From: Myxococcales bacterium
GTDB taxonomy: Bacteria; Myxococcota_A; Polyangia; Nannocystales; Nannocystaceae
Direction: 5' to 3'
DNA length: 64,000 bases
Assembly: GCA_014240065.1 (NCBI GenBank)
Contig: JAAZXR010000022.1
Span: 1-64,000, forward strand
The notes below the pieces were generated by a model. That model had not been told where the DNA came from and made no database searches. It saw only the letters and a program-made list of their open reading frames with translations. Of this stretch, positions 1 through 64,000 are shown in pieces. The first letter of the stretch is position 1, and the number at the start of each line of letters is the position of its first letter. Position numbers and translations under genes: made by a program.

Positions 1-281
1 GTCGCGCTGCACGCCGCGTCCAGCGCCGCGGCCGGCGGCGGCTGCGGAGCGGCGGCGCCGTCGGCGTCACCGAGCGCGACCTGCACCTCCACGCGGCCGC
101 GCCCGAGCCTCCCCTTCACGCAGCGAACCACACGATCCCCGACCGCCGCGTCGAACGGGTGCTTGGTGCGGACCTCCAGGTACCGCGCGTTGACGCTGCG
201 GACCTCCACGTCCAAACGGCGCGCACCCGCGGCCCCTTCGAAACTTGCGAAGGCGCTCCCAAACCCGGTCATGCTGCGCAC
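1..281 (-). CDS. yicC: YicC family endoribonuclease, N-terminal part (cut by window edge)
   Basis: The minus-strand frame open to the left edge begins V-R-S-M-T-G-F-G and continues with V-R-S-V-N-A-R-Y-L-E-V, the hallmark N-terminus of YicC proteins, which usually begin M-I-R-S-M-T-G-F. YicC proteins are RNA-cleaving enzymes implicated in small-RNA turnover; that is family knowledge. About 93 codons are visible and the C-terminal catalytic half lies outside the window. I chose the GTG at 281 because it aligns with the usual family start; the ATG at 272 is the alternative. No strong ribosome binding site is visible. The gene follows the solute-binding protein gene by 129 bp on the same strand. 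Confidence 0.85.
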   Translation of the reverse strand, partial: MRSMTGFGSAFASFEGAAGARRLDVEVRSVNARYLEVRTKHPFDAAVGDRVVRCVKGRLGRGRVEVQVALGDADGAAAPQPPPAAALDAACSA

Positions 282-410
282 CGGCACATCACGGTCGTAT
301 CACAAACCTCGGTTTCCTCCGAGATGCCGGCGCGCTTGAGCAGCTGCCGGGCTCAACATCTCCCACCCCGCGGCGCAGAATGCGCCCTCCGCCCCTTCGG
401 CCCGTTCCGG

Positions 411-2300
411 CTAGGGCGCCACTTCGCTCGCGGACAGGAGCGAGAGACGATCGAGGCGTGGGAGGTCGTCCATGAACTCCACCTGCCGCACCCGCGCGCT
501 CGTCACCAACACCTCCAACGGGGCCCCGACGACCTGCACCACGCGCGTGGCCTCCAACCGCGCGGTCACCCGCCGCTGGGCCGCGCGACGCCCCTGTAAA
601 TCATCGGCTCGTCGATAGGCTTCGAGGGCTGCGTCGAGCTCAAGATCGTGGATCCGCGACAGGTTGCGGCGGCCGGATCCATGGAAGAGGTCGTACAAGT
701 CTTCGTGCGTGCGCGTCGCGACGCGCATGAGCCCCACCGCGAACTCACCCTGAGAAAAAAGCGCAGAAATATATCCCCACGAGGCGGTGGCGAACGGCGC
801 GCGCACGCCGAGGCCTCTCCACGTTCGTCGCACGCGAGCGGCGAGCTCCGCGCTCGCACCGGCGGCGCCATCCCACGTCAACGGAACGCGAAGAGAGTCG
901 CTCCCCTTCATGCGCCACCCCCTCTCGCTGAGCGCCCAGCCTTCACGGTCGAGCAACGCGCCCGGCGCCGCGTGACCAGCCCGGGGCGCGTTCGACTGTG
1001 CGGCGAGCCAGCGAGGTTCCATGGCCCCTTCAAAATCGAGCCGCAACGCGTCGAGGCTCAGCTCGACGGGCGCGTCGAGATCCACGGGCACTTGGGGCAG
1101 CCCCGATGGCCGGCGCAGGCCGTAGGTGAGCGCTTGTCGCAACGCGAGGCGTGACGTGAGCGTCGCCTCCGTGTTGAACAAGATCACGTCGTAGCGTGGC
1201 GGCGACGTGACCCACGCGCGGTAGCGGCGAGATGCACCCAGCCGGGTTAACTCCGAGCGCACATACTCCGCTGGAAAGTCTAAGAAGACGTCCACCTCTC
1301 CACGACGCAAGCCCACGAGGATCGCGGCGGCGTCCTCCATACGACGCAGCTCCAGCGCGCCGTAGTCGGGGCCGCGCCGCGCGCCCCTCGACCACCCGGG
1401 CTCCGAGACGAGGCGCCAGCGCTCGTCGTCCATGGTCACCACGCGCATGGGGCCGCTCCCCACCGGCGCCCGCGCGAAGCTCTCTGTTCTCCCCCGGTGC
1501 AGCACGCGCGGCACGATCGGCATGGCCGTGATTCGCTCCAGCGCGAGCGGCTCAGGCCGGTCGAAGTCGAGCCGGATCCAGCGCCCCGGGTCCTCTCCCG
1601 GCTTGCCTCCTCCCGGACCGTCGACCACGCTCACCCGCGACAGCGCCCCGAGCCCTCGGTCGAGCGCCGATGTGCGCCGCCGGGGATCGATCCACCACGA
1701 CAGGCTGTACACCACATCCTGCGGCTTCACCTGGGCGCCGTCATGGAAGACCGCCCCAGGAGCGAGGTGACACGCCACGATGCGCGGCGCGGCCGCGTCG
1801 TCCACCTCGCAGCGATCCGCGAGCGCCGGGATCACCCACGGTCGTCGACCGGGGGAACGCGCGAGCAGCCCCTCGAACACGAGATCTTCTGCGATCCGCT
1901 GGCGCCACGGGTCGAGGGGTCCGAGCGGGTTCAGCCCCCGACGTATTGCGCGCATCCCGACAACGAGCGTGTCCCCGGTGGCGCTGGCTGCGGCGGGGCC
2001 GCTCGTCGCCTCGGCCTCGCCCGCCGCGACGCCGCCCGCCTCGGCCTCGCCCGCCGCACCTCCTGTGCCGTCCACCGCGGCCTGCCCCTCCCGGATGTTG
2101 AGGTCTTCAACGGCGTCCTCGGACCCGAACGTAGGTTCGGGGCCCCGCCCGCAGCCGAGGGCTACGAGCGCGCTGACCCACGCGACCCCCCACCGATTCG
2201 GGCGCGCGCGCCCAACCCGGGGCCTGCCATCTCCCGCCCGCCTCGACCCCGGAGCATCGACCCCTCGCCTTTGGCGCTGCTGGAACCTAGGAAATCGCAC
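411..2300 (-). CDS. Family 5 extracellular solute-binding lipoprotein (peptide/oligopeptide type)
   Basis: A 629-residue protein with a lipobox-like L-V-A-L-G-C ending a hydrophobic segment (Cys about residue 50), then a low-complexity Gly/Ala/Glu linker, then an SBP_bac_5-like domain from about residue 105. That domain has a G-L-N-P-L-G-P start, D-L-V-F-E-G-L-L, and V-F-H-D-G-A-Q-V-K-P-Q-D-V, typical of OppA/DppA relatives. It should bind a peptide-like ligand outside the inner membrane, but no permease or ATPase partner is in the window. The open frame extends to an ATG at 2387, which would collide with the divergent gene at 2390. I prefer GTG 2300, which has an A-G-A-G-G box 12 nt upstream and leaves 89 bp for divergent promoters. 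Ligand unknown. Confidence 0.8.
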   Translation of the reverse strand: MRFPRFQQRQRRGVDAPGSRRAGDGRPRVGRARPNRWGVAWVSALVALGCGRGPEPTFGSEDAVEDLNIREGQAAVDGTGGAAGEAEAGGVAAGEAEATSGPAAASATGDTLVVGMRAIRRGLNPLGPLDPWRQRIAEDLVFEGLLARSPGRRPWVIPALADRCEVDDAAAPRIVACHLAPGAVFHDGAQVKPQDVVYSLSWWIDPRRRTSALDRGLGALSRVSVVDGPGGGKPGEDPGRWIRLDFDRPEPLALERITAMPIVPRVLHRGRTESFARAPVGSGPMRVVTMDDERWRLVSEPGWSRGARRGPDYGALELRRMEDAAAILVGLRRGEVDVFLDFPAEYVRSELTRLGASRRYRAWVTSPPRYDVILFNTEATLTSRLALRQALTYGLRRPSGLPQVPVDLDAPVELSLDALRLDFEGAMEPRWLAAQSNAPRAGHAAPGALLDREGWALSERGWRMKGSDSLRVPLTWDGAAGASAELAARVRRTWRGLGVRAPFATASWGYISALFSQGEFAVGLMRVATRTHEDLYDLFHGSGRRNLSRIHDLELDAALEAYRRADDLQGRRAAQRRVTARLEATRVVQVVGAPLEVLVTSARVRQVEFMDDLPRLDRLSLLSASEVAP

Positions 2301-2389
2301 GATCTCGTCGCGCCTCTTGAACGACGCCTCTTGCGCATGATACACGAAGCCCGTCGCTCTTTGGCGACCCCAGCTGGAGAACAACACGC

Positions 2390-3121
2390 GTGCGAAGCTT
2401 GAACGTCACCACATCGATCTGTCTCTTTGTCTCCTCCTTGAGCCTCGCGGCGACCGCCTGCGACAAGGGAGACGACGCCGCGGCAACAAAACAAGAAGTC
2501 CTGCCCCAGATCAAGGTGGAGCTCCCGCCCACGCCGAACTTTGAGGAGGGCAAAGCGCCCGAGAAGTGGGAAGACACGGAATGCACGGGCGCGTACTCCA
2601 TCTACGGTCTCCGAGACAAGATCGACGAGCACGTCAAAGAGGGCAAAGCCGGCGCCAACATCGAAGTTTGCGGGTGGGTCCAAGAGATCTACGTGCCCCC
2701 CGAGTGTGCAGAGGGCGAGTTTTGTCCGCCGGGGAAGCAACCACACGTGTGGATCGCCGACGCGTCGGACACCAGCGGAAAGAAGCGCGCGATGATGGTC
2801 GTCAACTATCGTTTCCAGATCCCGGAGTGGGAATCGAAGACCTGGGAGGGTCAACCTGACGTCGTGCTCGAGAAGGGTCAACGATACCGGTTCCGAGGGA
2901 AGTTCAAGCGATTCTCGGACACGGGATTCTCCCACGACGCGGGGCTCCTGGAATTCGACTCGGTCGAAGTCAAGGATGAAGAGTCGGGGGAGAAGACCTG
3001 GATCTACCCGCCCGGCGCGTCGTGGCACCCGGTCATGATCGCCCAGCAAGAAGAAGAGAACCAGCGACTCGCTGAGAAAGCCGCCAAGACAGCGGCGGAC
3101 TACCAAAAACGCAAGCGCTAG
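2390..3121 (+). CDS. Predicted lipoprotein, unknown function
   Basis: 243 residues starting at GTG 2390, which has a GGAGA box 9 nt upstream. A hydrophobic N-terminus ends in A-A-T-A-C (Cys24), so it is probably a lipoprotein, although the -3 residue is Ala rather than Leu. The middle reads N-I-E-V-C-G-W-V-Q-E-I-Y, then H-V-W-I-A-D-A-S-D, then G-Q-R-Y-R-F-R-G-K-F-K-R-F. This beta-rich pattern resembles an OB-fold, but that is inference from pattern only. The C-terminal 25 residues are Lys/Gln/Glu-rich and probably helical. It is the only plus-strand gene in the first 40 kb, divergent from the solute-binding protein and convergent with the DUF4340 gene. Confidence 0.8.
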   Translation: MRSLNVTTSICLFVSSLSLAATACDKGDDAAATKQEVLPQIKVELPPTPNFEEGKAPEKWEDTECTGAYSIYGLRDKIDEHVKEGKAGANIEVCGWVQEIYVPPECAEGEFCPPGKQPHVWIADASDTSGKKRAMMVVNYRFQIPEWESKTWEGQPDVVLEKGQRYRFRGKFKRFSDTGFSHDAGLLEFDSVEVKDEESGEKTWIYPPGASWHPVMIAQQEEENQRLAEKAAKTAADYQKRKR

Positions 3122-3154
3122 CGTGTCCGCCCTCGCCTCTTGGCGACGTCGCGT

Positions 3155-5269
3155 TCAAGGGCCTCCCAACTCTGGGGGGCCTTCTTCGTCGCTGCTCGGG
3201 GGCATCACAGCGCCTTCGTAGGCCCACGGCTGCCCCGCCACGTGCACCCTCACCTCGCTCACGCCGAGCGTCACGTCCACCCCCGAGTCGCGGCGAAGCA
3301 CGACGCGTTGGCCGAATGACGCGCCCTCGTCCACTGCTACAATCCGCTCCGACCTCCAGTTCTCGAGGCGCCGCAGCAGCGACTCCATGTCCGTCGCTCG
3401 CCGAGGATCTCTGGCGTCCACGTCCCACGCGTCGCCCTCGCGGCGCGCGATCACAACGTCGGCCCCCTCCCCCCATTCCACGCTCGACGCCTCCCGCAGC
3501 CACCCGCGCGCGGGATCATCGAACAACACCTCACCGCTGAGGGCCGCGCAGGTCCGCGCGTCGAGGACCGCGACCCGCCCGCCGTCAACCCGACAGCGAC
3601 ACCCGCCCCCCAGGGCGATCTCGATCTTGCGAGGCCCCTCCGCCCCGCTCCCTGCCACCCCCAGCGTGATGGTTCGCTCCACGTCGCCGAGCTCGCTTGG
3701 CCCCCACGCGATCGCCCGGAGCGAACTCAAGGTGGTGACGAGCTGCTCTAGACGCACGTGATCAAGCGCCGCGTCGAGGTCCGGGTGCTCGGGCGCGTCG
3801 AGGCGCCACGCGCCAAAATCGCTGCGTACGGAGGTCCGCGCGCGGGGGTTTTTCTCGTCGCCGCCGGGCACGCCGCCATCCGCCGAGAGCTCCAACTCGC
3901 GGACGTCCATCGGTCGAATGTCCACGAGCGTCTTGTCTTCGAAGGTGGTCTGGTCGAAGAGAAATGGGTCAGCCGTCGCCCCCACCGCCAAGTGCAACGG
4001 GCCGCCATCGCGCCGGCAGGCCACGCCGCCTCCATCGACCCGCCCGCAGTCGAGCCGGTAGTTCACGCCCCGGTCCCCCTCGATCACAATTTGATACTCA
4101 CTGCGCACCTTGGCGGCGCCCCCCTCCGGCCACCCGGTGATCCGCACCGCGCGAAGCCGCGAGAACCATCGATACACCTCCCCCTCACTCACCCGGGTCG
4201 GCGCCGCGTCCTCCGCCGAAGCCCGCAGGGCCCAGCCCCCGCTCGCCCGCTCGAGGACGAGCTCCGCGGGCGACTGCTGCCGGATTCGGAGGACGCGCCC
4301 GTACTCGACCGGGACGAGCTGGCTCTCCAAGAACCCCTCGGCGGGATCCTCGACGCGCCACGGATCGATGAGCGCGTTCGGGATGCACCCCACGACGCCG
4401 GGGCCGCGGTCCACGAGCCTCGCCGTCTCCTCTTCGCCGGGACACGGGCCACCGAGCGAGAACCCCCGCGTCTCTTCTTGCTCCCCCACGCCGATCAAAA
4501 GCCATGGGGACCACGAGGGATCTTCGAGCTCACTGCGTGAGATCATCGGATCGAGCGGCGTGCTCAGGACTCGCTCAAGTCGGGCTTGGATCGCCTCGCT
4601 CGACAAGATCGCGGGCGCTCCTCCGTCCATCACCCGCCACAGTTGATCGGCCCCGCGTTGCAAGCGCAGCGCCTCCGCCCAAGTGATCGACATCACCTCT
4701 TCGGCGTCCAGCTGCACGAGCCCCCGCGAGATCCAACTCTCCGGTGACTCCGCGACCGGCCAGATAAAATCGGACTCCACCACCCACGCCTCAGACTCGC
4801 GCCCCACGACGATATTGGCGTAGCGACCGGAATCTCCGGGGAGCGCGTCGCCGAACTCCACCGTGAACACCTCGCCGGACACACGCACGCGCAGGCTGCC
4901 GCCGACGCCCGCGCGGATGCCCGAGGTGTCATCCACCCCGCGCATCGTCGTCGCCATCCGCAGCGCCGACCACAAGCCCTCGAGCGCGTGCGCGTCTGCG
5001 GGGCCCAGCACGTCATCTCCCGACACGACCTGATGCCCCTCCGGCGTCGCCACGATGCGCACGACGGAGCCTCGAGCGGGCTGAATTTCGATGGAGGCTT
5101 CGGACAGCGCGAAGTCACCGAGCCCCGGGAACACCCGGCGTTGATCCGCGCGAATCGACACGAACTCGCCGCTGTGATCGCGGTTCGCCAGCGGATCGCT
5201 CAGCACCAGCACCACCGACAGCATCGCCACCAAGCACCAAATCAATGTCCCGAGTCGAAAGTTTCTCAT
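3155..5269 (-). CDS. DUF4340-type membrane-anchored protein of a Gld-like ABC exporter operon
   Basis: 704 residues. One N-terminal membrane segment (about 7-27) is followed by a long extracytoplasmic part made of repeated beta-rich units. These carry S-x-R-x-x-Q-R-x-V-F-P-G-L near the start and repeated W-x-L-x-x-P / W-x-V-D-x-R-D-P strands, the pattern of DUF4340 proteins. DUF4340 genes are commonly found directly after gldA/gldF/gldG-like genes; the role is unproven. Its ATG overlaps the stop of the GldF-GldG fusion by 4 nt (ATGA), so translation is probably coupled and the product may be an accessory of that transporter. Confidence 0.75.
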   Translation of the reverse strand: MRNFRLGTLIWCLVAMLSVVLVLSDPLANRDHSGEFVSIRADQRRVFPGLGDFALSEASIEIQPARGSVVRIVATPEGHQVVSGDDVLGPADAHALEGLWSALRMATTMRGVDDTSGIRAGVGGSLRVRVSGEVFTVEFGDALPGDSGRYANIVVGRESEAWVVESDFIWPVAESPESWISRGLVQLDAEEVMSITWAEALRLQRGADQLWRVMDGGAPAILSSEAIQARLERVLSTPLDPMISRSELEDPSWSPWLLIGVGEQEETRGFSLGGPCPGEEETARLVDRGPGVVGCIPNALIDPWRVEDPAEGFLESQLVPVEYGRVLRIRQQSPAELVLERASGGWALRASAEDAAPTRVSEGEVYRWFSRLRAVRITGWPEGGAAKVRSEYQIVIEGDRGVNYRLDCGRVDGGGVACRRDGGPLHLAVGATADPFLFDQTTFEDKTLVDIRPMDVRELELSADGGVPGGDEKNPRARTSVRSDFGAWRLDAPEHPDLDAALDHVRLEQLVTTLSSLRAIAWGPSELGDVERTITLGVAGSGAEGPRKIEIALGGGCRCRVDGGRVAVLDARTCAALSGEVLFDDPARGWLREASSVEWGEGADVVIARREGDAWDVDARDPRRATDMESLLRRLENWRSERIVAVDEGASFGQRVVLRRDSGVDVTLGVSEVRVHVAGQPWAYEGAVMPPSSDEEGPPELGGP

Positions 5270-7503
5270 CGCCGGCGACTCCAGAGCACCAAGAAACCCA
5301 GCATGATCGCGAAGCCAGGCAAGCCAAGGATCGAGAGGATGTTCATGCGCCGCAGCTGCTCGGGCTGCAACACGAGCTTGACATGTTCGCGGGGTCGCGC
5401 CCGGATTCCCAGCAGCACGTCTCGCTCGGACAGCCAGCCGACCGCGTTCAGGATCAAATCGCGCCCGTGGTCGTACAACACGTCCTCCCGCATAAAGGCG
5501 TTCAGCGCGAATTGGTCCGACGCGATCACCAAGAGGCGCGCCCCACCTTTGGTCCCCGCGGCCACCACGGGGATCGGACCCGCCCGGTCGACGTTCACAT
5601 CAAACTGCTGCAACCTCCCGAGCTGAAAACCATCCACATCTGACTCCGCCCACCCGCCGTCCGTCACCGAGAGCACCGGCTCCGCGCCGCCGTCTAGCCA
5701 CAGCTCACGCACTTGGATCAGCGAGATCGGGCGATGCACGAGGCTGTTCCCCACCGGATGGTCTCCCCACATGCCGTCGATCGTGAACGCGAGCAGCGGC
5801 GATCCGCCCGCCATCTGATGCGGGTCCAGCACCACCCGCTCCCCGAAATGAACGCCAAAGCGCGCCGCGAGCGGCTCGAGTCCGTGCGAGGCGATGCCCG
5901 CGCGCCCCCGCCTCACCACCGCCCCCGCCATGAGCAGCACGTCCCCCCCCTCGTCGACGTACCGCTCGATCGCCCGCACGTCGGGCCGGGGCAGCGCCCC
6001 CTGCGGGCCACCCACGAACAGCACGTCGCAGCCGGCGAGCGCGTCCTCCTCGCTGAGGTCCACTGTGGTGGTCTCTAGGTTCGCCTCTCGCAGCAGGTCT
6101 CGCAGGTGAGCGTAGCCCGCGTAGGGCTCGAGGTTGTCGAGGGCGGGCTCCCCGTGCCCTTGGGTCATGCACACCCTCAAGCGCCGCGCCTCGCTGACTT
6201 CAAGGAAGCGGGTGAGCAGCGCCTCCTCGCCGCGAAACGACTCCACCCGCGGACCGTTCACCTGGACCTCGGGGCCGGTCGCATAGGTGACGAGGTCCCT
6301 GGGGAAGACGTGGGTGCGCCGCAGCTGACCTGCCTGCCCGGCGCGAATCAAGATGACCCCGTCGGCGAGGTCTCTCCCCCGCAGACCGTGATCGATTAAA
6401 AGCTGCTCGGCTTGCTGCCGCTGTCGGTCCGGATCGAGCACCCGCGGTCGCAAGGCCGCAGACTCCTTGGCCATTCGAAACAGCACCTCCCGCACCTCTC
6501 CGAGCACGGGGTTGACGCGACCGCCTCCGATCGTCGCCGGGATCATCACCGTGACGTCGATCGGCCCGCGCAGATCCTCGAGCACCACCTTCGCCCGTTC
6601 GCTCAGGCTGAACACCTCGCCCTCGGTCCAATCCTGGCGAGAGGTGCGGCGCCCCGCGAAGACCGACAAGGACACGACGATCACCGTGACGGAGGCCGCG
6701 CGCAAAAGCGACTGAAAATCGCGGCGGGGATCCACGGCCGTCGCCGCCCACGTGAGCGCCACGGCCACCGCGCCGAGGTGTACAAAGAGCCACTTGATGT
6801 CCACGATGCCCTGGGACATCTCCTGCATCATGGTGAGCAGGCTGGTCCACTCGAGCACCCGCGTCAGCCTCCCGGCCTCGAGTTGATCCACGAGCAACCC
6901 CGCCAGCAATACGATCGTACACGTGACCGTCGTGCCCACCGCCGCGGCCAATTGGGTGCGCGCCAAGGCGCTCGTGAGCAGGCCGAATCCCATGAAGGTC
7001 GCGCCGACGAGGAAGGTCCCGAGGTAGCCCGCGAGCACCGGCCCGGCCTCAGGCGCGGCGCCCGGCCCGAGCGTGCTCGCGCCCCTAAGGAGCACGTAGA
7101 ACACCCCGGTCGGGAGCCACAGGGCGACATAGAACACGACGCTCCCGATGAACTTGCCCACCACGAGCTGCGAGGCGTGAACGGGAGCGGTGAGGAGCGC
7201 CTCGAGGGTTCCCGCGCGCCGCTCTTCGGCGATCTGCCGCATGCTCAACGCCGCGCAGATAAAGATGACCGGGAGCCAAAAGATGAAGAAGCTGCCCCCG
7301 AAGAAGAACTGCATCACCGGCCCAGGTGCCGCGAGAGGGTCGTTGAGGGCCCGCAGCAGCAGCGAGAAGTTCCAGCCCTGATTGAGCAGGAACAACGTGC
7401 CCACCAGATACGCCAGCGGGGTCACGAACAGGGCGAGGAGCTCTCGCCTCGCGATGTAGACGGTCCCGCTGATCCACGCGGCCAACTCACGGAGCGCGCT
7501 CAT
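5266..7503 (-). CDS. Fused GldF-like ABC-2 permease and GldG-like auxiliary protein
   Basis: 745 residues from ATG 7503, which overlaps the ATPase stop by 4 nt (ATGA). Residues 1-280 are an ABC-2 permease with about six to seven membrane segments, starting R-E-L-L-A-L-F-V-T-P-L-A-Y-L and including the E-E-R-R-A-G-T-L-E-A-L-L-T-A-P motif typical of GldF/NosY-type permeases. Residues about 290-700 are a GldG-type extracytoplasmic domain, with D-V-L-F-V-G-G-P-Q and Y-V-D-E-G-G-D-V-L-L-M-A-G. A C-terminal membrane helix (about 720-740) ends in a basic W-S-R-R-R tail. In Bacteroidota these are separate gliding proteins; fused versions occur in other phyla. Substrate unknown. Upstream codons to 7665 overlap the ATPase gene and are not used. 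Confidence 0.85.
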   Translation of the reverse strand: MSALRELAAWISGTVYIARRELLALFVTPLAYLVGTLFLLNQGWNFSLLLRALNDPLAAPGPVMQFFFGGSFFIFWLPVIFICAALSMRQIAEERRAGTLEALLTAPVHASQLVVGKFIGSVVFYVALWLPTGVFYVLLRGASTLGPGAAPEAGPVLAGYLGTFLVGATFMGFGLLTSALARTQLAAAVGTTVTCTIVLLAGLLVDQLEAGRLTRVLEWTSLLTMMQEMSQGIVDIKWLFVHLGAVAVALTWAATAVDPRRDFQSLLRAASVTVIVVSLSVFAGRRTSRQDWTEGEVFSLSERAKVVLEDLRGPIDVTVMIPATIGGGRVNPVLGEVREVLFRMAKESAALRPRVLDPDRQRQQAEQLLIDHGLRGRDLADGVILIRAGQAGQLRRTHVFPRDLVTYATGPEVQVNGPRVESFRGEEALLTRFLEVSEARRLRVCMTQGHGEPALDNLEPYAGYAHLRDLLREANLETTTVDLSEEDALAGCDVLFVGGPQGALPRPDVRAIERYVDEGGDVLLMAGAVVRRGRAGIASHGLEPLAARFGVHFGERVVLDPHQMAGGSPLLAFTIDGMWGDHPVGNSLVHRPISLIQVRELWLDGGAEPVLSVTDGGWAESDVDGFQLGRLQQFDVNVDRAGPIPVVAAGTKGGARLLVIASDQFALNAFMREDVLYDHGRDLILNAVGWLSERDVLLGIRARPREHVKLVLQPEQLRRMNILSILGLPGFAIMLGFLVLWSRRR

Positions 7504-8495
7504 GTGGGGCCTCCTGCATCGGCGCCGGTCACCCGCGCGAAGTGAGTCTCGAGGGCGCGGCGCTTGCGCTCGAGGCGACGAATGGGGACGTTCGATTCGC
7601 ACGCGAGCTGACCGATCCGCTCCGCGACGTCGGCGTCCACGCCGTGCAGGTCGACGAGGGTCCACTCCCCTTGCGGGGACACCTCAACGCGCACGTGCTC
7701 GCGGCGCCCGACCAGCGCCCGATCCACCAGGGCCCGGGCGTCGCCGACGCCCATACCGAGCTCCGCGCTCACAGTGTTGCTCGCCATCGCCTCTCGCACC
7801 GACTGGTCGGCGACCACAGTCCCCTTCGACAAGACGACGATCCTGTCGCAGAGGTCCTCGACCTCCGCGAGGATGTGCGAGCTAAAGATCAGCGTCTGCC
7901 CGCCCCCGAGATCCCGCAACATCGCGCGCACAGACTGCACCTGATTCGGGTCGAGCCCGACCGTGGGTTCATCGAGGATCACCAGCGGCGGAGATCCGAG
8001 CAGCGCGTCGGCGATCCCCACGCGCTGCCGGTACCCGCGACTGAGGGTTTGTATGGGGGTGTCCATCACCCGCAAGAGCCCCGTAAGCTCCGCGGTGCGC
8101 TGCGCCTCTCGCACTCGAATCCGCCGAGGTACCCGCTTCATCTGACACCGGAACGTCAAAAATTCCCGCACCCGCATCTCGCCATACAGCGGCACCTGCT
8201 CGGGCAGGTAGCCGACCCTGCGGCGAACCTCGAGGCTCTGGCCGCGGACGTCAAACCCCCCGACGCGAACCTGCGTGTCGGGCCGCCGCGCCTGCACCGG
8301 CAGGTAACCGCACAGCAGCCGCATCAGCGTGGTCTTCCCGGCCCCGTTCGGCCCGAGCAGGCCGAGACGCTCCCCCGGCGTCACCGAGAACGACACCCCG
8401 TCGAGGGCGAGGAACTCACTGCCCGCGTAGCGGTGGGTCAACCCCCGCACTTCGACCGGTACGGGCTGCGCTCCCGCGGTCGATTCAGTCGCCAA
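7500..8495 (-). CDS. GldA-like ABC transporter ATPase
   Basis: 331 residues. Walker A is G-P-N-G-A-G-K-T-T (about 48-56). The signature is L-S-R-G-Y-R-Q-R-V-G, the variant typical of GldA-type ATPases rather than L-S-G-G-Q, and Walker B is V-I-L-D-E-P-T-V-G-L-D-P-N-Q. The C-terminal about 80 residues form a small accessory domain. I chose TTG 8495 because a GGAGGGGG box lies 7 nt upstream and the encoded protein begins just before the P-V-E-V-R-G-L-T-H-R-Y strand. This start overlaps the 3' end of the lipoprotein gene by 11 nt. It should energise the adjacent GldF-GldG fusion protein. Confidence 0.9.
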   Translation of the reverse strand: MATESTAGAQPVPVEVRGLTHRYAGSEFLALDGVSFSVTPGERLGLLGPNGAGKTTLMRLLCGYLPVQARRPDTQVRVGGFDVRGQSLEVRRRVGYLPEQVPLYGEMRVREFLTFRCQMKRVPRRIRVREAQRTAELTGLLRVMDTPIQTLSRGYRQRVGIADALLGSPPLVILDEPTVGLDPNQVQSVRAMLRDLGGGQTLIFSSHILAEVEDLCDRIVVLSKGTVVADQSVREAMASNTVSAELGMGVGDARALVDRALVGRREHVRVEVSPQGEWTLVDLHGVDADVAERIGQLACESNVPIRRLERKRRALETHFARVTGADAGGPT

Positions 8496-9555
8496 CGGGC
8501 GCCCCCTCCGCTGCGCCGCCCGGCTCGGGCGCGCTCGCGGATCCGGCGACGGGCGCGCTCGCCGGCCGGGTCTCCACCGGGTCCGCGCGAATCTCACCGA
8601 TCGCCTCGAGCGTCGCCACCTTCACCCGCGTCTCGGTCTCTACGGACAGGTGATGTTCGAGCGGCTTGAGGTAGCCGACGAAACGCTGGATCCCCATGGC
8701 GCGCACGATGGACTCGCGGACCGAGGGAGCTGGGTCGGACGAGAGCGCGTACAGCAGGCCCATCGCGGTCCCGTTGTCGGGGGCGGCCGCGAGCGCCATG
8801 GCACAATTGACCCGATCCTCGGGGCGGAGGCGATACGCCCCCTCCTTTTGCAACGTCAGCCCGTCGAGCAGGCCCTTGCGCCGCATCTCGTAGCCGGCGT
8901 AGACCTTCGCGGCTTTCTCGGTGTGGCCCGCCTTGACCTCAAGTTCGCCCCAGATGAGCCACGCTTGGAGGTCGTCGGGATCGAGCTCCACCAGCGTCTC
9001 TTGCGCTGAGATCGCCTCGTCATACTGTTCGCGTGCCGCCAGGGCCATGGCCAACACGGCGTGGCCAGCCGGCTCTCCGGGCAACAGCTTCACCACGCTC
9101 TGAAATCGCTCGACCGCCTCCTCCAAACGCCCCTCGTCTTGAGCGAGCGATCCGAGCGCGAGCCATGCGTTGGCGCGCAGGTGAGGGTCGTCGGCGTGGG
9201 CACCCACAGCGGACAGCTGCTCGCGCTGCGTCTTGGTCAAGGCGCCGCGATCGAGGGCGTCGGCGACCTCCTTGTACAGCTCCGCGAGCGCGTCGTCGTC
9301 GAAGGTGGCGTAGTCGGGCGGCTTCACCACGGGCGAAGACCCCGCGGCGGCCTCCGGGGCGGGCTCGGCGGATGCGGGCGCGGAGCCGGTGCTCGTCGTC
9401 GCGTCGCCGTCCACGGATCGGGTTTGCGCCTTGCTGCATCCCCACGCCCCGGCGATCATCACCAGCACGACCGGGAGGTGCGCGGCCCTGCGGATGCGAC
9501 GGGGGTCGCCGATCAGATCCGTGATGTGTGCCCTCCGGGCTCGCGCGCGCGACAT
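8485..9555 (-). CDS. TPR- and HEAT-repeat lipoprotein
   Basis: 356 residues from ATG 9555. A basic N-terminus and a hydrophobic stretch end in G-A-W-G-C (Cys40), a lipobox-like site, followed by a Ser/Thr/Ala/Pro-rich linker. Residues about 130-240 form TPR-like helix pairs (A-N-A-W-L-A-L-G-S-L-A-Q-D-E-G, A-V-E-R-F-Q-S-V-V-K-L). The C-terminal part resembles HEAT/PBS-lyase repeats (P-S-V-R-E-S-I-V-R-A-M-G and T-R-V-K-V-A-T-L-E-A-I-G). It overlaps the downstream ATPase start, so it may be an envelope partner of the Gld-like exporter. The frame runs far upstream of 9555, but that part is basic, low-complexity shadow sequence. Confidence 0.75.
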   Translation of the reverse strand: MSRARARRAHITDLIGDPRRIRRAAHLPVVLVMIAGAWGCSKAQTRSVDGDATTSTGSAPASAEPAPEAAAGSSPVVKPPDYATFDDDALAELYKEVADALDRGALTKTQREQLSAVGAHADDPHLRANAWLALGSLAQDEGRLEEAVERFQSVVKLLPGEPAGHAVLAMALAAREQYDEAISAQETLVELDPDDLQAWLIWGELEVKAGHTEKAAKVYAGYEMRRKGLLDGLTLQKEGAYRLRPEDRVNCAMALAAAPDNGTAMGLLYALSSDPAPSVRESIVRAMGIQRFVGYLKPLEHHLSVETETRVKVATLEAIGEIRADPVETRPASAPVAGSASAPEPGGAAEGAPVGD

Positions 9556-9680
9556 GGCGCCAAGGGTGCCACAGGCCGCCCCGAGAAGTGTAGGCGCCGC
9601 CCGCCGGTTCGCGCGCTGCGGAGCCACGACCCCTCGCGCTACGAGTGCGGCAGTCGCGCTGAGACGCCAACACTCGCCGC

Positions 9681-11543
9681 TCACGTGCCCTCCTCTGAAT
9701 CCAACCGTGGGAACCACGCCACGATCCCCTCCGACACCAACTCCACGAGCAACGCCGGGTCGCCGATCCCATCCCAACGCTGCTCGCGAACCGCGGCCAT
9801 GAGCTCTCGAACCTGGGCGGTCGCCACCATCGCGCGGGCGCTCCCCTCGAACCACGCGACGACGACGTCCACGCGATCGGCCCCCCTGTTCGGCTCCCAT
9901 CCGAGCACCTGGGCCACCGCGGCGCCGGAGAACGCGCCCGTCCGCGCGGTGCAATTCATCCTCAAGTGACCACGACCTAGGCCGCTCGACTCTGGCACCG
10001 CCCCAAACAGCTCCGCCTGCTCGTCCCGATGGGGCCGCCGCCGCACGAGATGTTCGAGGCCCGCGCGCTCGGCCCATGGGTGCGCGCGGCCGCGGAGCCA
10101 CCCACAAAAGCGAGCCCGCAGCGAGGCCTCCCCGTCGAAGGCCGGGGCGACGACAAACTCGCGCACCTCCGCCTCGAGCGCCGCCGCCTCGACATCTTCT
10201 GCGAGATCTGGCAACCCGCTGCGCAGCCCTTCCGCCACGTGCGCCGTCAGCCACGCTTGCGTCGCCGCCTGAGCCGTCTCGCCCGCGTCGGCGGAGCGCT
10301 CGAGCCCCGCGCAGAAGACCCGCGCCCCGATCCCTCCAGAGCCGCTGTCAAGAATTGCAAACAACTCGCGGAGATCATTCGTAATATCAGGAGTCAAAAG
10401 AGCGTCGCTTGGGTCATTTTCGGACCGCGCGCGCTCGCCGAGCCGCTCCAGCACGGGCATGGCGGCGTCCTCCATGGACTCTCCGGCGCGCTCGATCGCG
10501 ATGAACGCACGCATGCCCAAATCCTGGAGGATCCGACGTTCACGGCGCCGGGCGCCGGCTCGCGCGTCAAGCTCACATTCCCCCGCGACCATGGCGGCGC
10601 TCACCGCCGCGAGCCGCTCAAGCAGCGACTGGACAGAGCTTGAGTAGTCGCGCTCGGGTGCCAAAAACAATTCGATCCACGCGCCCATGCCCCAGCTCGT
10701 CATTCGATTCCAGTGCGCCCGCAGATAACCCACCGCGTCACTCGACGCGTTCAGGCGCGGTCGAAACGTCTCCACGCGACGGCCCGTGCGCAGCTCTTCG
10801 AGGACCGCGCCCACCTCCTCCGCCAAGTGTGCGCGGCCAAACGTCGCGAACCACAAGGCCGCATCGCGGGCCGCGGCGTCGGGGCGCGCGTCCTGCATCA
10901 CCTGCTCGCGCGCCGCCTGCTCGCACGCCGGGCAGTGCACCCGATAGCGCTGTGAGCTCGCATGGCTCGCGCAGCGTCCACGATAAATCTCGTCGAACCC
11001 GTACCAGTGAACCACGGGGAGCAGCTCACCGATCCTCGCCCCGACGTAGGCCTCGAAGCGCGTCATCTCAGGATGCCAGTAGAACCCGACCAGGCGGTGG
11101 AGCAGCTCGTGGGGCCGCCATTTTGGACGGAGGTTGGGGTCGCGGGACGCGAGGCGCTCTTCCAGGGTGAACGCGCCGTACTTGGGCGCGACGAACACGC
11201 CATCCTCCCAGCCCGTATCACTCTCGAAGGCCGCGACGCCGCGCACCTCGCCTTGAGTTTGTTCGGCGCGGCGCAGGGCGTGGCGGCGTTCATGATGGGC
11301 GAAGACGATCCCCTCGCTCGCCGCGAGCGCGGCCACCCGCGTCGAATAGGGGGACGCGGCCAACTCCCACGGGGGCGCTCCCATCACCGCGAGCGACGAA
11401 CGCAGCGCCGCGGGCAGCTCCGCAATATGGGTGGTGGTCTCGCAGCAGCGAGCGACGAGCGCTTCGGGTTCGGGGAACCACGCGTCGAGGTCGGCGACGT
11501 GCCCGCGACGAAGCGGCGGAAGCGACAGGATCGAGGCGGTCAT
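9681..11543 (-). CDS. Uncharacterised protein with HExxH and a CxxH-x9-CxxC zinc-site pattern
   Basis: 620 residues from ATG 11543, overlapping the stop of the upstream NAD(P)HX repair gene by 4 nt. I do not recognise the family. Visible: H-E-L-L-H at 145-149 inside W-R-P-H-E-L-L-H-R-L, with acidic residues Glu164 and Glu173 nearby, as in zincin metallopeptidases. Cys191, His194, Cys204 and Cys207 then form a C-x2-H-x9-C-x2-C zinc-ribbon-like pattern. There is no signal peptide or membrane segment, so it looks cytoplasmic. The C-terminal 300 residues are Ala/Glu-rich and helical. A metallopeptidase or a zinc-stabilised structural protein are both possible; neither is shown. Confidence 0.7.
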   Translation of the reverse strand: MTASILSLPPLRRGHVADLDAWFPEPEALVARCCETTTHIAELPAALRSSLAVMGAPPWELAASPYSTRVAALAASEGIVFAHHERRHALRRAEQTQGEVRGVAAFESDTGWEDGVFVAPKYGAFTLEERLASRDPNLRPKWRPHELLHRLVGFYWHPEMTRFEAYVGARIGELLPVVHWYGFDEIYRGRCASHASSQRYRVHCPACEQAAREQVMQDARPDAAARDAALWFATFGRAHLAEEVGAVLEELRTGRRVETFRPRLNASSDAVGYLRAHWNRMTSWGMGAWIELFLAPERDYSSSVQSLLERLAAVSAAMVAGECELDARAGARRRERRILQDLGMRAFIAIERAGESMEDAAMPVLERLGERARSENDPSDALLTPDITNDLRELFAILDSGSGGIGARVFCAGLERSADAGETAQAATQAWLTAHVAEGLRSGLPDLAEDVEAAALEAEVREFVVAPAFDGEASLRARFCGWLRGRAHPWAERAGLEHLVRRRPHRDEQAELFGAVPESSGLGRGHLRMNCTARTGAFSGAAVAQVLGWEPNRGADRVDVVVAWFEGSARAMVATAQVRELMAAVREQRWDGIGDPALLVELVSEGIVAWFPRLDSEEGT

Positions 11544-13123
11544 CCCCAGCGCTGCCTCGGGAAGTTCGCGAGCAGGGGATCCGGCGCGGCGCCCTCGAGC
11601 CCCGCGACCGCCGCGCCGAGGCGGTCGGCGACCTCGGACGCCGTGGGCATGCCATCGACCGCGGTGCCGTCGTGGGCCGCGAGCTCGCCCGCCACGGCGT
11701 GCACGAGCACCGCGACCCGAGCCGCCCGGGCCGCGGCCACCCCTTGAGCGAGCAGCGTGCCCACCACCCCCGACAACACGTCCCCCGTGCCCGCCGTGGC
11801 CAGCGCGCTCGACCCCTCCGTCGCGATCCACACCTCGCCGGTCGGGGCGGCGACGAGGCTCCCGCGTCCCTTGAGCACGACCACCGCATCCAACATGATC
11901 GCCAAGGAGCGCGCGCTGGCGAGGCGCGCTCGCTGCACCTCCTCCGCCGTGATCGGTCGCGATTCGAGCTTGGACAACAGCGTGGCGGCCTCCCCGGGAT
12001 GCGGCGTCACGATGCGGGGGCCTCGGTGCGACGCTCGGCGGGCGCCCGTGGCGTCCCCGAGCACCAACAGCGCGCTCGCGTCCCATACGGCCGGCCGCAG
12101 GTCCTCTGCCCAACAACGTCGCAGCGGATCCGTGAGCATCCCCGCCGCGTCGAGGAGCCCCGGCCCCACCACCAAGGCGTTCGCTCCCGGCGCCACCTCG
12201 TCACCGACGCCGTCGAGCATGACCTCGGGTCGCGCCGCCACGAGGACCTCGGCGCCTGCCCGCGTCGGGAGCCGCGCGGTGACCAATCCGGCCCCCATCC
12301 GCAGGCTCGCCGACGCCGCCAGCGCAGCGGCGCCCGGCGTCCGTTCACTGCCGGCCCACAGCCCCACATGGCCGCGCGCGCCCTTGTGCGCCGCGCCCGC
12401 CGCCAGCGACCCTATGGAGGGGCCCTCCCTTCGATCACCGCGGACGGTTTGTGCGCCGATGAGTTTGAAGGGGCTCGCGGGCGCGTCGGGGGGCCGCTCG
12501 ATCCCCACCCGCGCGACCACCACCTCGCCCGCAGCGTCTCGACCGGGGGTGAGGTGCAGACCCGGCTTGCTGCGCTCGACCGTCACGGTCACCGCCGCGC
12601 GCACCACCGCCCCCTCGATGACGCCGTCGTCTGGATCGACGCCGCTTGGAAGGTCGATGGCCGCGACGTCGGGGTAGCCATCGAGCGCCCTGATCGCCGC
12701 CTCGAGCTCGGGCTGCGGCGCCCCGCGACTCCCCGTACCCAACAGCGCATCCACGACCACCGCGCCAGGCCTGGGCCCCCGGAGCACGGTGGAGAGCGTC
12801 ACCCCTGCGGCGGCCGCCCGCGCACGCTGAGCAGCGCGCGCCTCGGACCCTCGCGCGGTCGCGAGCAGCACCTGCGCGGCCCACCCTCGCTGGGCGAGGA
12901 TCCGCGCGACGGCGATCCCATCCGCCCCGTTATTCCCCGGTCCCGCGTACACGTCGAGCACCCGACGCGACGGCCACCGCGCGTCCACGATATCCGCCAC
13001 GGCGACCGCCACGCGCTCCATCAAGACCGCGGACGGCGCCGCGAGGGCACCCGTGGCGTGGGCGTCCGCCTCCCGCGCCTGCGCGCGCGTCCAAAGCTCG
13101 TTGGGGGCCACCTTCACCGGCAT
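11540..13123 (-). CDS. nnr: Bifunctional NAD(P)H-hydrate repair enzyme (epimerase plus dehydratase)
   Basis: 527 residues, the usual length of the fused enzyme. The N-terminal YjeF_N epimerase domain (about 1-215) shows Y-A-G-P-G-N-N-G-A-D-G, V-D-A-L-L-G-T-G-S-R-G and A-I-D-L-P-S-G-V-D-P-D-D-G. The C-terminal ribokinase-like dehydratase domain shows V-V-G-P-G-L, T-P-H-P-G-E-A-A-T-L-L, and the nucleotide/active-site loop A-T-A-G-T-G-D-V-L-S-G. Together they convert damaged NADHX/NADPHX back to NAD(P)H using ADP or ATP. The start is ATG 13123; the longer open frame overlaps glmM. It follows glmM by 58 bp, a common bacterial pairing. Confidence 0.95.
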   Translation of the reverse strand: MPVKVAPNELWTRAQAREADAHATGALAAPSAVLMERVAVAVADIVDARWPSRRVLDVYAGPGNNGADGIAVARILAQRGWAAQVLLATARGSEARAAQRARAAAAGVTLSTVLRGPRPGAVVVDALLGTGSRGAPQPELEAAIRALDGYPDVAAIDLPSGVDPDDGVIEGAVVRAAVTVTVERSKPGLHLTPGRDAAGEVVVARVGIERPPDAPASPFKLIGAQTVRGDRREGPSIGSLAAGAAHKGARGHVGLWAGSERTPGAAALAASASLRMGAGLVTARLPTRAGAEVLVAARPEVMLDGVGDEVAPGANALVVGPGLLDAAGMLTDPLRRCWAEDLRPAVWDASALLVLGDATGARRASHRGPRIVTPHPGEAATLLSKLESRPITAEEVQRARLASARSLAIMLDAVVVLKGRGSLVAAPTGEVWIATEGSSALATAGTGDVLSGVVGTLLAQGVAAARAARVAVLVHAVAGELAAHDGTAVDGMPTASEVADRLGAAVAGLEGAAPDPLLANFPRQRWG

Positions 13124-13181
13124 AGATTCGCACGAAACGCCCCCGGTTGACGAGCCACCGCCCGCCTCGACCTGACGCCCC

Positions 13182-14531
13182 CTACGCGCCGAGGTCTGCG
13201 CCGGCCGCCTCTTCCAGGGCGCCCATGATCGCTCGGATCTGGGCGTCGTCCTCGCCTTCCACCATGAACCGCAGCTTCGTCTCCGTACCGGACCAGCGCA
13301 CGAGCACTCGCCCCGTGGCCCCAAGCTTCTCCTCGGCGTCGCGCACCACGGCAGCGACCGCCTTGAGCTCCTCGACCGGGCGCCGCACCTTGGAGACGAA
13401 GCTCCCCGTGCGCTGCGGCACCCGCTCGAACACCGCGCACAGATCCGCGAGTGACCGCTCCTTTGCGACCATGAAACTCAACACCTTGAGCGCGGTCGCG
13501 ACGCCGTCCCCCGTGGTCGCGTGATCGAGCAGCACGACGTGGCCGGATTGCTCGCCTCCCAGGTTGAATCCCCGCGTCCGCATCGCCTCGACGACGTAGC
13601 GATCACCCACCGGCGTCCGCACCACGTCGAGCCCCATGTCCACGAGCGCACGCTCCACACCGAGGTTGGACATCACCGTGGTCACCACCCCGCCACCTCG
13701 CAGCGTCCCCTCATCGGCCATCTCCCGCGCACACAACGCCAGCACGGCGTCGCCGTCCACGATGCGCCCGTGCTGATCCGAGAAAATAATGCGATCAGCG
13801 TCGCCGTCGAGCGCGATGCCCAGGTCCGCCCCATGCGCGACGACCTCCTTGGCCATCTGTTCGGCGTGCAAGGCCCCGACGCCCTCGTTGATGTTGGTGC
13901 CGTTGGGGCTGACACCGAGCGCGATCACCTCCGCCCCGAGCTCCCTCAGCACCGTGGGCGCTATTTTGTACGCGGCCCCGTGGGCGCAATCCACCACCAG
14001 CTTGATCCCGTCGAGGCGGCCTCGGTGGGTGAACGCGGACTTGACGTGGGTGATGTACCGCCCAGGCGCGTCGTCGATGCGACGCGCGCGACCCACGGCG
14101 CTCCCGCGGGCGTAGGCGTCGTCGAGCGCCCCGGGCACCGCCAGCCCCTCGAGCTCCTGCTCGACGGCGTCGGGGAGTTTGAAGCCGTCACCTGCGAACA
14201 ACTTGATGCCGTTGTCTTGGAAGAGGTTGTGGCTCGCGGACACCATCACACCTGCGTCAGCGCGCATGCTCTGCACCAGGTACGCGACCGCCGGCGTCGG
14301 CATCGGTCCCACAAACATCACGTCGACCCCCATGGCGCACAGCCCCGCGGACAAGGCGTTCTCGAACATGTAGCAGCTCAAGCGCGTGTCCTTCCCGACG
14401 ACGACCTGACCGTGGTGACCAAAGTGTGCGGCGACCGCCATGCCCACGCGCATGACCACGTCCGGTGTCATGGGCGCTTCGTTGGCGCAGCCACGGATTC
14501 CATCGGTCCCGAACAGAGTCCTCTTCGTCAT
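13182..14531 (-). CDS. glmM: Phosphoglucosamine mutase GlmM
   Basis: 449 residues, full family length. It converts glucosamine-6-phosphate to glucosamine-1-phosphate for UDP-GlcNAc and cell-wall synthesis. Visible motifs: N-terminal L-F-G-T-D-G-I-R-G, the phosphoserine loop V-M-V-S-A-S-H-N with catalytic Ser100, the metal loop L-D-G-D-A-D-R, the sugar-binding G-G-E-Q-S-G-H, and the C-terminal phosphate-binding R-W-S-G-T-E. It sits 87 bp after folP. The folP-glmM order is widespread, but the diadenylate cyclase and ybbR genes often found between them elsewhere are absent. Confidence 0.97.
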   Translation of the reverse strand: MTKRTLFGTDGIRGCANEAPMTPDVVMRVGMAVAAHFGHHGQVVVGKDTRLSCYMFENALSAGLCAMGVDVMFVGPMPTPAVAYLVQSMRADAGVMVSASHNLFQDNGIKLFAGDGFKLPDAVEQELEGLAVPGALDDAYARGSAVGRARRIDDAPGRYITHVKSAFTHRGRLDGIKLVVDCAHGAAYKIAPTVLRELGAEVIALGVSPNGTNINEGVGALHAEQMAKEVVAHGADLGIALDGDADRIIFSDQHGRIVDGDAVLALCAREMADEGTLRGGGVVTTVMSNLGVERALVDMGLDVVRTPVGDRYVVEAMRTRGFNLGGEQSGHVVLLDHATTGDGVATALKVLSFMVAKERSLADLCAVFERVPQRTGSFVSKVRRPVEELKAVAAVVRDAEEKLGATGRVLVRWSGTETKLRFMVEGEDDAQIRAIMGALEEAAGADLGA

Positions 14532-14618
14532 CGGCAGCCATTGTACCGGAGCGCAGGCGAGAGTCCCGTGTTTTTCACGCGCCCACGAGGCGCGGACGGC
14601 CGCCCGGGATCCGTGCGC

Positions 14619-15536
14619 TCAACTCCGCTCGCCGAGGACGCCCCGCACCTCGCCCCGGGCGCGCAGAATTTCGGCGCGGACGCGCAAGCCCTCCAGCGTG
14701 AAGAGCACGTCATGTACGCGCACGAGCATCGCCCCACACTCCACGGCGGTGAGGGCCGCCGCGACGCTCGCGAGCCCTCGTGAGCCCACGGGGAGCCCGG
14801 TGATCGCGCCGAGGAAGCGCTTGCGACTCGCCCCTATCAACACCGGCCGGCCGATGCGGTCTTCCAGCCACCGACCTGAGGCCACCAGCGCGGCGCTTTG
14901 GCTGGCGTCTTTACCGAAGCCGACGCAGGGATCGATGACGATGGATTCGGGGGCCACCCCGGCTCGCACCGCCCGCTCCACCGACGCCTCCAAGTCGCCT
15001 GCGATCTCGTCAAATAGGCGCGTGAAGGTCGAGGCCTCCGTCATCGTGTCCGGCGTGCCACGCATATGCCCGATCACGAGTCCAGCGCCCTCGCGCGCGA
15101 CGAGCTGCGCCATCGCGGGATCGGCGAGACCGCTCACGTCGTTGACGACCTGCGCGCCCGCTTGGATCGCAGCGCTCGCGACCGACGCGCGCCGCGTGTC
15201 GATGGAGCGGATCGCGCCAGCGAGGCGGGCGTCCGCACGCATCGCCTCCAGCGCTGGGACCACCCGCGCGCGTTCCTGATCGATCCCCACCGCGCGGGCG
15301 CCGGGACGCGTAGACTCCCCACCGACGTCGAGCAGCGTCACCCCGGCCTCGACCCAAGTGGCGCAGGTGTCTGTGATGAGGAGCGGGTCCACAGCGCCGT
15401 TCGTCCCGTCAGCCCAGCGCCCGCCGTCGGAGAAACTGTCCGGTGTGACGTTGACGATCCCCATCACGACCGGACCGTCAAAGGTCAACGAGCGCCCGCC
15501 GCCTACCCTCCACACCAAGAGATCCTCGCGCTTCAC
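14619..15536 (-). CDS. folP: Dihydropteroate synthase FolP
   Basis: 305 residues from GTG 15536. It joins p-aminobenzoate and hydroxymethyl-dihydropterin pyrophosphate in folate synthesis. Signatures: V-M-G-I-V-N-V-T-P-D-S-F-S-D-G-G, then L-L-D-V-G-G-E-S-T-R-P-G-A, then V-N-D-V-S-G-L, and I-D-P-C-V-G-F-G-K, plus the C-terminal I-G-A-S-R-K-R-F-L-G. The frame opens at 15590, but GTG 15536 places about 23 residues before the first conserved motif, as in known FolPs. The ribosome binding site is weak for both choices. ftsH, a frequent neighbour of folP, is about 46 kb away here. Confidence 0.95.
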   Translation of the reverse strand: MKREDLLVWRVGGGRSLTFDGPVVMGIVNVTPDSFSDGGRWADGTNGAVDPLLITDTCATWVEAGVTLLDVGGESTRPGARAVGIDQERARVVPALEAMRADARLAGAIRSIDTRRASVASAAIQAGAQVVNDVSGLADPAMAQLVAREGAGLVIGHMRGTPDTMTEASTFTRLFDEIAGDLEASVERAVRAGVAPESIVIDPCVGFGKDASQSAALVASGRWLEDRIGRPVLIGASRKRFLGAITGLPVGSRGLASVAAALTAVECGAMLVRVHDVLFTLEGLRVRAEILRARGEVRGVLGERS

Positions 15537-15610
15537 CCCCGCAACATACCTCGGAGCGACGGATCCGCGGCTGCCTCCCCTCTGTCGCAATTGTTGGCTG
15601 TTTTGCGCCC

Positions 15611-15647
15611 AGAAAACGCAAAAAGGCTCCCTGGCAGGGGGGCCTTG
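15611..15647 (-). terminator. Intrinsic terminator
   Basis: Read on the minus strand: A-A-G-G-C-C-C-C-C-C, loop T-G-C-C, A-G-G-G-A-G-C-C-T-T, then TTTGCGTTTT. The stem is about nine pairs with one G-T wobble and is followed by a T-rich tract. It lies 43 nt after the stop of the small ORF at 15690 and before folP, so it ends a minus-strand transcript that begins upstream in this gene-poor stretch. Confidence 0.7.
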
Positions 15648-15689
15648 TACCGACGAAGCCGCCGGCCGCTGTCGCGCATCGAGCGCGTG

Positions 15690-15881
15690 CTAGAGGTAGA
15701 AATCGATGACGGCGATCCCTCGCTTTGAGGGCTCTTTTGTCGCGTCCCCGTCGACCTTGGGTGCATCGCACGGTCGGTCTCTCACCGGAAGCCTCAAGTC
15801 GAGTCTTGCGGGCTCGTGCTTGTGGGGCGGGGTTTTTCGCTTTCTGCGTCTTGTCCAGGCGGCTGGCATGGGTGGCTCCAT
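15690..15881 (-). CDS. Possible small basic protein, unknown
   Basis: 63 codons from ATG 15881. The N-terminus is strongly basic (R-R-R-K-R-K at residues 11-16), and the C-terminus is K-R-G-I-A-V-I-D-F-Y-L. It ends 43 nt before a good intrinsic terminator, which favours a real transcript. Third-position GC is lower than in neighbouring genes and no Shine-Dalgarno box is visible, so it may instead lie inside a structured non-coding RNA. I do not recognise the protein. Confidence 0.35.
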   Translation of the reverse strand: MEPPMPAAWTRRRKRKTPPHKHEPARLDLRLPVRDRPCDAPKVDGDATKEPSKRGIAVIDFYL

Positions 15882-16068
15882 TCTTGGATGTGGGTTGGTG
15901 ACGTGCTGTCTTAAACCTCTGTGCGTATAGCTGAACGCTCGTGCAAGGGACCTTTGAAACAAATTGTTGGGAGAGCGCTCCTTGTTTGGTGAATTTTGTC
16001 CTTTTGAATCGGCGCCGTCGAGTTTTGGACTTTTTCTCGCCGGCGGTGTGTGCCCAATCCGTCCCTTA

Positions 16069-16085
16069 TGATTAAAGCCTAATCA
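16069..16085. promoter_or_regulatory. Inverted repeat, possible operator
   Basis: TGATTA-N5-TAATCA, six-base arms that match perfectly, in the AT-richest part of the gene-poor stretch. It lies about 190 bp upstream of the small ORF. A regulator site is only a guess. Confidence 0.3.
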
Positions 16086-16230
16086 TTGGTTCGGCCGGCG
16101 CAAGCGTTCCCTGAAGAGGTTTTTTGGCCCATGTAGGGCGAGGTGGCAGGCGGAGGCGCGCAACTCCACGCCTGCGCACGCTAGCAGGTCATTTCGGGCG
16201 CCGCGTCGCTGCGCAGGTCGCCGTCGGCGG

Positions 16231-16872
16231 CTAAAAATCGACGATGACCCAACGCGCGCCTTCACGTTCCAAGTGCGCGGCGCGGTCCCCGGCGAGGAGG
16301 AGCGTCGCCGAGTGCGCGTCGACAAATAGCGGCCCTTCGAGGCCCTCGCGCAGAAGATCTCTCGACGCGTGGAGCTCATCAGACTCCGGCCCGCCGGTCC
16401 ATACGCGCCGAACCGCCTCCGGCGTCAACTCCTCACGAAAGCGGCGCGGTGCAAATCCTGCGACCACGTCCCAACGCTCCAAGTCGATCGCGCGTAAGAA
16501 ACTTCGGAGCGCGCCCCGTGGGGTGTCATCCGGGAACAGCACGGACAAATCGGAATTGATCTTCCATCCGTCCTCCGTCCATATCGCGGGCAAAACGACC
16601 CCGCCAGCGACCTCCACCATCGTCGTCACCCGCGCCGCCTCCACGGCTCCAAGGCCCGGCTGACTCGCCCGTTCGTCCCCCGCGGCCGCCTGCTGAGCGA
16701 CCAAGCGCGGATGCGTGCGCGCCTCCGCGCGCGCCGTCGCCTCGCGTTGGAGATCCCTGTCGAGCGCATTCGCTGCGCGCGTCAGTCGTTGATCCGGCGC
16801 GCACGCGAGCGGGAGTGACGACGCCAACAGCGCCGCCGAGATACAAGACAGCCCCCGCGACCGGGAATTCAC
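16231..16872 (-). CDS. Predicted lipoprotein, unknown function
   Basis: 213 residues with a clear lipoprotein signal ending L-P-L-A-C-A-P-D (Cys24). An Arg/Ala-rich helical segment (about 30-75) follows. The C-terminal part contains E-V-A-G-G-V-V-L-P-A-I-W-T-E-D-G-W-K-I and ends W-V-I-V-D-F, a pattern resembling NTF2/DUF4878-type folds in which a stretch of helices is followed by a final W-x-I-x-x-F strand; this is inference. The ATG overlaps the fabZ stop by 4 nt (ATGA), so it belongs to the bamA-ompH-fabZ operon and probably acts in the envelope. Confidence 0.75.
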   Translation of the reverse strand: MNSRSRGLSCISAALLASSLPLACAPDQRLTRAANALDRDLQREATARAEARTHPRLVAQQAAAGDERASQPGLGAVEAARVTTMVEVAGGVVLPAIWTEDGWKINSDLSVLFPDDTPRGALRSFLRAIDLERWDVVAGFAPRRFREELTPEAVRRVWTGGPESDELHASRDLLREGLEGPLFVDAHSATLLLAGDRAAHLEREGARWVIVDF

Positions 16873-17315
16873 CCCGCCCCCGGCGAGGGGAGCGCTTCGA
16901 TGATCGCGGTGAACTTCGCGCTGCTCTTGACCTCGTCTCCCGCGCGCACGACCCCCTCAAACTTCCCGATTCGTCCCACACGCAGCGCCTCGACCGCGAT
17001 GTCGATCACCTCCCCCGGTCGCACCGGCGCCCGAAACTTCGTCTCTTGGATCCCCATGAAGTAACAGACCTGGGTCTTCGGGTCGAAGTGACCGAGCTGA
17101 TGCGCCAAGATCACGGCGGCTTGCGCCATGGCCTCGACTTGAACGACGCCGGGGAGGATCGGATTCCCCGGGAAGTGACCTTGCAAGATCGGATCGCTGT
17201 TGGACACCATCTTTTGGGCCACGATGCTCGTCTCGCCGACCTCCACGACCCTGTCGATGAACAAGAAGGGGTAACGATGAGGGAGGATCTCCTGGACTTG
17301 AATGGCGTCGAGCAT
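16869..17315 (-). CDS. fabZ: 3-hydroxyacyl-ACP dehydratase FabZ
   Basis: 148 residues, full length. It dehydrates 3-hydroxyacyl-ACP in type II fatty-acid synthesis. Signatures: I-L-P-H-R-Y-P-F-L-F-I-D-R, and the hot-dog-fold active site G-H-F-P-G-N-P-I-L-P-G-V with His47 and Glu61 (V-E-A-M-A-Q). It follows the two ompH genes. In many Gram-negative bacteria fabZ sits between lpxD and lpxA; here neither is adjacent and a lipoprotein gene follows instead. Confidence 0.96.
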   Translation of the reverse strand: MLDAIQVQEILPHRYPFLFIDRVVEVGETSIVAQKMVSNSDPILQGHFPGNPILPGVVQVEAMAQAAVILAHQLGHFDPKTQVCYFMGIQETKFRAPVRPGEVIDIAVEALRVGRIGKFEGVVRAGDEVKSSAKFTAIIEALPSPGAG

Positions 17316-17421
17316 GCGACGTCAGCATAGACGATTTTTCGCGCGGCCGTCCGCTCCCTCAGCGCCGCTCTCGCGGCGCGGCCGCGAGCGCCTGCGTCGC
17401 CTGATTTCGGGGCCGCCGAGG

Positions 17422-17985
17422 TCAGCTCGGGTACTTGGAGTTGTAGAGCCGGATGACCTCACCCGTCAGATCGAGCGACGCCTTCGTGTAGAGCACGGTG
17501 GCCGGATCACGGATGAGCACCAGGTCCACGCCGTGCTTGCCCGCCAGCTCTTTCGCGATCCCCTTGCTGTTGCCGAGCATCTTCTCGAGCAGCTTGGCCT
17601 CTTGACCCGCGAGCTCCTGCTGCAAGGTCATGTACATATTCTGAAGCTCCATGTAGTCGCGCTGGAGCTTTTCTTGGGCGCCCGCCAGCTCTTGGCCGCT
17701 CAGCGACTGCGCCGCCGCCGAATCACTCTCGAGCTTGGTGCGCTTGGCGTCGAGTTTCTTCTGTTTTTTCTTCGTGCTCGACTCGAGTCGACCCCGCGCC
17801 GACTTCCCCTGCTTGGTCTCATTGAGCACGCGCTGCATGTCCACCACGGCGATCTTGCGGATCGCCGGCACCTCCGCCGCGGCCTGATCCACTGGCGCGA
17901 CAGCGGCGACCCCCCCGCCGAGCAGCAGCGAGGTTGCGAGGGTTGCGAGGGACCGTTGGAGTCGTTTAGAGAGCTTCATCTTCAC
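17422..17985 (-). CDS. OmpH/Skp family periplasmic chaperone (second copy)
   Basis: 187 residues with a signal peptide ending near A-A-A-E. The Skp core runs I-A-V-V-D-M-Q-R-V-L-N-E-T-K-Q-G-K, then a long Lys/Glu/Gln coiled coil, and ends in the beta-strand L-V-L-I-R-D-P-A-T-V-L-Y. Skp chaperones hold unfolded outer-membrane proteins on their way to the BAM complex. GTG 17985 overlaps the upstream TAG by one base; ATG 17979 is an equally good start. It is a tandem paralogue of the next gene upstream, with the same layout but clearly diverged sequence. Confidence 0.88.
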   Translation of the reverse strand: MKMKLSKRLQRSLATLATSLLLGGGVAAVAPVDQAAAEVPAIRKIAVVDMQRVLNETKQGKSARGRLESSTKKKQKKLDAKRTKLESDSAAAQSLSGQELAGAQEKLQRDYMELQNMYMTLQQELAGQEAKLLEKMLGNSKGIAKELAGKHGVDLVLIRDPATVLYTKASLDLTGEVIRLYNSKYPS

Positions 17986-18518
17986 TACTTCTTGTCGTAG
18001 GCGACGATCACCCGGTTGGTGATATCGATCTTGGGGTTGGCGTACAGCACGGTCGCGTCGGAGCGCACCAGCACCATCTGGATGTCTTCACTCTTCGCGA
18101 TCTGCTCGGCGACCTTGGAGGTCTTCGAGTAGATCTTCTCGGTGAGCATGGCCTCTTTCTGGCTGAGGTCTTGCGCGTAGCGCTCGTACAGCTCTTGGAG
18201 CTCCGCCTCGCTCCGCATCAGCGACTCTTGGCGCTTCATCAGGTCTGCTTGTGACAAGATGGAGGCCTTGTTGCGCAGGTCCTCGATCTTGCTCTGATGT
18301 TTCTTCGCCCGCTGTTCGAGCTTGGCGTTATTCCGGCTGAACGATTTCTCGAGGTTCTCTCGCGCCTCGCGTCCCTCCCGCGTCTCCATGATGCAGCGCT
18401 GCACATCGACGATCGCGACCTTGTCGAGACGCTCGACTTCAGCGCTGACGTCGTCGCTGACGGCGCTGAGGAGAAATGCGGAGAGCAGCAGCCCTGTTGT
18501 TTTCGCGATCATTCGCAT
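17985..18518 (-). CDS. OmpH/Skp family periplasmic chaperone (first copy)
   Basis: 177 residues from ATG 18518, with an AAGGTG box about 10 nt upstream; ATG 18512 is an alternative. The signal peptide ends near D-V-S-A-E. The mature part has V-A-I-V-D-V-Q-R-C-I-M-E-T-R-E-G-R-E-A-R, a long coiled coil and a terminal strand V-L-V-R-S-D-A-T-V-L-Y, the standard Skp arrangement. It lies 287 bp after bamA, and its leader contains a perfect 13-bp palindrome (18545-18557, TGCCCG-A-CGGGCA). It most likely escorts outer-membrane proteins to BamA. Confidence 0.88.
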   Translation of the reverse strand: MRMIAKTTGLLLSAFLLSAVSDDVSAEVERLDKVAIVDVQRCIMETREGREARENLEKSFSRNNAKLEQRAKKHQSKIEDLRNKASILSQADLMKRQESLMRSEAELQELYERYAQDLSQKEAMLTEKIYSKTSKVAEQIAKSEDIQMVLVRSDATVLYANPKIDITNRVIVAYDKK

Positions 18519-18805
18519 GGAGTGGCGCACCTTATCCGTTGGGGTGCCCGACGGGCAACCTCCGATGACCCGCAAACGACGTCGGCCACGTGGACCTCAT
18601 TCATCACGAAACCCCAAAAAATGCCGGAACCGGTGACGACGCGCGGGCCCCCCCCCTGCCCGCCCACATCGACGGTTGTGTGAGAGCGCGCGCTCGGCGC
18701 CCTCGGGCGTCCTCCGTGAGCCTTCGACCCTGTGGCGACGGCGACCACGGCCCCAACCTGGCGCTTGGATCGCGCGTGTGCGGCGCTGCGTCGACGCGGG
18801 TGGGG

Positions 18806-21478
18806 CTAGAAGCCCGTGCCAACATTGAACTCGAACACCACCGGGTCGTCGCCCCGCGGGTTGAGCAAGGTTGGTTTCTGTCTGTCGAGGGGGAATCCCC
18901 ACTCGAATCGCAGCGGCCCGATCGGCGACTGCCAACGGAAACCGAACCCAAGCGAGGTTCGCAGGTCCCGGAAGCGGAACGCCACGCATGGATCTGCCTT
19001 CGGCCGATTCTCAGGATCGGGATCGCTGCAATACTGCCCCTCCGTGTTAAACGCGTTGCCCGCGTCAAAGAAGACCACCGCCTTAATATTCGCCGGTGGG
19101 ACCAGCATGATCTCGAGCTCGCCGGTCAAGGCCGTCAAGAGGTTGCCTCCCACTTCGTAGGCGAGCTGCGGTGCGGTCGGATCTGGCGATGACAGCACCG
19201 TGATCTTGGGTCCGAGGGTGCGCAGTCTGAAGCCGCGAATCGAGCCTGACCCATACATGCCGCCCGGGAAGTACCGCTCGTAAATCGGCACCCCTCGGGT
19301 CCTCGTGCCGTGGATAAATCCGACCTGGAGTCGCGTCTTAAACACGACCCAGGCGCGGAAGTTTCGCTCCGTCTTGATGACCGGCACGTAGAACCGTGAG
19401 TCGAGGTCGTAGCGATTGTAGCGGTTTTGCGATCCCAACCACGCCGGCGCTATCTGAGCGCGGAGCTGATGGAACATGCCACGCGTGGGGAACAAGAAGT
19501 TGTCTCGAGTGTCGTACACGATCCGAAATGTCGCCGCGGACGTGATCCCGTTGGCGAACAGATTGGAGATCAGCGCCTGCTCCGGGATCGACACCAGCGC
19601 GCCCGGCGAGAAGATACCGCCGGTCCCAGCGAATCCCCCCGGCCCCGCCTGCACGTACTCAAAGTTGTAGCCGGCCCAAAGCACCAGCCGCGGTATGCGA
19701 GGGATCGGGTAACCCCACTGCACTGAGAACCCCGTGCTCTGGCGCGAGAAACTCGGGAACACGTTCGACGTGTTGAACAGGTTGAGGTCGAACTGCCACT
19801 TCGAATCGAGGAAGTAGCGTGTGTAGTAGCGGAAGGTGAACCAGCGGCGGAGGCTCGACAGCTGGGCCACGAGCTGTACGGTCGCGCCGCGACCGAGGAA
19901 GTTGTCGTACTGGATCTGCGCTTGGAGCACGAAGCTCTCGATGGTTGAGAACCCCGCGCCGATCTGGAAGGTGCCGGTGAGCCGCTCGGTCACCTCGACG
20001 TTGATGACGATGCGATTGTCGGAAGAACCCCGCGTCGTGGAGACGATGACGTCGGAGAAGTAACCGAGCCTCATCACGTTGAGCTCCGAGGCCTCCTTCC
20101 CAGACTCCGAATACAACGCGCCCTCACGCAGCAGCACCTCTCGTCGGATCACCTTGTCCGAGGTCTTGTCGTTGCCCAGGATCTCCACGCGCTCAACGTA
20201 GACGAGCGGCCCCTTTTGCACCTCGAAGGTGACGTAGAGCTTGAGGTTGTCTCGATCCTGTCGCGTGTTCGGGACCACGTTCACGTAGGCGTATCCGACG
20301 TCCTTGTAGCGTCGCTCGATCTCTTGTCGCACCCCTTGCAACTTGCTCCACGACACGGTGTCACCCACGCGGGTCACTGGCTTGATCGAACGCGCGAGGA
20401 CATCCTCGCTGAGGAGCTCTTTCTCGCCGCGGGCGACCAGCTCCCGCGCAGAGATCTCACCGAGCGTGTAGGTGGGCCCCTCGTCGACGTGGATCGTGAT
20501 GTGGACGAAGCGGCGGTCCGCGGAGAGCGCGAGCTCGGGATCGCCGAGCTTCGCGTCGAGATACCCGCTGTCCCCGTAGAACGCCTTGATATTGGCGAAG
20601 TCCTGGGCGAGCGCCTCGCGATTGTAGACCCCGCCCGCCTTCTTGGTCACCAGGCTCAGATACCCCCCGACGCGCGTGAGCATCACCTTGGCGATCTCCC
20701 GGTCTTTGAACGCCCGGTTCCCGACGAACGTCACCCCGCGCACGACGACCTCTGAGGCCTCCTCCACGAGCAGCACCACGTCCACTTTTCCGGGCTCGGT
20801 CTCTACCGGGCGGACGGCGTAGCTCACCTCGGCGAGGAAGAAGCCCTCGGCGGTGTAGAGTTGTTTCACTTTCTCGACGTTGGCCTTCACCTTGCCGAGC
20901 TCGAGCACCTCATTCTTCGCGAGATCGAGGACCTCATTGATCTTGTCGAGCTTTACGCTGGTGTTTCCGTCGACGATGATCTTGCGAATGCTCGGGCGCT
21001 CCGACACCTGAAAGGTCAGGCGGACCCCGTCGTTGACGACCTCCGCGGCCACCGAGACGTCCTCGAAGTAGCCCAGCGCCCACAGACGCCGCAGGTCCGA
21101 GGCGAGGGTCCGCGCCGAGACCTGGCCGCCGACCTTGGTTGAGATCTCCAACAGCATCGCCTCGGACTCCACCCGGCGGTTCCCCTTGAACGAGATCCCT
21201 ACGATGTCCCGCCCGTAGACGTCGACCGGGACGTCTTGCAAGGCCGCGAGGTCGAACATTGCGTCGGCGCCGGGAAGCTGCGCCCCCCAACCTTCGAGCG
21301 CGCGCCCGCTCACGCCTGCGCCTCGCGCCTCGCCTATCGATCCGAACAGCGCCGCGCACAAAAGCAGCAGCCCCACGAGCTGCACTCGTCCCGACAGACC
21401 CGCCCGCGCGCGCGCGGGACAAGACCTGCGGGCACCCAGAGCAGCGTCCGCGCCCGTGGCCTCGTCAGCCAGGTCCAC
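18806..21478 (-). CDS. bamA: Outer membrane protein assembly factor BamA
   Basis: 890 residues. A basic N-terminal extension and a hydrophobic segment (about 32-46) form the export signal. Five POTRA repeats follow (about 85-430), with [27 protein letters not shown] and V-E-I-L-G-N-D-K-T strands. The C-terminal half is a 16-strand barrel with the conserved G-S-I-R-G-F motif of loop 6 and a terminal aromatic (F-N-V-G-T-G-F). BamA inserts beta-barrel proteins into the outer membrane. The start overlaps the lolD stop by 14 nt. The order lolD-bamA-ompH-ompH-fabZ is a coherent outer-membrane biogenesis unit. Confidence 0.96.
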
Positions 21479-22241
21479 GTGCCTCCGACGACGCCGCGAG
21501 AGACACGTCCCCCGCGGACGAGATGCGACCGTCTGCCATCCGCACGCACCGAGGCATCTGCGCCGCCAGCTCCATGTTGTGGGTGACGATGAGCACCGTC
21601 AGCCCGCGCGCCTCGTTGAGCCGAAACAACAGCTCGTGCACCTCCCGGCTGGTTTTGGTGTCGAGGTTCCCGGTGGGCTCGTCCGCCAACAGCATCTTCG
21701 GCTCCATCACCAGCGCACGCGCGATCGCGACGCGCTGCTGTTCACCTCCGGAGAGCTCGCCTGGTCGATGGCGCAGGCGATGGTCCATACCCACCGAAGC
21801 GAGCATCTCCTCCGCGCTCGCTCTCGCTTCCCGCCGCGGACGGCGCGCGATAAGAGCGGGCATCATCACGTTCTCAAGCGCGCTGAAATCCGGCAGCAGA
21901 TGATGAAACTGAAAGACGAAGCCGATGGTTTGGTTGCGGAACGCCGCCAGGTCCACCGGCGACAGCCCGGTCACGTCCATCCCCTCAAACCGGATGGCCC
22001 CGCGCGTCGGCAGGTCGAGCGTCCCGAGGCAGTGCAAGAAGGTGGATTTTCCGGCCCCCGAGGCCCCGATGATCGTGACCATCTCCCCCGCTCTGATCGT
22101 CAAGTCGACGTCCTGAAGCACGGGCAAGACGCGCTGACCGATCTCGAATTCCTTGCACACGCCCTCGACCTCTACGAGGATGGGACGCGCGTCGCTAGGC
22201 GCCGGCGGCATCGCGGCAGTGGATTCGGTGTCGGCAGTCAT
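21465..22241 (-). CDS. lolD: Lipoprotein-releasing ABC transporter ATPase LolD
   Basis: 258 residues with an about 20-residue Ala/Pro-rich leader before the ATPase. Walker A is G-A-S-G-A-G-K-S-T, the signature is [15 protein letters not shown], Walker B is [11 protein letters not shown], and the switch is V-T-H-N. These match the MacB/LolD subfamily. Together with the permease encoded 105 bp upstream it should extract lipoproteins from the inner membrane. The rich set of lipoproteins in this window makes this a physiologically central system. Confidence 0.93.
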
Positions 22242-22346
22242 GGAAAAGGGGTTTCGCGGACCCTAGAACCCGGCAAAACCGCTGTCAACGCTGTCAGAGT
22301 CGCCACGACGCTCTCATCCGCCGGGGCGGCATTGGCGCAGCCCTGT

Positions 22347-24251
22347 CTAGTCAGCCAGCCTGAGCGTGTCCACGGGGCGCATGCGAGCGGCGATCCTCGC
22401 CGGGTAAAGCGTGAACAGCCATACCACGACGAGGACGCTCGCGCCGACCAAGGCGACCTCGTCCCAATGCACTTCCACGGGCACCTCATGCATATAGTAA
22501 ATCGCTTCGAACGGCAGGCCAAAGCGAGCCAGCGCCCAGCATATCAACAGGCCGATCCCGATCCCGGACGCCCCTCCCAAGACGCCGACGCACAGCCCCT
22601 CTGCCCAGAAGATGAGCTGGATGCTCCGGTCGGAGGCCCCCATCGCCTTCATAATAGCGATCTCCTCGTAGCGTTCGAGGACGCTCATGAGGTTGCTGGT
22701 CAAAATTCCGAAGGCGGAGACGAGGACCACGAAGCTGAGGGCAACGAACATCGCGATCTTCTCGAGGTACATCGCGGCGAACAGGTTGCGGTTCAGGTCC
22801 TCCCACGTTCGAACCTCCAGGTCCTCGCGCTCGAGCGCCTCGATGGCCGCGAGGATCTGCGCCTCCCCGGCGTCGAGCGCGTCCACGTTGGCGAGTCGAA
22901 TCTCGATCCCCGAGACCCGTGGTCCGATCCGCAAGAAGGCCTGCACGGTGTCGAGAGGCGCATAGATGAGCTTCTTGTCGTACTCGTACATCTTCGAAAA
23001 AAAGATGCCACCGACGGCCACCTTGAGCACCCCGGGCACCCGCCCCCCGGGGGTCATGCGACCGACCGGCGTGATCAGCTGGGCCTCGGATCCGACGTTT
23101 AGGCCAAGCTCGAGGGCGAGCTCTTTTCCCACCAAGATAGGATCGAGGATGGCCTCCTTTGACCCCGCCGCGGCTCCCGCGGCCTCCCGGGCCGCCATGA
23201 CGTCCGGCGCCTGCGACGGGATTTCTCGTGCCCCCTCCGCGCGCGGCCTCGAATCGGAGAGCCCCAACGTCTCCACCGGATCCTCCCATCCCTCACCTTC
23301 GTCCTCGAGCGCGGCGAGCGTCGCCTCGATTCGCTGGCGCGCCTGGACCCGCGGCGTCGCGGGGTCCTCTCGCGCCGCGTCGTCCGCCGAGGGCGCCGGA
23401 TCAACCTCGCCCTCTCCGGTCACGGGCTCGCCGGTCGACGGCGGCGGCTCGGCCTCCTCACCTCCGATCACCGCGGCGCTCCCCTGCACCTGCGCGCGGC
23501 CGGTCCCTGCCGCGTCACGCGGCGGCTCGTCCACCGACAGACCCGACAGGGAGGTCGGGCCGAATCGAGCGGACGGGCGCGGGATACTCGCGGGGTCCAA
23601 CAACGCGCTGTAGCTCCCCTCGTCCATGATGTCCTCGATCCGCGAGGCCTTCGCGAACAGCGACGGCTCGATGCCACGCAAGATCGCGCCGTCGCGATCG
23701 ATGCCGCTGAGAATCATGACCTCCCCCTCGACGAAGGGGCTCACCCCCACGAGCCCATCCAAGCCGCTCAGCGCGTCCACGATCTCCGCGTAGTCCGCCA
23801 AGTGTCGGCCGTCTTTTCCCTCGATCAGCAGGTGCGCCTTTTGGTCGAGAATCTGCTCGCGGAGCCTGCTCATCAGCCCGCTCATGAGCGACGGCACGAC
23901 CACGAGTGACATGGATCCGAGCAACACCGCGTAGATGACGATCGTGGAGAGGATTGAGAAGAAGCGCGCGAAGATCGCGAAGATCAGCGCGAGCGCCCCG
24001 AGCACCACGCTCAAGAACGCGAAGGTTGAAAAGCCCCGCTGCAAGGCCGTCGAGCCGTCGTCCATGGCGAGCGCGACGTCCACGGGGCTCGCCGCCTCGA
24101 GCCCAAACTCCGCGTAAAGACCGAGGCAGATCCCGACGACGACCGTGTACAGCGACGCCCACGTGAGCCGCTTCACCCACGGCGCGGCGTGATCTGCACG
24201 CAGGTGCCTCCACGCGACACGTCCCTCGAGCGCCACCGTGCCACTCAGCAC
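22347..24251 (-). CDS. LolC/LolE-type lipoprotein-releasing permease with extra N-terminal helices and an acidic insertion
   Basis: 634 residues from GTG 24251, just after the prfB stop. Canonical parts: first helix with the F-F-S-I-L-S-T-I-V-I-Y start (about 96-122), a periplasmic core with G-I-E-P-S and L-V-G-K-E-L-A-L-E-L-G-L-N-V-G, and the three C-terminal helices with A-I-M-K-A-M-G-A-S-D-R-S-I. Unusual parts: about 95 extra N-terminal residues with two more membrane segments (about 31-52, 75-95), and a Pro/Glu/Asp-rich low-complexity insertion of about 150 residues (about 220-368) inside the periplasmic domain. GTG 24236 is another possible start. It pairs with LolD; no second LolC/E gene is nearby. 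Confidence 0.88.
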   Translation of the reverse strand: MLSGTVALEGRVAWRHLRADHAAPWVKRLTWASLYTVVVGICLGLYAEFGLEAASPVDVALAMDDGSTALQRGFSTFAFLSVVLGALALIFAIFARFFSILSTIVIYAVLLGSMSLVVVPSLMSGLMSRLREQILDQKAHLLIEGKDGRHLADYAEIVDALSGLDGLVGVSPFVEGEVMILSGIDRDGAILRGIEPSLFAKASRIEDIMDEGSYSALLDPASIPRPSARFGPTSLSGLSVDEPPRDAAGTGRAQVQGSAAVIGGEEAEPPPSTGEPVTGEGEVDPAPSADDAAREDPATPRVQARQRIEATLAALEDEGEGWEDPVETLGLSDSRPRAEGAREIPSQAPDVMAAREAAGAAAGSKEAILDPILVGKELALELGLNVGSEAQLITPVGRMTPGGRVPGVLKVAVGGIFFSKMYEYDKKLIYAPLDTVQAFLRIGPRVSGIEIRLANVDALDAGEAQILAAIEALEREDLEVRTWEDLNRNLFAAMYLEKIAMFVALSFVVLVSAFGILTSNLMSVLERYEEIAIMKAMGASDRSIQLIFWAEGLCVGVLGGASGIGIGLLICWALARFGLPFEAIYYMHEVPVEVHWDEVALVGASVLVVVWLFTLYPARIAARMRPVDTLRLAD

Positions 24252-24252
24252 C

Positions 24253-25399
24253 TCAGCGATCCGTCCCCTCGTGGCCTTGCTTGAGCAAGAACGCCTCCAT
24301 AAACGCGTCGAGGTCGCCGTCGAGCACCGCGTCCACATTCGACACCTTCAGCTCGGTGCGCAGGTCTGTGACCTGGCGATAAGGATGGATCACATACGAC
24401 CGGATCTGGCTCCCCCACTCGATGCTCTTCTTGTCGCCCTCGAGCGCGTTGATCTCCTCTTGCCGCCGCTGCTGTTCTCGCTCCCAAAGCTTCGCCTTTA
24501 ACATCCGCATGGCGGTCGCCATATTCTTGTGCTGCGACCGCTCCATTTGACACGCGACCACGATCCCCGAGGGGAGATGGGTCAAGCGCACCGCCGACTC
24601 AGTCTTGTTGACGTGCTGTCCGCCGGCTCCCGAGGCCCGATACTTGTCGACCCGCAGATCGGACTCAACGACCTCGATGTCGAGGTTCTCGTCGCCAATA
24701 TCCGGCAGCACCATCACGCTGCTGAAGCTGGTCTGACGCCGGGCCTGAGAATCAAATGGGGAGATGCGCACGAGCCGATGCACCCCTATTTCGGAGCGGA
24801 GCCAGCCGTAGGCGTACTCACCTTCCACCGAGAGATCCGCCCCTCGAATGCCGGCTTGATCGCCCTCTTGGACGTCGATGACGCGCACCTCAAACCCCTT
24901 GCGCTCGCCCCACCGCTGGAACATCCGCAGCATCATCTCCGCCCAGTCTTGGCTGTCCACCCCGCCCGCGCCGGCGTTGATAGAGAGCAGCGCCGAGGCG
25001 CTGTCGTGCTCTCCTGCGAGCATGCGCCGGAACTCGAGGTGCTCGACTTTTTTGTCGGCCTCCCCGAGGGTCTGCCACGCCTCCGCCGCGCTCTCCTCGT
25101 CCGACGCTTCGCGCGCGAGCTCGTAGAGGGCGATCGCGTCGTCGAGCACGAGCCCGGCCTCGTCGATCCGTTCGAGGAGTTTTTTCAGGGTGTTTTGTTC
25201 ACGCAGCACCACCTGCGCCGCGTCGCCGTCGCCCCAAAACTCAGGGTCCGCCGTCTGGGCGTCGAGCTCTTCGAGTCGCTCTACCTTGCCCGGGTAGTCA
25301 AAGATACCTCCGTAACTCACCAAGACGGTCTGTCAAAGACCGGGTGCGCTCGACCATCTTGTTGTGTTCGGGTGCCTCTGGATGGATGGGTTCGGACAT
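24253..25399 (-). CDS. prfB: Peptide chain release factor 2, expressed by +1 programmed frameshift
   Basis: The 33-codon zero frame starts at ATG 25399 and ends R-R-Y-L at an in-frame TGA (25300-25298). Slippage of the last CTT by one base continues into D-Y-P-G-K-V-E-R-L-E-E-L, the standard RF2 sequence, giving about 381 residues. The long frame has the RF2 specificity tripeptide S-P-F, the catalytic G-G-Q (G-A-G-G-Q-H-V-N-K) and typical flanks. The product releases peptides at UGA and UAA. Because the shift needs a stalled UGA, RF2 regulates its own synthesis, as established in E. coli. It is followed after 1 nt by the LolC/E-type gene and preceded by purF (75 nt). Confidence 0.96.
25298..25310 (-). 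promoter_or_regulatory. prfB programmed frameshift site
   Basis: On the minus strand the bases are CGGAGG-TAT-CTT-TGA-C. The slippery CTT followed by UGA-C, with a Shine-Dalgarno-like GGAGG three bases upstream, is the classical RF2 recoding signal. Base 25300 is skipped. Confidence 0.92.
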
Positions 25400-25474
25400 G
25401 ATTGGGCAATCGATGGGTCGGACAAGACGAGCAAGGCGTCACCGTTCATCGTCTGGGCACAGGCTAGTGCAGCG

Positions 25475-26863
25475 CTAGACTTCAATCAAGCGGAGTTGTC
25501 GCCGGGACGCTGGCGGCTCGAAAGCGACCGGGTAGTCGTTGGTGAAGCACGCGGTGCAAAACCCGATCTCGCGGTCCTCCTTGACCGCGCTCAGCAGACC
25601 CTCCGGCGAGAGATAGCTGAGGGAGTCCGCGGTGATGTAGCGCTGCACCTCCTCCACCGAGTGTGTCGAGGCGATCAACTCGGAACGCGTCGGGGTGTCG
25701 ATCCCGTAGAAGCACGGGCCCGTCACCGGCGGCGACGAGATGCGCACGTGGACCTCCTTCGCTCCTGCCTCGCGGATCATCTTCACGATCTTGCGCGAGG
25801 TCGTGCCCCGAACAATGGAGTCATCCACGACCACCACCCGCTTCCCACGGAGCAGCTCTGGCACGGCGTTCAGTTTGAGCCGCACACCGAAGTGACGGAT
25901 CGAGTCCTTGGGCTCGATGAAGGTCCTCCCCACGTAGTGGTTTCGGATCAGCCCCATCTCGAATGGGATCCCCGCCTCCTTCGCGTATCCCATCGCCGCG
26001 ACAACTCCGGAGTCGGGCACGGGGATGACCACGTCCCCCTCCACCGGCCGCTCCTTCGCCAACTGCCGGCCCATGCGGACACGCGCCTCGTAGACGGAGA
26101 TGTCGTCGAGCACGCTGTCAGGGCGCGCGAAGTAGACCTGCTCGAACACGCACCGCGCCGGCTTCGCGGTCGGCAGCCGATGGGATGTGATCCCCTCCCG
26201 GTTGACAACGATCACCTCGCCAGGCTCGACGTCACGAATCTTCTCGGCGCCGATCAGGTCGAAGGCGCAGCTCTCCGACGCCACCACCACGCTGTCAGGA
26301 CTGTCAGTGACTCGCCCGATCATCAGCGGGCGGAAACCATGAGGGTCGCGCGCGGCGATCAGCTCGTCGCCCGATATCATCACCAAGCTGTAGGCGCCCC
26401 TGACACGGGTCAGCGCCGCCGCCAGACGGTCCACGAAGGCGCCGGAATCGTGACGCGCGATCAACTGCAAGACCACTTCGGTGTCCGAATTGGTCGAGAA
26501 TATCGACCCTGCCTCCTCCAGCTCGTCACGGAGTTTCTCGGCGTTGACCAGGTTTCCATTGTGGGCGATCCCCATGGAGCCCTTGCGGTACTCTACGGTC
26601 AACGGCTGGATATTCTTCGGGAGAGAGCCGCCGGCGGTCGTGTACCTGACGTGACCGATGGCCATGCTCCCCGGCAGCCGACCGAGTCGCTCTCTGTCGA
26701 ATGAGTCCGCGACGAGCCCCATCCGGCGGACGGCGTGGAGCATGCCCTCGTCGGCCGAGACGACGCCAGCGGACTCCTGCCCGCGATGTTGCAACGCATG
26801 GAGACCGAGGTAGGCGAGATTCGCCGCCTCTTTGTGATTGTAAATGCCGACGACGCCGCACAT
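25475..26863 (-). CDS. purF: Amidophosphoribosyltransferase PurF
   Basis: 462 residues. First step of purine synthesis: PRPP plus glutamine to phosphoribosylamine. I set the start at ATG 26863, because the next residue is the N-terminal nucleophile Cys (C-G-V-V-G-I-Y), which must be exposed after Met removal. The glutaminase domain shows [10 protein letters not shown] and G-I-A-H-N-G-N-L, and the PRPP loop is [13 protein letters not shown]. Cysteines at P-A-R-C-V-F, G-P-C-F-Y-G and C-T-A-C match the [4Fe-4S] ligand set of Bacillus-type enzymes. No propeptide is needed. It follows purC by 58 bp. Confidence 0.96.
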
Positions 26864-26921
26864 TTGGGAGCCGCTTACCACATTCGCGGCACGCTGGCAT
26901 CGCCAAAGTGCAAGGCCTCCC

Positions 26922-27896
26922 CTACAGGCCCAGGTTCCGCTTCAGGCGCGGTATGGGCGGCGCCTCGGCGGGGATAAAAGTGGTCCCCGTCAGGCATTCG
27001 AAGGTCTCGATATAGCGGCGCGAGGCCTCCATGCGAATCTCCGCGCTCAGCGGCGGGGGGCTCCCCTCGCCCAAGAACCCCTGGCTCGCGAGCCACCGCC
27101 GCAAAAACTCCTTGTCGAGGCTGCGGGGCGGCTCGCCTGCCTTCATGCGCTCGTCATATCCCTCCACGTACCAATAACGCGAGCTGTCCGGCGTGTGGAT
27201 CTCGTCGATCAAGACGACCTGCCCATCACGGCCGCGCCCGAGCTCGTATTTGGTGTCCACGAGGATGAGCCCGCGCGCCGCCGCGATCCGCTGCCCCTCC
27301 GCGAACAGCTCCAGGCACTGCGCCTCCATCGACCGGAACTCCTCCGGCGAGATCACGTCGCGCTCGAACAGCTCGTCCGCGCTCACGCTCTCATCATGTC
27401 CGCCCTTGGGCGCCTTGGTCGATGGCGTCAAGATGTTTTGAGGCAGGCGTTGGTGCATCTGCATCCCGTCTTCCAGCGCGTGCCCGCAAAACACCCGCTC
27501 ACCGCGGAGATACGCCTGGCCGATGCTCGTCGAGCTCACCCCCGTCAGATATCCGCGGACGACAAACTCCACAGGAATCGGCCTGCACTCGACCGTCTTC
27601 ATCGCCTGCGGGTCCGGCACGCTCAGCATGTGGTTTGCCATCAGCCCGGCGGTCTTCTCGAACCAGAATGTGGCGAGTTCATTGAGCACCTGGCCCTTAA
27701 AGGGGATCGTCCCCAAGACCACATCAAAGGCGCTCACCCTGTCGCTCACGACGATGAGCCGCTCACCCTCTCGGCTGAAGTTCTCGCGCACTTTCCCGCT
27801 GTACCGCGCGCCTAGACGATCAAAGTCCTCATCGAGCTCATCGACGACGAGGTTGTGTTCGACAGATCGTAGCAAGATTTCTTCAGCGATCGGCAT
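26922..27896 (-). CDS. purC: Phosphoribosylaminoimidazole-succinocarboxamide synthase PurC
   Basis: 324 residues from ATG 27896, the longer class of SAICAR synthetases. Signatures: [36 protein letters not shown] and [13 protein letters not shown]. It joins CAIR and aspartate in purine synthesis. The frame opens further upstream, but that part overlaps the pseudokinase gene, whose stop is only 2 nt before this ATG; the two are probably co-translated. purF follows. Confidence 0.96.
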
Positions 27897-27898
27897 GA

Positions 27899-30118
27899 CT
27901 ACTCCAGGACGCGGTCGACGCAGCAACGAAACCCGAGGAGGTCGCTCGAGTACCCTCTCGGCGGCGATCCCCACTTCCCGCAATGAACGGCCTTATGCGA
28001 GGAGCTGCTGTCTCCCCCGACCGCGCGCCCGTCAGACACCCACTCCCCGACGTTTCCGATGAGATCGTAGACCCCACCCGACGTCACGCAGCCTGACATG
28101 ATCCCCGAGCGCCGTACGACCTGGGGGTAGCCAGCGGGCGAGGCGGTGTTGCAGGCGTAGGCGTCTACACGACCACCGTACGGATAGCGTGAACCTTCGT
28201 CTCCGGCACACGCCGCCTGCCACTCCTTGATGTGGCAGAGACGAGCGCCGCGCTCCTCGCACGCCGCTCGCGCGGCGCGAAACGTCACGTTCGTCCGCGG
28301 GATCTTTCGGAGCCCCGGATATTCTGCCACGTCGACGCAGACCTTCTCGCTGACCGCGACCGTCCCCTCCTCGCACGGCCGCAACACGGGAGGAGCCTCA
28401 ACCGCGGCGGCGGTGGTTTCTGCGCCGGTGTCGTCGCCGGTTGCGTCCCCAGGTTCGCCACCAGTCGTTCCGCCGGTCGTGCCGCCGGCTGCGCCGCCTC
28501 GCGCGGGCGGCGGCGGTGACGCGCTCTCCCTCATCTTCGCGACGGTCGTCGTGGCCGTCGCCACCGCGACTTCCACCGAGGTCGCGATCTCCGAGGTGAA
28601 GGCAGGATCGATCAGCTTCGCGTATCCACCCCGCTCGTTCGCCACGTGCAACGTAAATAGAAACGTCAGCGCCCCAGTGACGACGATGATTCCGCGGCTG
28701 ACAAAATTTGCAGGTGGGCCATGCGGCCCCGGGCGACGCACCCTGCGTGGCCGACTCAGCTTGATCTTCTTCTTGCGATCAACCTTGATGTTCTCGTCCT
28801 TGGCGACCGCCTCCGGCTCCTCGCCCTTGCGCGTCGCGAAGGTGTCGAATTCGGTGGGGTCACCGCCGCCTATCAACGACAGCCCCGCGTCGGAAGCCGC
28901 GGCCGCCTCGACGCCTAGAGCGAGCTTCTCGAGGTCAACGGAGCTGACAGAGGTCTCCGGATCGACCGGAATCTCACCGTCGAAGACGGAGCCCAGGGCC
29001 CCCACGCCCTCCTCACCGACGATCTCTGCCGCGAGCGTAGCGAGCTTCGCTGTGGGTTGGGGGGCTCGCTTCTTCGCGCGCTTCTTGAGTCCGCTCGTCG
29101 GCGCGTCGGCGTCCGGCATCTTCAGATCCGGCGACGAATCAAACTCCGAGCGTCCGCTCCCCACCGAGATCTGCGTCATCGAGATCATGCTGTCGTCGTC
29201 ATCGATGCCGGCGCTCTCCCCATCCGAATCTCCGCCAAAATTCAGTCCAAATCCTGCGCCAATCTCCGACGGAGGCGGCGGGAGGTCGGCCACGTCCGAC
29301 ACCTCATCGACGCTCCCTTTGGTGATCGTGTCGAAGTTCTCGAGGCGGGCGACCAAGTGGGTCGCGTCACGTGGTCGCTTGTCAGGGTTGGTGTGCGTAC
29401 ACGATCGAATCAAGTCCAGGAATTCGGCCCCGACATCGTAGTTACGCGCGTGATCGTCGAGCTCCACCACGGCCCCGGCCGGCGGCTCTCCCGTCAGCAT
29501 CTGCGCGACGAGGACTCCCCACGCGAACACGTCGCCCGCCGGACTGAACTCGCCGCGGATCACCTCCGGCGGCCACATCGTGACGCTCCCCGTGCGCCGC
29601 GCCAGCTCTCGAAACCGATCGCTGTGGAGCCCGGAAAACAACCCATAGTTGAGGAGCAGGCACTGCTCCTCCCAATTGACGACCGTGGTCCCGTCGAGGC
29701 CACCGTGCACCACGCCGCGGCGATGAAGCGCGTCCAATCCTCGGGCGATGGAACGCGCGCGTTCCAGGACGAGCGTGGAGGACATGGCGCCGAACCGATT
29801 CATAACGTCCTCGAGCACCAGCGCCCCGGGCAGCGCCTCGTACCCGACGTAGACCCGCTCATCATCGTCGGCGATGACGCCCATCCTGACCAGGGAGGGG
29901 TGCCGCAGCGACGCGAGCGCCCGGATCTGGCTGAGGTATTCGGATTTCGCGGCGGCGTCAGGGATCAACGGGGCGTCGACGACCGACATCCAAAGTTGTT
30001 CGCCCCCCTCTTTTTGATCGACGGCGATGTGGCTCAGGCCGAGCGCGCGGTGACCCACGAAATCCGGGAGCGGCTGAATGAACTGAAAACGATCGCAAAC
30101 AAGACCTGGTCCGAACAT
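27899..30118 (-). CDS. Membrane pseudokinase fused to a sulfatase-modifying-factor (FGE)-like domain
   Basis: 739 residues from ATG 30118, with AGGAG 9 nt upstream; GTG 30136 is in frame but lacks a better site. Residues about 8-260 have a Ser/Thr-kinase fold pattern (L-R-H-P-S-L-V-R-M-G, A-G-D-V-F-A-W-G-V-L-V-A-Q-M-L-T-G-E), but key residues are lost. The HRD site reads H138-G-G-L-D, DFG reads N157-Y-G, and the VAIK strand (L-W-M-S-V-V) has no lysine. A low-complexity linker (265-460), a basic patch and one membrane helix (about 472-492) follow. The C-terminal domain (about 575-735) is FGE/SUMF1-like, with A-A-C-E-E-R-G-A-R-L-C, L-I-G-N-V-G-E-W-V-S-D and G-F-R-C-C. It is probably a sensor or scaffold spanning the inner membrane, with the kinase-like part in the cytoplasm. 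Confidence 0.8.
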   Translation of the reverse strand: MFGPGLVCDRFQFIQPLPDFVGHRALGLSHIAVDQKEGGEQLWMSVVDAPLIPDAAAKSEYLSQIRALASLRHPSLVRMGVIADDDERVYVGYEALPGALVLEDVMNRFGAMSSTLVLERARSIARGLDALHRRGVVHGGLDGTTVVNWEEQCLLLNYGLFSGLHSDRFRELARRTGSVTMWPPEVIRGEFSPAGDVFAWGVLVAQMLTGEPPAGAVVELDDHARNYDVGAEFLDLIRSCTHTNPDKRPRDATHLVARLENFDTITKGSVDEVSDVADLPPPPSEIGAGFGLNFGGDSDGESAGIDDDDSMISMTQISVGSGRSEFDSSPDLKMPDADAPTSGLKKRAKKRAPQPTAKLATLAAEIVGEEGVGALGSVFDGEIPVDPETSVSSVDLEKLALGVEAAAASDAGLSLIGGGDPTEFDTFATRKGEEPEAVAKDENIKVDRKKKIKLSRPRRVRRPGPHGPPANFVSRGIIVVTGALTFLFTLHVANERGGYAKLIDPAFTSEIATSVEVAVATATTTVAKMRESASPPPPARGGAAGGTTGGTTGGEPGDATGDDTGAETTAAAVEAPPVLRPCEEGTVAVSEKVCVDVAEYPGLRKIPRTNVTFRAARAACEERGARLCHIKEWQAACAGDEGSRYPYGGRVDAYACNTASPAGYPQVVRRSGIMSGCVTSGGVYDLIGNVGEWVSDGRAVGGDSSSSHKAVHCGKWGSPPRGYSSDLLGFRCCVDRVLE

Positions 30119-30142
30119 GCTTCGAATCTCCTGCACCTCACA

Positions 30143-30604
30143 TTATGAGGTCGAAAAGCCACCCGTGGTCCCAAAACCGGCTGGATCGCGGCTCTCCACG
30201 CTCTCGAGGGTCTGGACCTCCACGACGTCGAGGGCGGCGACCCGGGCGATCACCAGCTGCGCGATCCGATCCCCTGTTTGAATTCGCGCGGGGCCCTCGC
30301 CAAAATTCACGAGCAACACCCGCAGCTCGCCGCGATAGTCCGCGTCGATGGTCCCCGGCGCGTTGAGCACGGTGACGCCGTGCTTGAGCGCGAGGCCTGA
30401 CCTCGGACGAACTTGCCCCTCATGCCCCTCCGGAATCGCGACCGCCAGTCCCGTGGGGATCAGCGCCCGACCTCCCGGCGCCAGCGTGACCTCCTCCCCC
30501 GCGTCGAAGCATGCCGCGAGGTCCATGCCCGCCGCGAGCGCAGTCATCCTCTCCGGGAGCCGTGCTCCCGGATTGAGGCGTCGCACCCGCAGCGTCGGCG
30601 TCAT
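30143..30604 (-). CDS. dut: dUTP diphosphatase
   Basis: 153 residues. It hydrolyses dUTP to dUMP, protecting DNA from uracil and feeding dTMP synthesis. All five trimeric dUTPase motifs are visible: A-G-M-D-L-A-A, R-P-R-S-G-L-A, G-T-I-D-A-D-Y-R-G-E-L, R-I-A-Q-L-V-I and the C-terminal G-F-G-T-T-G-G-F. It lies 4 nt after pnp, so it is probably part of the same transcript. Confidence 0.96.
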   Translation of the reverse strand: MTPTLRVRRLNPGARLPERMTALAAGMDLAACFDAGEEVTLAPGGRALIPTGLAVAIPEGHEGQVRPRSGLALKHGVTVLNAPGTIDADYRGELRVLLVNFGEGPARIQTGDRIAQLVIARVAALDVVEVQTLESVESRDPAGFGTTGGFSTS

Positions 30605-30608
30605 CCGC

Positions 30609-32714
30609 CTAGCCCCGCATATTGAGGATGTCGTCCGGATCGACGCCGAAGGCGGCCTTTCGACTCAGGCGAATCTTCCCGTTGTCGTCGACCTTCAACA
30701 CCTTGACGACCACGTCGTCGCCCTCGTTGAGGACGTCCGTGACGTCCTCCACCCGACGGTTCTCTAGCTCGGAGACGTGGACCAGTCCATCCGTGCCCGG
30801 GAGGATCTCGACAAACGCGCCGAAGTCCACCACCCGCTTCACGAGGCCGTTGTAGCAGGCGCCAACCTCTGGCTCATAGGTGAGCCCTTCGATGATGCGC
30901 TTGGCCTTCTCGATGGCGTCGCGATCGTCGGAGGCGATTTGGACGCGCCCTGTGTCGTCGATGTTGATGTCGCATCCGGTCTGCTCGATGATCCCGCGGA
31001 TGACCTTCCCTCCGGGTCCGATCACGTCGCGAATCTGGTCGACCTTGACGTAGACGCTCTCGATCCGAGGGGCGAAGTTGCTCAGGTCTGCGCGCGGCTC
31101 TGGCAGCTCCTCGAGCATCTTGTCGAGGATGTGGAGTCGCCCGCGCTGCGCTTGCGCGAGCGCGTCCTCAAGGATCTTGCGGCTGAGCCCCTTCACCTTG
31201 ATGTCCATCTGCAACGCTGTGATCCCGTCCTTGGTCCCGGTGACCTTGAAGTCCATGTCGCCGAGGAAGTCCTCGTCTCCGAGGATGTCAGAGAGGACCG
31301 CGATCTTCTCCCCCTCTTGAATGAGTCCCATGGCGATCCCTGCGACCGGCGCCTTGATCGGCACCCCGGCGTCCATGAGGCTGAGGCAGCCGCCACACAC
31401 CGCGGCCATCGACGAGGAGCCGTTGGACTCCAACGTGTCTGACACGATTCGAATCGTGTAGGGAAAGTCGTCCTTGGAGGGGAGGATTCCTGAGAGCGCT
31501 CGCTCGGCGAGGGCGCCGTGGCCGATCTCGCGACGGGATTGCCCGCGGAGGGGCTTCGCCTCGCCCGTACAAAACGGCGGGAAGTTGTAGTGCAACAAGA
31601 AGCTGCGATGGACATCACCGTGCACGGTGTCGAGTCGCTGGGCGTCTCGCTCGGTGCCGAGGGTGGTCGTCACGAACGCTTGGGTCTCTCCGCGTTGGAA
31701 GACGGCCGAACCATGCGGGCGCTCGTAGGGGCGCGCCTGCACGAAGATGGGTCGGATCTCATCGAGCGCGCGACCGTCGATGCGGACGTGGGTGTCGACC
31801 ACCTTGGTCCGAACCAGTCGCTTCTCGAGGTTGCTCAGCGCCGCCTCGATCTCTTCGATCCGATCGGGGTGCGCGTCGCGGAGGGCCGCCGTGCTCTCTT
31901 TTCCTGAGGCCGAGAGCGCCGCGTGACGATCGTGCTTGCCCTTGATCGCGAGCGCCTCGGTCACACCGGCCGTCGCCACGTCGAACACCGCCTTTTGGAG
32001 GGCCTCGTCGACCACGGGAGGATTGAACTCTCGCTTCGCTTTCCCCGCGCGCTCACGCAGTCGCACCTGCGCCTCGATGAGGGGCACCGAAGCGTCCTTC
32101 GCGAACATCAGCGCGTCGATCATCTCCGCCTCAGAAATCTCGGACGCGCCCGCTTCCACCATCATGATGGCGTCAGCGCTGCACGCGACGATGAGGTTGA
32201 GGTCGCTCTCGGCGATCTGCTGGAACGTAGGGAACGCGATGAACTCGCCGTTGATCCGTCCGACGCGGACGCCGGCCACGGGCCCCTCCCAGGGCGCGTC
32301 GCTGATAGACAACGCCGCGGAGGCGCCGGTGATCCCGAGCACGTCGGGCTCGTTCATCTTGTCGTAGCTGTGCAGGCCGCCGATGACCTGCGTGTCGCAG
32401 CGGTAACTCTTGGGGAACAGCGGACGGATGGGACGGTCGATGAGGCGACAGGTTAAGATCTCCTTCTCAGACAGGCGGCCTTCTCGCTTGAAGTACCCCC
32501 CAGGGATCTTGCCGGCGGCCGCGTTGGCCTCGCGGTACTCGACAGTGAGGGGCAAAAACGGGAGGTCCTTGGGTCGTCGCCCGGACACGGCGGTCACGAG
32601 CAGCGCGGTGCCGCCACAGCTCATGACGACGGAGCTGGCTTGCTTGGCCAGTTTGCCGGTTTCAAGGGTAATTTCTACGTTGCCGACTTTGGCGGTCTCT
32701 CGAATAATTTCCAT
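30609..32714 (-). CDS. pnp: Polyribonucleotide nucleotidyltransferase (PNPase)
   Basis: 701 residues from ATG 32714 with an AGAGAG box upstream. Two RNase PH domains surround a helical domain, followed by KH (D-V-I-G-P-G-G-K-V-I-R-G-I) and S1 (V-K-R-V-V-D-F-G-A-F-V-E-I-L-P-G) RNA-binding domains, the complete PNPase order. It degrades RNA 3' to 5' by phosphorolysis and is a degradosome component in many bacteria. The 159-nt gap to rpsO contains two short perfect hairpins (CCTGC-N4-GCAGG at 32825-32838 and GGCAC-N3-GTGCC at 32789-32801), reminiscent of the autoregulated pnp leader in E. coli, where RNase III cuts a stem. Confidence 0.97.
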   Translation of the reverse strand: MEIIRETAKVGNVEITLETGKLAKQASSVVMSCGGTALLVTAVSGRRPKDLPFLPLTVEYREANAAAGKIPGGYFKREGRLSEKEILTCRLIDRPIRPLFPKSYRCDTQVIGGLHSYDKMNEPDVLGITGASAALSISDAPWEGPVAGVRVGRINGEFIAFPTFQQIAESDLNLIVACSADAIMMVEAGASEISEAEMIDALMFAKDASVPLIEAQVRLRERAGKAKREFNPPVVDEALQKAVFDVATAGVTEALAIKGKHDRHAALSASGKESTAALRDAHPDRIEEIEAALSNLEKRLVRTKVVDTHVRIDGRALDEIRPIFVQARPYERPHGSAVFQRGETQAFVTTTLGTERDAQRLDTVHGDVHRSFLLHYNFPPFCTGEAKPLRGQSRREIGHGALAERALSGILPSKDDFPYTIRIVSDTLESNGSSSMAAVCGGCLSLMDAGVPIKAPVAGIAMGLIQEGEKIAVLSDILGDEDFLGDMDFKVTGTKDGITALQMDIKVKGLSRKILEDALAQAQRGRLHILDKMLEELPEPRADLSNFAPRIESVYVKVDQIRDVIGPGGKVIRGIIEQTGCDINIDDTGRVQIASDDRDAIEKAKRIIEGLTYEPEVGACYNGLVKRVVDFGAFVEILPGTDGLVHVSELENRRVEDVTDVLNEGDDVVVKVLKVDDNGKIRLSRKAAFGVDPDDILNMRG

Positions 32715-32873
32715 GGTAGCTCTCTTCGCTCGCAGGCCTTTGTTGATGCGATGCCACCCCCGCCCGGCCACGAGCATGTGGGCGAAGTGGCACGATGTGC
32801 CCCGCCGATCAGGTTGCGCGAGCTCCTGCCACTGCAGGCGACTCGAACGCGTCCAGAAGACGAGGCCGCGGTC

Positions 32874-33143
32874 CTACTTGCGGAGGCCGAGCGCCTTGAC
32901 GACGGTGCGGTAGCGCTCCACGTCACACGATTTGACGTAGTCGAGCATGCGTCGTCGTTGACCGACGAGCTTCAGCAACCCACGCCGGGTGTGAAAGTCT
33001 TGTTTATGCACCTTGCTGTGCTCGGTGAGCAACGAGATTCGCTCGGTCAGCAGTGCGATCTGCACCTCCGGCGAACCCGTGTCTCCGGGTGACTTTTGAA
33101 ATTTGCCGACGATTTCGGCTTTGCGGTCTGCGGACAATGACAT
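32874..33143 (-). CDS. rpsO: Ribosomal protein S15
   Basis: 89 residues, exactly the family length, with [17 protein letters not shown] and [25 protein letters not shown] primary 16S rRNA binder of the 30S subunit. It stands in its classical place between truB and pnp and appears to have its own promoter (33212-33240). Confidence 0.98.
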
Positions 33144-33157
33144 CGATGTGCTTCTTT

Positions 33158-33178
33158 CAAAGGGCCCGTGCCCTTTTT
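33158..33178. promoter_or_regulatory. Hairpin in rpsO leader
   Basis: AAAGGGC-N4-GCCCTTT lies about 15 nt upstream of the rpsO start codon in the transcribed leader. On the plus strand the stem is followed by TT, but no plus-strand transcript ends here, so a role as translational control element (S15 often autoregulates through leader structure) is more plausible than a terminator. Inference only. Confidence 0.35.
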
Positions 33179-33211
33179 GACTTTAAAATGTTGAGTTCGA
33201 ACTGAGGCCGG

Positions 33212-33240
33212 ATAGTCCACATCCGGAACAAGGCTGTCAA
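33212..33240 (-). promoter_or_regulatory. Sigma-70-like promoter for rpsO, overlapped by an inverted repeat
   Basis: Minus strand: perfect TTGACA (33240-33235), 17-bp spacer, GACTAT (33217-33212). An inverted repeat CCGGAT-N7-ATCCGG (33210-33228) covers the -10 region and the end of the spacer and could be an operator. The position, about 70 nt upstream of rpsO, fits a promoter inside the nusA operon. Confidence 0.5.
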
Positions 33241-33289
33241 GTCCTTCTCGCGCCGGTGAAAACCCCCCACGCGCGGCCCGTGGACCACC

Positions 33290-34438
33290 TCAACGTCGAA
33301 TTACCCGATGTGGGCAGATCCTCCCCGACGGCTCAATTGTAACGAGGATCGCCGCGGGCAATTCGGGCCGATCCTCCGCGGCGACGACCACCGCACGGCC
33401 GGGCTCTCTCCCGGGATCTGCGGGCGCGCGTGTTGCGCGATGTGCGTCCCCTGACGCCCCCTCAGGCCGCGGGCGCAGCGCCTGGCTGAGCGCAGAGCTC
33501 GGGCCGAGACGCTGGCCGTGGGCGAGCCGTTCGAACTCGCCCTCGAGCGGACCCGCGGCGAACACCGACGCGATAGGTAACAGTGGCCACGGAGCGCCCA
33601 GCCCGCCGAGGACCGTGGCGCGTTGAGACTCGCGATCGCCCGCCACCGAGAGACGCCAGCCGCGAGGCTTGCGCTCGGTCGCCCCAGACTCCCCTTCGCC
33701 AGCGATCCGTCGATCCTCGCCGGCAGCGATCCCGGGATCCTCAGGCGGCGGGCTGGCCGTCGGGTGCAACACCCGCGGATCGTCGGCTCGCGTCGCGCCA
33801 CACGCGGTCCGGTCCAGCGCGCCGAGGTGACACGGGACCCCCACGCGCTCACCAACGAACGCGGCGAGGCTGCGAATGTAGGTCCCTTTCCGCACGCGGA
33901 GGTGCGCACGGATCGCGGGGGCGCTCCCGTCTGCCCCCTCATATTCCACCGGCTCCACGTCGTCCACCTCGTAGACCTCCATGGGTCGCGCCGCGAGCTC
34001 GAGCGGCGCGCCACGCCGGGCGGCCTCGTGCGCGCGGACGCCGTCCACCTTCACCGCTGAATACGCCGGCGGCGGCAACGGGTGGACGCCCGCGAGCCCC
34101 TCCACGCACGCGTGCGCCCTCGCGACCGCGACGCCGTCGACGGCCGCGCGCTCCGTCACATCCCCCTGGGCGTCGAGCGTGTCCGTGGTGGAGCCCAAGA
34201 CGAACGTCGCGTCGTAGCTCTTGTCCTCCGCCGTCAACAAGGGCACCAGGCGCGTCGCGCCGCCGACACACACCAGCAGCAGCCCCGTCGCCGCGGGGTC
34301 GAGGGTTCCACAGTGACCGACCTCCCGGGTCCCGAGCACCCAGCGAATCCAAGCGACGACGTCGTGCGACGTCGGACCCGGAGGTTTGTGCACCGCCAGC
34401 ACCCCGAAGGGCGCGGGCCCTCGGCGCCTCCGGCTCAC
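33290..34438 (-). CDS. truB: tRNA pseudouridine-55 synthase TruB
   Basis: 382 residues, longer than the usual about 300. The catalytic motif is H-C-G-T-L-D-P-A-A-T-G-L-L with the nucleophilic Asp, preceded by V-H-K-P-P-G-P-T-S-H-D. P-P-A-Y-S-A-V-K-V-D-G and R-K-G-T-Y-I-R-S-L are also present. It makes psi55 in the T-loop of tRNAs. The extra length is in the C-terminal third, which is Pro/Ala/Arg-rich and of low complexity. The ATG overlaps the rbfA stop by 4 nt. Confidence 0.95.
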   Translation of the reverse strand: MSRRRRGPAPFGVLAVHKPPGPTSHDVVAWIRWVLGTREVGHCGTLDPAATGLLLVCVGGATRLVPLLTAEDKSYDATFVLGSTTDTLDAQGDVTERAAVDGVAVARAHACVEGLAGVHPLPPPAYSAVKVDGVRAHEAARRGAPLELAARPMEVYEVDDVEPVEYEGADGSAPAIRAHLRVRKGTYIRSLAAFVGERVGVPCHLGALDRTACGATRADDPRVLHPTASPPPEDPGIAAGEDRRIAGEGESGATERKPRGWRLSVAGDRESQRATVLGGLGAPWPLLPIASVFAAGPLEGEFERLAHGQRLGPSSALSQALRPRPEGASGDAHRATRAPADPGREPGRAVVVAAEDRPELPAAILVTIEPSGRICPHRVIRR

Positions 34439-34866
34439 CCCTCATCCTCGTCGAGCGCGACGCCCTGCGACGCCGAGTCGCTCGGATCAGACGGCGCGGC
34501 GTCTCGCCGGCTCGCCTCGTCTCGAAGCTCCGCGAGGACCTCTTCGATCCGATGCCCGCGCTCGATGCTCTCGTCTCGAAAGAAACGAATCGCCGGGGTC
34601 TTTCGGAGCTGGATGCGAGCGCCGACCAAGGAGCGAACCGCGGTTTGGCTGGCCTCGAGCCCCGCCATCACGTTCGCGATCTCGCGAGCATCTCCCATCA
34701 CATCGACAAACACCTTCGCGTGCGAGAGGTCTGCGCTCACCGACACCCCCGTGATCGAAATGGACGCGATCCCCGACACCCGCGGATCCCTGAGTTCCCC
34801 GAGCCGAAGAATGCTCGCGACCTCGCGGTGCACGAGCGCCTCCACCCGCTGCATCCGCCGCGACAT
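34435..34866 (-). CDS. rbfA: 30S ribosome-binding factor RbfA
   Basis: 143 residues with R-M-Q-R-V-E-A-L-V-H-R-E-V-A, the K-x-x-F-V-D-V strand (A-K-V-F-V-D-V-M-G-D) and R-K-T-P-A-I-R-F-F-R-D-E-S-I-E-R-G, a good match to the KH-like RbfA fold. It helps mature the 5' end of 16S rRNA, notably in the cold. The C-terminal 25 residues are an acidic/Ser tail. Located 49 nt after infB. Confidence 0.95.
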   Translation of the reverse strand: MSRRMQRVEALVHREVASILRLGELRDPRVSGIASISITGVSVSADLSHAKVFVDVMGDAREIANVMAGLEASQTAVRSLVGARIQLRKTPAIRFFRDESIERGHRIEEVLAELRDEASRRDAAPSDPSDSASQGVALDEDEG

Positions 34867-34915
34867 TCGCTAGCGAACTCCTCTTCGCGGAGACGCCGCA
34901 CGACCCGCGTCAAGG

Positions 34916-37792
<2,877 letters not shown>

Positions 37793-37795
37793 CGT

Positions 37796-38098
37796 TCATT
37801 TCTCCCTCTTCGCCGCGACGCTCATCACTTCGCGGGACGATATGCGCCCGCCGCAGTGTGCGTCGAGGCTCGATTCAAGAAGATTCCAACGAACTCGGGC
37901 ACGAAACGCGCGCGCGAGACCATTCTTTCGGGTGGCCATTCGCCAGCATTCGCTCGAACGACAAAGGTAGGCCGAGCGGCCATATGGCTGCCCCTCCACG
38001 ACTCGCAGCTCCCCGTCTGAGCGTCGTTGGACGCGCAGAAGGTGCCGCTGATCAAAGCGTTGGCGGCAGCCAACGCACATGCGCTCAGGTTGACTCAT
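37796..38098 (-). CDS. ylxR: YlxR/RnpM family RNA-binding protein
   Basis: 100 residues. The DUF448 core [15 protein letters not shown], and [13 protein letters not shown] is present with the usual cysteines. YlxR is encoded between nusA and infB in many bacteria and has been linked to RNase P regulation. The ATG overlaps the nusA stop by 4 nt, and infB follows after 3 nt. Confidence 0.92.
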
Positions 38099-39507
38099 GC
38101 GTGGTCCTCAACCCCCTCCGATTGCATCATCGCTGCCTCGCGCTCTTCCGCCAAGCTGGCCCGCAGCGCGTCGAGATCTACCTCAAGTTTGATCTTGCCG
38201 CTCGCCGCGTCGTTCGCGATCTCCACGATCTGCTCCGCGAGCGTGGCGTTCGCCAGGACTCGGCCGAGCTCCTCGGTGTCAGCGATGGCCAGCTCTCGGA
38301 CGCTGCGCCAGCCCGCGGTGAACAGCGCCGCCGCCAGCTCCGCGCCGACGCCCTCGATGGCCGCCATCTCCGCGCGCGCGCGCGACTCCATCTCCTTGAT
38401 CTTGCTCTCCGAGTGAATGTCGATGCGCCACCCTGTCAGCCGGGAGGCGAGGCGAACGTTTTGCCCGCGCTTGCCGATGGCCAGGCTCAGCTTGTCATCG
38501 GGCACCACGAGCTCCATCGTATGGCGCTCCGCGTCGATCAACACCCGCGTCACCTGAGCCGGCTGGATCGCGTTGCACACGAAGCGGGCGGGGTCCTCGT
38601 CGAAGGGGACGATGTCGATCTTCTCGCCGCGGAGTTCTTGGACCACGGCCTGCACCCGACTCCCGCGCATGCCGACACACGCGCCGACGGGATCCACGTC
38701 CCGCTCCCGTGAGGACACCGCGATCTTCGAGCGTGCCCCAGGCTCGCGGGCGCACGCCTCGATCCGGACGATGCCCTCAAAGATCTCAGGCACCTCTTTC
38801 GCGAACAGCCGCTCCACCAGGCCCTTGTGGGTCCTGGAGAGGATGATCTGCGATCCGCGGGAGGACTTGTCGACGTCTTTCACGAAGGCGACGATGCGGT
38901 CTCCGGGACGCAACGACTCGCGGGACACTTGCTCCCTGCCGGGGAGCAGCGCCTCGATTTTACCATTGTCCACCTCGACCACCACCGAGCCCCGCTCGTA
39001 GCGACGGACGATGCCCGTCATCAAGTCACCCTTGAGGTGCTTGTATTGGTCGAACAGGTTCTCTCGCTCGGCCTCGCGGACGCGCTGAATAATGACCTGC
39101 TTGGCGGTCTGCGCGGCGATGCGCCCGAAGGAGGAGTTCACCGTCTGAAGCGCCATGATCTCCGGGTAGTCCGCCGCCAACGCCTCGCGCTCCTTCTTGT
39201 CCGCCTCAGCGTAGTAGATCGGGAACACGAGCTCGTCGCCAAGCTCCGCCTCAAGCCCCGAGCGGCGCGCTTGCTCCATGCTCAATTCCTTGAGTTCGAG
39301 CTGCACCACCTCGACGACGTAGAGCACGACGCCGAGCTTAATTTGCCCAGTTTCTAGGTCGAACTCGGCCTCCATCAGCCGGTCTGGAAAGACCTTCTCG
39401 GCGGCTCGAAGCACGGCTTGCTCCACGGTTTCGATGAGCACATCCTTGGAGATGCGCTTTTCCTGACACACTTGGTCGATGACTGTAGCGAGGTTGACCT
39501 GTTCCAT
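38095..39507 (-). CDS. nusA: Transcription termination/antitermination factor NusA
   Basis: 470 residues from ATG 39507, with a GAGGG box upstream. NusA N-domain ([13 protein letters not shown]), S1 domain ([15 protein letters not shown]), KH1/KH2 ([13 protein letters not shown] and [12 protein letters not shown]), and one C-terminal helix-hairpin-helix (I-E-G-V-G-A-E-L-A). It binds RNA polymerase and tunes pausing and termination. The much longer open frame upstream overlaps rimP and is not used. Confidence 0.97.
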
Positions 39508-39509
39508 CT

Positions 39510-40064
39510 TTATCCCTCGTAAACGAGATTGGCTCGACGGATTTCGCCGAGCGGAATCCGAATTTTTTCTTGGGTGTCGCAGTCGATGAGATGCACGGCG
39601 CCTGCGTAGGGGTCTTGTGGCGAGGTCGCGGAGGCATCTACCCCGTCGATCACGCCCTTGATTTTTTTGCGGCCCGACACCGGGTCCAGGCTCATGCGCG
39701 TTTGAACGCTGGCCTTGCGGCCGATGAACGATTGAAAGTGCCGCAGCTTCCGAAGAGGTCGCTCCAGCCCGGGTGAGGACACTTCGAGGCTGTAGCCGCG
39801 CGCCAACGCCTTGGCCAGCTCGGGCTGCTCCCCCGAGGTTTCGGCCGCGTCGAGCACCTGGCCAAACATCCGGCTCATCTTCGCGCACGCGTCGATGGTG
39901 ACGCCCTCAGGACCGTCGAGGAACACCTGCAAGAGCTGGCTTTTGCCCGATTTCCACTCGAGCACCACGATCTCGTAGCCAAACGACTCCGCGGTAGGCC
40001 CGAGGAGGGCCTCCATACGGCGGCTGAGGCCGATTGAGCTGGGCTGGAGGTCGTTTGGAGTCAT
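39510..40064 (-). CDS. rimP: Ribosome maturation factor RimP
   Basis: 184 residues with G-Y-E-I-V-V-L-E-W, the conserved [20 protein letters not shown] and G-R-K-A-S-V strands. Needed for 30S maturation. It is the first gene of the nusA operon. No Shine-Dalgarno box precedes the ATG; instead a T8 tract ends only 10 nt upstream. ATG 40016 (M17) is an alternative start. Confidence 0.93.
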
Positions 40065-40074
40065 GGTCAGCGCG

Positions 40075-40104
40075 AAAAAAAAGAGCGGAGGCGAACCCCC
40101 GCTC
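40075..40104 (-). terminator. Intrinsic terminator or attenuator in front of rimP
   Basis: Minus strand: a hairpin with GAGCGG/CCGCTC arms (40104-40083) closed over a GC-rich loop, directly followed by eight T (40082-40075). It stands immediately before the rimP start codon, with no gene upstream on that strand, so it probably attenuates the operon leader. Confidence 0.75.
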
Positions 40105-40132
40105 CCTCATTGGGAGTTCTGTGGACGCGCCT

Positions 40133-40161
40133 TAGCTACCACAAGGTGCGTGGGCCTGCAA
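40133..40161 (-). promoter_or_regulatory. Possible promoter of the rimP-nusA operon
   Basis: Minus strand: TTGCAG (40161-40156), 17-bp spacer, TAGCTA (40138-40133) with a TG one base before it, as in extended -10 promoters. Transcription from here would give a short leader that contains the terminator at 40075-40104. The -10 match is weak. Confidence 0.35.
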
Positions 40162-40221
40162 GAGCCTCCGCGCCGCGGGAAAAAACCTTCTCACGAGCCC
40201 CCATGCCTCGTATGGTGGGGC

Positions 40222-41088
40222 ATGCGCGACGTTTGCCTGGCCGCCGTGCAACTGCAGGTCACCGCCGACGTGGCGGCCAACCTAGATCGCGCCACGACCC
40301 TGGTGCGCGACGCCATGGAGGCCGGCGCCGACATCATCGCGCTCCCTGAGAACTACGCTGGAATCTCAGCGAACGGCGCGCTTCCGCCCTGCATCGCGGC
40401 GCCTCAGCGTTTGGAAGACTGCCCCGCGATCGCGCCGTTCTTGGCCGCTACGCGGGAGTTTCCGGGGTTGTTGCTGCTCGGCGGCCAACCCATCGACGCG
40501 GGGGCCGGTCGCCACGCCAACGCGATTCTGGTCGTGCGAGGCGGCGAATTGGTGGCGCGCTACGACAAGATTCATCGCTTCCACGCCACCATGCCCGACG
40601 GCGCCCTGCTCACGGAGACACAGACCACGGCGCCCGGGGACCGGCCCGTCGTCGTGGATTGGGGCGGCGTGCGCCTGGGCATGGGGATCTGCTACGACCT
40701 GCGGTTCCCCGAACACTACCGCTGCCTCGCCCGTGCAAATGCTCACGTTCTCCTCGCACCCTCGGCCTTCACCTTCCCCACGGGGGCCGCCCACTGGGAG
40801 CTGTTGCTCCGCGCCCGCGCTGTGGAAAACCAAGCGTTTATGCTGGCGCCGGCGCAAGACGGACCTCACGCCCCCGGGCGCGAGAGTTGGGGTCATTCGG
40901 CCATCATCGGCCCGTGGGGCGATGTGCTGGCCCAGCGGGCCCATGGAGAGGGGCTCGTCATCGCCATGGCGACCGCCGAAGAACTCGCGCGGGTGCGGAC
41001 CGCGCTGCCCGCGCTCGAACATCAAATGCTCGGACCCGAAACATCTGCCCGTGTCGTGACGTTGTCTGGGGGTGGCCCTTCCCCATGA
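40222..41088 (+). CDS. Nitrilase-superfamily amidase (Nit-like carbon-nitrogen hydrolase)
   Basis: 288 residues from ATG 40222. The catalytic triad is complete: Glu43 (L-P-E-N-Y), Lys116 (Y-D-K-I-H-R-F) and Cys157 (G-I-C-Y-D-L-R-F-P-E). The K-I-H-R-F and C-Y-D-L-R-F-P-E sequences are characteristic of the Nit1/Nit2 branch, which removes deaminated glutathione or omega-amides of 2-oxo acids; the exact substrate is inferred. It is transcribed away from rimP, and its stop overlaps the ECF sigma start by 4 nt. Confidence 0.92.
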   Translation: MRDVCLAAVQLQVTADVAANLDRATTLVRDAMEAGADIIALPENYAGISANGALPPCIAAPQRLEDCPAIAPFLAATREFPGLLLLGGQPIDAGAGRHANAILVVRGGELVARYDKIHRFHATMPDGALLTETQTTAPGDRPVVVDWGGVRLGMGICYDLRFPEHYRCLARANAHVLLAPSAFTFPTGAAHWELLLRARAVENQAFMLAPAQDGPHAPGRESWGHSAIIGPWGDVLAQRAHGEGLVIAMATAEELARVRTALPALEHQMLGPETSARVVTLSGGGPSP

Positions 41089-41759
41089 ATGCGCTCGAAT
41101 CGGACCCACTCCCCCAGGGCGCTGGGGCGCTCATGGCCCGTTATATCGACGGGGATCCGCGGGCTTTCAAGCAGCTCGCGTCCCTCCTCACACCGCGCCT
41201 GCGTCGTATGCTCCGACGCTACGTACCCGACGATGCGACCCTCGATGACGTCGTTCAAATGACCCTGCTCAAAGCCCACCTCGCGCGGCATCGCTTCGTC
41301 CCCTCCGGCCTCGACGCCGACGGCTCCGTCCGCGCTTGGTACTACACCATCGGACGACACGCCGCCCTCGATCTCGCCCGCAAGTCGTCGCGACAGCGGG
41401 CGCGCGAGGTCGACCTGGAGGCCGCTGGCGGCGTGGACCGGGTGCTCGAAGACGCGGCGCCGTCCCCGGACGCGACGCTGTCTGAGGACGAAGCGGCGCG
41501 CGAGGTGATGACGCGGGTGCGCAGCGCCATCTCCGAGCTTCCGCCCGGCCAGCGGGAGGTCGTCGAGCTGCACAAACTCAAAGAGATGACCATGGCGCAG
41601 GTCGCCGAGCGCCTGTCGATTCAAGAAGGCACCGCGCGCGTCCGTGCTCACCGCGCCTACAAGGCCCTCGCCCGGCGCCTGGCCGGCGTCATCCCCGCGC
41701 TCGCAGTGGCGCTCAGCACACCGCACCTTTCGGGCTGGAGTATGGGAGGGCCGTCATGA
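41085..41759 (+). CDS. ECF-type RNA polymerase sigma factor
   Basis: 224 residues from ATG 41085, overlapping the amidase stop (ATGA). Region 2 includes D-A-T-L-D-D-V-V-Q-M-T-L-L-K-A-H (the D-D-V-x-Q motif) and V-R-A-W-Y-Y-T-I-G-R. Region 4 includes L-P-P-G-Q-R-E-V-V-E-L-H-K-L-K-E-M-T-M-A-Q-V-A-E-R-L, with a helix-turn-helix ending G-T-A-R-V-R-A-H-R-A-Y-K. The C-terminal 25 residues are an extra hydrophobic tail. Its stop overlaps the start of the membrane protein gene, the usual layout of an ECF sigma and its anti-sigma factor. Confidence 0.92.
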   Translation: MNALESDPLPQGAGALMARYIDGDPRAFKQLASLLTPRLRRMLRRYVPDDATLDDVVQMTLLKAHLARHRFVPSGLDADGSVRAWYYTIGRHAALDLARKSSRQRAREVDLEAAGGVDRVLEDAAPSPDATLSEDEAAREVMTRVRSAISELPPGQREVVELHKLKEMTMAQVAERLSIQEGTARVRAHRAYKALARRLAGVIPALAVALSTPHLSGWSMGGPS

Positions 41760-42385
41760 CACCGCCGGAGTCTTCACCAATTTCGCTGGTCCAGGGCGCG
41801 ATCGAAGCCGACCTCGAGTCGCTAAAGCGAGAGAAGCGTCGCCACTTCTTTCCGGCGTTTGTGGCATGGATCGCGGTTGCGGCCGTGGTCTTCAGCCTCG
41901 CCGGCATCCGCGGCAGCCTGCTGTTGCAGCCGTGGTGGCAGGTGCTCGCCCAAGGCGCGGTGTGGGTGATGTGCCTCGGCGTGTTGCCGGCCATCGGCCT
42001 CGGCGTCATCTTCCCAGGGCGCGTGACCAAGACGCTGATCATCGTCGGCGCGCTCGGGCTCACGATCCTCGGGTCGTTCGACTGGAGCGTCGAGCCCGGT
42101 GGCTCCTGGCTCGTCGGGCCCTGCTTCGCGCTGCAGACTGTGGTGGGCGTGGCCCTGCTCGCCATCGGCGGATGGAGCGGCGCCTTCGTCCAACGGGCGC
42201 GCCCGGCCGCGGGTTTTTGGATCGCGAGTGGAGTCGCGCTCGCGGCGCTCAACACCTCTACCTGGCATTGCGCGGACACGACCTTCGGGCACGTGATCCC
42301 GAACCACATCGGCGGGGGGCTCGCCATGCTGTTGTGCGCGGCCATCCTCGGCCAGCTTCTGCACCGTCAACACTTCGACGAGTAG
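41756..42385 (+). CDS. Six-helix membrane protein, probable NrsF-like anti-sigma factor
   Basis: 209 residues. A charged cytoplasmic N-terminus (about 1-30) is followed by six membrane helices (about 31-50, 61-86, 91-107, 121-141, 151-168, 180-202). Cys123 and Cys172 lie in predicted outer loops, as in NrsF (DUF1109) anti-sigma factors, whose paired periplasmic cysteines are implicated in stress sensing. Assignment rests on topology, the cysteines, and the 4-nt overlap with the ECF sigma gene, not on a clear sequence match. Confidence 0.65.
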   Translation: MTPPESSPISLVQGAIEADLESLKREKRRHFFPAFVAWIAVAAVVFSLAGIRGSLLLQPWWQVLAQGAVWVMCLGVLPAIGLGVIFPGRVTKTLIIVGALGLTILGSFDWSVEPGGSWLVGPCFALQTVVGVALLAIGGWSGAFVQRARPAAGFWIASGVALAALNTSTWHCADTTFGHVIPNHIGGGLAMLLCAAILGQLLHRQHFDE

Positions 42386-42425
42386 CTGTCCGCCCACAGG
42401 ACGCGACGACGCGAGCGCTCCGAGA

Positions 42426-43010
42426 TCACCGATCGCCATCGCGCCCGGTGCGACGAGCCCGTCGCATGCGCTTCGCGGCGGTGAGCTCTCGATACAGCCG
42501 CCCCGCGCCCGCCCACCCCACCGGACACACGGGCAGCGCGCTGCCGTCCCGAAGCTCCACGCAGATAACCTCTCCCTCCGCGCCAGGATGGTGCGCCACG
42601 AACACCGCCCGCACCTCCGCCACGGACAGCCGATGGCGCCTCCCGTAACTCCGGAACCACAGCGTCTTGCGGAGCAGCACCGGGGTCGTGGGGAGCCAGA
42701 ACGCAGCGAAGCGCATCGAGACGAGCGCGAGCGGGACTCCGAGGCCCGCGGCACACAGCCGCAAGATCCCGCGGAGGAGCCCGACGCTGCCGCCAACCTT
42801 GGTCGCGAACCAGCCCAGGTCGTTGGCCACGAAGAACGCTTGAATCCACCCCGCGGCGACCCCCGCCTGCTCCTTGAAGAACGCGCTAGGCGCGACCCCG
42901 GCGACGATCCACAGCGCGAACAGGAGCCCCACGGCCCATCCGATCCCGCGAGCGAGTCTCCCCCGCCAATCCGCCGGGAACGCCATGGTGACACCCATCG
43001 CCACGGCCAC
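42426..43010 (-). CDS. Membrane protein with a PH-like C-terminal part, unknown function
   Basis: 194 residues. Hydrophobic stretches at about 19-40 and 84-108 look membrane-embedded. The C-terminal 80 residues read L-L-R-K-T-L-W-F-R-S-Y-G-R-R-H-R-L-S-V-A, then E-V-I-C-V-E-L-R-D-G-S-A-L-P-V, a strand pattern seen in PH-like/DUF304 membrane domains. This is inference. ATG 42986 (M9) is an alternative start. It is convergent with the anti-sigma gene and divergent from the next lipoprotein. Confidence 0.65.
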   Translation of the reverse strand: MAVAMGVTMAFPADWRGRLARGIGWAVGLLFALWIVAGVAPSAFFKEQAGVAAGWIQAFFVANDLGWFATKVGGSVGLLRGILRLCAAGLGVPLALVSMRFAAFWLPTTPVLLRKTLWFRSYGRRHRLSVAEVRAVFVAHHPGAEGEVICVELRDGSALPVCPVGWAGAGRLYRELTAAKRMRRARRTGRDGDR

Positions 43011-43050
43011 ACACTAGCAGGGTCACGCGTGGGGCGGTACAACCCTCCCC

Positions 43051-43482
43051 ATGCGAAGTCACTTTCTGCGCTCCACCGTGCTGCTCGCCACGATCACCTC
43101 GGGCTGCCTCGCCGACTCCGGGGCGTGCACGGAGATCGGCTGCGAAGATCAGATCGTGATTACGTTCGCCCAGAGTCCGGGGTCGGCCTACTGGTTCGAG
43201 GTGGACGGCGACGGGGTCTTGCTCCCCTGCAATATTCCCGCAGCGACGATCCCCAGCGAAGCCGCCTTCTCCTACGAATGCGGCGGCAACGGGATCAGCC
43301 TGGCCGCCCCTCCCCAGCCCCGTTACTCGGTGACCCTCTCGATCTACGAGGCCGACTCCCTCGCCCCCCTCGTCGAAGCCGTGAGCATCTCGCTGAGCAT
43401 CGCGCCGGACGCCGAGCCCATCGCGCCCAATGGCGTCGACTGCCCGCCCGTGTGCTACGAGCGATTTGGCACCCTTTTGTAG
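43051..43482 (+). CDS. Small Cys-rich lipoprotein, unknown
   Basis: 143 residues. Signal with lipobox-like T-S-G-C (Cys19) followed by L-A-D-S-G-A-C. Six further cysteines and a beta-rich, Pro-rich body (Y-W-F-E-V-D-G-D-G) suggest a small disulfide-stabilised outer-membrane-facing domain. No relatives recognised. The downstream gene is also a lipoprotein, 115 bp away. Confidence 0.65.
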   Translation: MRSHFLRSTVLLATITSGCLADSGACTEIGCEDQIVITFAQSPGSAYWFEVDGDGVLLPCNIPAATIPSEAAFSYECGGNGISLAAPPQPRYSVTLSIYEADSLAPLVEAVSISLSIAPDAEPIAPNGVDCPPVCYERFGTLL

Positions 43483-43597
43483 GTCGTTCTTGGTTCCGAG
43501 ATCTCCGCGAGGCCCGCTGCGGTGCCGCGTGGACCGGTTCGGGCCGTGAACGGACCGCCGCGCTCAAGTCTCGCAGCGAGCACGCGATGCCCTCAGT

Positions 43598-45121
<1,524 letters not shown>

Positions 45122-45139
45122 CCCCTCGTCGCGCCGCGG

Positions 45140-46162
45140 CTACTCCTCAAGTTCGAGGGTAGCGCACTTCTCCGCGTCCTCGATGAAGTTGCCGTCTGCG
45201 TCGTAGCACAAGGCGGGGCCGCCGAGCACGTCGCTCACCGCGTCGGAGAAGGCACCGTCTTCCATCACGTGGGGGAGGCGCTCGCCGATTCGGGCCTCCG
45301 CCTCTCCAGAGATGAGCGCGACGATGTGGACCCCGTGCACGGCGGTCAGGTCGAACGCGCGGATGATGTCGTTGTCCATGGACTTCCACTCCGTAAAGCG
45401 CACGATCGGCGCGAAGGTCTCCGGATCTTGCTTCACCCGCTCGTTCGGCGTGTAGCCGAACCACTTCATAAAATGGTTCTCTTTGACCTTGCTGTGATCC
45501 TCCTTCGGCCAGGAGTCCATGCCGTAGGCGTAGATCACCTTCCACAGGGTGTCATCCTTGAAGAAGTAGAACTTCTTCAGGTTGCTGTTGGACCTGAGCC
45601 ACAACATGGTCTCTCCGGTGTCATCCTCATACTCGAACTGAATTAAGCTCACGCCCCACTTGTGCTGCGTGCGCTTGTCAAAGCTCACCAGGTTCAAGCT
45701 GAGCTTGTCCAGCTCCTCGCGCTTCCAGCTCCGGTTCTTGTCTTGGACCACCGGATCCCGCGTCGCTTTTTGGCGCTCTTGGTACTCCACCTCCACCTCG
45801 CGCTTGAGGGCGTCGAGGACCTCGTCACGGGACATGCCCCAGCGCATGCCCTCGAGGAATCGCCGCGCGCCGTAGGCCGCCGTGACCTCCGGCTTTGGAT
45901 CTTTTTTGGTGCATTTGCGACCGTCGCCCTTGCCCTTGCAGACCTCCTTGACAGTCGGTCGGGGTGGGAGGTCTTCGCGCGCGCCGAACTTCTTGTCGAG
46001 CGCGCTCTCGGTGTCGATCTCTTCGTCCACCTGGCCGCGCGCGCCGACGAGTTCATCTTCGTCTTCAAGCTCGGGGGCCTCCGCCACATAGCTCGCGCGG
46101 CACCCTGAGATGACGAAAAGTCCGAGGATCAAACGTTGCATTCCAGTGCGTGTATTTCTCAT
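45140..46162 (-). CDS. Predicted lipoprotein with a BamE/SmpA-like motif
   Basis: 340 residues from ATG 46162. Lipobox V-I-S-G-C (Cys21), then an acidic and Lys-rich linker to about 90. The body begins F-L-E-G-M-R-W-G-M-S-R-D-E-V-L-D-A-L, resembling the G-M-s-x-x-E-V motif that opens SmpA/BamE-type folds. Two Asp/Glu/Lys-rich beta regions follow. The protein is larger than BamE, and orthology is not claimed. Alternative starts exist at ATG 46192 and ATG 46141. It is convergent with the DUF4215 gene. Confidence 0.7.
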   Translation of the reverse strand: MRNTRTGMQRLILGLFVISGCRASYVAEAPELEDEDELVGARGQVDEEIDTESALDKKFGAREDLPPRPTVKEVCKGKGDGRKCTKKDPKPEVTAAYGARRFLEGMRWGMSRDEVLDALKREVEVEYQERQKATRDPVVQDKNRSWKREELDKLSLNLVSFDKRTQHKWGVSLIQFEYEDDTGETMLWLRSNSNLKKFYFFKDDTLWKVIYAYGMDSWPKEDHSKVKENHFMKWFGYTPNERVKQDPETFAPIVRFTEWKSMDNDIIRAFDLTAVHGVHIVALISGEAEARIGERLPHVMEDGAFSDAVSDVLGGPALCYDADGNFIEDAEKCATLELEE

Positions 46163-46292
46163 GAGCATTCTCGCGGTGGGAAGGTAACACACGCCGACGC
46201 GGGAGGACTCGATCAGCGTTCAACGGTCGTCTGACGGTTTTATTCGGTGAATTTCGAGGAGGCCACGCGAACGGCTCGCGGTCGCGTTCGGG

Positions 46293-46320
46293 CGCGCCGC
46301 TCGGGGAATCGAGCGGCGCG
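46293..46320. terminator. Strong hairpin between two minus-strand genes
   Basis: CGCGCCGCTC-N8-GAGCGGCGCG, ten perfect base pairs, 19 nt past the stop of the EVE-domain gene. No T-tract follows on either strand, so it may protect the 3' end or act as a factor-assisted terminator rather than a classical intrinsic one. Confidence 0.5.
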
Positions 46321-46338
46321 GGCCCGGTCCGCCGCGGC

Positions 46339-46866
46339 TCACACGGAGGCGCGCCGGCCGGCCTTCACCACGAGATCGTAGTGGCGAGGTTGCACGGGCT
46401 GGATCGACAGTCGCTGGCCCCGCTGCACCACCAACATCTCATGGAGCGTCGCTTGGGACTTCAGCCACTCGAGCGAAATCTCCGCCTTAAAACGCTCGAC
46501 GAACTCCACCTCCACCATGACCCACCGCGGGTCGTCCGGGTCCGATTTCGGATCGAAGTACTTGTTGTCTGGATCGAACTGCGTGTGATCGACGACGCCG
46601 AGCTTGGACACCCGGGCCAACCCCGCGACCCCCGGCGGCTTCGCGTTCGAGTGATAAAACAACACCTCGTCTCCCACGCGCATGTCGTCGCGCATGAAGT
46701 TACGGGCTTGGTAATTCCGGATGCCGTCCCACCCCGTGCGCCCCTCTCGCTCGAGCGTGTCGATGCCGTAGACATCGGGCTCGGACTTCATCAGCCAGCA
46801 CTGTCGCTTGCGCGAGGACGAGGGACTCTTGCGCGCCTTCGCGCGCGTTTTTTTCGACGTCGCCAT
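46339..46866 (-). CDS. EVE-domain protein
   Basis: 175 residues. A Lys/Arg/Ser-rich N-terminal tail (about 1-22) precedes a complete EVE domain: C-W-L-M-K-S-E-P-D-V-Y-G-I-D, W-D-G-I-R-N-Y-Q-A-R-N-F-M-R, G-D-E-V-L-F-Y-H-S-N and D-P-R-W-V-M-V-E-V. EVE domains are PUA-like modules that bind modified bases in DNA or RNA. The close match to the thymocyte nuclear protein 1 branch is evident from W-x-M-K-S-E-P. It lies 27 bp after mutS on the same strand. Confidence 0.93.
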   Translation of the reverse strand: MATSKKTRAKARKSPSSSRKRQCWLMKSEPDVYGIDTLEREGRTGWDGIRNYQARNFMRDDMRVGDEVLFYHSNAKPPGVAGLARVSKLGVVDHTQFDPDNKYFDPKSDPDDPRWVMVEVEFVERFKAEISLEWLKSQATLHEMLVVQRGQRLSIQPVQPRHYDLVVKAGRRASV

Positions 46867-46893
46867 GGGGAGAGCCTACCGGAGGCTGCCCGC

Positions 46894-49608
46894 CTAGTTC
46901 GAGCCTTCTTCGTCCCCACGCGCCGCCCGCCGATCCTCGGAGAGCAGCGCCACCAGGTCGCACAGGCGCGCGTGCGCTTGCCGCGGTGACAGCTCGTCGG
47001 GATCGAGCGCTCGGAGCAGCTCTGCGGCCTCGTCTGCGCGTTCTCGCGAGAGATCGTTCGGCGCTGGTGCCGCCTCCTCAAGGGGCGCTCCCGACGCGAA
47101 CAGATCCAGCTGCGGCGACAGCCCCACCCGCTCTTGCTGCTCAAGCCTCGCCAAGATCTTCGAGGCCCTCCGGAGCACTTGCCGCGGCAGCCCGGCCAGC
47201 TTGCCGACGTGGATGCCGTAGCTCCGCCCGGCGGCCCCCTCTTCGAGCCGGTGCAAGAACACCACCCTGCCCCGCTGTTCGTGGACCGTGACGTGGGCGT
47301 TCTTCACCCCGGCGAGCCTGGCGCTCAGCCCACAAAGCTCGTGGTAGTGCGTGGCGAACAGCGCGCGACATCCAATTTGATCGTGCAAGAACTCGGTGAT
47401 GGCCCACGCCAAGGACAGCCCGTCGTAGGTCGCCGTGCCCCGACCGATCTCGTCCAGCACAACCATGGAGCGCACCGTGGCCTGCGTCAGGATCTGCGCC
47501 GTCTCGCGCATCTCCACCATGAACGTGCTCTCTCCGCGGCCGAGGTCGTCGGCGGCCCCCACCCTGGTAAAAATTCGATCGACGAGACCTATCCGGGCGC
47601 GCTTCGCCGGCACAAACGACCCCGTGTGAGCGAGCAACACCATCAAGGCGGCCTGGCGCATCACCGTGCTCTTGCCCCCCATATTCGGGCCCGTCACCAG
47701 CAAGAGCCGCGGCTCCGCGCCGCTCCCTTGCGCCCGGAGCCGCAGGTCGTTGGGCACAAAGCGACCCGTGGGCAACATGCGCTCCACCACCGGGTGTCGG
47801 CTCTCCTCGATCTCCAACACGGGGGCGCCCACCACCTCCGGCCTCACGAAGTCGTTTTCTTGAGCCACCTGCGCCAACGAGCAGAGCGCGTCCACCGTCG
47901 CCACGCGCTCGGCCACGTCGAGCAGGCGGTGCGCCGCCTCGGAGATGATGTCGCGCAGCTCTTGGAACAGCTCAAGCTCGCGAGCGAGGGCCGCCCCTTG
48001 GGCCGCCAAGATCTTCTCTTCGAGGCCCGCGAGCTCCGGGGTCACGTAGCGCTCGGCGTTCGCGAGGGTCTGCTTACGAACGTAGTCGCTGGGCACGCGC
48101 GACAGGTGCGCCTTCGAGACCTCGATGTAGTACCCAAAGACGCGGTTGTGCTGGATCTTGAGCGTCGGAATCTCGGTGGCTGCGCGCTCGCGGGCCTCGA
48201 TCTCGGCGAGCACAGCGCGCGCGCCGGCGGCGAGGCTGCGCTGCTCGTCCAAGAACGTATCGGCCCCGTCCGCGATCACGCCGCCCTCGCGCGCGACGGA
48301 GGGGGGATCCGCGATGAGCCGATGGGTGAGCGTCTCCCACAGGTCCCGCAGCAGGTCCTCCCCGAGATCCAAGAGCTGCGGTCGGGCGACGGTGGCGGGG
48401 GACTCGTCGAGGCTCGCGAGGCACGCCGCCACCCTCGGGAGCGCGCCGAGCGAGGCCCGCAGCGCCCCCATCTCCCTCGGGTTGATCACGTTCAGCCGGG
48501 CGCGGGAGGCGATTCGCGCCATGTCACGGATATCCTTGAGACAAGACTGGGCCTGCTCGCGGGTCGCGGCGCGCTCCACGAGCGCCTCGACGCCGTCTTG
48601 GCGCGCGCCGATGATCTCCAGCGTCCGGACGGGAGCGCCGATCCAGCCCCGCAACATCCGGGCGCCCATCGCCGTCGCGGTCTCGTCCATCGCCCAGATC
48701 AACGTGCCCTTGCGCCGGCCCTCCCGCATCGTGGCGAAGATCTCGAGATTTCGCAGCGAGGCCTCGTCGAGCAGCACGTGGGCCCCCAAGTCGTGTCGCC
48801 GCATGCGATGAATCAGCAGGGTCTGGCCGGGCTGCGTCGACTCGGCGTATTCCAACGCCATGGCGGCCGCGTCCCTCCCGGCGGGGTCGAGCGCGCCGAG
48901 CCCGCCGCTCTCTTCGTCGAGCGCGGCCACCCGTTGGCTCGACGCGTCGCGAGCGCCACGCTCGGCGACCTCAAGCCGGGGGCAGTCTTGGCCGAGCGCC
49001 GCCACCAGCCACTCGTGGTCCCGCTCCTGCGCCACGATCTCGCGGGGGGCGATGCGCGCGAGCTCCGCCCGGAGCGCGTGCACATCCCCGGGGATGGCGG
49101 TGAAGAAATCTCCCGAGGAGATGTCGAGCCCGGAGAGCCCGAGGCTCCCCTCCCCTGGCCCGCGCACCACCGCCACGAGGTAGTTGGGCTCCCCGCGCAC
49201 CAGGTGCTCCTCGTCGAGCAACGCGCCCGGTGTCACGACCCGCACCACCTCTCGCCGCACAATCTTTGGCCCCTTCCTGCGCTTGGCTTGCTCCGGGGTC
49301 TCCATCTGCTCGCAGATGGCGACCTTGAACCCTTGCTGCACCAACGTCCGCAGATACCCCCCGATGGCGTGATAGGGCACGCCCGCCATGGGCACCGGCT
49401 GCTCGGCGTTGCGGTCGCGGCTCGTCACCGCGATGTCGAGCACGGGCCCCACAGTGACCGCGTCCTCAAAGAACATCTCGTAAAAGTCCCCCATTCGAAA
49501 CATCAAGACGGCGTCGTCATATCTCGACTTGATCTCGAGATATTGGCGCATCACCGGCGAATCGGCTGAGTTGTGGGGGGCGCCCAAGGTCGGATGGTTG
49601 TAACCCAT
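46894..49608 (-). CDS. mutS: DNA mismatch repair protein MutS
   Basis: 904 residues, full length. The mismatch-wedge motif is M-G-D-F-Y-E-M-F near residue 42. The connector, lever and clamp domains follow. Walker A is G-P-N-M-G-G-K-S-T, with downstream T-R-V-G-A-A-D-D-L-G-R-G-E-S-T-F, V-L-D-E-I-G-R-G-T-A-T-Y-D-G and A-T-H-Y-H-E-L. It binds mismatches and recruits MutL. The first 19 residues are not conserved, so translation could also begin at M20. Confidence 0.97.
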   Translation of the reverse strand: MGYNHPTLGAPHNSADSPVMRQYLEIKSRYDDAVLMFRMGDFYEMFFEDAVTVGPVLDIAVTSRDRNAEQPVPMAGVPYHAIGGYLRTLVQQGFKVAICEQMETPEQAKRRKGPKIVRREVVRVVTPGALLDEEHLVRGEPNYLVAVVRGPGEGSLGLSGLDISSGDFFTAIPGDVHALRAELARIAPREIVAQERDHEWLVAALGQDCPRLEVAERGARDASSQRVAALDEESGGLGALDPAGRDAAAMALEYAESTQPGQTLLIHRMRRHDLGAHVLLDEASLRNLEIFATMREGRRKGTLIWAMDETATAMGARMLRGWIGAPVRTLEIIGARQDGVEALVERAATREQAQSCLKDIRDMARIASRARLNVINPREMGALRASLGALPRVAACLASLDESPATVARPQLLDLGEDLLRDLWETLTHRLIADPPSVAREGGVIADGADTFLDEQRSLAAGARAVLAEIEARERAATEIPTLKIQHNRVFGYYIEVSKAHLSRVPSDYVRKQTLANAERYVTPELAGLEEKILAAQGAALARELELFQELRDIISEAAHRLLDVAERVATVDALCSLAQVAQENDFVRPEVVGAPVLEIEESRHPVVERMLPTGRFVPNDLRLRAQGSGAEPRLLLVTGPNMGGKSTVMRQAALMVLLAHTGSFVPAKRARIGLVDRIFTRVGAADDLGRGESTFMVEMRETAQILTQATVRSMVVLDEIGRGTATYDGLSLAWAITEFLHDQIGCRALFATHYHELCGLSARLAGVKNAHVTVHEQRGRVVFLHRLEEGAAGRSYGIHVGKLAGLPRQVLRRASKILARLEQQERVGLSPQLDLFASGAPLEEAAPAPNDLSRERADEAAELLRALDPDELSPRQAHARLCDLVALLSEDRRAARGDEEGSN

Positions 49609-49639
49609 TCACCCCAAATTGACGACCGAGCCCCCACGC

Positions 49640-49670
49640 AAAAGGGGCGCTCGGTTCCCCGAAGCGCCCC
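49640..49670 (-). terminator. Terminator after the SPOR-domain gene
   Basis: Minus strand: GGGGCGCT-N11-AGCGCCCC followed by TTTT. The 5' arm of a second possible hairpin on the plus strand (CCGAGC/GCTCGG, 49626-49654) overlaps it, so the two are mutually exclusive. It separates the SPOR gene (stop at 49692) from mutS. Confidence 0.6.
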
Positions 49671-49691
49671 CGATCTCGCCGCCCGCAGGCG

Positions 49692-50426
49692 CTACATCGC
49701 CATGACGTAGGCGATGACGTGCTCTTTTTTCTCAAACGCCGACTTGGCGTCCACGGCCTCGCTCCAGGTGGCGTAGGTCCCAAGGCGCACGCGGTGCCAC
49801 GTGCGACCCTTCACCTCCGCGCTGTCCACCCGCATCGAGTGTCCGTTCGACCGCATCTGCCCCGCGAGTTTCTCCGCGTCTTCCGCCCTCGAGAACGCCT
49901 TCAGCTGCAGCGTAAACTGGCGCGCCGCCCTGCGCTCTCCCGCGGTTTTTCCGGGTTTCTTCTTCGCGGCCTTCACGACCTCCCGGGCCGGCGGATCCAT
50001 TGGGATCGCGGCCGCCTGTGGCGTGGGTTCTTCCGCGGCGTTCGCGAGCTGCGTGTCGTCGCTCTCGAGGACGATCTCATCCTCCTCGAGCGCCGCGAGC
50101 TTCGCCGCCGCCTCGATCTCTTCCGTCGTTCGCGGGGGCTCCGAAGGATCCCGCGTGGGCGGGATCGCCTCGAGCTCCGACGCCGCGAGCCCCTCGCGGA
50201 ATTCGAAGCCGTCGTCGACGAGCTCATCCTCGAGCATGTCGAGCGAATCTGCGGTCGCCAAGCTGGCGACCCGGCCATCAGGCTCCCAAGCGACGCGCTT
50301 GCCCGCCATCACCCCGAGGACGAAGACAAAGCATCCGAGGACAGAGAGTCCAAAGAACAGGAAGAAGATTTGTCGGTTGTCGAGGGAGAACTCAACTTTG
50401 TCTTTCCATTTGTGCATCTCTCGCAT
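49692..50426 (-). CDS. SPOR-domain inner-membrane protein
   Basis: 244 residues from ATG 50426. Cytoplasmic N-terminus, one membrane helix (about 20-42, F-F-L-F-F-G-L-S-V-L-G), an acidic linker with Ala/Glu repeats (55-150), and a C-terminal SPOR domain (about 165-244). The SPOR domain reads F-T-L-Q-L-K-A-F-S-R-A-E-D-A-E-K-L-A and ends V-R-L-G-T-Y-A-T-W-S-E-A. SPOR domains bind peptidoglycan lacking stem peptides and localise proteins to division septa. The longer open frame upstream is not used because it lacks coding character. Confidence 0.87.
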   Translation of the reverse strand: MREMHKWKDKVEFSLDNRQIFFLFFGLSVLGCFVFVLGVMAGKRVAWEPDGRVASLATADSLDMLEDELVDDGFEFREGLAASELEAIPPTRDPSEPPRTTEEIEAAAKLAALEEDEIVLESDDTQLANAAEEPTPQAAAIPMDPPAREVVKAAKKKPGKTAGERRAARQFTLQLKAFSRAEDAEKLAGQMRSNGHSMRVDSAEVKGRTWHRVRLGTYATWSEAVDAKSAFEKKEHVIAYVMAM

Positions 50427-50692
50427 GGCGTGCTCGCTTTCGATCCCGCCGGACGCTCGGGGGATGTCTTGGTGATACAGGCATCTGAGAGAGCGCCCAA
50501 AACTCCCGCAATTTTTGAAGAGCGGGCGTCGGAGCTCCTTCGCGCGGTCCCACGCTGATTCTTCGCGCCGTGCGACGCCGCCGCGACCCATGAGCAGCCC
50601 CACGGGCCCCGACGATCCCTACGATCTCCCCGCGACGGCTCGGTGAACGCCCTTGGAACGGAGCGCTCACCTTGTGATGGCGAACCACACTC

Positions 50693-50744
50693 TGCCCGCC
50701 TGCCCGCCTGCCCGTCTGCCCGCCTCCCCGCCTCCCTGCCTGCC
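50693..50744. repeat. Degenerate TGCCCGCC octamer tandem repeat
   Basis: Six and a half head-to-tail copies of an 8-bp unit: four TGCCCG(C/T)C copies, then TCCCCGCC and TCCCTGCC, then TGCC. Not a multiple of three and outside any firm gene; a slippage-prone C-rich strand. Confidence 0.85.
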
Positions 50745-50995
50745 TCAAGGTGCTGGCCTCGCTGCACCTCGCGACACCGGCGAGTGGAGCGTGTGGGCCG
50801 GCGGCGCGGATGCCCTCCGAACCTGTGCATCCGCGCAGGATGTTGCGTGGCGGCATCCTCGAGTCAGCTCCGCGATGCGTCCTCCGCGCACGATCGCAAA
50901 TAAAATTAAAGAGAACAAAAAGGTCGGACGATGCCGTTCGATGCAGGGATCCGGCCGTCGACTTCGTCGATGTGTCGGTCAAGAGGCATGAGGAG

Positions 50996-51208
50996 ATGCG
51001 AATAACACCACTACAACCGGCGTTGGATTCGGAGACTGTCCGTGCGCGACAGAATATGGATCCAACCGTCGAAGGCGAGATTCTCCGCGCCCTTCGCCAG
51101 GACAACACCATCGAAGGTCCCGCCGCCGTGGAGCTCATTGCAGCGACGGCACGGACCCAATCGTATGGCGCATCCAGTGAAGGACAACTCGTAGACGTCT
51201 ACGCCTAA
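50996..51208 (+). CDS. Weak small ORF, possibly real
   Basis: 70 residues from ATG 50996 with AAGAGG 9 nt upstream. Composition is balanced (E-G-E-I-L-R-A-L-R-Q-D-N-T-I-E-G) and unlike the Arg/Pro/Ala-rich shadows elsewhere. Third-position GC is low for this genome. No family recognised. It might be a small helical protein, a decayed gene or chance. Confidence 0.25.
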   Translation: MRITPLQPALDSETVRARQNMDPTVEGEILRALRQDNTIEGPAAVELIAATARTQSYGASSEGQLVDVYA

Positions 51209-51334
51209 AAGGCCATAACTCACCCGATCAGGGGCATCGCTCGGTGTCCCTGCGCAGCTATTGGTTCGCTCGGAGCCTGCATCAACGGCCGCCCGCCGAC
51301 GTCAGACGCCGCTGCGAGAGGACCAGCGCCGGCG

Positions 51335-52819
51335 TCACTGCACGATTTCAAAGGAGGCGCGTGGATTTCGCAGCTGGACGCTGGCCCGCGCCTTTGGCAC
51401 CTCGGCCTCGGCGCCGCCGGTGCCGACCTTTACGATCTCGCGGGTGGCCGGATAATCGAGGCGCCACGACTCCGCGGGTCCGACCTCCACCCCCCGCACC
51501 ACGCGTTTCCGGGTCCGGGTGACCGTGAAGCCGCGCATCCCTCGCTGCACCACCTTGTGGTGCCCCGCTTGGATCGACGGTTCTTCGCGCTCCACGGTCG
51601 AAAAGGGCACGACAGCGTCCACTTCCCGGCCAAATACGATCCTAAAATCACGGTTTGGACCGAGGACCTCAGCCTCCACCATCCCGCGGTTCGCGGTGAC
51701 GTGAAACACCACGGGGAAGTCATAGGGGTTCTTCAGCTTCAAATCGATGGTCGGGTAGACCACGGTGGCGTCGAGTCCCATATCGACGTAGGAGCTTGGG
51801 CGGCTGTGCGGACGCGCGCGCACCACCTCGAGCCCCGCAAAAAATCCCGCCGCGAACAGGGAGGAGGCGACCTGGCAGATCCCGCCGCCAACCACGTCCA
51901 CGATCTCCCCGGAGTTGATCCCAGGCGCGAAGCGATACCCCGCCTCTACGCTGCGATCTCCGACCACTTCGTTGAACGAGAACGTCTCCCCCGGATCCAA
52001 CACAAAGCCGTCGAGCGCCGCCGAGCCGATCTTGAGGTTGTGCCCGCGATCCCGCTGCGCGGAGCCTGTGCGATAGCTCGTGGCGAACCGCCCGAGCACC
52101 GCCCCAAACGACAGGCCCGCGCGCGACGAGAGCGGATCCTCGTCGACCGCGGGCTTGGAGCGAACCACCAGATCGACCTCGGACGCGCCGGACGCCAGCG
52201 CCACAGCCACCCGCGACAGCGAATCGTGCGGCATCATCGCCGTACCGCTCATCGCGGGTACCACCGCCCTCGCCTCGAGATCGAGCCGCGTGGGGAGCGA
52301 GGGGGTGTCAAACTTTGGCGACAGCGCCGCGAGGACTTCGAGCGCCCTCGCCTCGTCAAACGCCAGCGGCACCGCGAGCGTGACGGCGCCACTGCGCGCG
52401 GCCGCGCGGGTCATCAGGTCTTCGACCCACGCGCCTGTGCGCCCCACGCGGAGCGCCCGCGTGGCGGCCCCTTCGATCTTCGCGTGGGCGCCGAGCTGCC
52501 GCGGCGACGACTCAATCCGCTCGGTGCCCGTGGTGAGGTGCAGCGGCGCGTCGAGCAGCTGCGCCGACAAGCCGCCGGCCCCCGCGTGCAGGCGGGCGCG
52601 GTCCCAGCCGCCGATGTCCAAGCCCGCCACGCGCACCCCCGGAACCACCGCCTCCGCATGGAGGCTGTCCGCATACTCTTCCGCGAGCCACCCACAAAGG
52701 CCGACGAACGCCGCCCCGATGAGCGCCCCCTCGCCCCATGCGAAGAACGCGCGCCAGCGGGACCATCTCCGCGCGGGCGCGGGCGCGTGAGAGTTTGAGG
52801 CGTGCTCTTGAGGCGACAC
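51335..52819 (-). CDS. VanW-family envelope protein
   Basis: 494 residues. Arg/Trp-rich cytoplasmic N-terminus, one membrane helix (about 30-46), then two peptidoglycan-binding-like domains (about 55-280, YoaR type). The C-terminal VanW domain has F-S-F-N-E-V-V-G-D-R, G-G-G-I-C-Q-V-A-S-S-L-F and a terminal domain with R-G-M-R-G-F-T-V-T-R. VanW proteins occur next to vancomycin-resistance genes but are also widespread as cell-wall-associated proteins of unknown activity; no resistance genes are nearby. It is divergent from the HEAT membrane protein gene. Confidence 0.88.
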   Translation of the reverse strand: MSPQEHASNSHAPAPARRWSRWRAFFAWGEGALIGAAFVGLCGWLAEEYADSLHAEAVVPGVRVAGLDIGGWDRARLHAGAGGLSAQLLDAPLHLTTGTERIESSPRQLGAHAKIEGAATRALRVGRTGAWVEDLMTRAAARSGAVTLAVPLAFDEARALEVLAALSPKFDTPSLPTRLDLEARAVVPAMSGTAMMPHDSLSRVAVALASGASEVDLVVRSKPAVDEDPLSSRAGLSFGAVLGRFATSYRTGSAQRDRGHNLKIGSAALDGFVLDPGETFSFNEVVGDRSVEAGYRFAPGINSGEIVDVVGGGICQVASSLFAAGFFAGLEVVRARPHSRPSSYVDMGLDATVVYPTIDLKLKNPYDFPVVFHVTANRGMVEAEVLGPNRDFRIVFGREVDAVVPFSTVEREEPSIQAGHHKVVQRGMRGFTVTRTRKRVVRGVEVGPAESWRLDYPATREIVKVGTGGAEAEVPKARASVQLRNPRASFEIVQ

Positions 52820-52896
52820 CGCATCACGCTAGGAGTTCCGCGCCGATCGGTCCAGAAACTGGGGAACTTAGCGCCGCGCTCGCCGTTGGTCGCGGT

Positions 52897-54267
52897 ATGT
52901 ATCGCTCGATGTCGCCCTACGATCCGAGGCCGTCGCGCGGGTATTCGCTGCGCCAAAAGTTCGCGCTCGCCGCGTTGATGACCCACGTTATGGCGCTCGT
53001 GATCGGGTACGCGATCTCGATGTGGGTGCGGGCAGATCGGGTCGCGCCTGAGGTGGAGCCCTTACTTCTCGCGGGGTTTTACCTGCTCTTGGCCCTGTGC
53101 GCCGTGCTCGACGCGATGTGGGCGGATGAGGTCATCTTTGACGGGAGCTTCCGGATCACCGCGCTCCAAGGCAAGAGCGTCGAGGCGCTCAACGCGAACG
53201 CCAGCCTCGACGACATGATCGCGACCACCCGGCGTCCCAGCGTCACCTTCCCGCTCTCCTTGGTCGTCGCGGGCTTGTTCAACTACGGCTTTTTAAACTT
53301 CGCCACGCGCGATTTTTTGGGATTTTACGACAGCACGGGTCAACACGTCAGGACGCTGAAGGGCGCCGACCCCAGCGACACTGCCCTGCGCCTCGGCGCC
53401 GTGCGAGCCCTGGCCCTCAACACCCGCCCGGCCTCCGTGCGGGCGCTGGTCCGCGCCACGGAGCACGAAGACGCCGACACCGCGGCCTGGGCGGCCTGGG
53501 CCCTCGGCCGCCACGCGTCGACGCCGTACGCGGGGAAGCTCGTGGAACCACTCGCGCGCGCCCTCGACAGGGACGAGCCGAGCGTACGCCGAGAAGCCGT
53601 CCTCTCCCTCGCGCGCGTCCAGCATCGGCCCATTCGGGCCCGCCTGATTCAGCTGTTGTCCGACGATCTTGAGGGGTCGACCCCCGCCGACCTACGGCTC
53701 GTGTGGGGCCTCGGCTACCTCCAACACCTCGACGGCCTGGAGGTCCTCACCCAGTCCCTCGACAGGGGCGATGAGGGGGGCGTCGGCCCGATGGCGGCGT
53801 GGGCGATCGCGCAGCTGCGGGACCAGCGAGATGGACGCAGCGCGGTGCCCGTCCTTGAGCGGCGGCTGCTCGCCGCGCCATTCGAGACCGCCTGCGCCAT
53901 CCTCCACGCCCTCTCGGTGCTCGGTGACGAGCGCTCCAATATGGTCTTGATGCGGGGCTTCGACGCCCTCCCACCGATGATCCGCGCCCAAACCTGCCCC
54001 GCGATCCGCATCTTCACGAGCCCCGATCTGCGCGGAGATGAGCGCATTTTGGTGCGCCCAGAGACCTTCGCCATGAAGACGCTGCAGGCCCTAGGGAAGG
54101 TGCGAGCGACCTCCCCCGAGATGCGCGCGTTGGTCGAGCCGTGGCTCGAAACCGTGGTCAATGACGTCCCTGACAACTCCCTCGCGACGCGCCAGGCCGC
54201 CGCGAACTTACTAGAGGGAATTCGAACGACGCGAGATGACCGCGACGCCGCAGACCCATCTGGTTGA
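52897..54267 (+). CDS. Membrane protein with HEAT-like repeats
   Basis: 456 residues from ATG 52897. Three membrane helices (about 23-44, 53-75, 118-137) after an Arg-rich N-terminus, so the C-terminal part is predicted to be outside the cytoplasm. Residues about 150-440 are HEAT/armadillo-like helix pairs (L-R-L-G-A-V-R-A-L-A-L, A-D-T-A-A-W-A-A-W-A-L-G-R-H, P-S-V-R-R-E-A-V-L-S-L-A-R). Such solenoids bind other proteins. It opens a plus-strand cluster with the pseudokinase 75 nt downstream. Function unknown. Confidence 0.8.
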   Translation: MYRSMSPYDPRPSRGYSLRQKFALAALMTHVMALVIGYAISMWVRADRVAPEVEPLLLAGFYLLLALCAVLDAMWADEVIFDGSFRITALQGKSVEALNANASLDDMIATTRRPSVTFPLSLVVAGLFNYGFLNFATRDFLGFYDSTGQHVRTLKGADPSDTALRLGAVRALALNTRPASVRALVRATEHEDADTAAWAAWALGRHASTPYAGKLVEPLARALDRDEPSVRREAVLSLARVQHRPIRARLIQLLSDDLEGSTPADLRLVWGLGYLQHLDGLEVLTQSLDRGDEGGVGPMAAWAIAQLRDQRDGRSAVPVLERRLLAAPFETACAILHALSVLGDERSNMVLMRGFDALPPMIRAQTCPAIRIFTSPDLRGDERILVRPETFAMKTLQALGKVRATSPEMRALVEPWLETVVNDVPDNSLATRQAAANLLEGIRTTRDDRDAADPSG

Positions 54268-54342
54268 TCCCGTCACAAGATATTGTCTCGGCGAAGGCAG
54301 GGCAGGTATGCTCCCGACACTCGCCAGGTCCCTCTCGCGCCC

Positions 54343-56127
54343 ATGCTCAACAAAGGAACAAAACTCGATCCACGGAACCTGACCGCGGCAGAGATCGCCC
54401 CCACGGCCTCCATCGAGGTGGTGAAGCGACTTCGTTCGACCCCCTTCGGTGAGAATTACCTCGGCTCCCAAGGGAACACGAAGCTGCTGCTGACCTCCTT
54501 CGAGCCTGACTTCGTCACCGAACGGGAGACGCGCGATCGTCTGATGCAATCGCTCGCGACGGCGGGCGCGTCGCGGCATGACAGCCTGCTCACCACCTTC
54601 GGCAGCATCGAGGTGAGCGGCACGCTGATCGCCGTGCGCGCGTACCCAGGCTGCCCGAGCCTGAAGAACTTCATCGACCGCAGAAAATCCCGTGGCAAGG
54701 AAATCTCCCCCGAGACCGCCATCGGGATCATCATCGAGGTCGCGCACGCTCTGTGCGCCCTCCACCCCACGAGCCTCCACGGATTCGTCAACAGTGAGAC
54801 CGTGTTCTTGTCGAAGACCGGCAAGGTCTTGCTCGGAGGCTTGGGCGAGATGCCCCTGCTTCGCTCGGGCTCGATCCTCCGCGAGGCCTACGCCTCCGGC
54901 GTCCTGCCCATGCCCCCTCCAGAGCTCCGCGGGAACTCGCCGAAGCCAACCCAAGCGTCCGACATCTTCTTCCTCGGCTCGCTCTTTGTCGAGCTCATCA
55001 CCGGGAAGTGTGTGACCGCCGCCGGTGACGACATGGCGACACTTCGCACGCGGGTCGCACCGGCGCTCCGAGACATCTTCGTGGCTTGCTGCGCGGCGCA
55101 GGCCTCCTCGCGCCCGGCCGATGCGTTCGAGTTCCTCGATATGCTCGCGAAATATCAGGTGGGCTCGGCCGCCGACGTCGCGGAGCCTGCAGCGGCCGGC
55201 GCCTCCGCCGGTGCGCCCGCCGCCGGGATCCAAGATCCACCCTCGGCGGACGCCTTCACGAACCTCGGCGCGCTGGCGCCTCTGGATGACGGCGCCGACC
55301 GCGTGGGCGCTTCCACCCCGACCGTTGCGGGGCCGGCGACGCTCGACATGTTGGATGCGGGCGCCAGCATTGGGCTCGGCGTCCCCACCCTCGACTCCCC
55401 GGTCGACGATGGCGGCGCTCCGGGCCTCAGCTCGATCGGGATCGACGAGCCCCGAGAGGCGATCTCGTTGTCCAACATGGACTCGAGCCCAAACATCCCG
55501 AGCGCCGCCGCGAGCGGCCTCTCGTCCATGGGGATCTCGTTGGACATGGTCGACGCCGATGTTCGCTTGGTCGTCGTGGTCGCTGGAATCGACGAAGGCC
55601 CCTACGACCTCGATACGATTCGCTCGAGGATTCGCGACGGAAGCGTGACGCCCGCGAGCCTCGTGGGAGAATTGGGCCACCCCACGCAGCGAGCTTCCGA
55701 CCATCCTGCGACCCGCAATATGTTCTCCACAGATGCGGATGGCGCCGTGGCGCTCGTCTCCATGGATGCGAGCGGCCCGGAGAGCTCGGGGCCATCCATC
55801 GTCCCCGAGAGCGCGCCCACGCTGGGGCTCAATCCAGACAGCATCGGCCTCGACTTCTCCGGATCGCCCGCGAGCCCACGCCCCCCCTCGGGGCCCTCGA
55901 TCGCGGCGACCGGCGACGGAGCGCCCCCTCGCCTGGCGGCGGCAGGACCCGCGGCGGCGGAGGACGTCGCCTCCCCTGGTTTCACACCGGAGCCCGCGCC
56001 CACGAACCGCGCCCGAAAGAGCCGCGGTACCAGCGCCGCTGGCACGTTCGGGTGGCTGTTCCTCACCCTGATACTGTTTGCGGTCACCGCGTGGGTGATG
56101 TGGCAACGACAAGGCAGCGGAGGATGA
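54343..56127 (+). CDS. Pseudokinase with GYF_2-like segment and C-terminal membrane anchor
   Basis: 594 residues from ATG 54343; the frame opens 60 nt earlier. Residues about 25-270 keep the protein-kinase scaffold: A-S-D-I-F-F-L-G-S-L-F-V-E-L-I-T-G of helix F, and P-P-P-E-L for APE. The active site is gone: the HRD loop reads H146-G-F-V-N-S-E-T-V, DFG reads G-G-L (165-167), and the VAIK lysine is absent (L-L-L-T-S-F). A Pro/Ala/Ser-rich linker follows. A segment near 430-490 (D-E-G-P-Y-D-L-D-T-I-R-S-R-I-R-D-G) resembles GYF_2 domains. A single helix near the C-terminus leaves a short tail (W-Q-R-Q-G-S-G-G). It is a tail-anchored scaffold or allosteric regulator, by inference. Confidence 0.8.
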   Translation: MLNKGTKLDPRNLTAAEIAPTASIEVVKRLRSTPFGENYLGSQGNTKLLLTSFEPDFVTERETRDRLMQSLATAGASRHDSLLTTFGSIEVSGTLIAVRAYPGCPSLKNFIDRRKSRGKEISPETAIGIIIEVAHALCALHPTSLHGFVNSETVFLSKTGKVLLGGLGEMPLLRSGSILREAYASGVLPMPPPELRGNSPKPTQASDIFFLGSLFVELITGKCVTAAGDDMATLRTRVAPALRDIFVACCAAQASSRPADAFEFLDMLAKYQVGSAADVAEPAAAGASAGAPAAGIQDPPSADAFTNLGALAPLDDGADRVGASTPTVAGPATLDMLDAGASIGLGVPTLDSPVDDGGAPGLSSIGIDEPREAISLSNMDSSPNIPSAAASGLSSMGISLDMVDADVRLVVVVAGIDEGPYDLDTIRSRIRDGSVTPASLVGELGHPTQRASDHPATRNMFSTDADGAVALVSMDASGPESSGPSIVPESAPTLGLNPDSIGLDFSGSPASPRPPSGPSIAATGDGAPPRLAAAGPAAAEDVASPGFTPEPAPTNRARKSRGTSAAGTFGWLFLTLILFAVTAWVMWQRQGSGG

Positions 56128-57005
56128 GCCCGGGCGCGTCGCGCGTCACTCGGAGGACGCCGTGGGCTGCGGGGCTCATCGTGACGTGCGCGCTCGCTGG
56201 ATGTGCGACGAACACGGGGTCCTCCGTGCTCCCCGGCGATGACGCGCCCGCCTGCGACGACCGCTGCGTCCAAGGCCTGCTCCGAACGGTGCTCGCGAGC
56301 CTGGAGCACGGGCGGGTTCAAGAGGCCCGCGACCGCCTCGAAGATATTCGTCCGCGCCCTCCGATGACCGACCCCACGCTCCGCATGGTCCTCGCGCTCC
56401 TCGCCCTTGAGGGGGGAGACCGGGCGCAGGCGATACGCCACGCGAACTGGCTCGCTGATCATGCCCGCAGCGCCGCGCTCGCTGCGAAGACCTGCCGAGT
56501 CCTCGTTCGACTCGGCGAGGCCCGACGGGCGGCGACCTTCGCGCAGCAGCGCATCAACGCGGGGATCGCAGGGCCAGCGCTACACCTCGAGTTGGCGCTC
56601 GCTTGGGAGGCGCTGGGCCAGGAGGCTGCGGTGCTCCGCGCGCTCAACGAGGGTCTGGTCGCCTTCCCTGACGACCCCACGCTCCTCGAGACCGCCGCCG
56701 CTCGAGCTGACGCCGCCGGTGATCACGCCGCCGCGCTCGACCTCTACACGCGCGCCATCCCTCACCACGCCTCCCCCGAGCTCGTGCACGAGGCCGTCGC
56801 GCGGGTCGCTACCCAAGCGGGCCAATATGACGTCGCCGTCCGCCACGCCCGCCTCGCTGTCGAGATGGCGGGGGACCGAGACCCCAAGCTGTACCGAGTG
56901 CTCCACGACGCGCTCCTCGCCAGCGGTGACGCCGACGCGGCCCGAGGCGCCCTTGAACGCGGGCGGCGTCGATTCCCCCAGGCGACGATCCTCGGGGAGC
57001 CGTGA
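56124..57005 (+). CDS. TPR-repeat lipoprotein
   Basis: 293 residues from ATG 56124, overlapping the pseudokinase stop by 4 nt (ATGA). Lipobox A-L-A-G-C (Cys27). The body is a run of TPR-like helix pairs (L-R-M-V-L-A-L-L-A-L-E-G-G-D-R-A-Q-A-I-R-H, H-L-E-L-A-L-A-W-E-A-L-G-Q-E-A-A-V, A-A-L-D-L-Y-T-R-A-I). It is probably an envelope scaffold protein working with the pseudokinase and HEAT proteins. A longer frame start inside the pseudokinase gene is rejected because the lipobox fixes the N-terminus. Confidence 0.82.
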   Translation: MSPGASRVTRRTPWAAGLIVTCALAGCATNTGSSVLPGDDAPACDDRCVQGLLRTVLASLEHGRVQEARDRLEDIRPRPPMTDPTLRMVLALLALEGGDRAQAIRHANWLADHARSAALAAKTCRVLVRLGEARRAATFAQQRINAGIAGPALHLELALAWEALGQEAAVLRALNEGLVAFPDDPTLLETAAARADAAGDHAAALDLYTRAIPHHASPELVHEAVARVATQAGQYDVAVRHARLAVEMAGDRDPKLYRVLHDALLASGDADAARGALERGRRRFPQATILGEP

Positions 57006-59002
57006 GCGCGTCGAGTGAGGATCGGCGCCAACGCGCTGGCCTCGTCCGCCGTTGGGCGTGGGCGTGGGCGCTGGGGGCCTCGCTGTGCACGCTCACCACC
57101 CGCGGCGCGGCGTCGGCCCCGCTGTGGCCGAGCGCGGGCGACGCCGCGCGTCGGACCTTAGACGATCCAGCCTCACCACCCGAGGTGGGCGTCTCCATCG
57201 TCGAAGCCTCCGACGCGCTGCACCCCGCGGCCGCGAGCGCCCTGCTCGCCTCCGCAGCCATGAATCCCTCGCGAGCGGTGCGCCGCGCGGCGGTCCTCCG
57301 ATGCGCGCAGCGACGGCTGATCGCGTGCCTGCCCGCAGCGATCACGCAGTGGCGCCGCGGCCTCGATCCCGATCCCGAGAGTCGCGCCGCCTACCTCGCC
57401 TTGCTGCGGCTGTTCATCGATGAGCGAGTCGCCGCGATCCTCGTGGACGCGCTCCACGCTCCAGACCCGGACCTCCGCGCCGCCGTCGCCTCAAGCCTGC
57501 TCGACGCGCCGCTCTCGGACGCCGTCCGTCCCGCGATCCTCGAAGCCCTGACCTCCCGCGCCGCGGACAAAATCCCGACGGTGCGCGCGGCGGTCTTGCC
57601 GACGCTGTCTGCCCTCGACCCCACCGGGCGGCCCGCCGCGCTGTTGCAAGGTCTCGACGATCCCGAGCCGCTGGTGAGGGCGAGCGCCGCGACCGCCGTC
57701 GGGCGACTCGCGGATCGCAGGTTCGCACCGCGACTCCTCGCCATGCTCGAGGCTCCATCCACGCCCGACATCGCGGCCGCCGTGCTCACCGCCCTCGCCG
57801 GAACGCCAGGCCCGGAGGTCGACGCCGCGCTGCTGCGGTTCCTCGAGACGCCACCAACCCACCTGTCGCAAAGCTCCGTCGCCTGGGCCATCGCCCGCCG
57901 CGGGCCCTTCTCTCGCACTACCCTTGAGGCGCTGCTCTCACTGCTCGACGACCCGACCCTCACCGACACAGTCTCTCGAACGCTCGCGGGGAACCTCTCC
58001 CCCGACGATCTCACGGAGATCCGCGCCCGCCTGCGCACGCGCGCCCGCGTGCGCCCGTCGTCGCGGACCGCGCTGCGAGCCCTGCTCGACGCCAGCGGAC
58101 CCTGGACCGATGCGCCCTCCGAACCGAGCGCGCCGTCCGCCACCGCCGGCGCGGGCTTCTTGGAGATCCAACGGACGCGCGCGCTCCGGGTCGCGCACGC
58201 CTTCGAACATCCGCCCACCTCCGACATGCGAGCCGGCCTGCGCCTGTTTCGAGCCCTGGCTTCCGCGCCCGAGCTGCCCACCACCGAGGCGCTATTGTGG
58301 CGCTTCGTCGCGAGCCCCCGCTCGCCGTCCACCGCGCCGCCGCCGGTCCACTCCGGTGATCGCCGCCTCGGCCGCGCGGAGCTCGAGCGCTGGACGCTCG
58401 ACCCCGCGCGCGCGCCCTCGACCCGCTGCGCTGCGCTGTGGGCCACGCTCCGCTCCGCAGAGGACCGACGAGAGCGTCGCGCCGCCTGGGCGCTGGCGTC
58501 GCGGCATCTGGCGAGCGGCGCCGAAATGCGTCATTGCGCCGCGCTCGCGCTCGCCATGACCGACGCACCGCTCAACCGCCAAGGAGAGCCCCGCGACCGC
58601 GGCTCCATCGCGCGAGCGAGGCGCCATATCTTCACCCGCTCCTTGCTCGACCGCGATCCTCGGGTGCGCGCCGCGGCGCTGGTCTCGGGATGGCTCCACG
58701 GCGCCCCCGACATGGCCGTGGTGCTCCGCCGCGCTCGGCGAGACTCCCACCCTCGCGTCCGCCAGCTGGCGAGCACCCTGACCGTGTCTGCGCCCCCGCG
58801 CCCGCGCCGCTCGAGAGCGCTGTTCGTCGTGCGCCCCTCGACGGCCGCCCAGCACCCGACCCACGGGTGGCTGTGGGCGCGCCTTGAAAATACTGACGCC
58901 GACGGCTCCGCGATCCCCGTGCCCACGCTCCCGTACTTGCCGCTCGCGATCTTGCCGAACCCCGCACGGACCGACGTCCCTCCCCTCGAAAGAATCCAAT
59001 GA
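57002..59002 (+). CDS. Exported HEAT-repeat protein
   Basis: 666 residues from GTG 57002, whose bases overlap the TGA of the TPR lipoprotein gene (GTGA). Basic N-terminus and hydrophobic stretch (about 16-38, with A-S-A at the end) suggest a signal peptide. Residues about 60-340 are HEAT/PBS-lyase-type repeats (A-V-R-R-A-A-V-L-R-C, P-D-L-R-A-A-V-A-S-S-L-L, P-L-V-R-A-S-A-A-T-A-V-G-R-L-A). More helical repeats follow to about 600. No enzymatic motif. It completes a translationally coupled trio with the pseudokinase and TPR lipoprotein. Confidence 0.8.
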   Translation: MSASSEDRRQRAGLVRRWAWAWALGASLCTLTTRGAASAPLWPSAGDAARRTLDDPASPPEVGVSIVEASDALHPAAASALLASAAMNPSRAVRRAAVLRCAQRRLIACLPAAITQWRRGLDPDPESRAAYLALLRLFIDERVAAILVDALHAPDPDLRAAVASSLLDAPLSDAVRPAILEALTSRAADKIPTVRAAVLPTLSALDPTGRPAALLQGLDDPEPLVRASAATAVGRLADRRFAPRLLAMLEAPSTPDIAAAVLTALAGTPGPEVDAALLRFLETPPTHLSQSSVAWAIARRGPFSRTTLEALLSLLDDPTLTDTVSRTLAGNLSPDDLTEIRARLRTRARVRPSSRTALRALLDASGPWTDAPSEPSAPSATAGAGFLEIQRTRALRVAHAFEHPPTSDMRAGLRLFRALASAPELPTTEALLWRFVASPRSPSTAPPPVHSGDRRLGRAELERWTLDPARAPSTRCAALWATLRSAEDRRERRAAWALASRHLASGAEMRHCAALALAMTDAPLNRQGEPRDRGSIARARRHIFTRSLLDRDPRVRAAALVSGWLHGAPDMAVVLRRARRDSHPRVRQLASTLTVSAPPRPRRSRALFVVRPSTAAQHPTHGWLWARLENTDADGSAIPVPTLPYLPLAILPNPARTDVPPLERIQ

Positions 59003-59050
59003 TACTAATTGCATCGATAACGATGTGTATTGTTGCGTAATAGTTCATTC

Positions 59051-59093
59051 TGACAGCCGGATCCTGTCAAATGCTGGATATTATACATATAAA
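59051..59093 (+). promoter_or_regulatory. Promoter with overlapping inverted repeat, upstream of the second ECF sigma gene
   Basis: TGTCAA (59065-59070), 17-bp spacer, TATAAA (59088-59093), about 33 bp before the ECF sigma ATG. The perfect inverted repeat TGACAG-N7-CTGTCA (59051-59069) overlaps the -35 element. The whole intergenic region 59003-59126 is strikingly AT-rich for this genome. Confidence 0.5.
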
Positions 59094-59126
59094 TAAGTTG
59101 GGCCGTAGCGTGCATTGTAATCATGC

Positions 59127-59681
59127 ATGTCGTCTTCCACAGGAACCTTCGAATCAAGCGTCGCCCCCCATCTGAACACCCTGCGCGCCCTGGCATGGAG
59201 GCTGACCAAGGCGGACGACCGCGCCGACGACCTCATGCAAGAAACCTTGATCCGGGCATGGGACCACTGGGAGCGCCTCCAAGCCTCCGACGCCAACGTC
59301 CGCGCGTGGCTCCGCCGCGTGATGGTCAACAAATTTATCTCCCAGCAGCGACATCGCAAGGTCGTCAACCGAACGGCGGCCCGCCCCGACCTCGTGGAGC
59401 ACCTCGTGTCCGCAGACCGCCGGAGGACCGCTCAGCACCCGGAGACGATCTTCATGCAACAGCACAAACGGCGCGAGGTCGCCTCCGCGCTCGACTCCCT
59501 CGACGAGCCCTTCCGCACCGTCATCACCATGGTCGACGTCCGCGGCTGGTCGTACAAAGAGGCGGCCGCCGCTCTCGAGTGTCCGCTCGGGACGGTGATG
59601 AGCCGCCTCCACCGCGGCCGCGCCCGCATGCGCGCGCAGCTGAGTTCGAGCCAGATCCCGATCTCCGAGCTGCTCTGCTAA
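59127..59681 (+). CDS. ECF-type RNA polymerase sigma factor
   Basis: 184 residues. Region 2: L-A-W-R-L-T-K-A-D-D-R-A-D-D-L-M-Q-E-T-L-I-R-A-W and W-L-R-R-V-M-V-N. Region 4: S-A-L-D-S-L-D-E-P-F-R-T-V-I-T-M-V-D-V-R-G-W-S-Y-K-E-A-A, helix-turn-helix ending L-G-T-V-M-S-R-L-H-R-G-R. A canonical small ECF sigma factor. No obvious anti-sigma gene with membrane helices and a zinc motif follows; the next gene, 10 nt downstream, encodes a lipoprotein. Confidence 0.95.
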   Translation: MSSSTGTFESSVAPHLNTLRALAWRLTKADDRADDLMQETLIRAWDHWERLQASDANVRAWLRRVMVNKFISQQRHRKVVNRTAARPDLVEHLVSADRRRTAQHPETIFMQQHKRREVASALDSLDEPFRTVITMVDVRGWSYKEAAAALECPLGTVMSRLHRGRARMRAQLSSSQIPISELLC

Positions 59682-59691
59682 CCTCCTCCCT

Positions 59692-60987
59692 GTGGTGAGA
59701 ACGCGCGGGAGACGACGAGGGGTCCGCGTCGCGGTGACGGTGGCGTCGGCGTCGGCCCTCTTCCACCTCCCAGCCTGCGAGGCGCCCTCGACCTCCGACG
59801 CCTCCACTTCCCAGCGAGCATCCGCGCCGCGTCCGGCGATCGCAGCGCCCGCCCTCGCTCCCCTCCCGCCGCCCGTCCGCGAATCCGTGAGCCGGCCGCG
59901 GCTCGCGAGCGGCCGAGGTTGGCTCCACCTCGCGTGGACCCAGCCCGGGCTGGACGGACGCGGGGACGCCCTGTTCTTTTCGGCCCGCGCCCACGAGGAC
60001 GGACGCTGGAGAGACCTCAGCCCCCTGTCTCGGCACGTCGCCCCTGACGCGCCCGTTCAGCTGGTGAGCGCGCCGGCACGCGAGGTCGCGATCACATGGT
60101 CGGCCCCCATCGGCGACGGCCAAATCCGACCGTGGATCGCGATCTCCCACGACGCAGGCAGACGCTTCGCCGCCCCTGAAATCCTCGATCTTCCCGCCGG
60201 CGTCGCGCGCACCGCGTCCGCGCTGATCGCCCCACCGACACGAGCCGATGCGCCGTGGACCACGGCGATCCCTCGCGCCGCCGTGGTCCTCCCGGGCCCC
60301 GCCTCCCCGACGGCGCCCTCCTCACCACCCTCCTACGCGTGGACGTCCCTGGCTGCGCCGCCGACCGCGGAGGACGCCTCGCGCCTCGAGGCCTTGACGG
60401 TGTGTTCCGGCGGTGGCGCGCTCGGGCTGTGGTGCAGCCCCGGCGGCGAACCCTGGCTCGCCACGCTGGCCGAGGCCCATCTCCTCCACGACGACGCTCG
60501 CTGCCTCGCAGGTCAGCGACCGCTCTCCTGCCGCGGCAACCTCATCGCGTTGGCGACCGAGTCGGCGCGGTCGGGGGAGACCTGGCTGTGGATCGGCCAG
60601 AGTCCCGCGGCGCTGCGCCGCCTGATCCGGCTGCCCGCTGCGGCCGCCACGGTGACGCAGGTGGAGTGGATCGACGACACCCACCTCCTCGCCGCGTGGA
60701 TCGACAGGCGGCGAACACTGCGAGCCTTGACCATCGACCTGAGCGGCGGTGGCACGAGGTCGCTGCGCCTCGCCGACGCGGTCCTTGAGGCGAGCGCGAC
60801 GCTCGACGCCGAGCGCTCCCACGCGTACTTCGCGTGGACCGCGGCGCCCGCGACTCCCACCGCGGGGGGCGCGGCCGTCGCCTCAGACCGCGGCACCCTC
60901 CATCTCGGGAGCGTCGCTTTGCGCGCGGGGATGCTCTCATCGGCCGCTCCCGAGCAGACCCTCGACCCCCGGGACTCGACGCGCTAG
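59692..60987 (+). CDS. Asp-box (sialidase-like propeller) lipoprotein, unknown function
   Basis: 431 residues from GTG 59692. Very basic N-terminus, hydrophobic stretch and a lipobox-like L-P-A-C (Cys29), then a Ser/Pro-rich linker. The body is beta-rich with a clear Asp-box S-H-D-A-G-R-R-F (152-159), the beta-hairpin motif of sialidase-like propellers. Strands such as W-L-H-L-A-W-T-Q and V-A-I-T-W-S-A-P alternate as in six-bladed propellers. Catalytic sialidase residues cannot be assigned, so a binding role is more likely. It lies in tandem with the ECF sigma gene. Confidence 0.75.
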   Translation: MVRTRGRRRGVRVAVTVASASALFHLPACEAPSTSDASTSQRASAPRPAIAAPALAPLPPPVRESVSRPRLASGRGWLHLAWTQPGLDGRGDALFFSARAHEDGRWRDLSPLSRHVAPDAPVQLVSAPAREVAITWSAPIGDGQIRPWIAISHDAGRRFAAPEILDLPAGVARTASALIAPPTRADAPWTTAIPRAAVVLPGPASPTAPSSPPSYAWTSLAAPPTAEDASRLEALTVCSGGGALGLWCSPGGEPWLATLAEAHLLHDDARCLAGQRPLSCRGNLIALATESARSGETWLWIGQSPAALRRLIRLPAAAATVTQVEWIDDTHLLAAWIDRRRTLRALTIDLSGGGTRSLRLADAVLEASATLDAERSHAYFAWTAAPATPTAGGAAVASDRGTLHLGSVALRAGMLSSAAPEQTLDPRDSTR

Positions 60988-60996
60988 TACACGCCC

Positions 60997-61566
60997 ATGC
61001 GGTCTGTTCACCCGCCACGGATCACGCCTCGAAGCAGCGACCTGGCAACACGCCTGCGGACGCTGCTCGCGGCCGCGCTCCTCACGGGCGCCCCTGGCTG
61101 CGGCAAAGCGACGGCGCCGGAGGCCGCGCCGGCCGAGCAGGTGCGAGTGCGCTACGAGGCGCAGACCCTCGACGGCGCGACCTTCTCGCTGGCCGCGCGG
61201 GACGGCGCCTTCACCTTGATCAACGTGTGGGCGACCTGGTGTGAGCCCTGTGTCGACGAGTTTCCGCTCCTCGCCGAGCTCCACCGTGAGCTGCACGGAC
61301 CTCCGTTTTCCGTGGTCGCCGTCTCGGTCGACAGCGCGCGAAACGGCGCCCGGGTCAAGGCCATGGTGCGCGACTGGGAGCTTCCGTTCCCCGTGGTGCA
61401 CGATCCCGACAACCGCATCGTGACGACCTTGAGAGTCTCCGGGTACCCGACCTCCGTGCTGATCGGTCCTCGCGGCGTCGAAGTCGCCCGTCGCGAAGGG
61501 GTGCTCCGAGGCGCGAGCGGACCGTTTTTGTCGCTGGTCCGCGGCGCGCTCGAAGACCACGAATGA
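60997..61566 (+). CDS. TlpA-like thioredoxin-fold lipoprotein
   Basis: 189 residues. Probable lipobox G-A-P-G-C (Cys35) after a hydrophobic segment. The thioredoxin fold carries the redox motif W-C-E-P-C (Cys82, Cys85) in the context L-I-N-V-W-A-T-W-C-E-P-C, and the cis-Pro in G-Y-P-T-S-V-L-I-G. Proteins of the TlpA/ResA group reduce disulfides outside the cytoplasm, for example in cytochrome maturation; the partner here is unknown. It lies 9 nt after the Asp-box lipoprotein gene and is convergent with ftsH. Confidence 0.92.
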   Translation: MRSVHPPRITPRSSDLATRLRTLLAAALLTGAPGCGKATAPEAAPAEQVRVRYEAQTLDGATFSLAARDGAFTLINVWATWCEPCVDEFPLLAELHRELHGPPFSVVAVSVDSARNGARVKAMVRDWELPFPVVHDPDNRIVTTLRVSGYPTSVLIGPRGVEVARREGVLRGASGPFLSLVRGALEDHE

Positions 61567-61587
61567 CCCGCCCATCGCGGGCCTCCC

Positions 61588-63528
<1,941 letters not shown>

Positions 63529-63576
63529 GACGTGGTCGAAATGGCGCCGGCGGGCGACGCGGGGAGAGAGAACGCC

Positions 63577-63604
63577 ATCCTAAGACTGAACGCCGTGGGC
63601 ACAA
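63577..63604 (-). promoter_or_regulatory. Possible ftsH promoter
   Basis: Minus strand: TTGTGC (63604-63599), 16-bp spacer, TAGGAT (63582-63577), about 50 nt before the ftsH start. Moderate match to sigma-70 consensus only. Confidence 0.35.
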
Positions 63605-63652
63605 GTTTCGATGTGCGCGTTTTGCGGGAATCGTACGAGGCGCTCACGGTCG

Positions 63653-64000
63653 TCACGGCGTCGCAGCGGCGCCCTCCCCGGTGGATTCCACCTGCAAGCC
63701 CCATCTATTCACACATAGCCGGCGTTGTGGGTGAACGCAAAACACCCTGGCACGAGCGCCGCCAGGCGTCGTTGCTGCGCCGCCAGGGTCGAGATGCGCA
63801 TCCCACTCGCAAAGCGCCGCGTCCGCGTCTTTGAGCGCGACTACCGCGAGTTCAGCACCGTCCACGCCTTCGGCGGTACAAAAGTCCCGCAGGGCCTGCA
63901 GTCGCACCACCGGAGGGATCGCCCCCCACCCCTCGGCCCGCAGCCGGCGGCCCGGCGGCATCTCACCGTGTGCCGGCCCCGCGGCGACGAGCTGAGCCTC
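63653..64000 (-). CDS. C-terminal part of a probable tRNA(Ile)-lysidine synthase (cut by window edge)
   Basis: The frame is open to the right edge (no stop up to 64000), giving about 115 C-terminal residues. The pattern A-I-P-P-V-V-R-L-Q-A-L-R-D-F-C-T-A-E-G resembles the helical substrate-binding region of TilS (usually x-L-P-P-x-x-R-x-x-x-L-R-x-W), and tilS directly precedes ftsH in many bacteria. The N-terminal S-G-G-x-D-S loop that would prove it is outside the window, so the identity is inferred. The gap to ftsH is 124 bp. Confidence 0.45.
   Translation of the reverse strand, partial: EAQLVAAGPAHGEMPPGRRLRAEGWGAIPPVVRLQALRDFCTAEGVDGAELAVVALKDADAALCEWDAHLDPGGAATTPGGARARVFCVHPQRRLCVNRWGLQVESTGEGAAATP

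Follow-up and report, generated by a model that had tools for sequence, protein, structure and literature searches.

Several described bacterial systems place a degenerate kinase, or an adaptor-bearing membrane protein, in the cell envelope. EssB/YukC of type VII secretion is a transmembrane pseudokinase in which a cytosolic degenerate kinase domain and a single transmembrane (TM) helix serve a scaffold role, the MviN pseudokinase (ActPs3) is an envelope-synthesis membrane protein that has lost all three catalytic motifs, and GLW pseudokinases carry a GLW motif in place of HRD (PMC12599244). EcpK, a BY pseudokinase of M. xanthus, is catalytically dead and acts as a scaffold in an envelope pathway (PMC12004946), and GltG joins a cytosolic FHA domain to a TM helix and a periplasmic domain (PMC3169522). 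Bacterial pseudokinases are little studied; a 2025 review covers seven families of them without naming a Myxococcota, GYF or AgmX family in its text. The protein considered here, the product of gene B of a Nannocystales myxobacterium, belongs to a family in which a dead kinase is combined with a GYF adaptor domain and a periplasmic domain of the gliding-machine type, and no description of a Myxococcota pseudokinase-GYF family was found in the open-access literature searched.

Positions are given in the window, the whole stretch of 64,000 nucleotides that was analyzed. ORF calling between 52897 and 59002 yielded four neighboring plus-strand genes, A to D (table). They are real genes, since other genomes hold their homologues in the same order. 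The first-pass annotation had described four plus-strand genes joined by ATGA and GTGA overlaps, and both the coordinates and the overlaps proved exact: B and C share ATGA at 56124-56127, C and D share GTGA at 57002-57005, and each overlap is preceded by a purine-rich ribosome-binding-like sequence. A 75-nt gap lies between genes A and B, and a TTG at 54283 is an alternative start for B. The earlier parts list stood as far as the four genes went; it left out the GYF domain of B and the conserved flanking genes, which are VanW, SPOR and MutS upstream and ECF sigma, TlpA and FtsH downstream. A scan for promoters returned a single weak match, on the opposite strand, and no non-coding RNA was found in positions 45000-64000. 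The gap between D and the ECF sigma gene (59003-59126) is AT-rich and contains a weak terminator-like hairpin at 59010-59027. Between the sigma and TlpA genes, 59692-60987 encodes a predicted lipoprotein of 431 aa with no family above cut-off and no match in the neighborhoods of relatives.

Features of the locus in window coordinates, with the evidence on which each assignment is based.
Feature	Position	Strand	Basis
Gene A: three N-terminal TM helices and HEAT solenoid, 456 aa	52897..54267	+	HEAT_2, AlphaFold
Gene B: pseudokinase-GYF-tail anchor, 594 aa	54343..56127	+	Pfam scan, model
B pseudokinase domain, residues 1-280	54343..55182	+	kinase fold, motif table
B GYF domain, residues 406-475, flanked by two disordered linkers	55558..55767	+	PF14237, model
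B C-terminal TM helix, residues 566-591	56038..56115	+	hydropathy, model
Gene C: TPR lipoprotein, 293 aa, accessory	56124..57005	+	TPR_14, lipobox
Gene D: exported HEAT protein, Sec-type signal peptide, 666 aa	57002..59002	+	HEAT_2
ECF sigma factor linked to D	59127..59681	+	Sigma70_r2/r4
TlpA-like thioredoxin protein, conserved sigma-gene neighbor	60997..61566	+	AhpC-TSA E 6e-17
VanW/PG_binding_4/G5 protein, divergent from A	51335..52819	-	VanW E 1e-41

The N-terminal domain of B was modeled as a kinase fold at pLDDT ~94, and its closest structure was PknI of M. tuberculosis (Z 26.6, rmsd 2.1 Å over 241 residues). Profile alignment to Aurora A and the motif table placed none of the catalytic residues: the beta3 Lys, HRD Asp, catalytic-loop Asn and DFG Asp are all missing, with HGF in place of HRD (F at the Asp position, in the sequence LHGFVNSE) and GLG in place of DFG (G at the Asp position). 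B thus has the kept kinase fold of bacterial Ser/Thr pseudokinases and their loss of one or more of the beta3 Lys, HRD Asp and DFG Asp, in its case all three. In the Pfam scan, B had no matches up to E 1 other than to kinase and GYF_2 models. GYF_2 (PF14237) matched the GYF segment at E 2.4e-4 and the whole protein weakly, at E 0.0045; 18 of 20 B family members matched it as well, and the domain was modeled at pLDDT ~93. The solved AgmX domain 7z3c was among its PDB matches at a non-significant E of 1.3, and the GYF signature is lost in four relatives (G005, L082, L084 and RBC066). The second disordered linker leads into the TM helix, and the protein stops 3 residues after it. An AgmX/PglI periplasmic tail following the TM helix is absent from the B of the window, and complete Nannocystales members also stop at or near the helix. 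The tail was probably lost within the Nannocystales lineage, which would make the B of the window a derived relative and not a full family member.

GYF domains bind proline-rich PPG-type motifs. The B linkers of L014 and L076 contain 6 and 11 PPG-hydrophobic motifs, mostly PPPGY, where ~0.5 would be expected; PPPGY repeats were rejected as a general family trait, being confined to two linkers (G008 and L076). A GYF-ligand-like PPGY is conserved in the predicted cytosolic N-terminus of A in five loci (L015, L016, L057, L070 and L072). As a ligand of the GYF domain of B it is retained only as a lead, since it is absent from the A of the window and is found where B is missing.

Relatives of B were collected with a B profile at E <= 1e-25 from 263 good Myxococcota genomes, and 67 of these, about a quarter, carried one, usually in single copy and mostly of 600-700 aa. 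Their usual architecture is an HG-type pseudokinase, a GYF domain, a TM helix and an AgmX/PglI-like periplasmic tail. NF033768, the AgmX/PglI C-terminal family, was detected in nearly all relatives scanned from outside the order Nannocystales; scores exceeded the cut-off of 40 in L021 (41.6), L193 (42.0), L210 (51.8) and L216 (52.6), and fell below it in L189, L190, L191, L202, L215 and L020. HG replaces HR of HRD in 49/49 aligned family rows. In a tree, seven sampled HRD kinases, a small outgroup, were split from all 49 rows by a branch with support of 100/100, and the Nannocystales members formed one group (100/99). B belongs to an apparently unnamed family that is present in many Myxococcota, often beside an exported HEAT protein.

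That B still binds nucleotide or acts as a weak kinase is very unlikely. Individual motifs do survive in the family: some of the 49 relatives keep the beta3 Lys or the DFG Asp, the B of L190 has VAIK and DFG, f35 members keep VVVK, and L084, the one row in which the HRD Asp is present, has HGD and DPG. The B of the window lacks all three catalytic residues, and no relative (0/49) holds the Lys, HRD Asp and DFG Asp together. The alignment bore out the degeneracy of the pseudokinase, the 49 relatives showed that it persists across the family, and the TM prediction confirmed the terminal membrane helix. Recovery of catalytic residues in close relatives, which the first-pass annotation had named among the findings that would refute its reading of the cluster, was approached once, in L084, where the motifs are partly regained or retained and the beta3 Lys and catalytic-loop Asn are missing.

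The other three products are predicted to be membrane-inserted or exported. A matched HEAT_2 at E 9e-15, and its AlphaFold model (mean pLDDT 88) has TM helices at residues 18-45, 54-80 and 114-136 followed by HEAT repeats at 140-443; the model resembles alphaRep/ARM solenoids in Foldseek. Its N-terminus is predicted to be cytosolic and its HEAT domain periplasmic, which the charge pattern mostly fits: the short TM1-TM2 loop is poorer in charged residues than the stretches before TM1 and between TM2 and TM3, but a charged stretch also follows TM3, which limits the fit. Named relatives of A come from Nannocystis, Enhygromyxa, Plesiocystis, Paraliomyxa and related MAGs. Distant full-length relatives (TM region and HEAT, 430-490 aa) occur in unrelated neighborhoods in other Myxococcota classes (L140 7953-9284; also L141, L142, L144, L145 and L147). 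D matched HEAT_2 at E 1e-14, and its signal peptide is seen in relatives also. C matched TPR_14 at E 9e-7 and has the lipobox LAGC with Cys27. It is limited to the window and one related group: the window, L018, L079, L082 and L084 are the only loci with C between B and D, always with a lipobox, and most relatives lack it.

Across 19 good Nannocystales genomes, A and D are each present in single copy in all 19, a few copies being split over fragments, and B is present in 12. The seven genomes that lack B keep A and D, and A and D must therefore function without B; in G003, G009 and G022, A is directly followed by D. A divergent VanW gene adjoins A nearly everywhere (not in G003), and D is inverted in Plesiocystis and one Enhygromyxa. 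In L057 (G002), the place of B between A and D is taken by a cysteine-rich repeat protein on the opposite strand (8457-10316). D adjoins the ECF sigma gene, away from A, in Nannocystis (L157-L159) and in genus g11 (G021, L164), and the pairing is kept in most other loci with enough flank. The linkage of D to the sigma gene is thus stronger than that of D to A, so the four genes are a frequent but modular neighborhood. Of the arrangement proposed by the first-pass annotation, a conserved neighborhood with HEAT envelope proteins survived; one fixed four-gene unit did not, with C mostly absent, B missing in 7/19 and D moved or inverted. Likewise, coupling could fix the product ratio of B, C and D in this lineage only, and not that of all four genes.

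The linkage to the sigma gene is one of the two strongest rivals to a shared platform, the other being that independent modules merely neighbor one another. In the first of these, the cluster would serve the ECF sigma factor at 59127 as its sensing arm in the periplasm: D, together with A or B, would report on the state of the envelope and control sigma, replacing a classical anti-sigma factor. D and sigma do stay together where A and B lie elsewhere, no separate anti-sigma gene was recognized beside the ECF sigma gene, and a TlpA-like protein follows sigma in many loci. We consider this unlikely: a secreted D cannot touch sigma, and many genomes with the sigma gene lack B, which is the sole candidate in the cytosol. 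In the window, moreover, ~120 nt of AT-rich sequence separate D from sigma, and in G002 (L057) no sigma gene lies beside D.

Outside the order Nannocystales, 12/31 loci, representing 8/17 GTDB families, have a HEAT protein gene no more than four genes from B; half of the families of the phylum that hold B have no HEAT gene nearby. These neighbors were counted as HEAT proteins, not as established D orthologues. Inspection by eye found a Sec-like signal or lipobox in 11/12 of them, and the remaining one (L216) has an unclear start; in six Polyangia families the HEAT gene is downstream of B, as in the window. Against a chance rate of 3.6% per locus, assumed from 6-49 HEAT_2 matches per genome, the proximity has a binomial p of ~5e-8, a rough value given simple gene calling and non-random sampling. 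It bears on the reading in which order is conserved without shared function, A-VanW and D-sigma being separate modules and B an independent passenger. The modules do lie apart in Nannocystis and g11, and A and D are kept where B was lost or gained; the recurrence of a HEAT neighbor in eight families outside Nannocystales, together with the B-C-D overlaps in the window, makes this reading rather unlikely.

Further genes were observed at some of these loci. In three, a 7TM-7TMR_HD/HDIG phosphohydrolase-like protein lies between B and the exported HEAT gene (L190 3194-5020, L191 9879-11552 and L193 5019-6842), hinting at a nucleotide second-messenger link. In L210, a DUF4388 protein (9822-11783) lies between a HEAT lipoprotein and the pseudokinase, and similar-sized genes occupy that position in L208, L209, L211 and L219.

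From the domain make-up, lost catalytic residues, family spread and recurring exported HEAT neighbor established by computation, we put at about even (roughly 0.5) the probability that genes A to D encode a non-catalytic, envelope-spanning binding platform. Binding is the simplest role because the phylum has kept a kinase fold that lacks catalytic residues and is attached to both an adaptor domain and a membrane anchor. Coupling across the inner membrane is suggested by the exported HEAT protein that recurs near B and by the AgmX/PglI-like arm seen in relatives. B would form the cytoplasmic side, its kinase fold predicted to be unable to transfer phosphate, with the GYF domain following on a disordered tether and the last helix holding the protein at the inner membrane, and would recruit cytosolic partners by binding. 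The periplasmic side would consist of A, with its HEAT domain on a three-helix anchor, secreted D and, in some lineages, the TPR lipoprotein C. B would descend from the Myxococcota family with an AgmX/PglI-like periplasmic tail, a tail since gone in Nannocystales. We infer physical association of these proteins, a ligand for the GYF domain and a scaffold role; the process served may perhaps be peptidoglycan or surface assembly. A wider proposal, possible though doubtful, is that of a widespread undescribed Myxococcota envelope machine, in which a pseudokinase-GYF hub, an AgmX/PglI-type arm and an exported HEAT scaffold would couple the cytosol to the outer envelope independently of phosphorylation, membrane and secreted HEAT proteins replacing the lost covalent arm in Nannocystales. 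The locus offers genes with which trans-envelope coupling without phosphorylation can be tested, and the B family is present in cultured strains of Plesiocystis, Enhygromyxa and Paraliomyxa.

Comparison with known systems places B near, and apart from, several of them. A defense-system reading was discarded, as the PADLOC and MAD6 matches reflect generic kinase or HEAT similarity (B scored 38.2 bits against MAD6 NF047741, cut-off 460, and PD-T4-6 scores were <=32 bits). EcpK and B are both dead kinases of myxobacteria; EcpK has the unrelated bacterial tyrosine-kinase fold. Unlike GLW pseudokinases, B carries HG-x (HGF) and not GLW at the HRD site. MviN (ActPs3) resembles B in being a membrane protein with three catalytic motifs lost, although the motifs differ and the Pfam scan gave no MviN/MurJ domain match to B. 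EssB/YukC shares a cytosolic degenerate kinase domain and a single TM helix with B, but belongs to another phylum and has other partners, B has a GYF domain, and no YukC family match to B was found up to E 1. B relatives outside Nannocystales share a GYF domain, a single TM helix and a C-terminal domain of AgmX/PglI type with the gliding-machine proteins GltJ/AgmX and GltG/PglI of Myxococcus. The scores of these relatives fall well short of the equivalog cut-offs for GltJ and GltG (for GltJ NF033761, cut-off 450 bits, <=58 bits in relatives and no match for the B of the window), and no gliding motor genes were recognized adjacent to B. The B family is set apart from both gliding proteins by having a pseudokinase as its cytosolic module and, in Nannocystales, by ending without the periplasmic tail.
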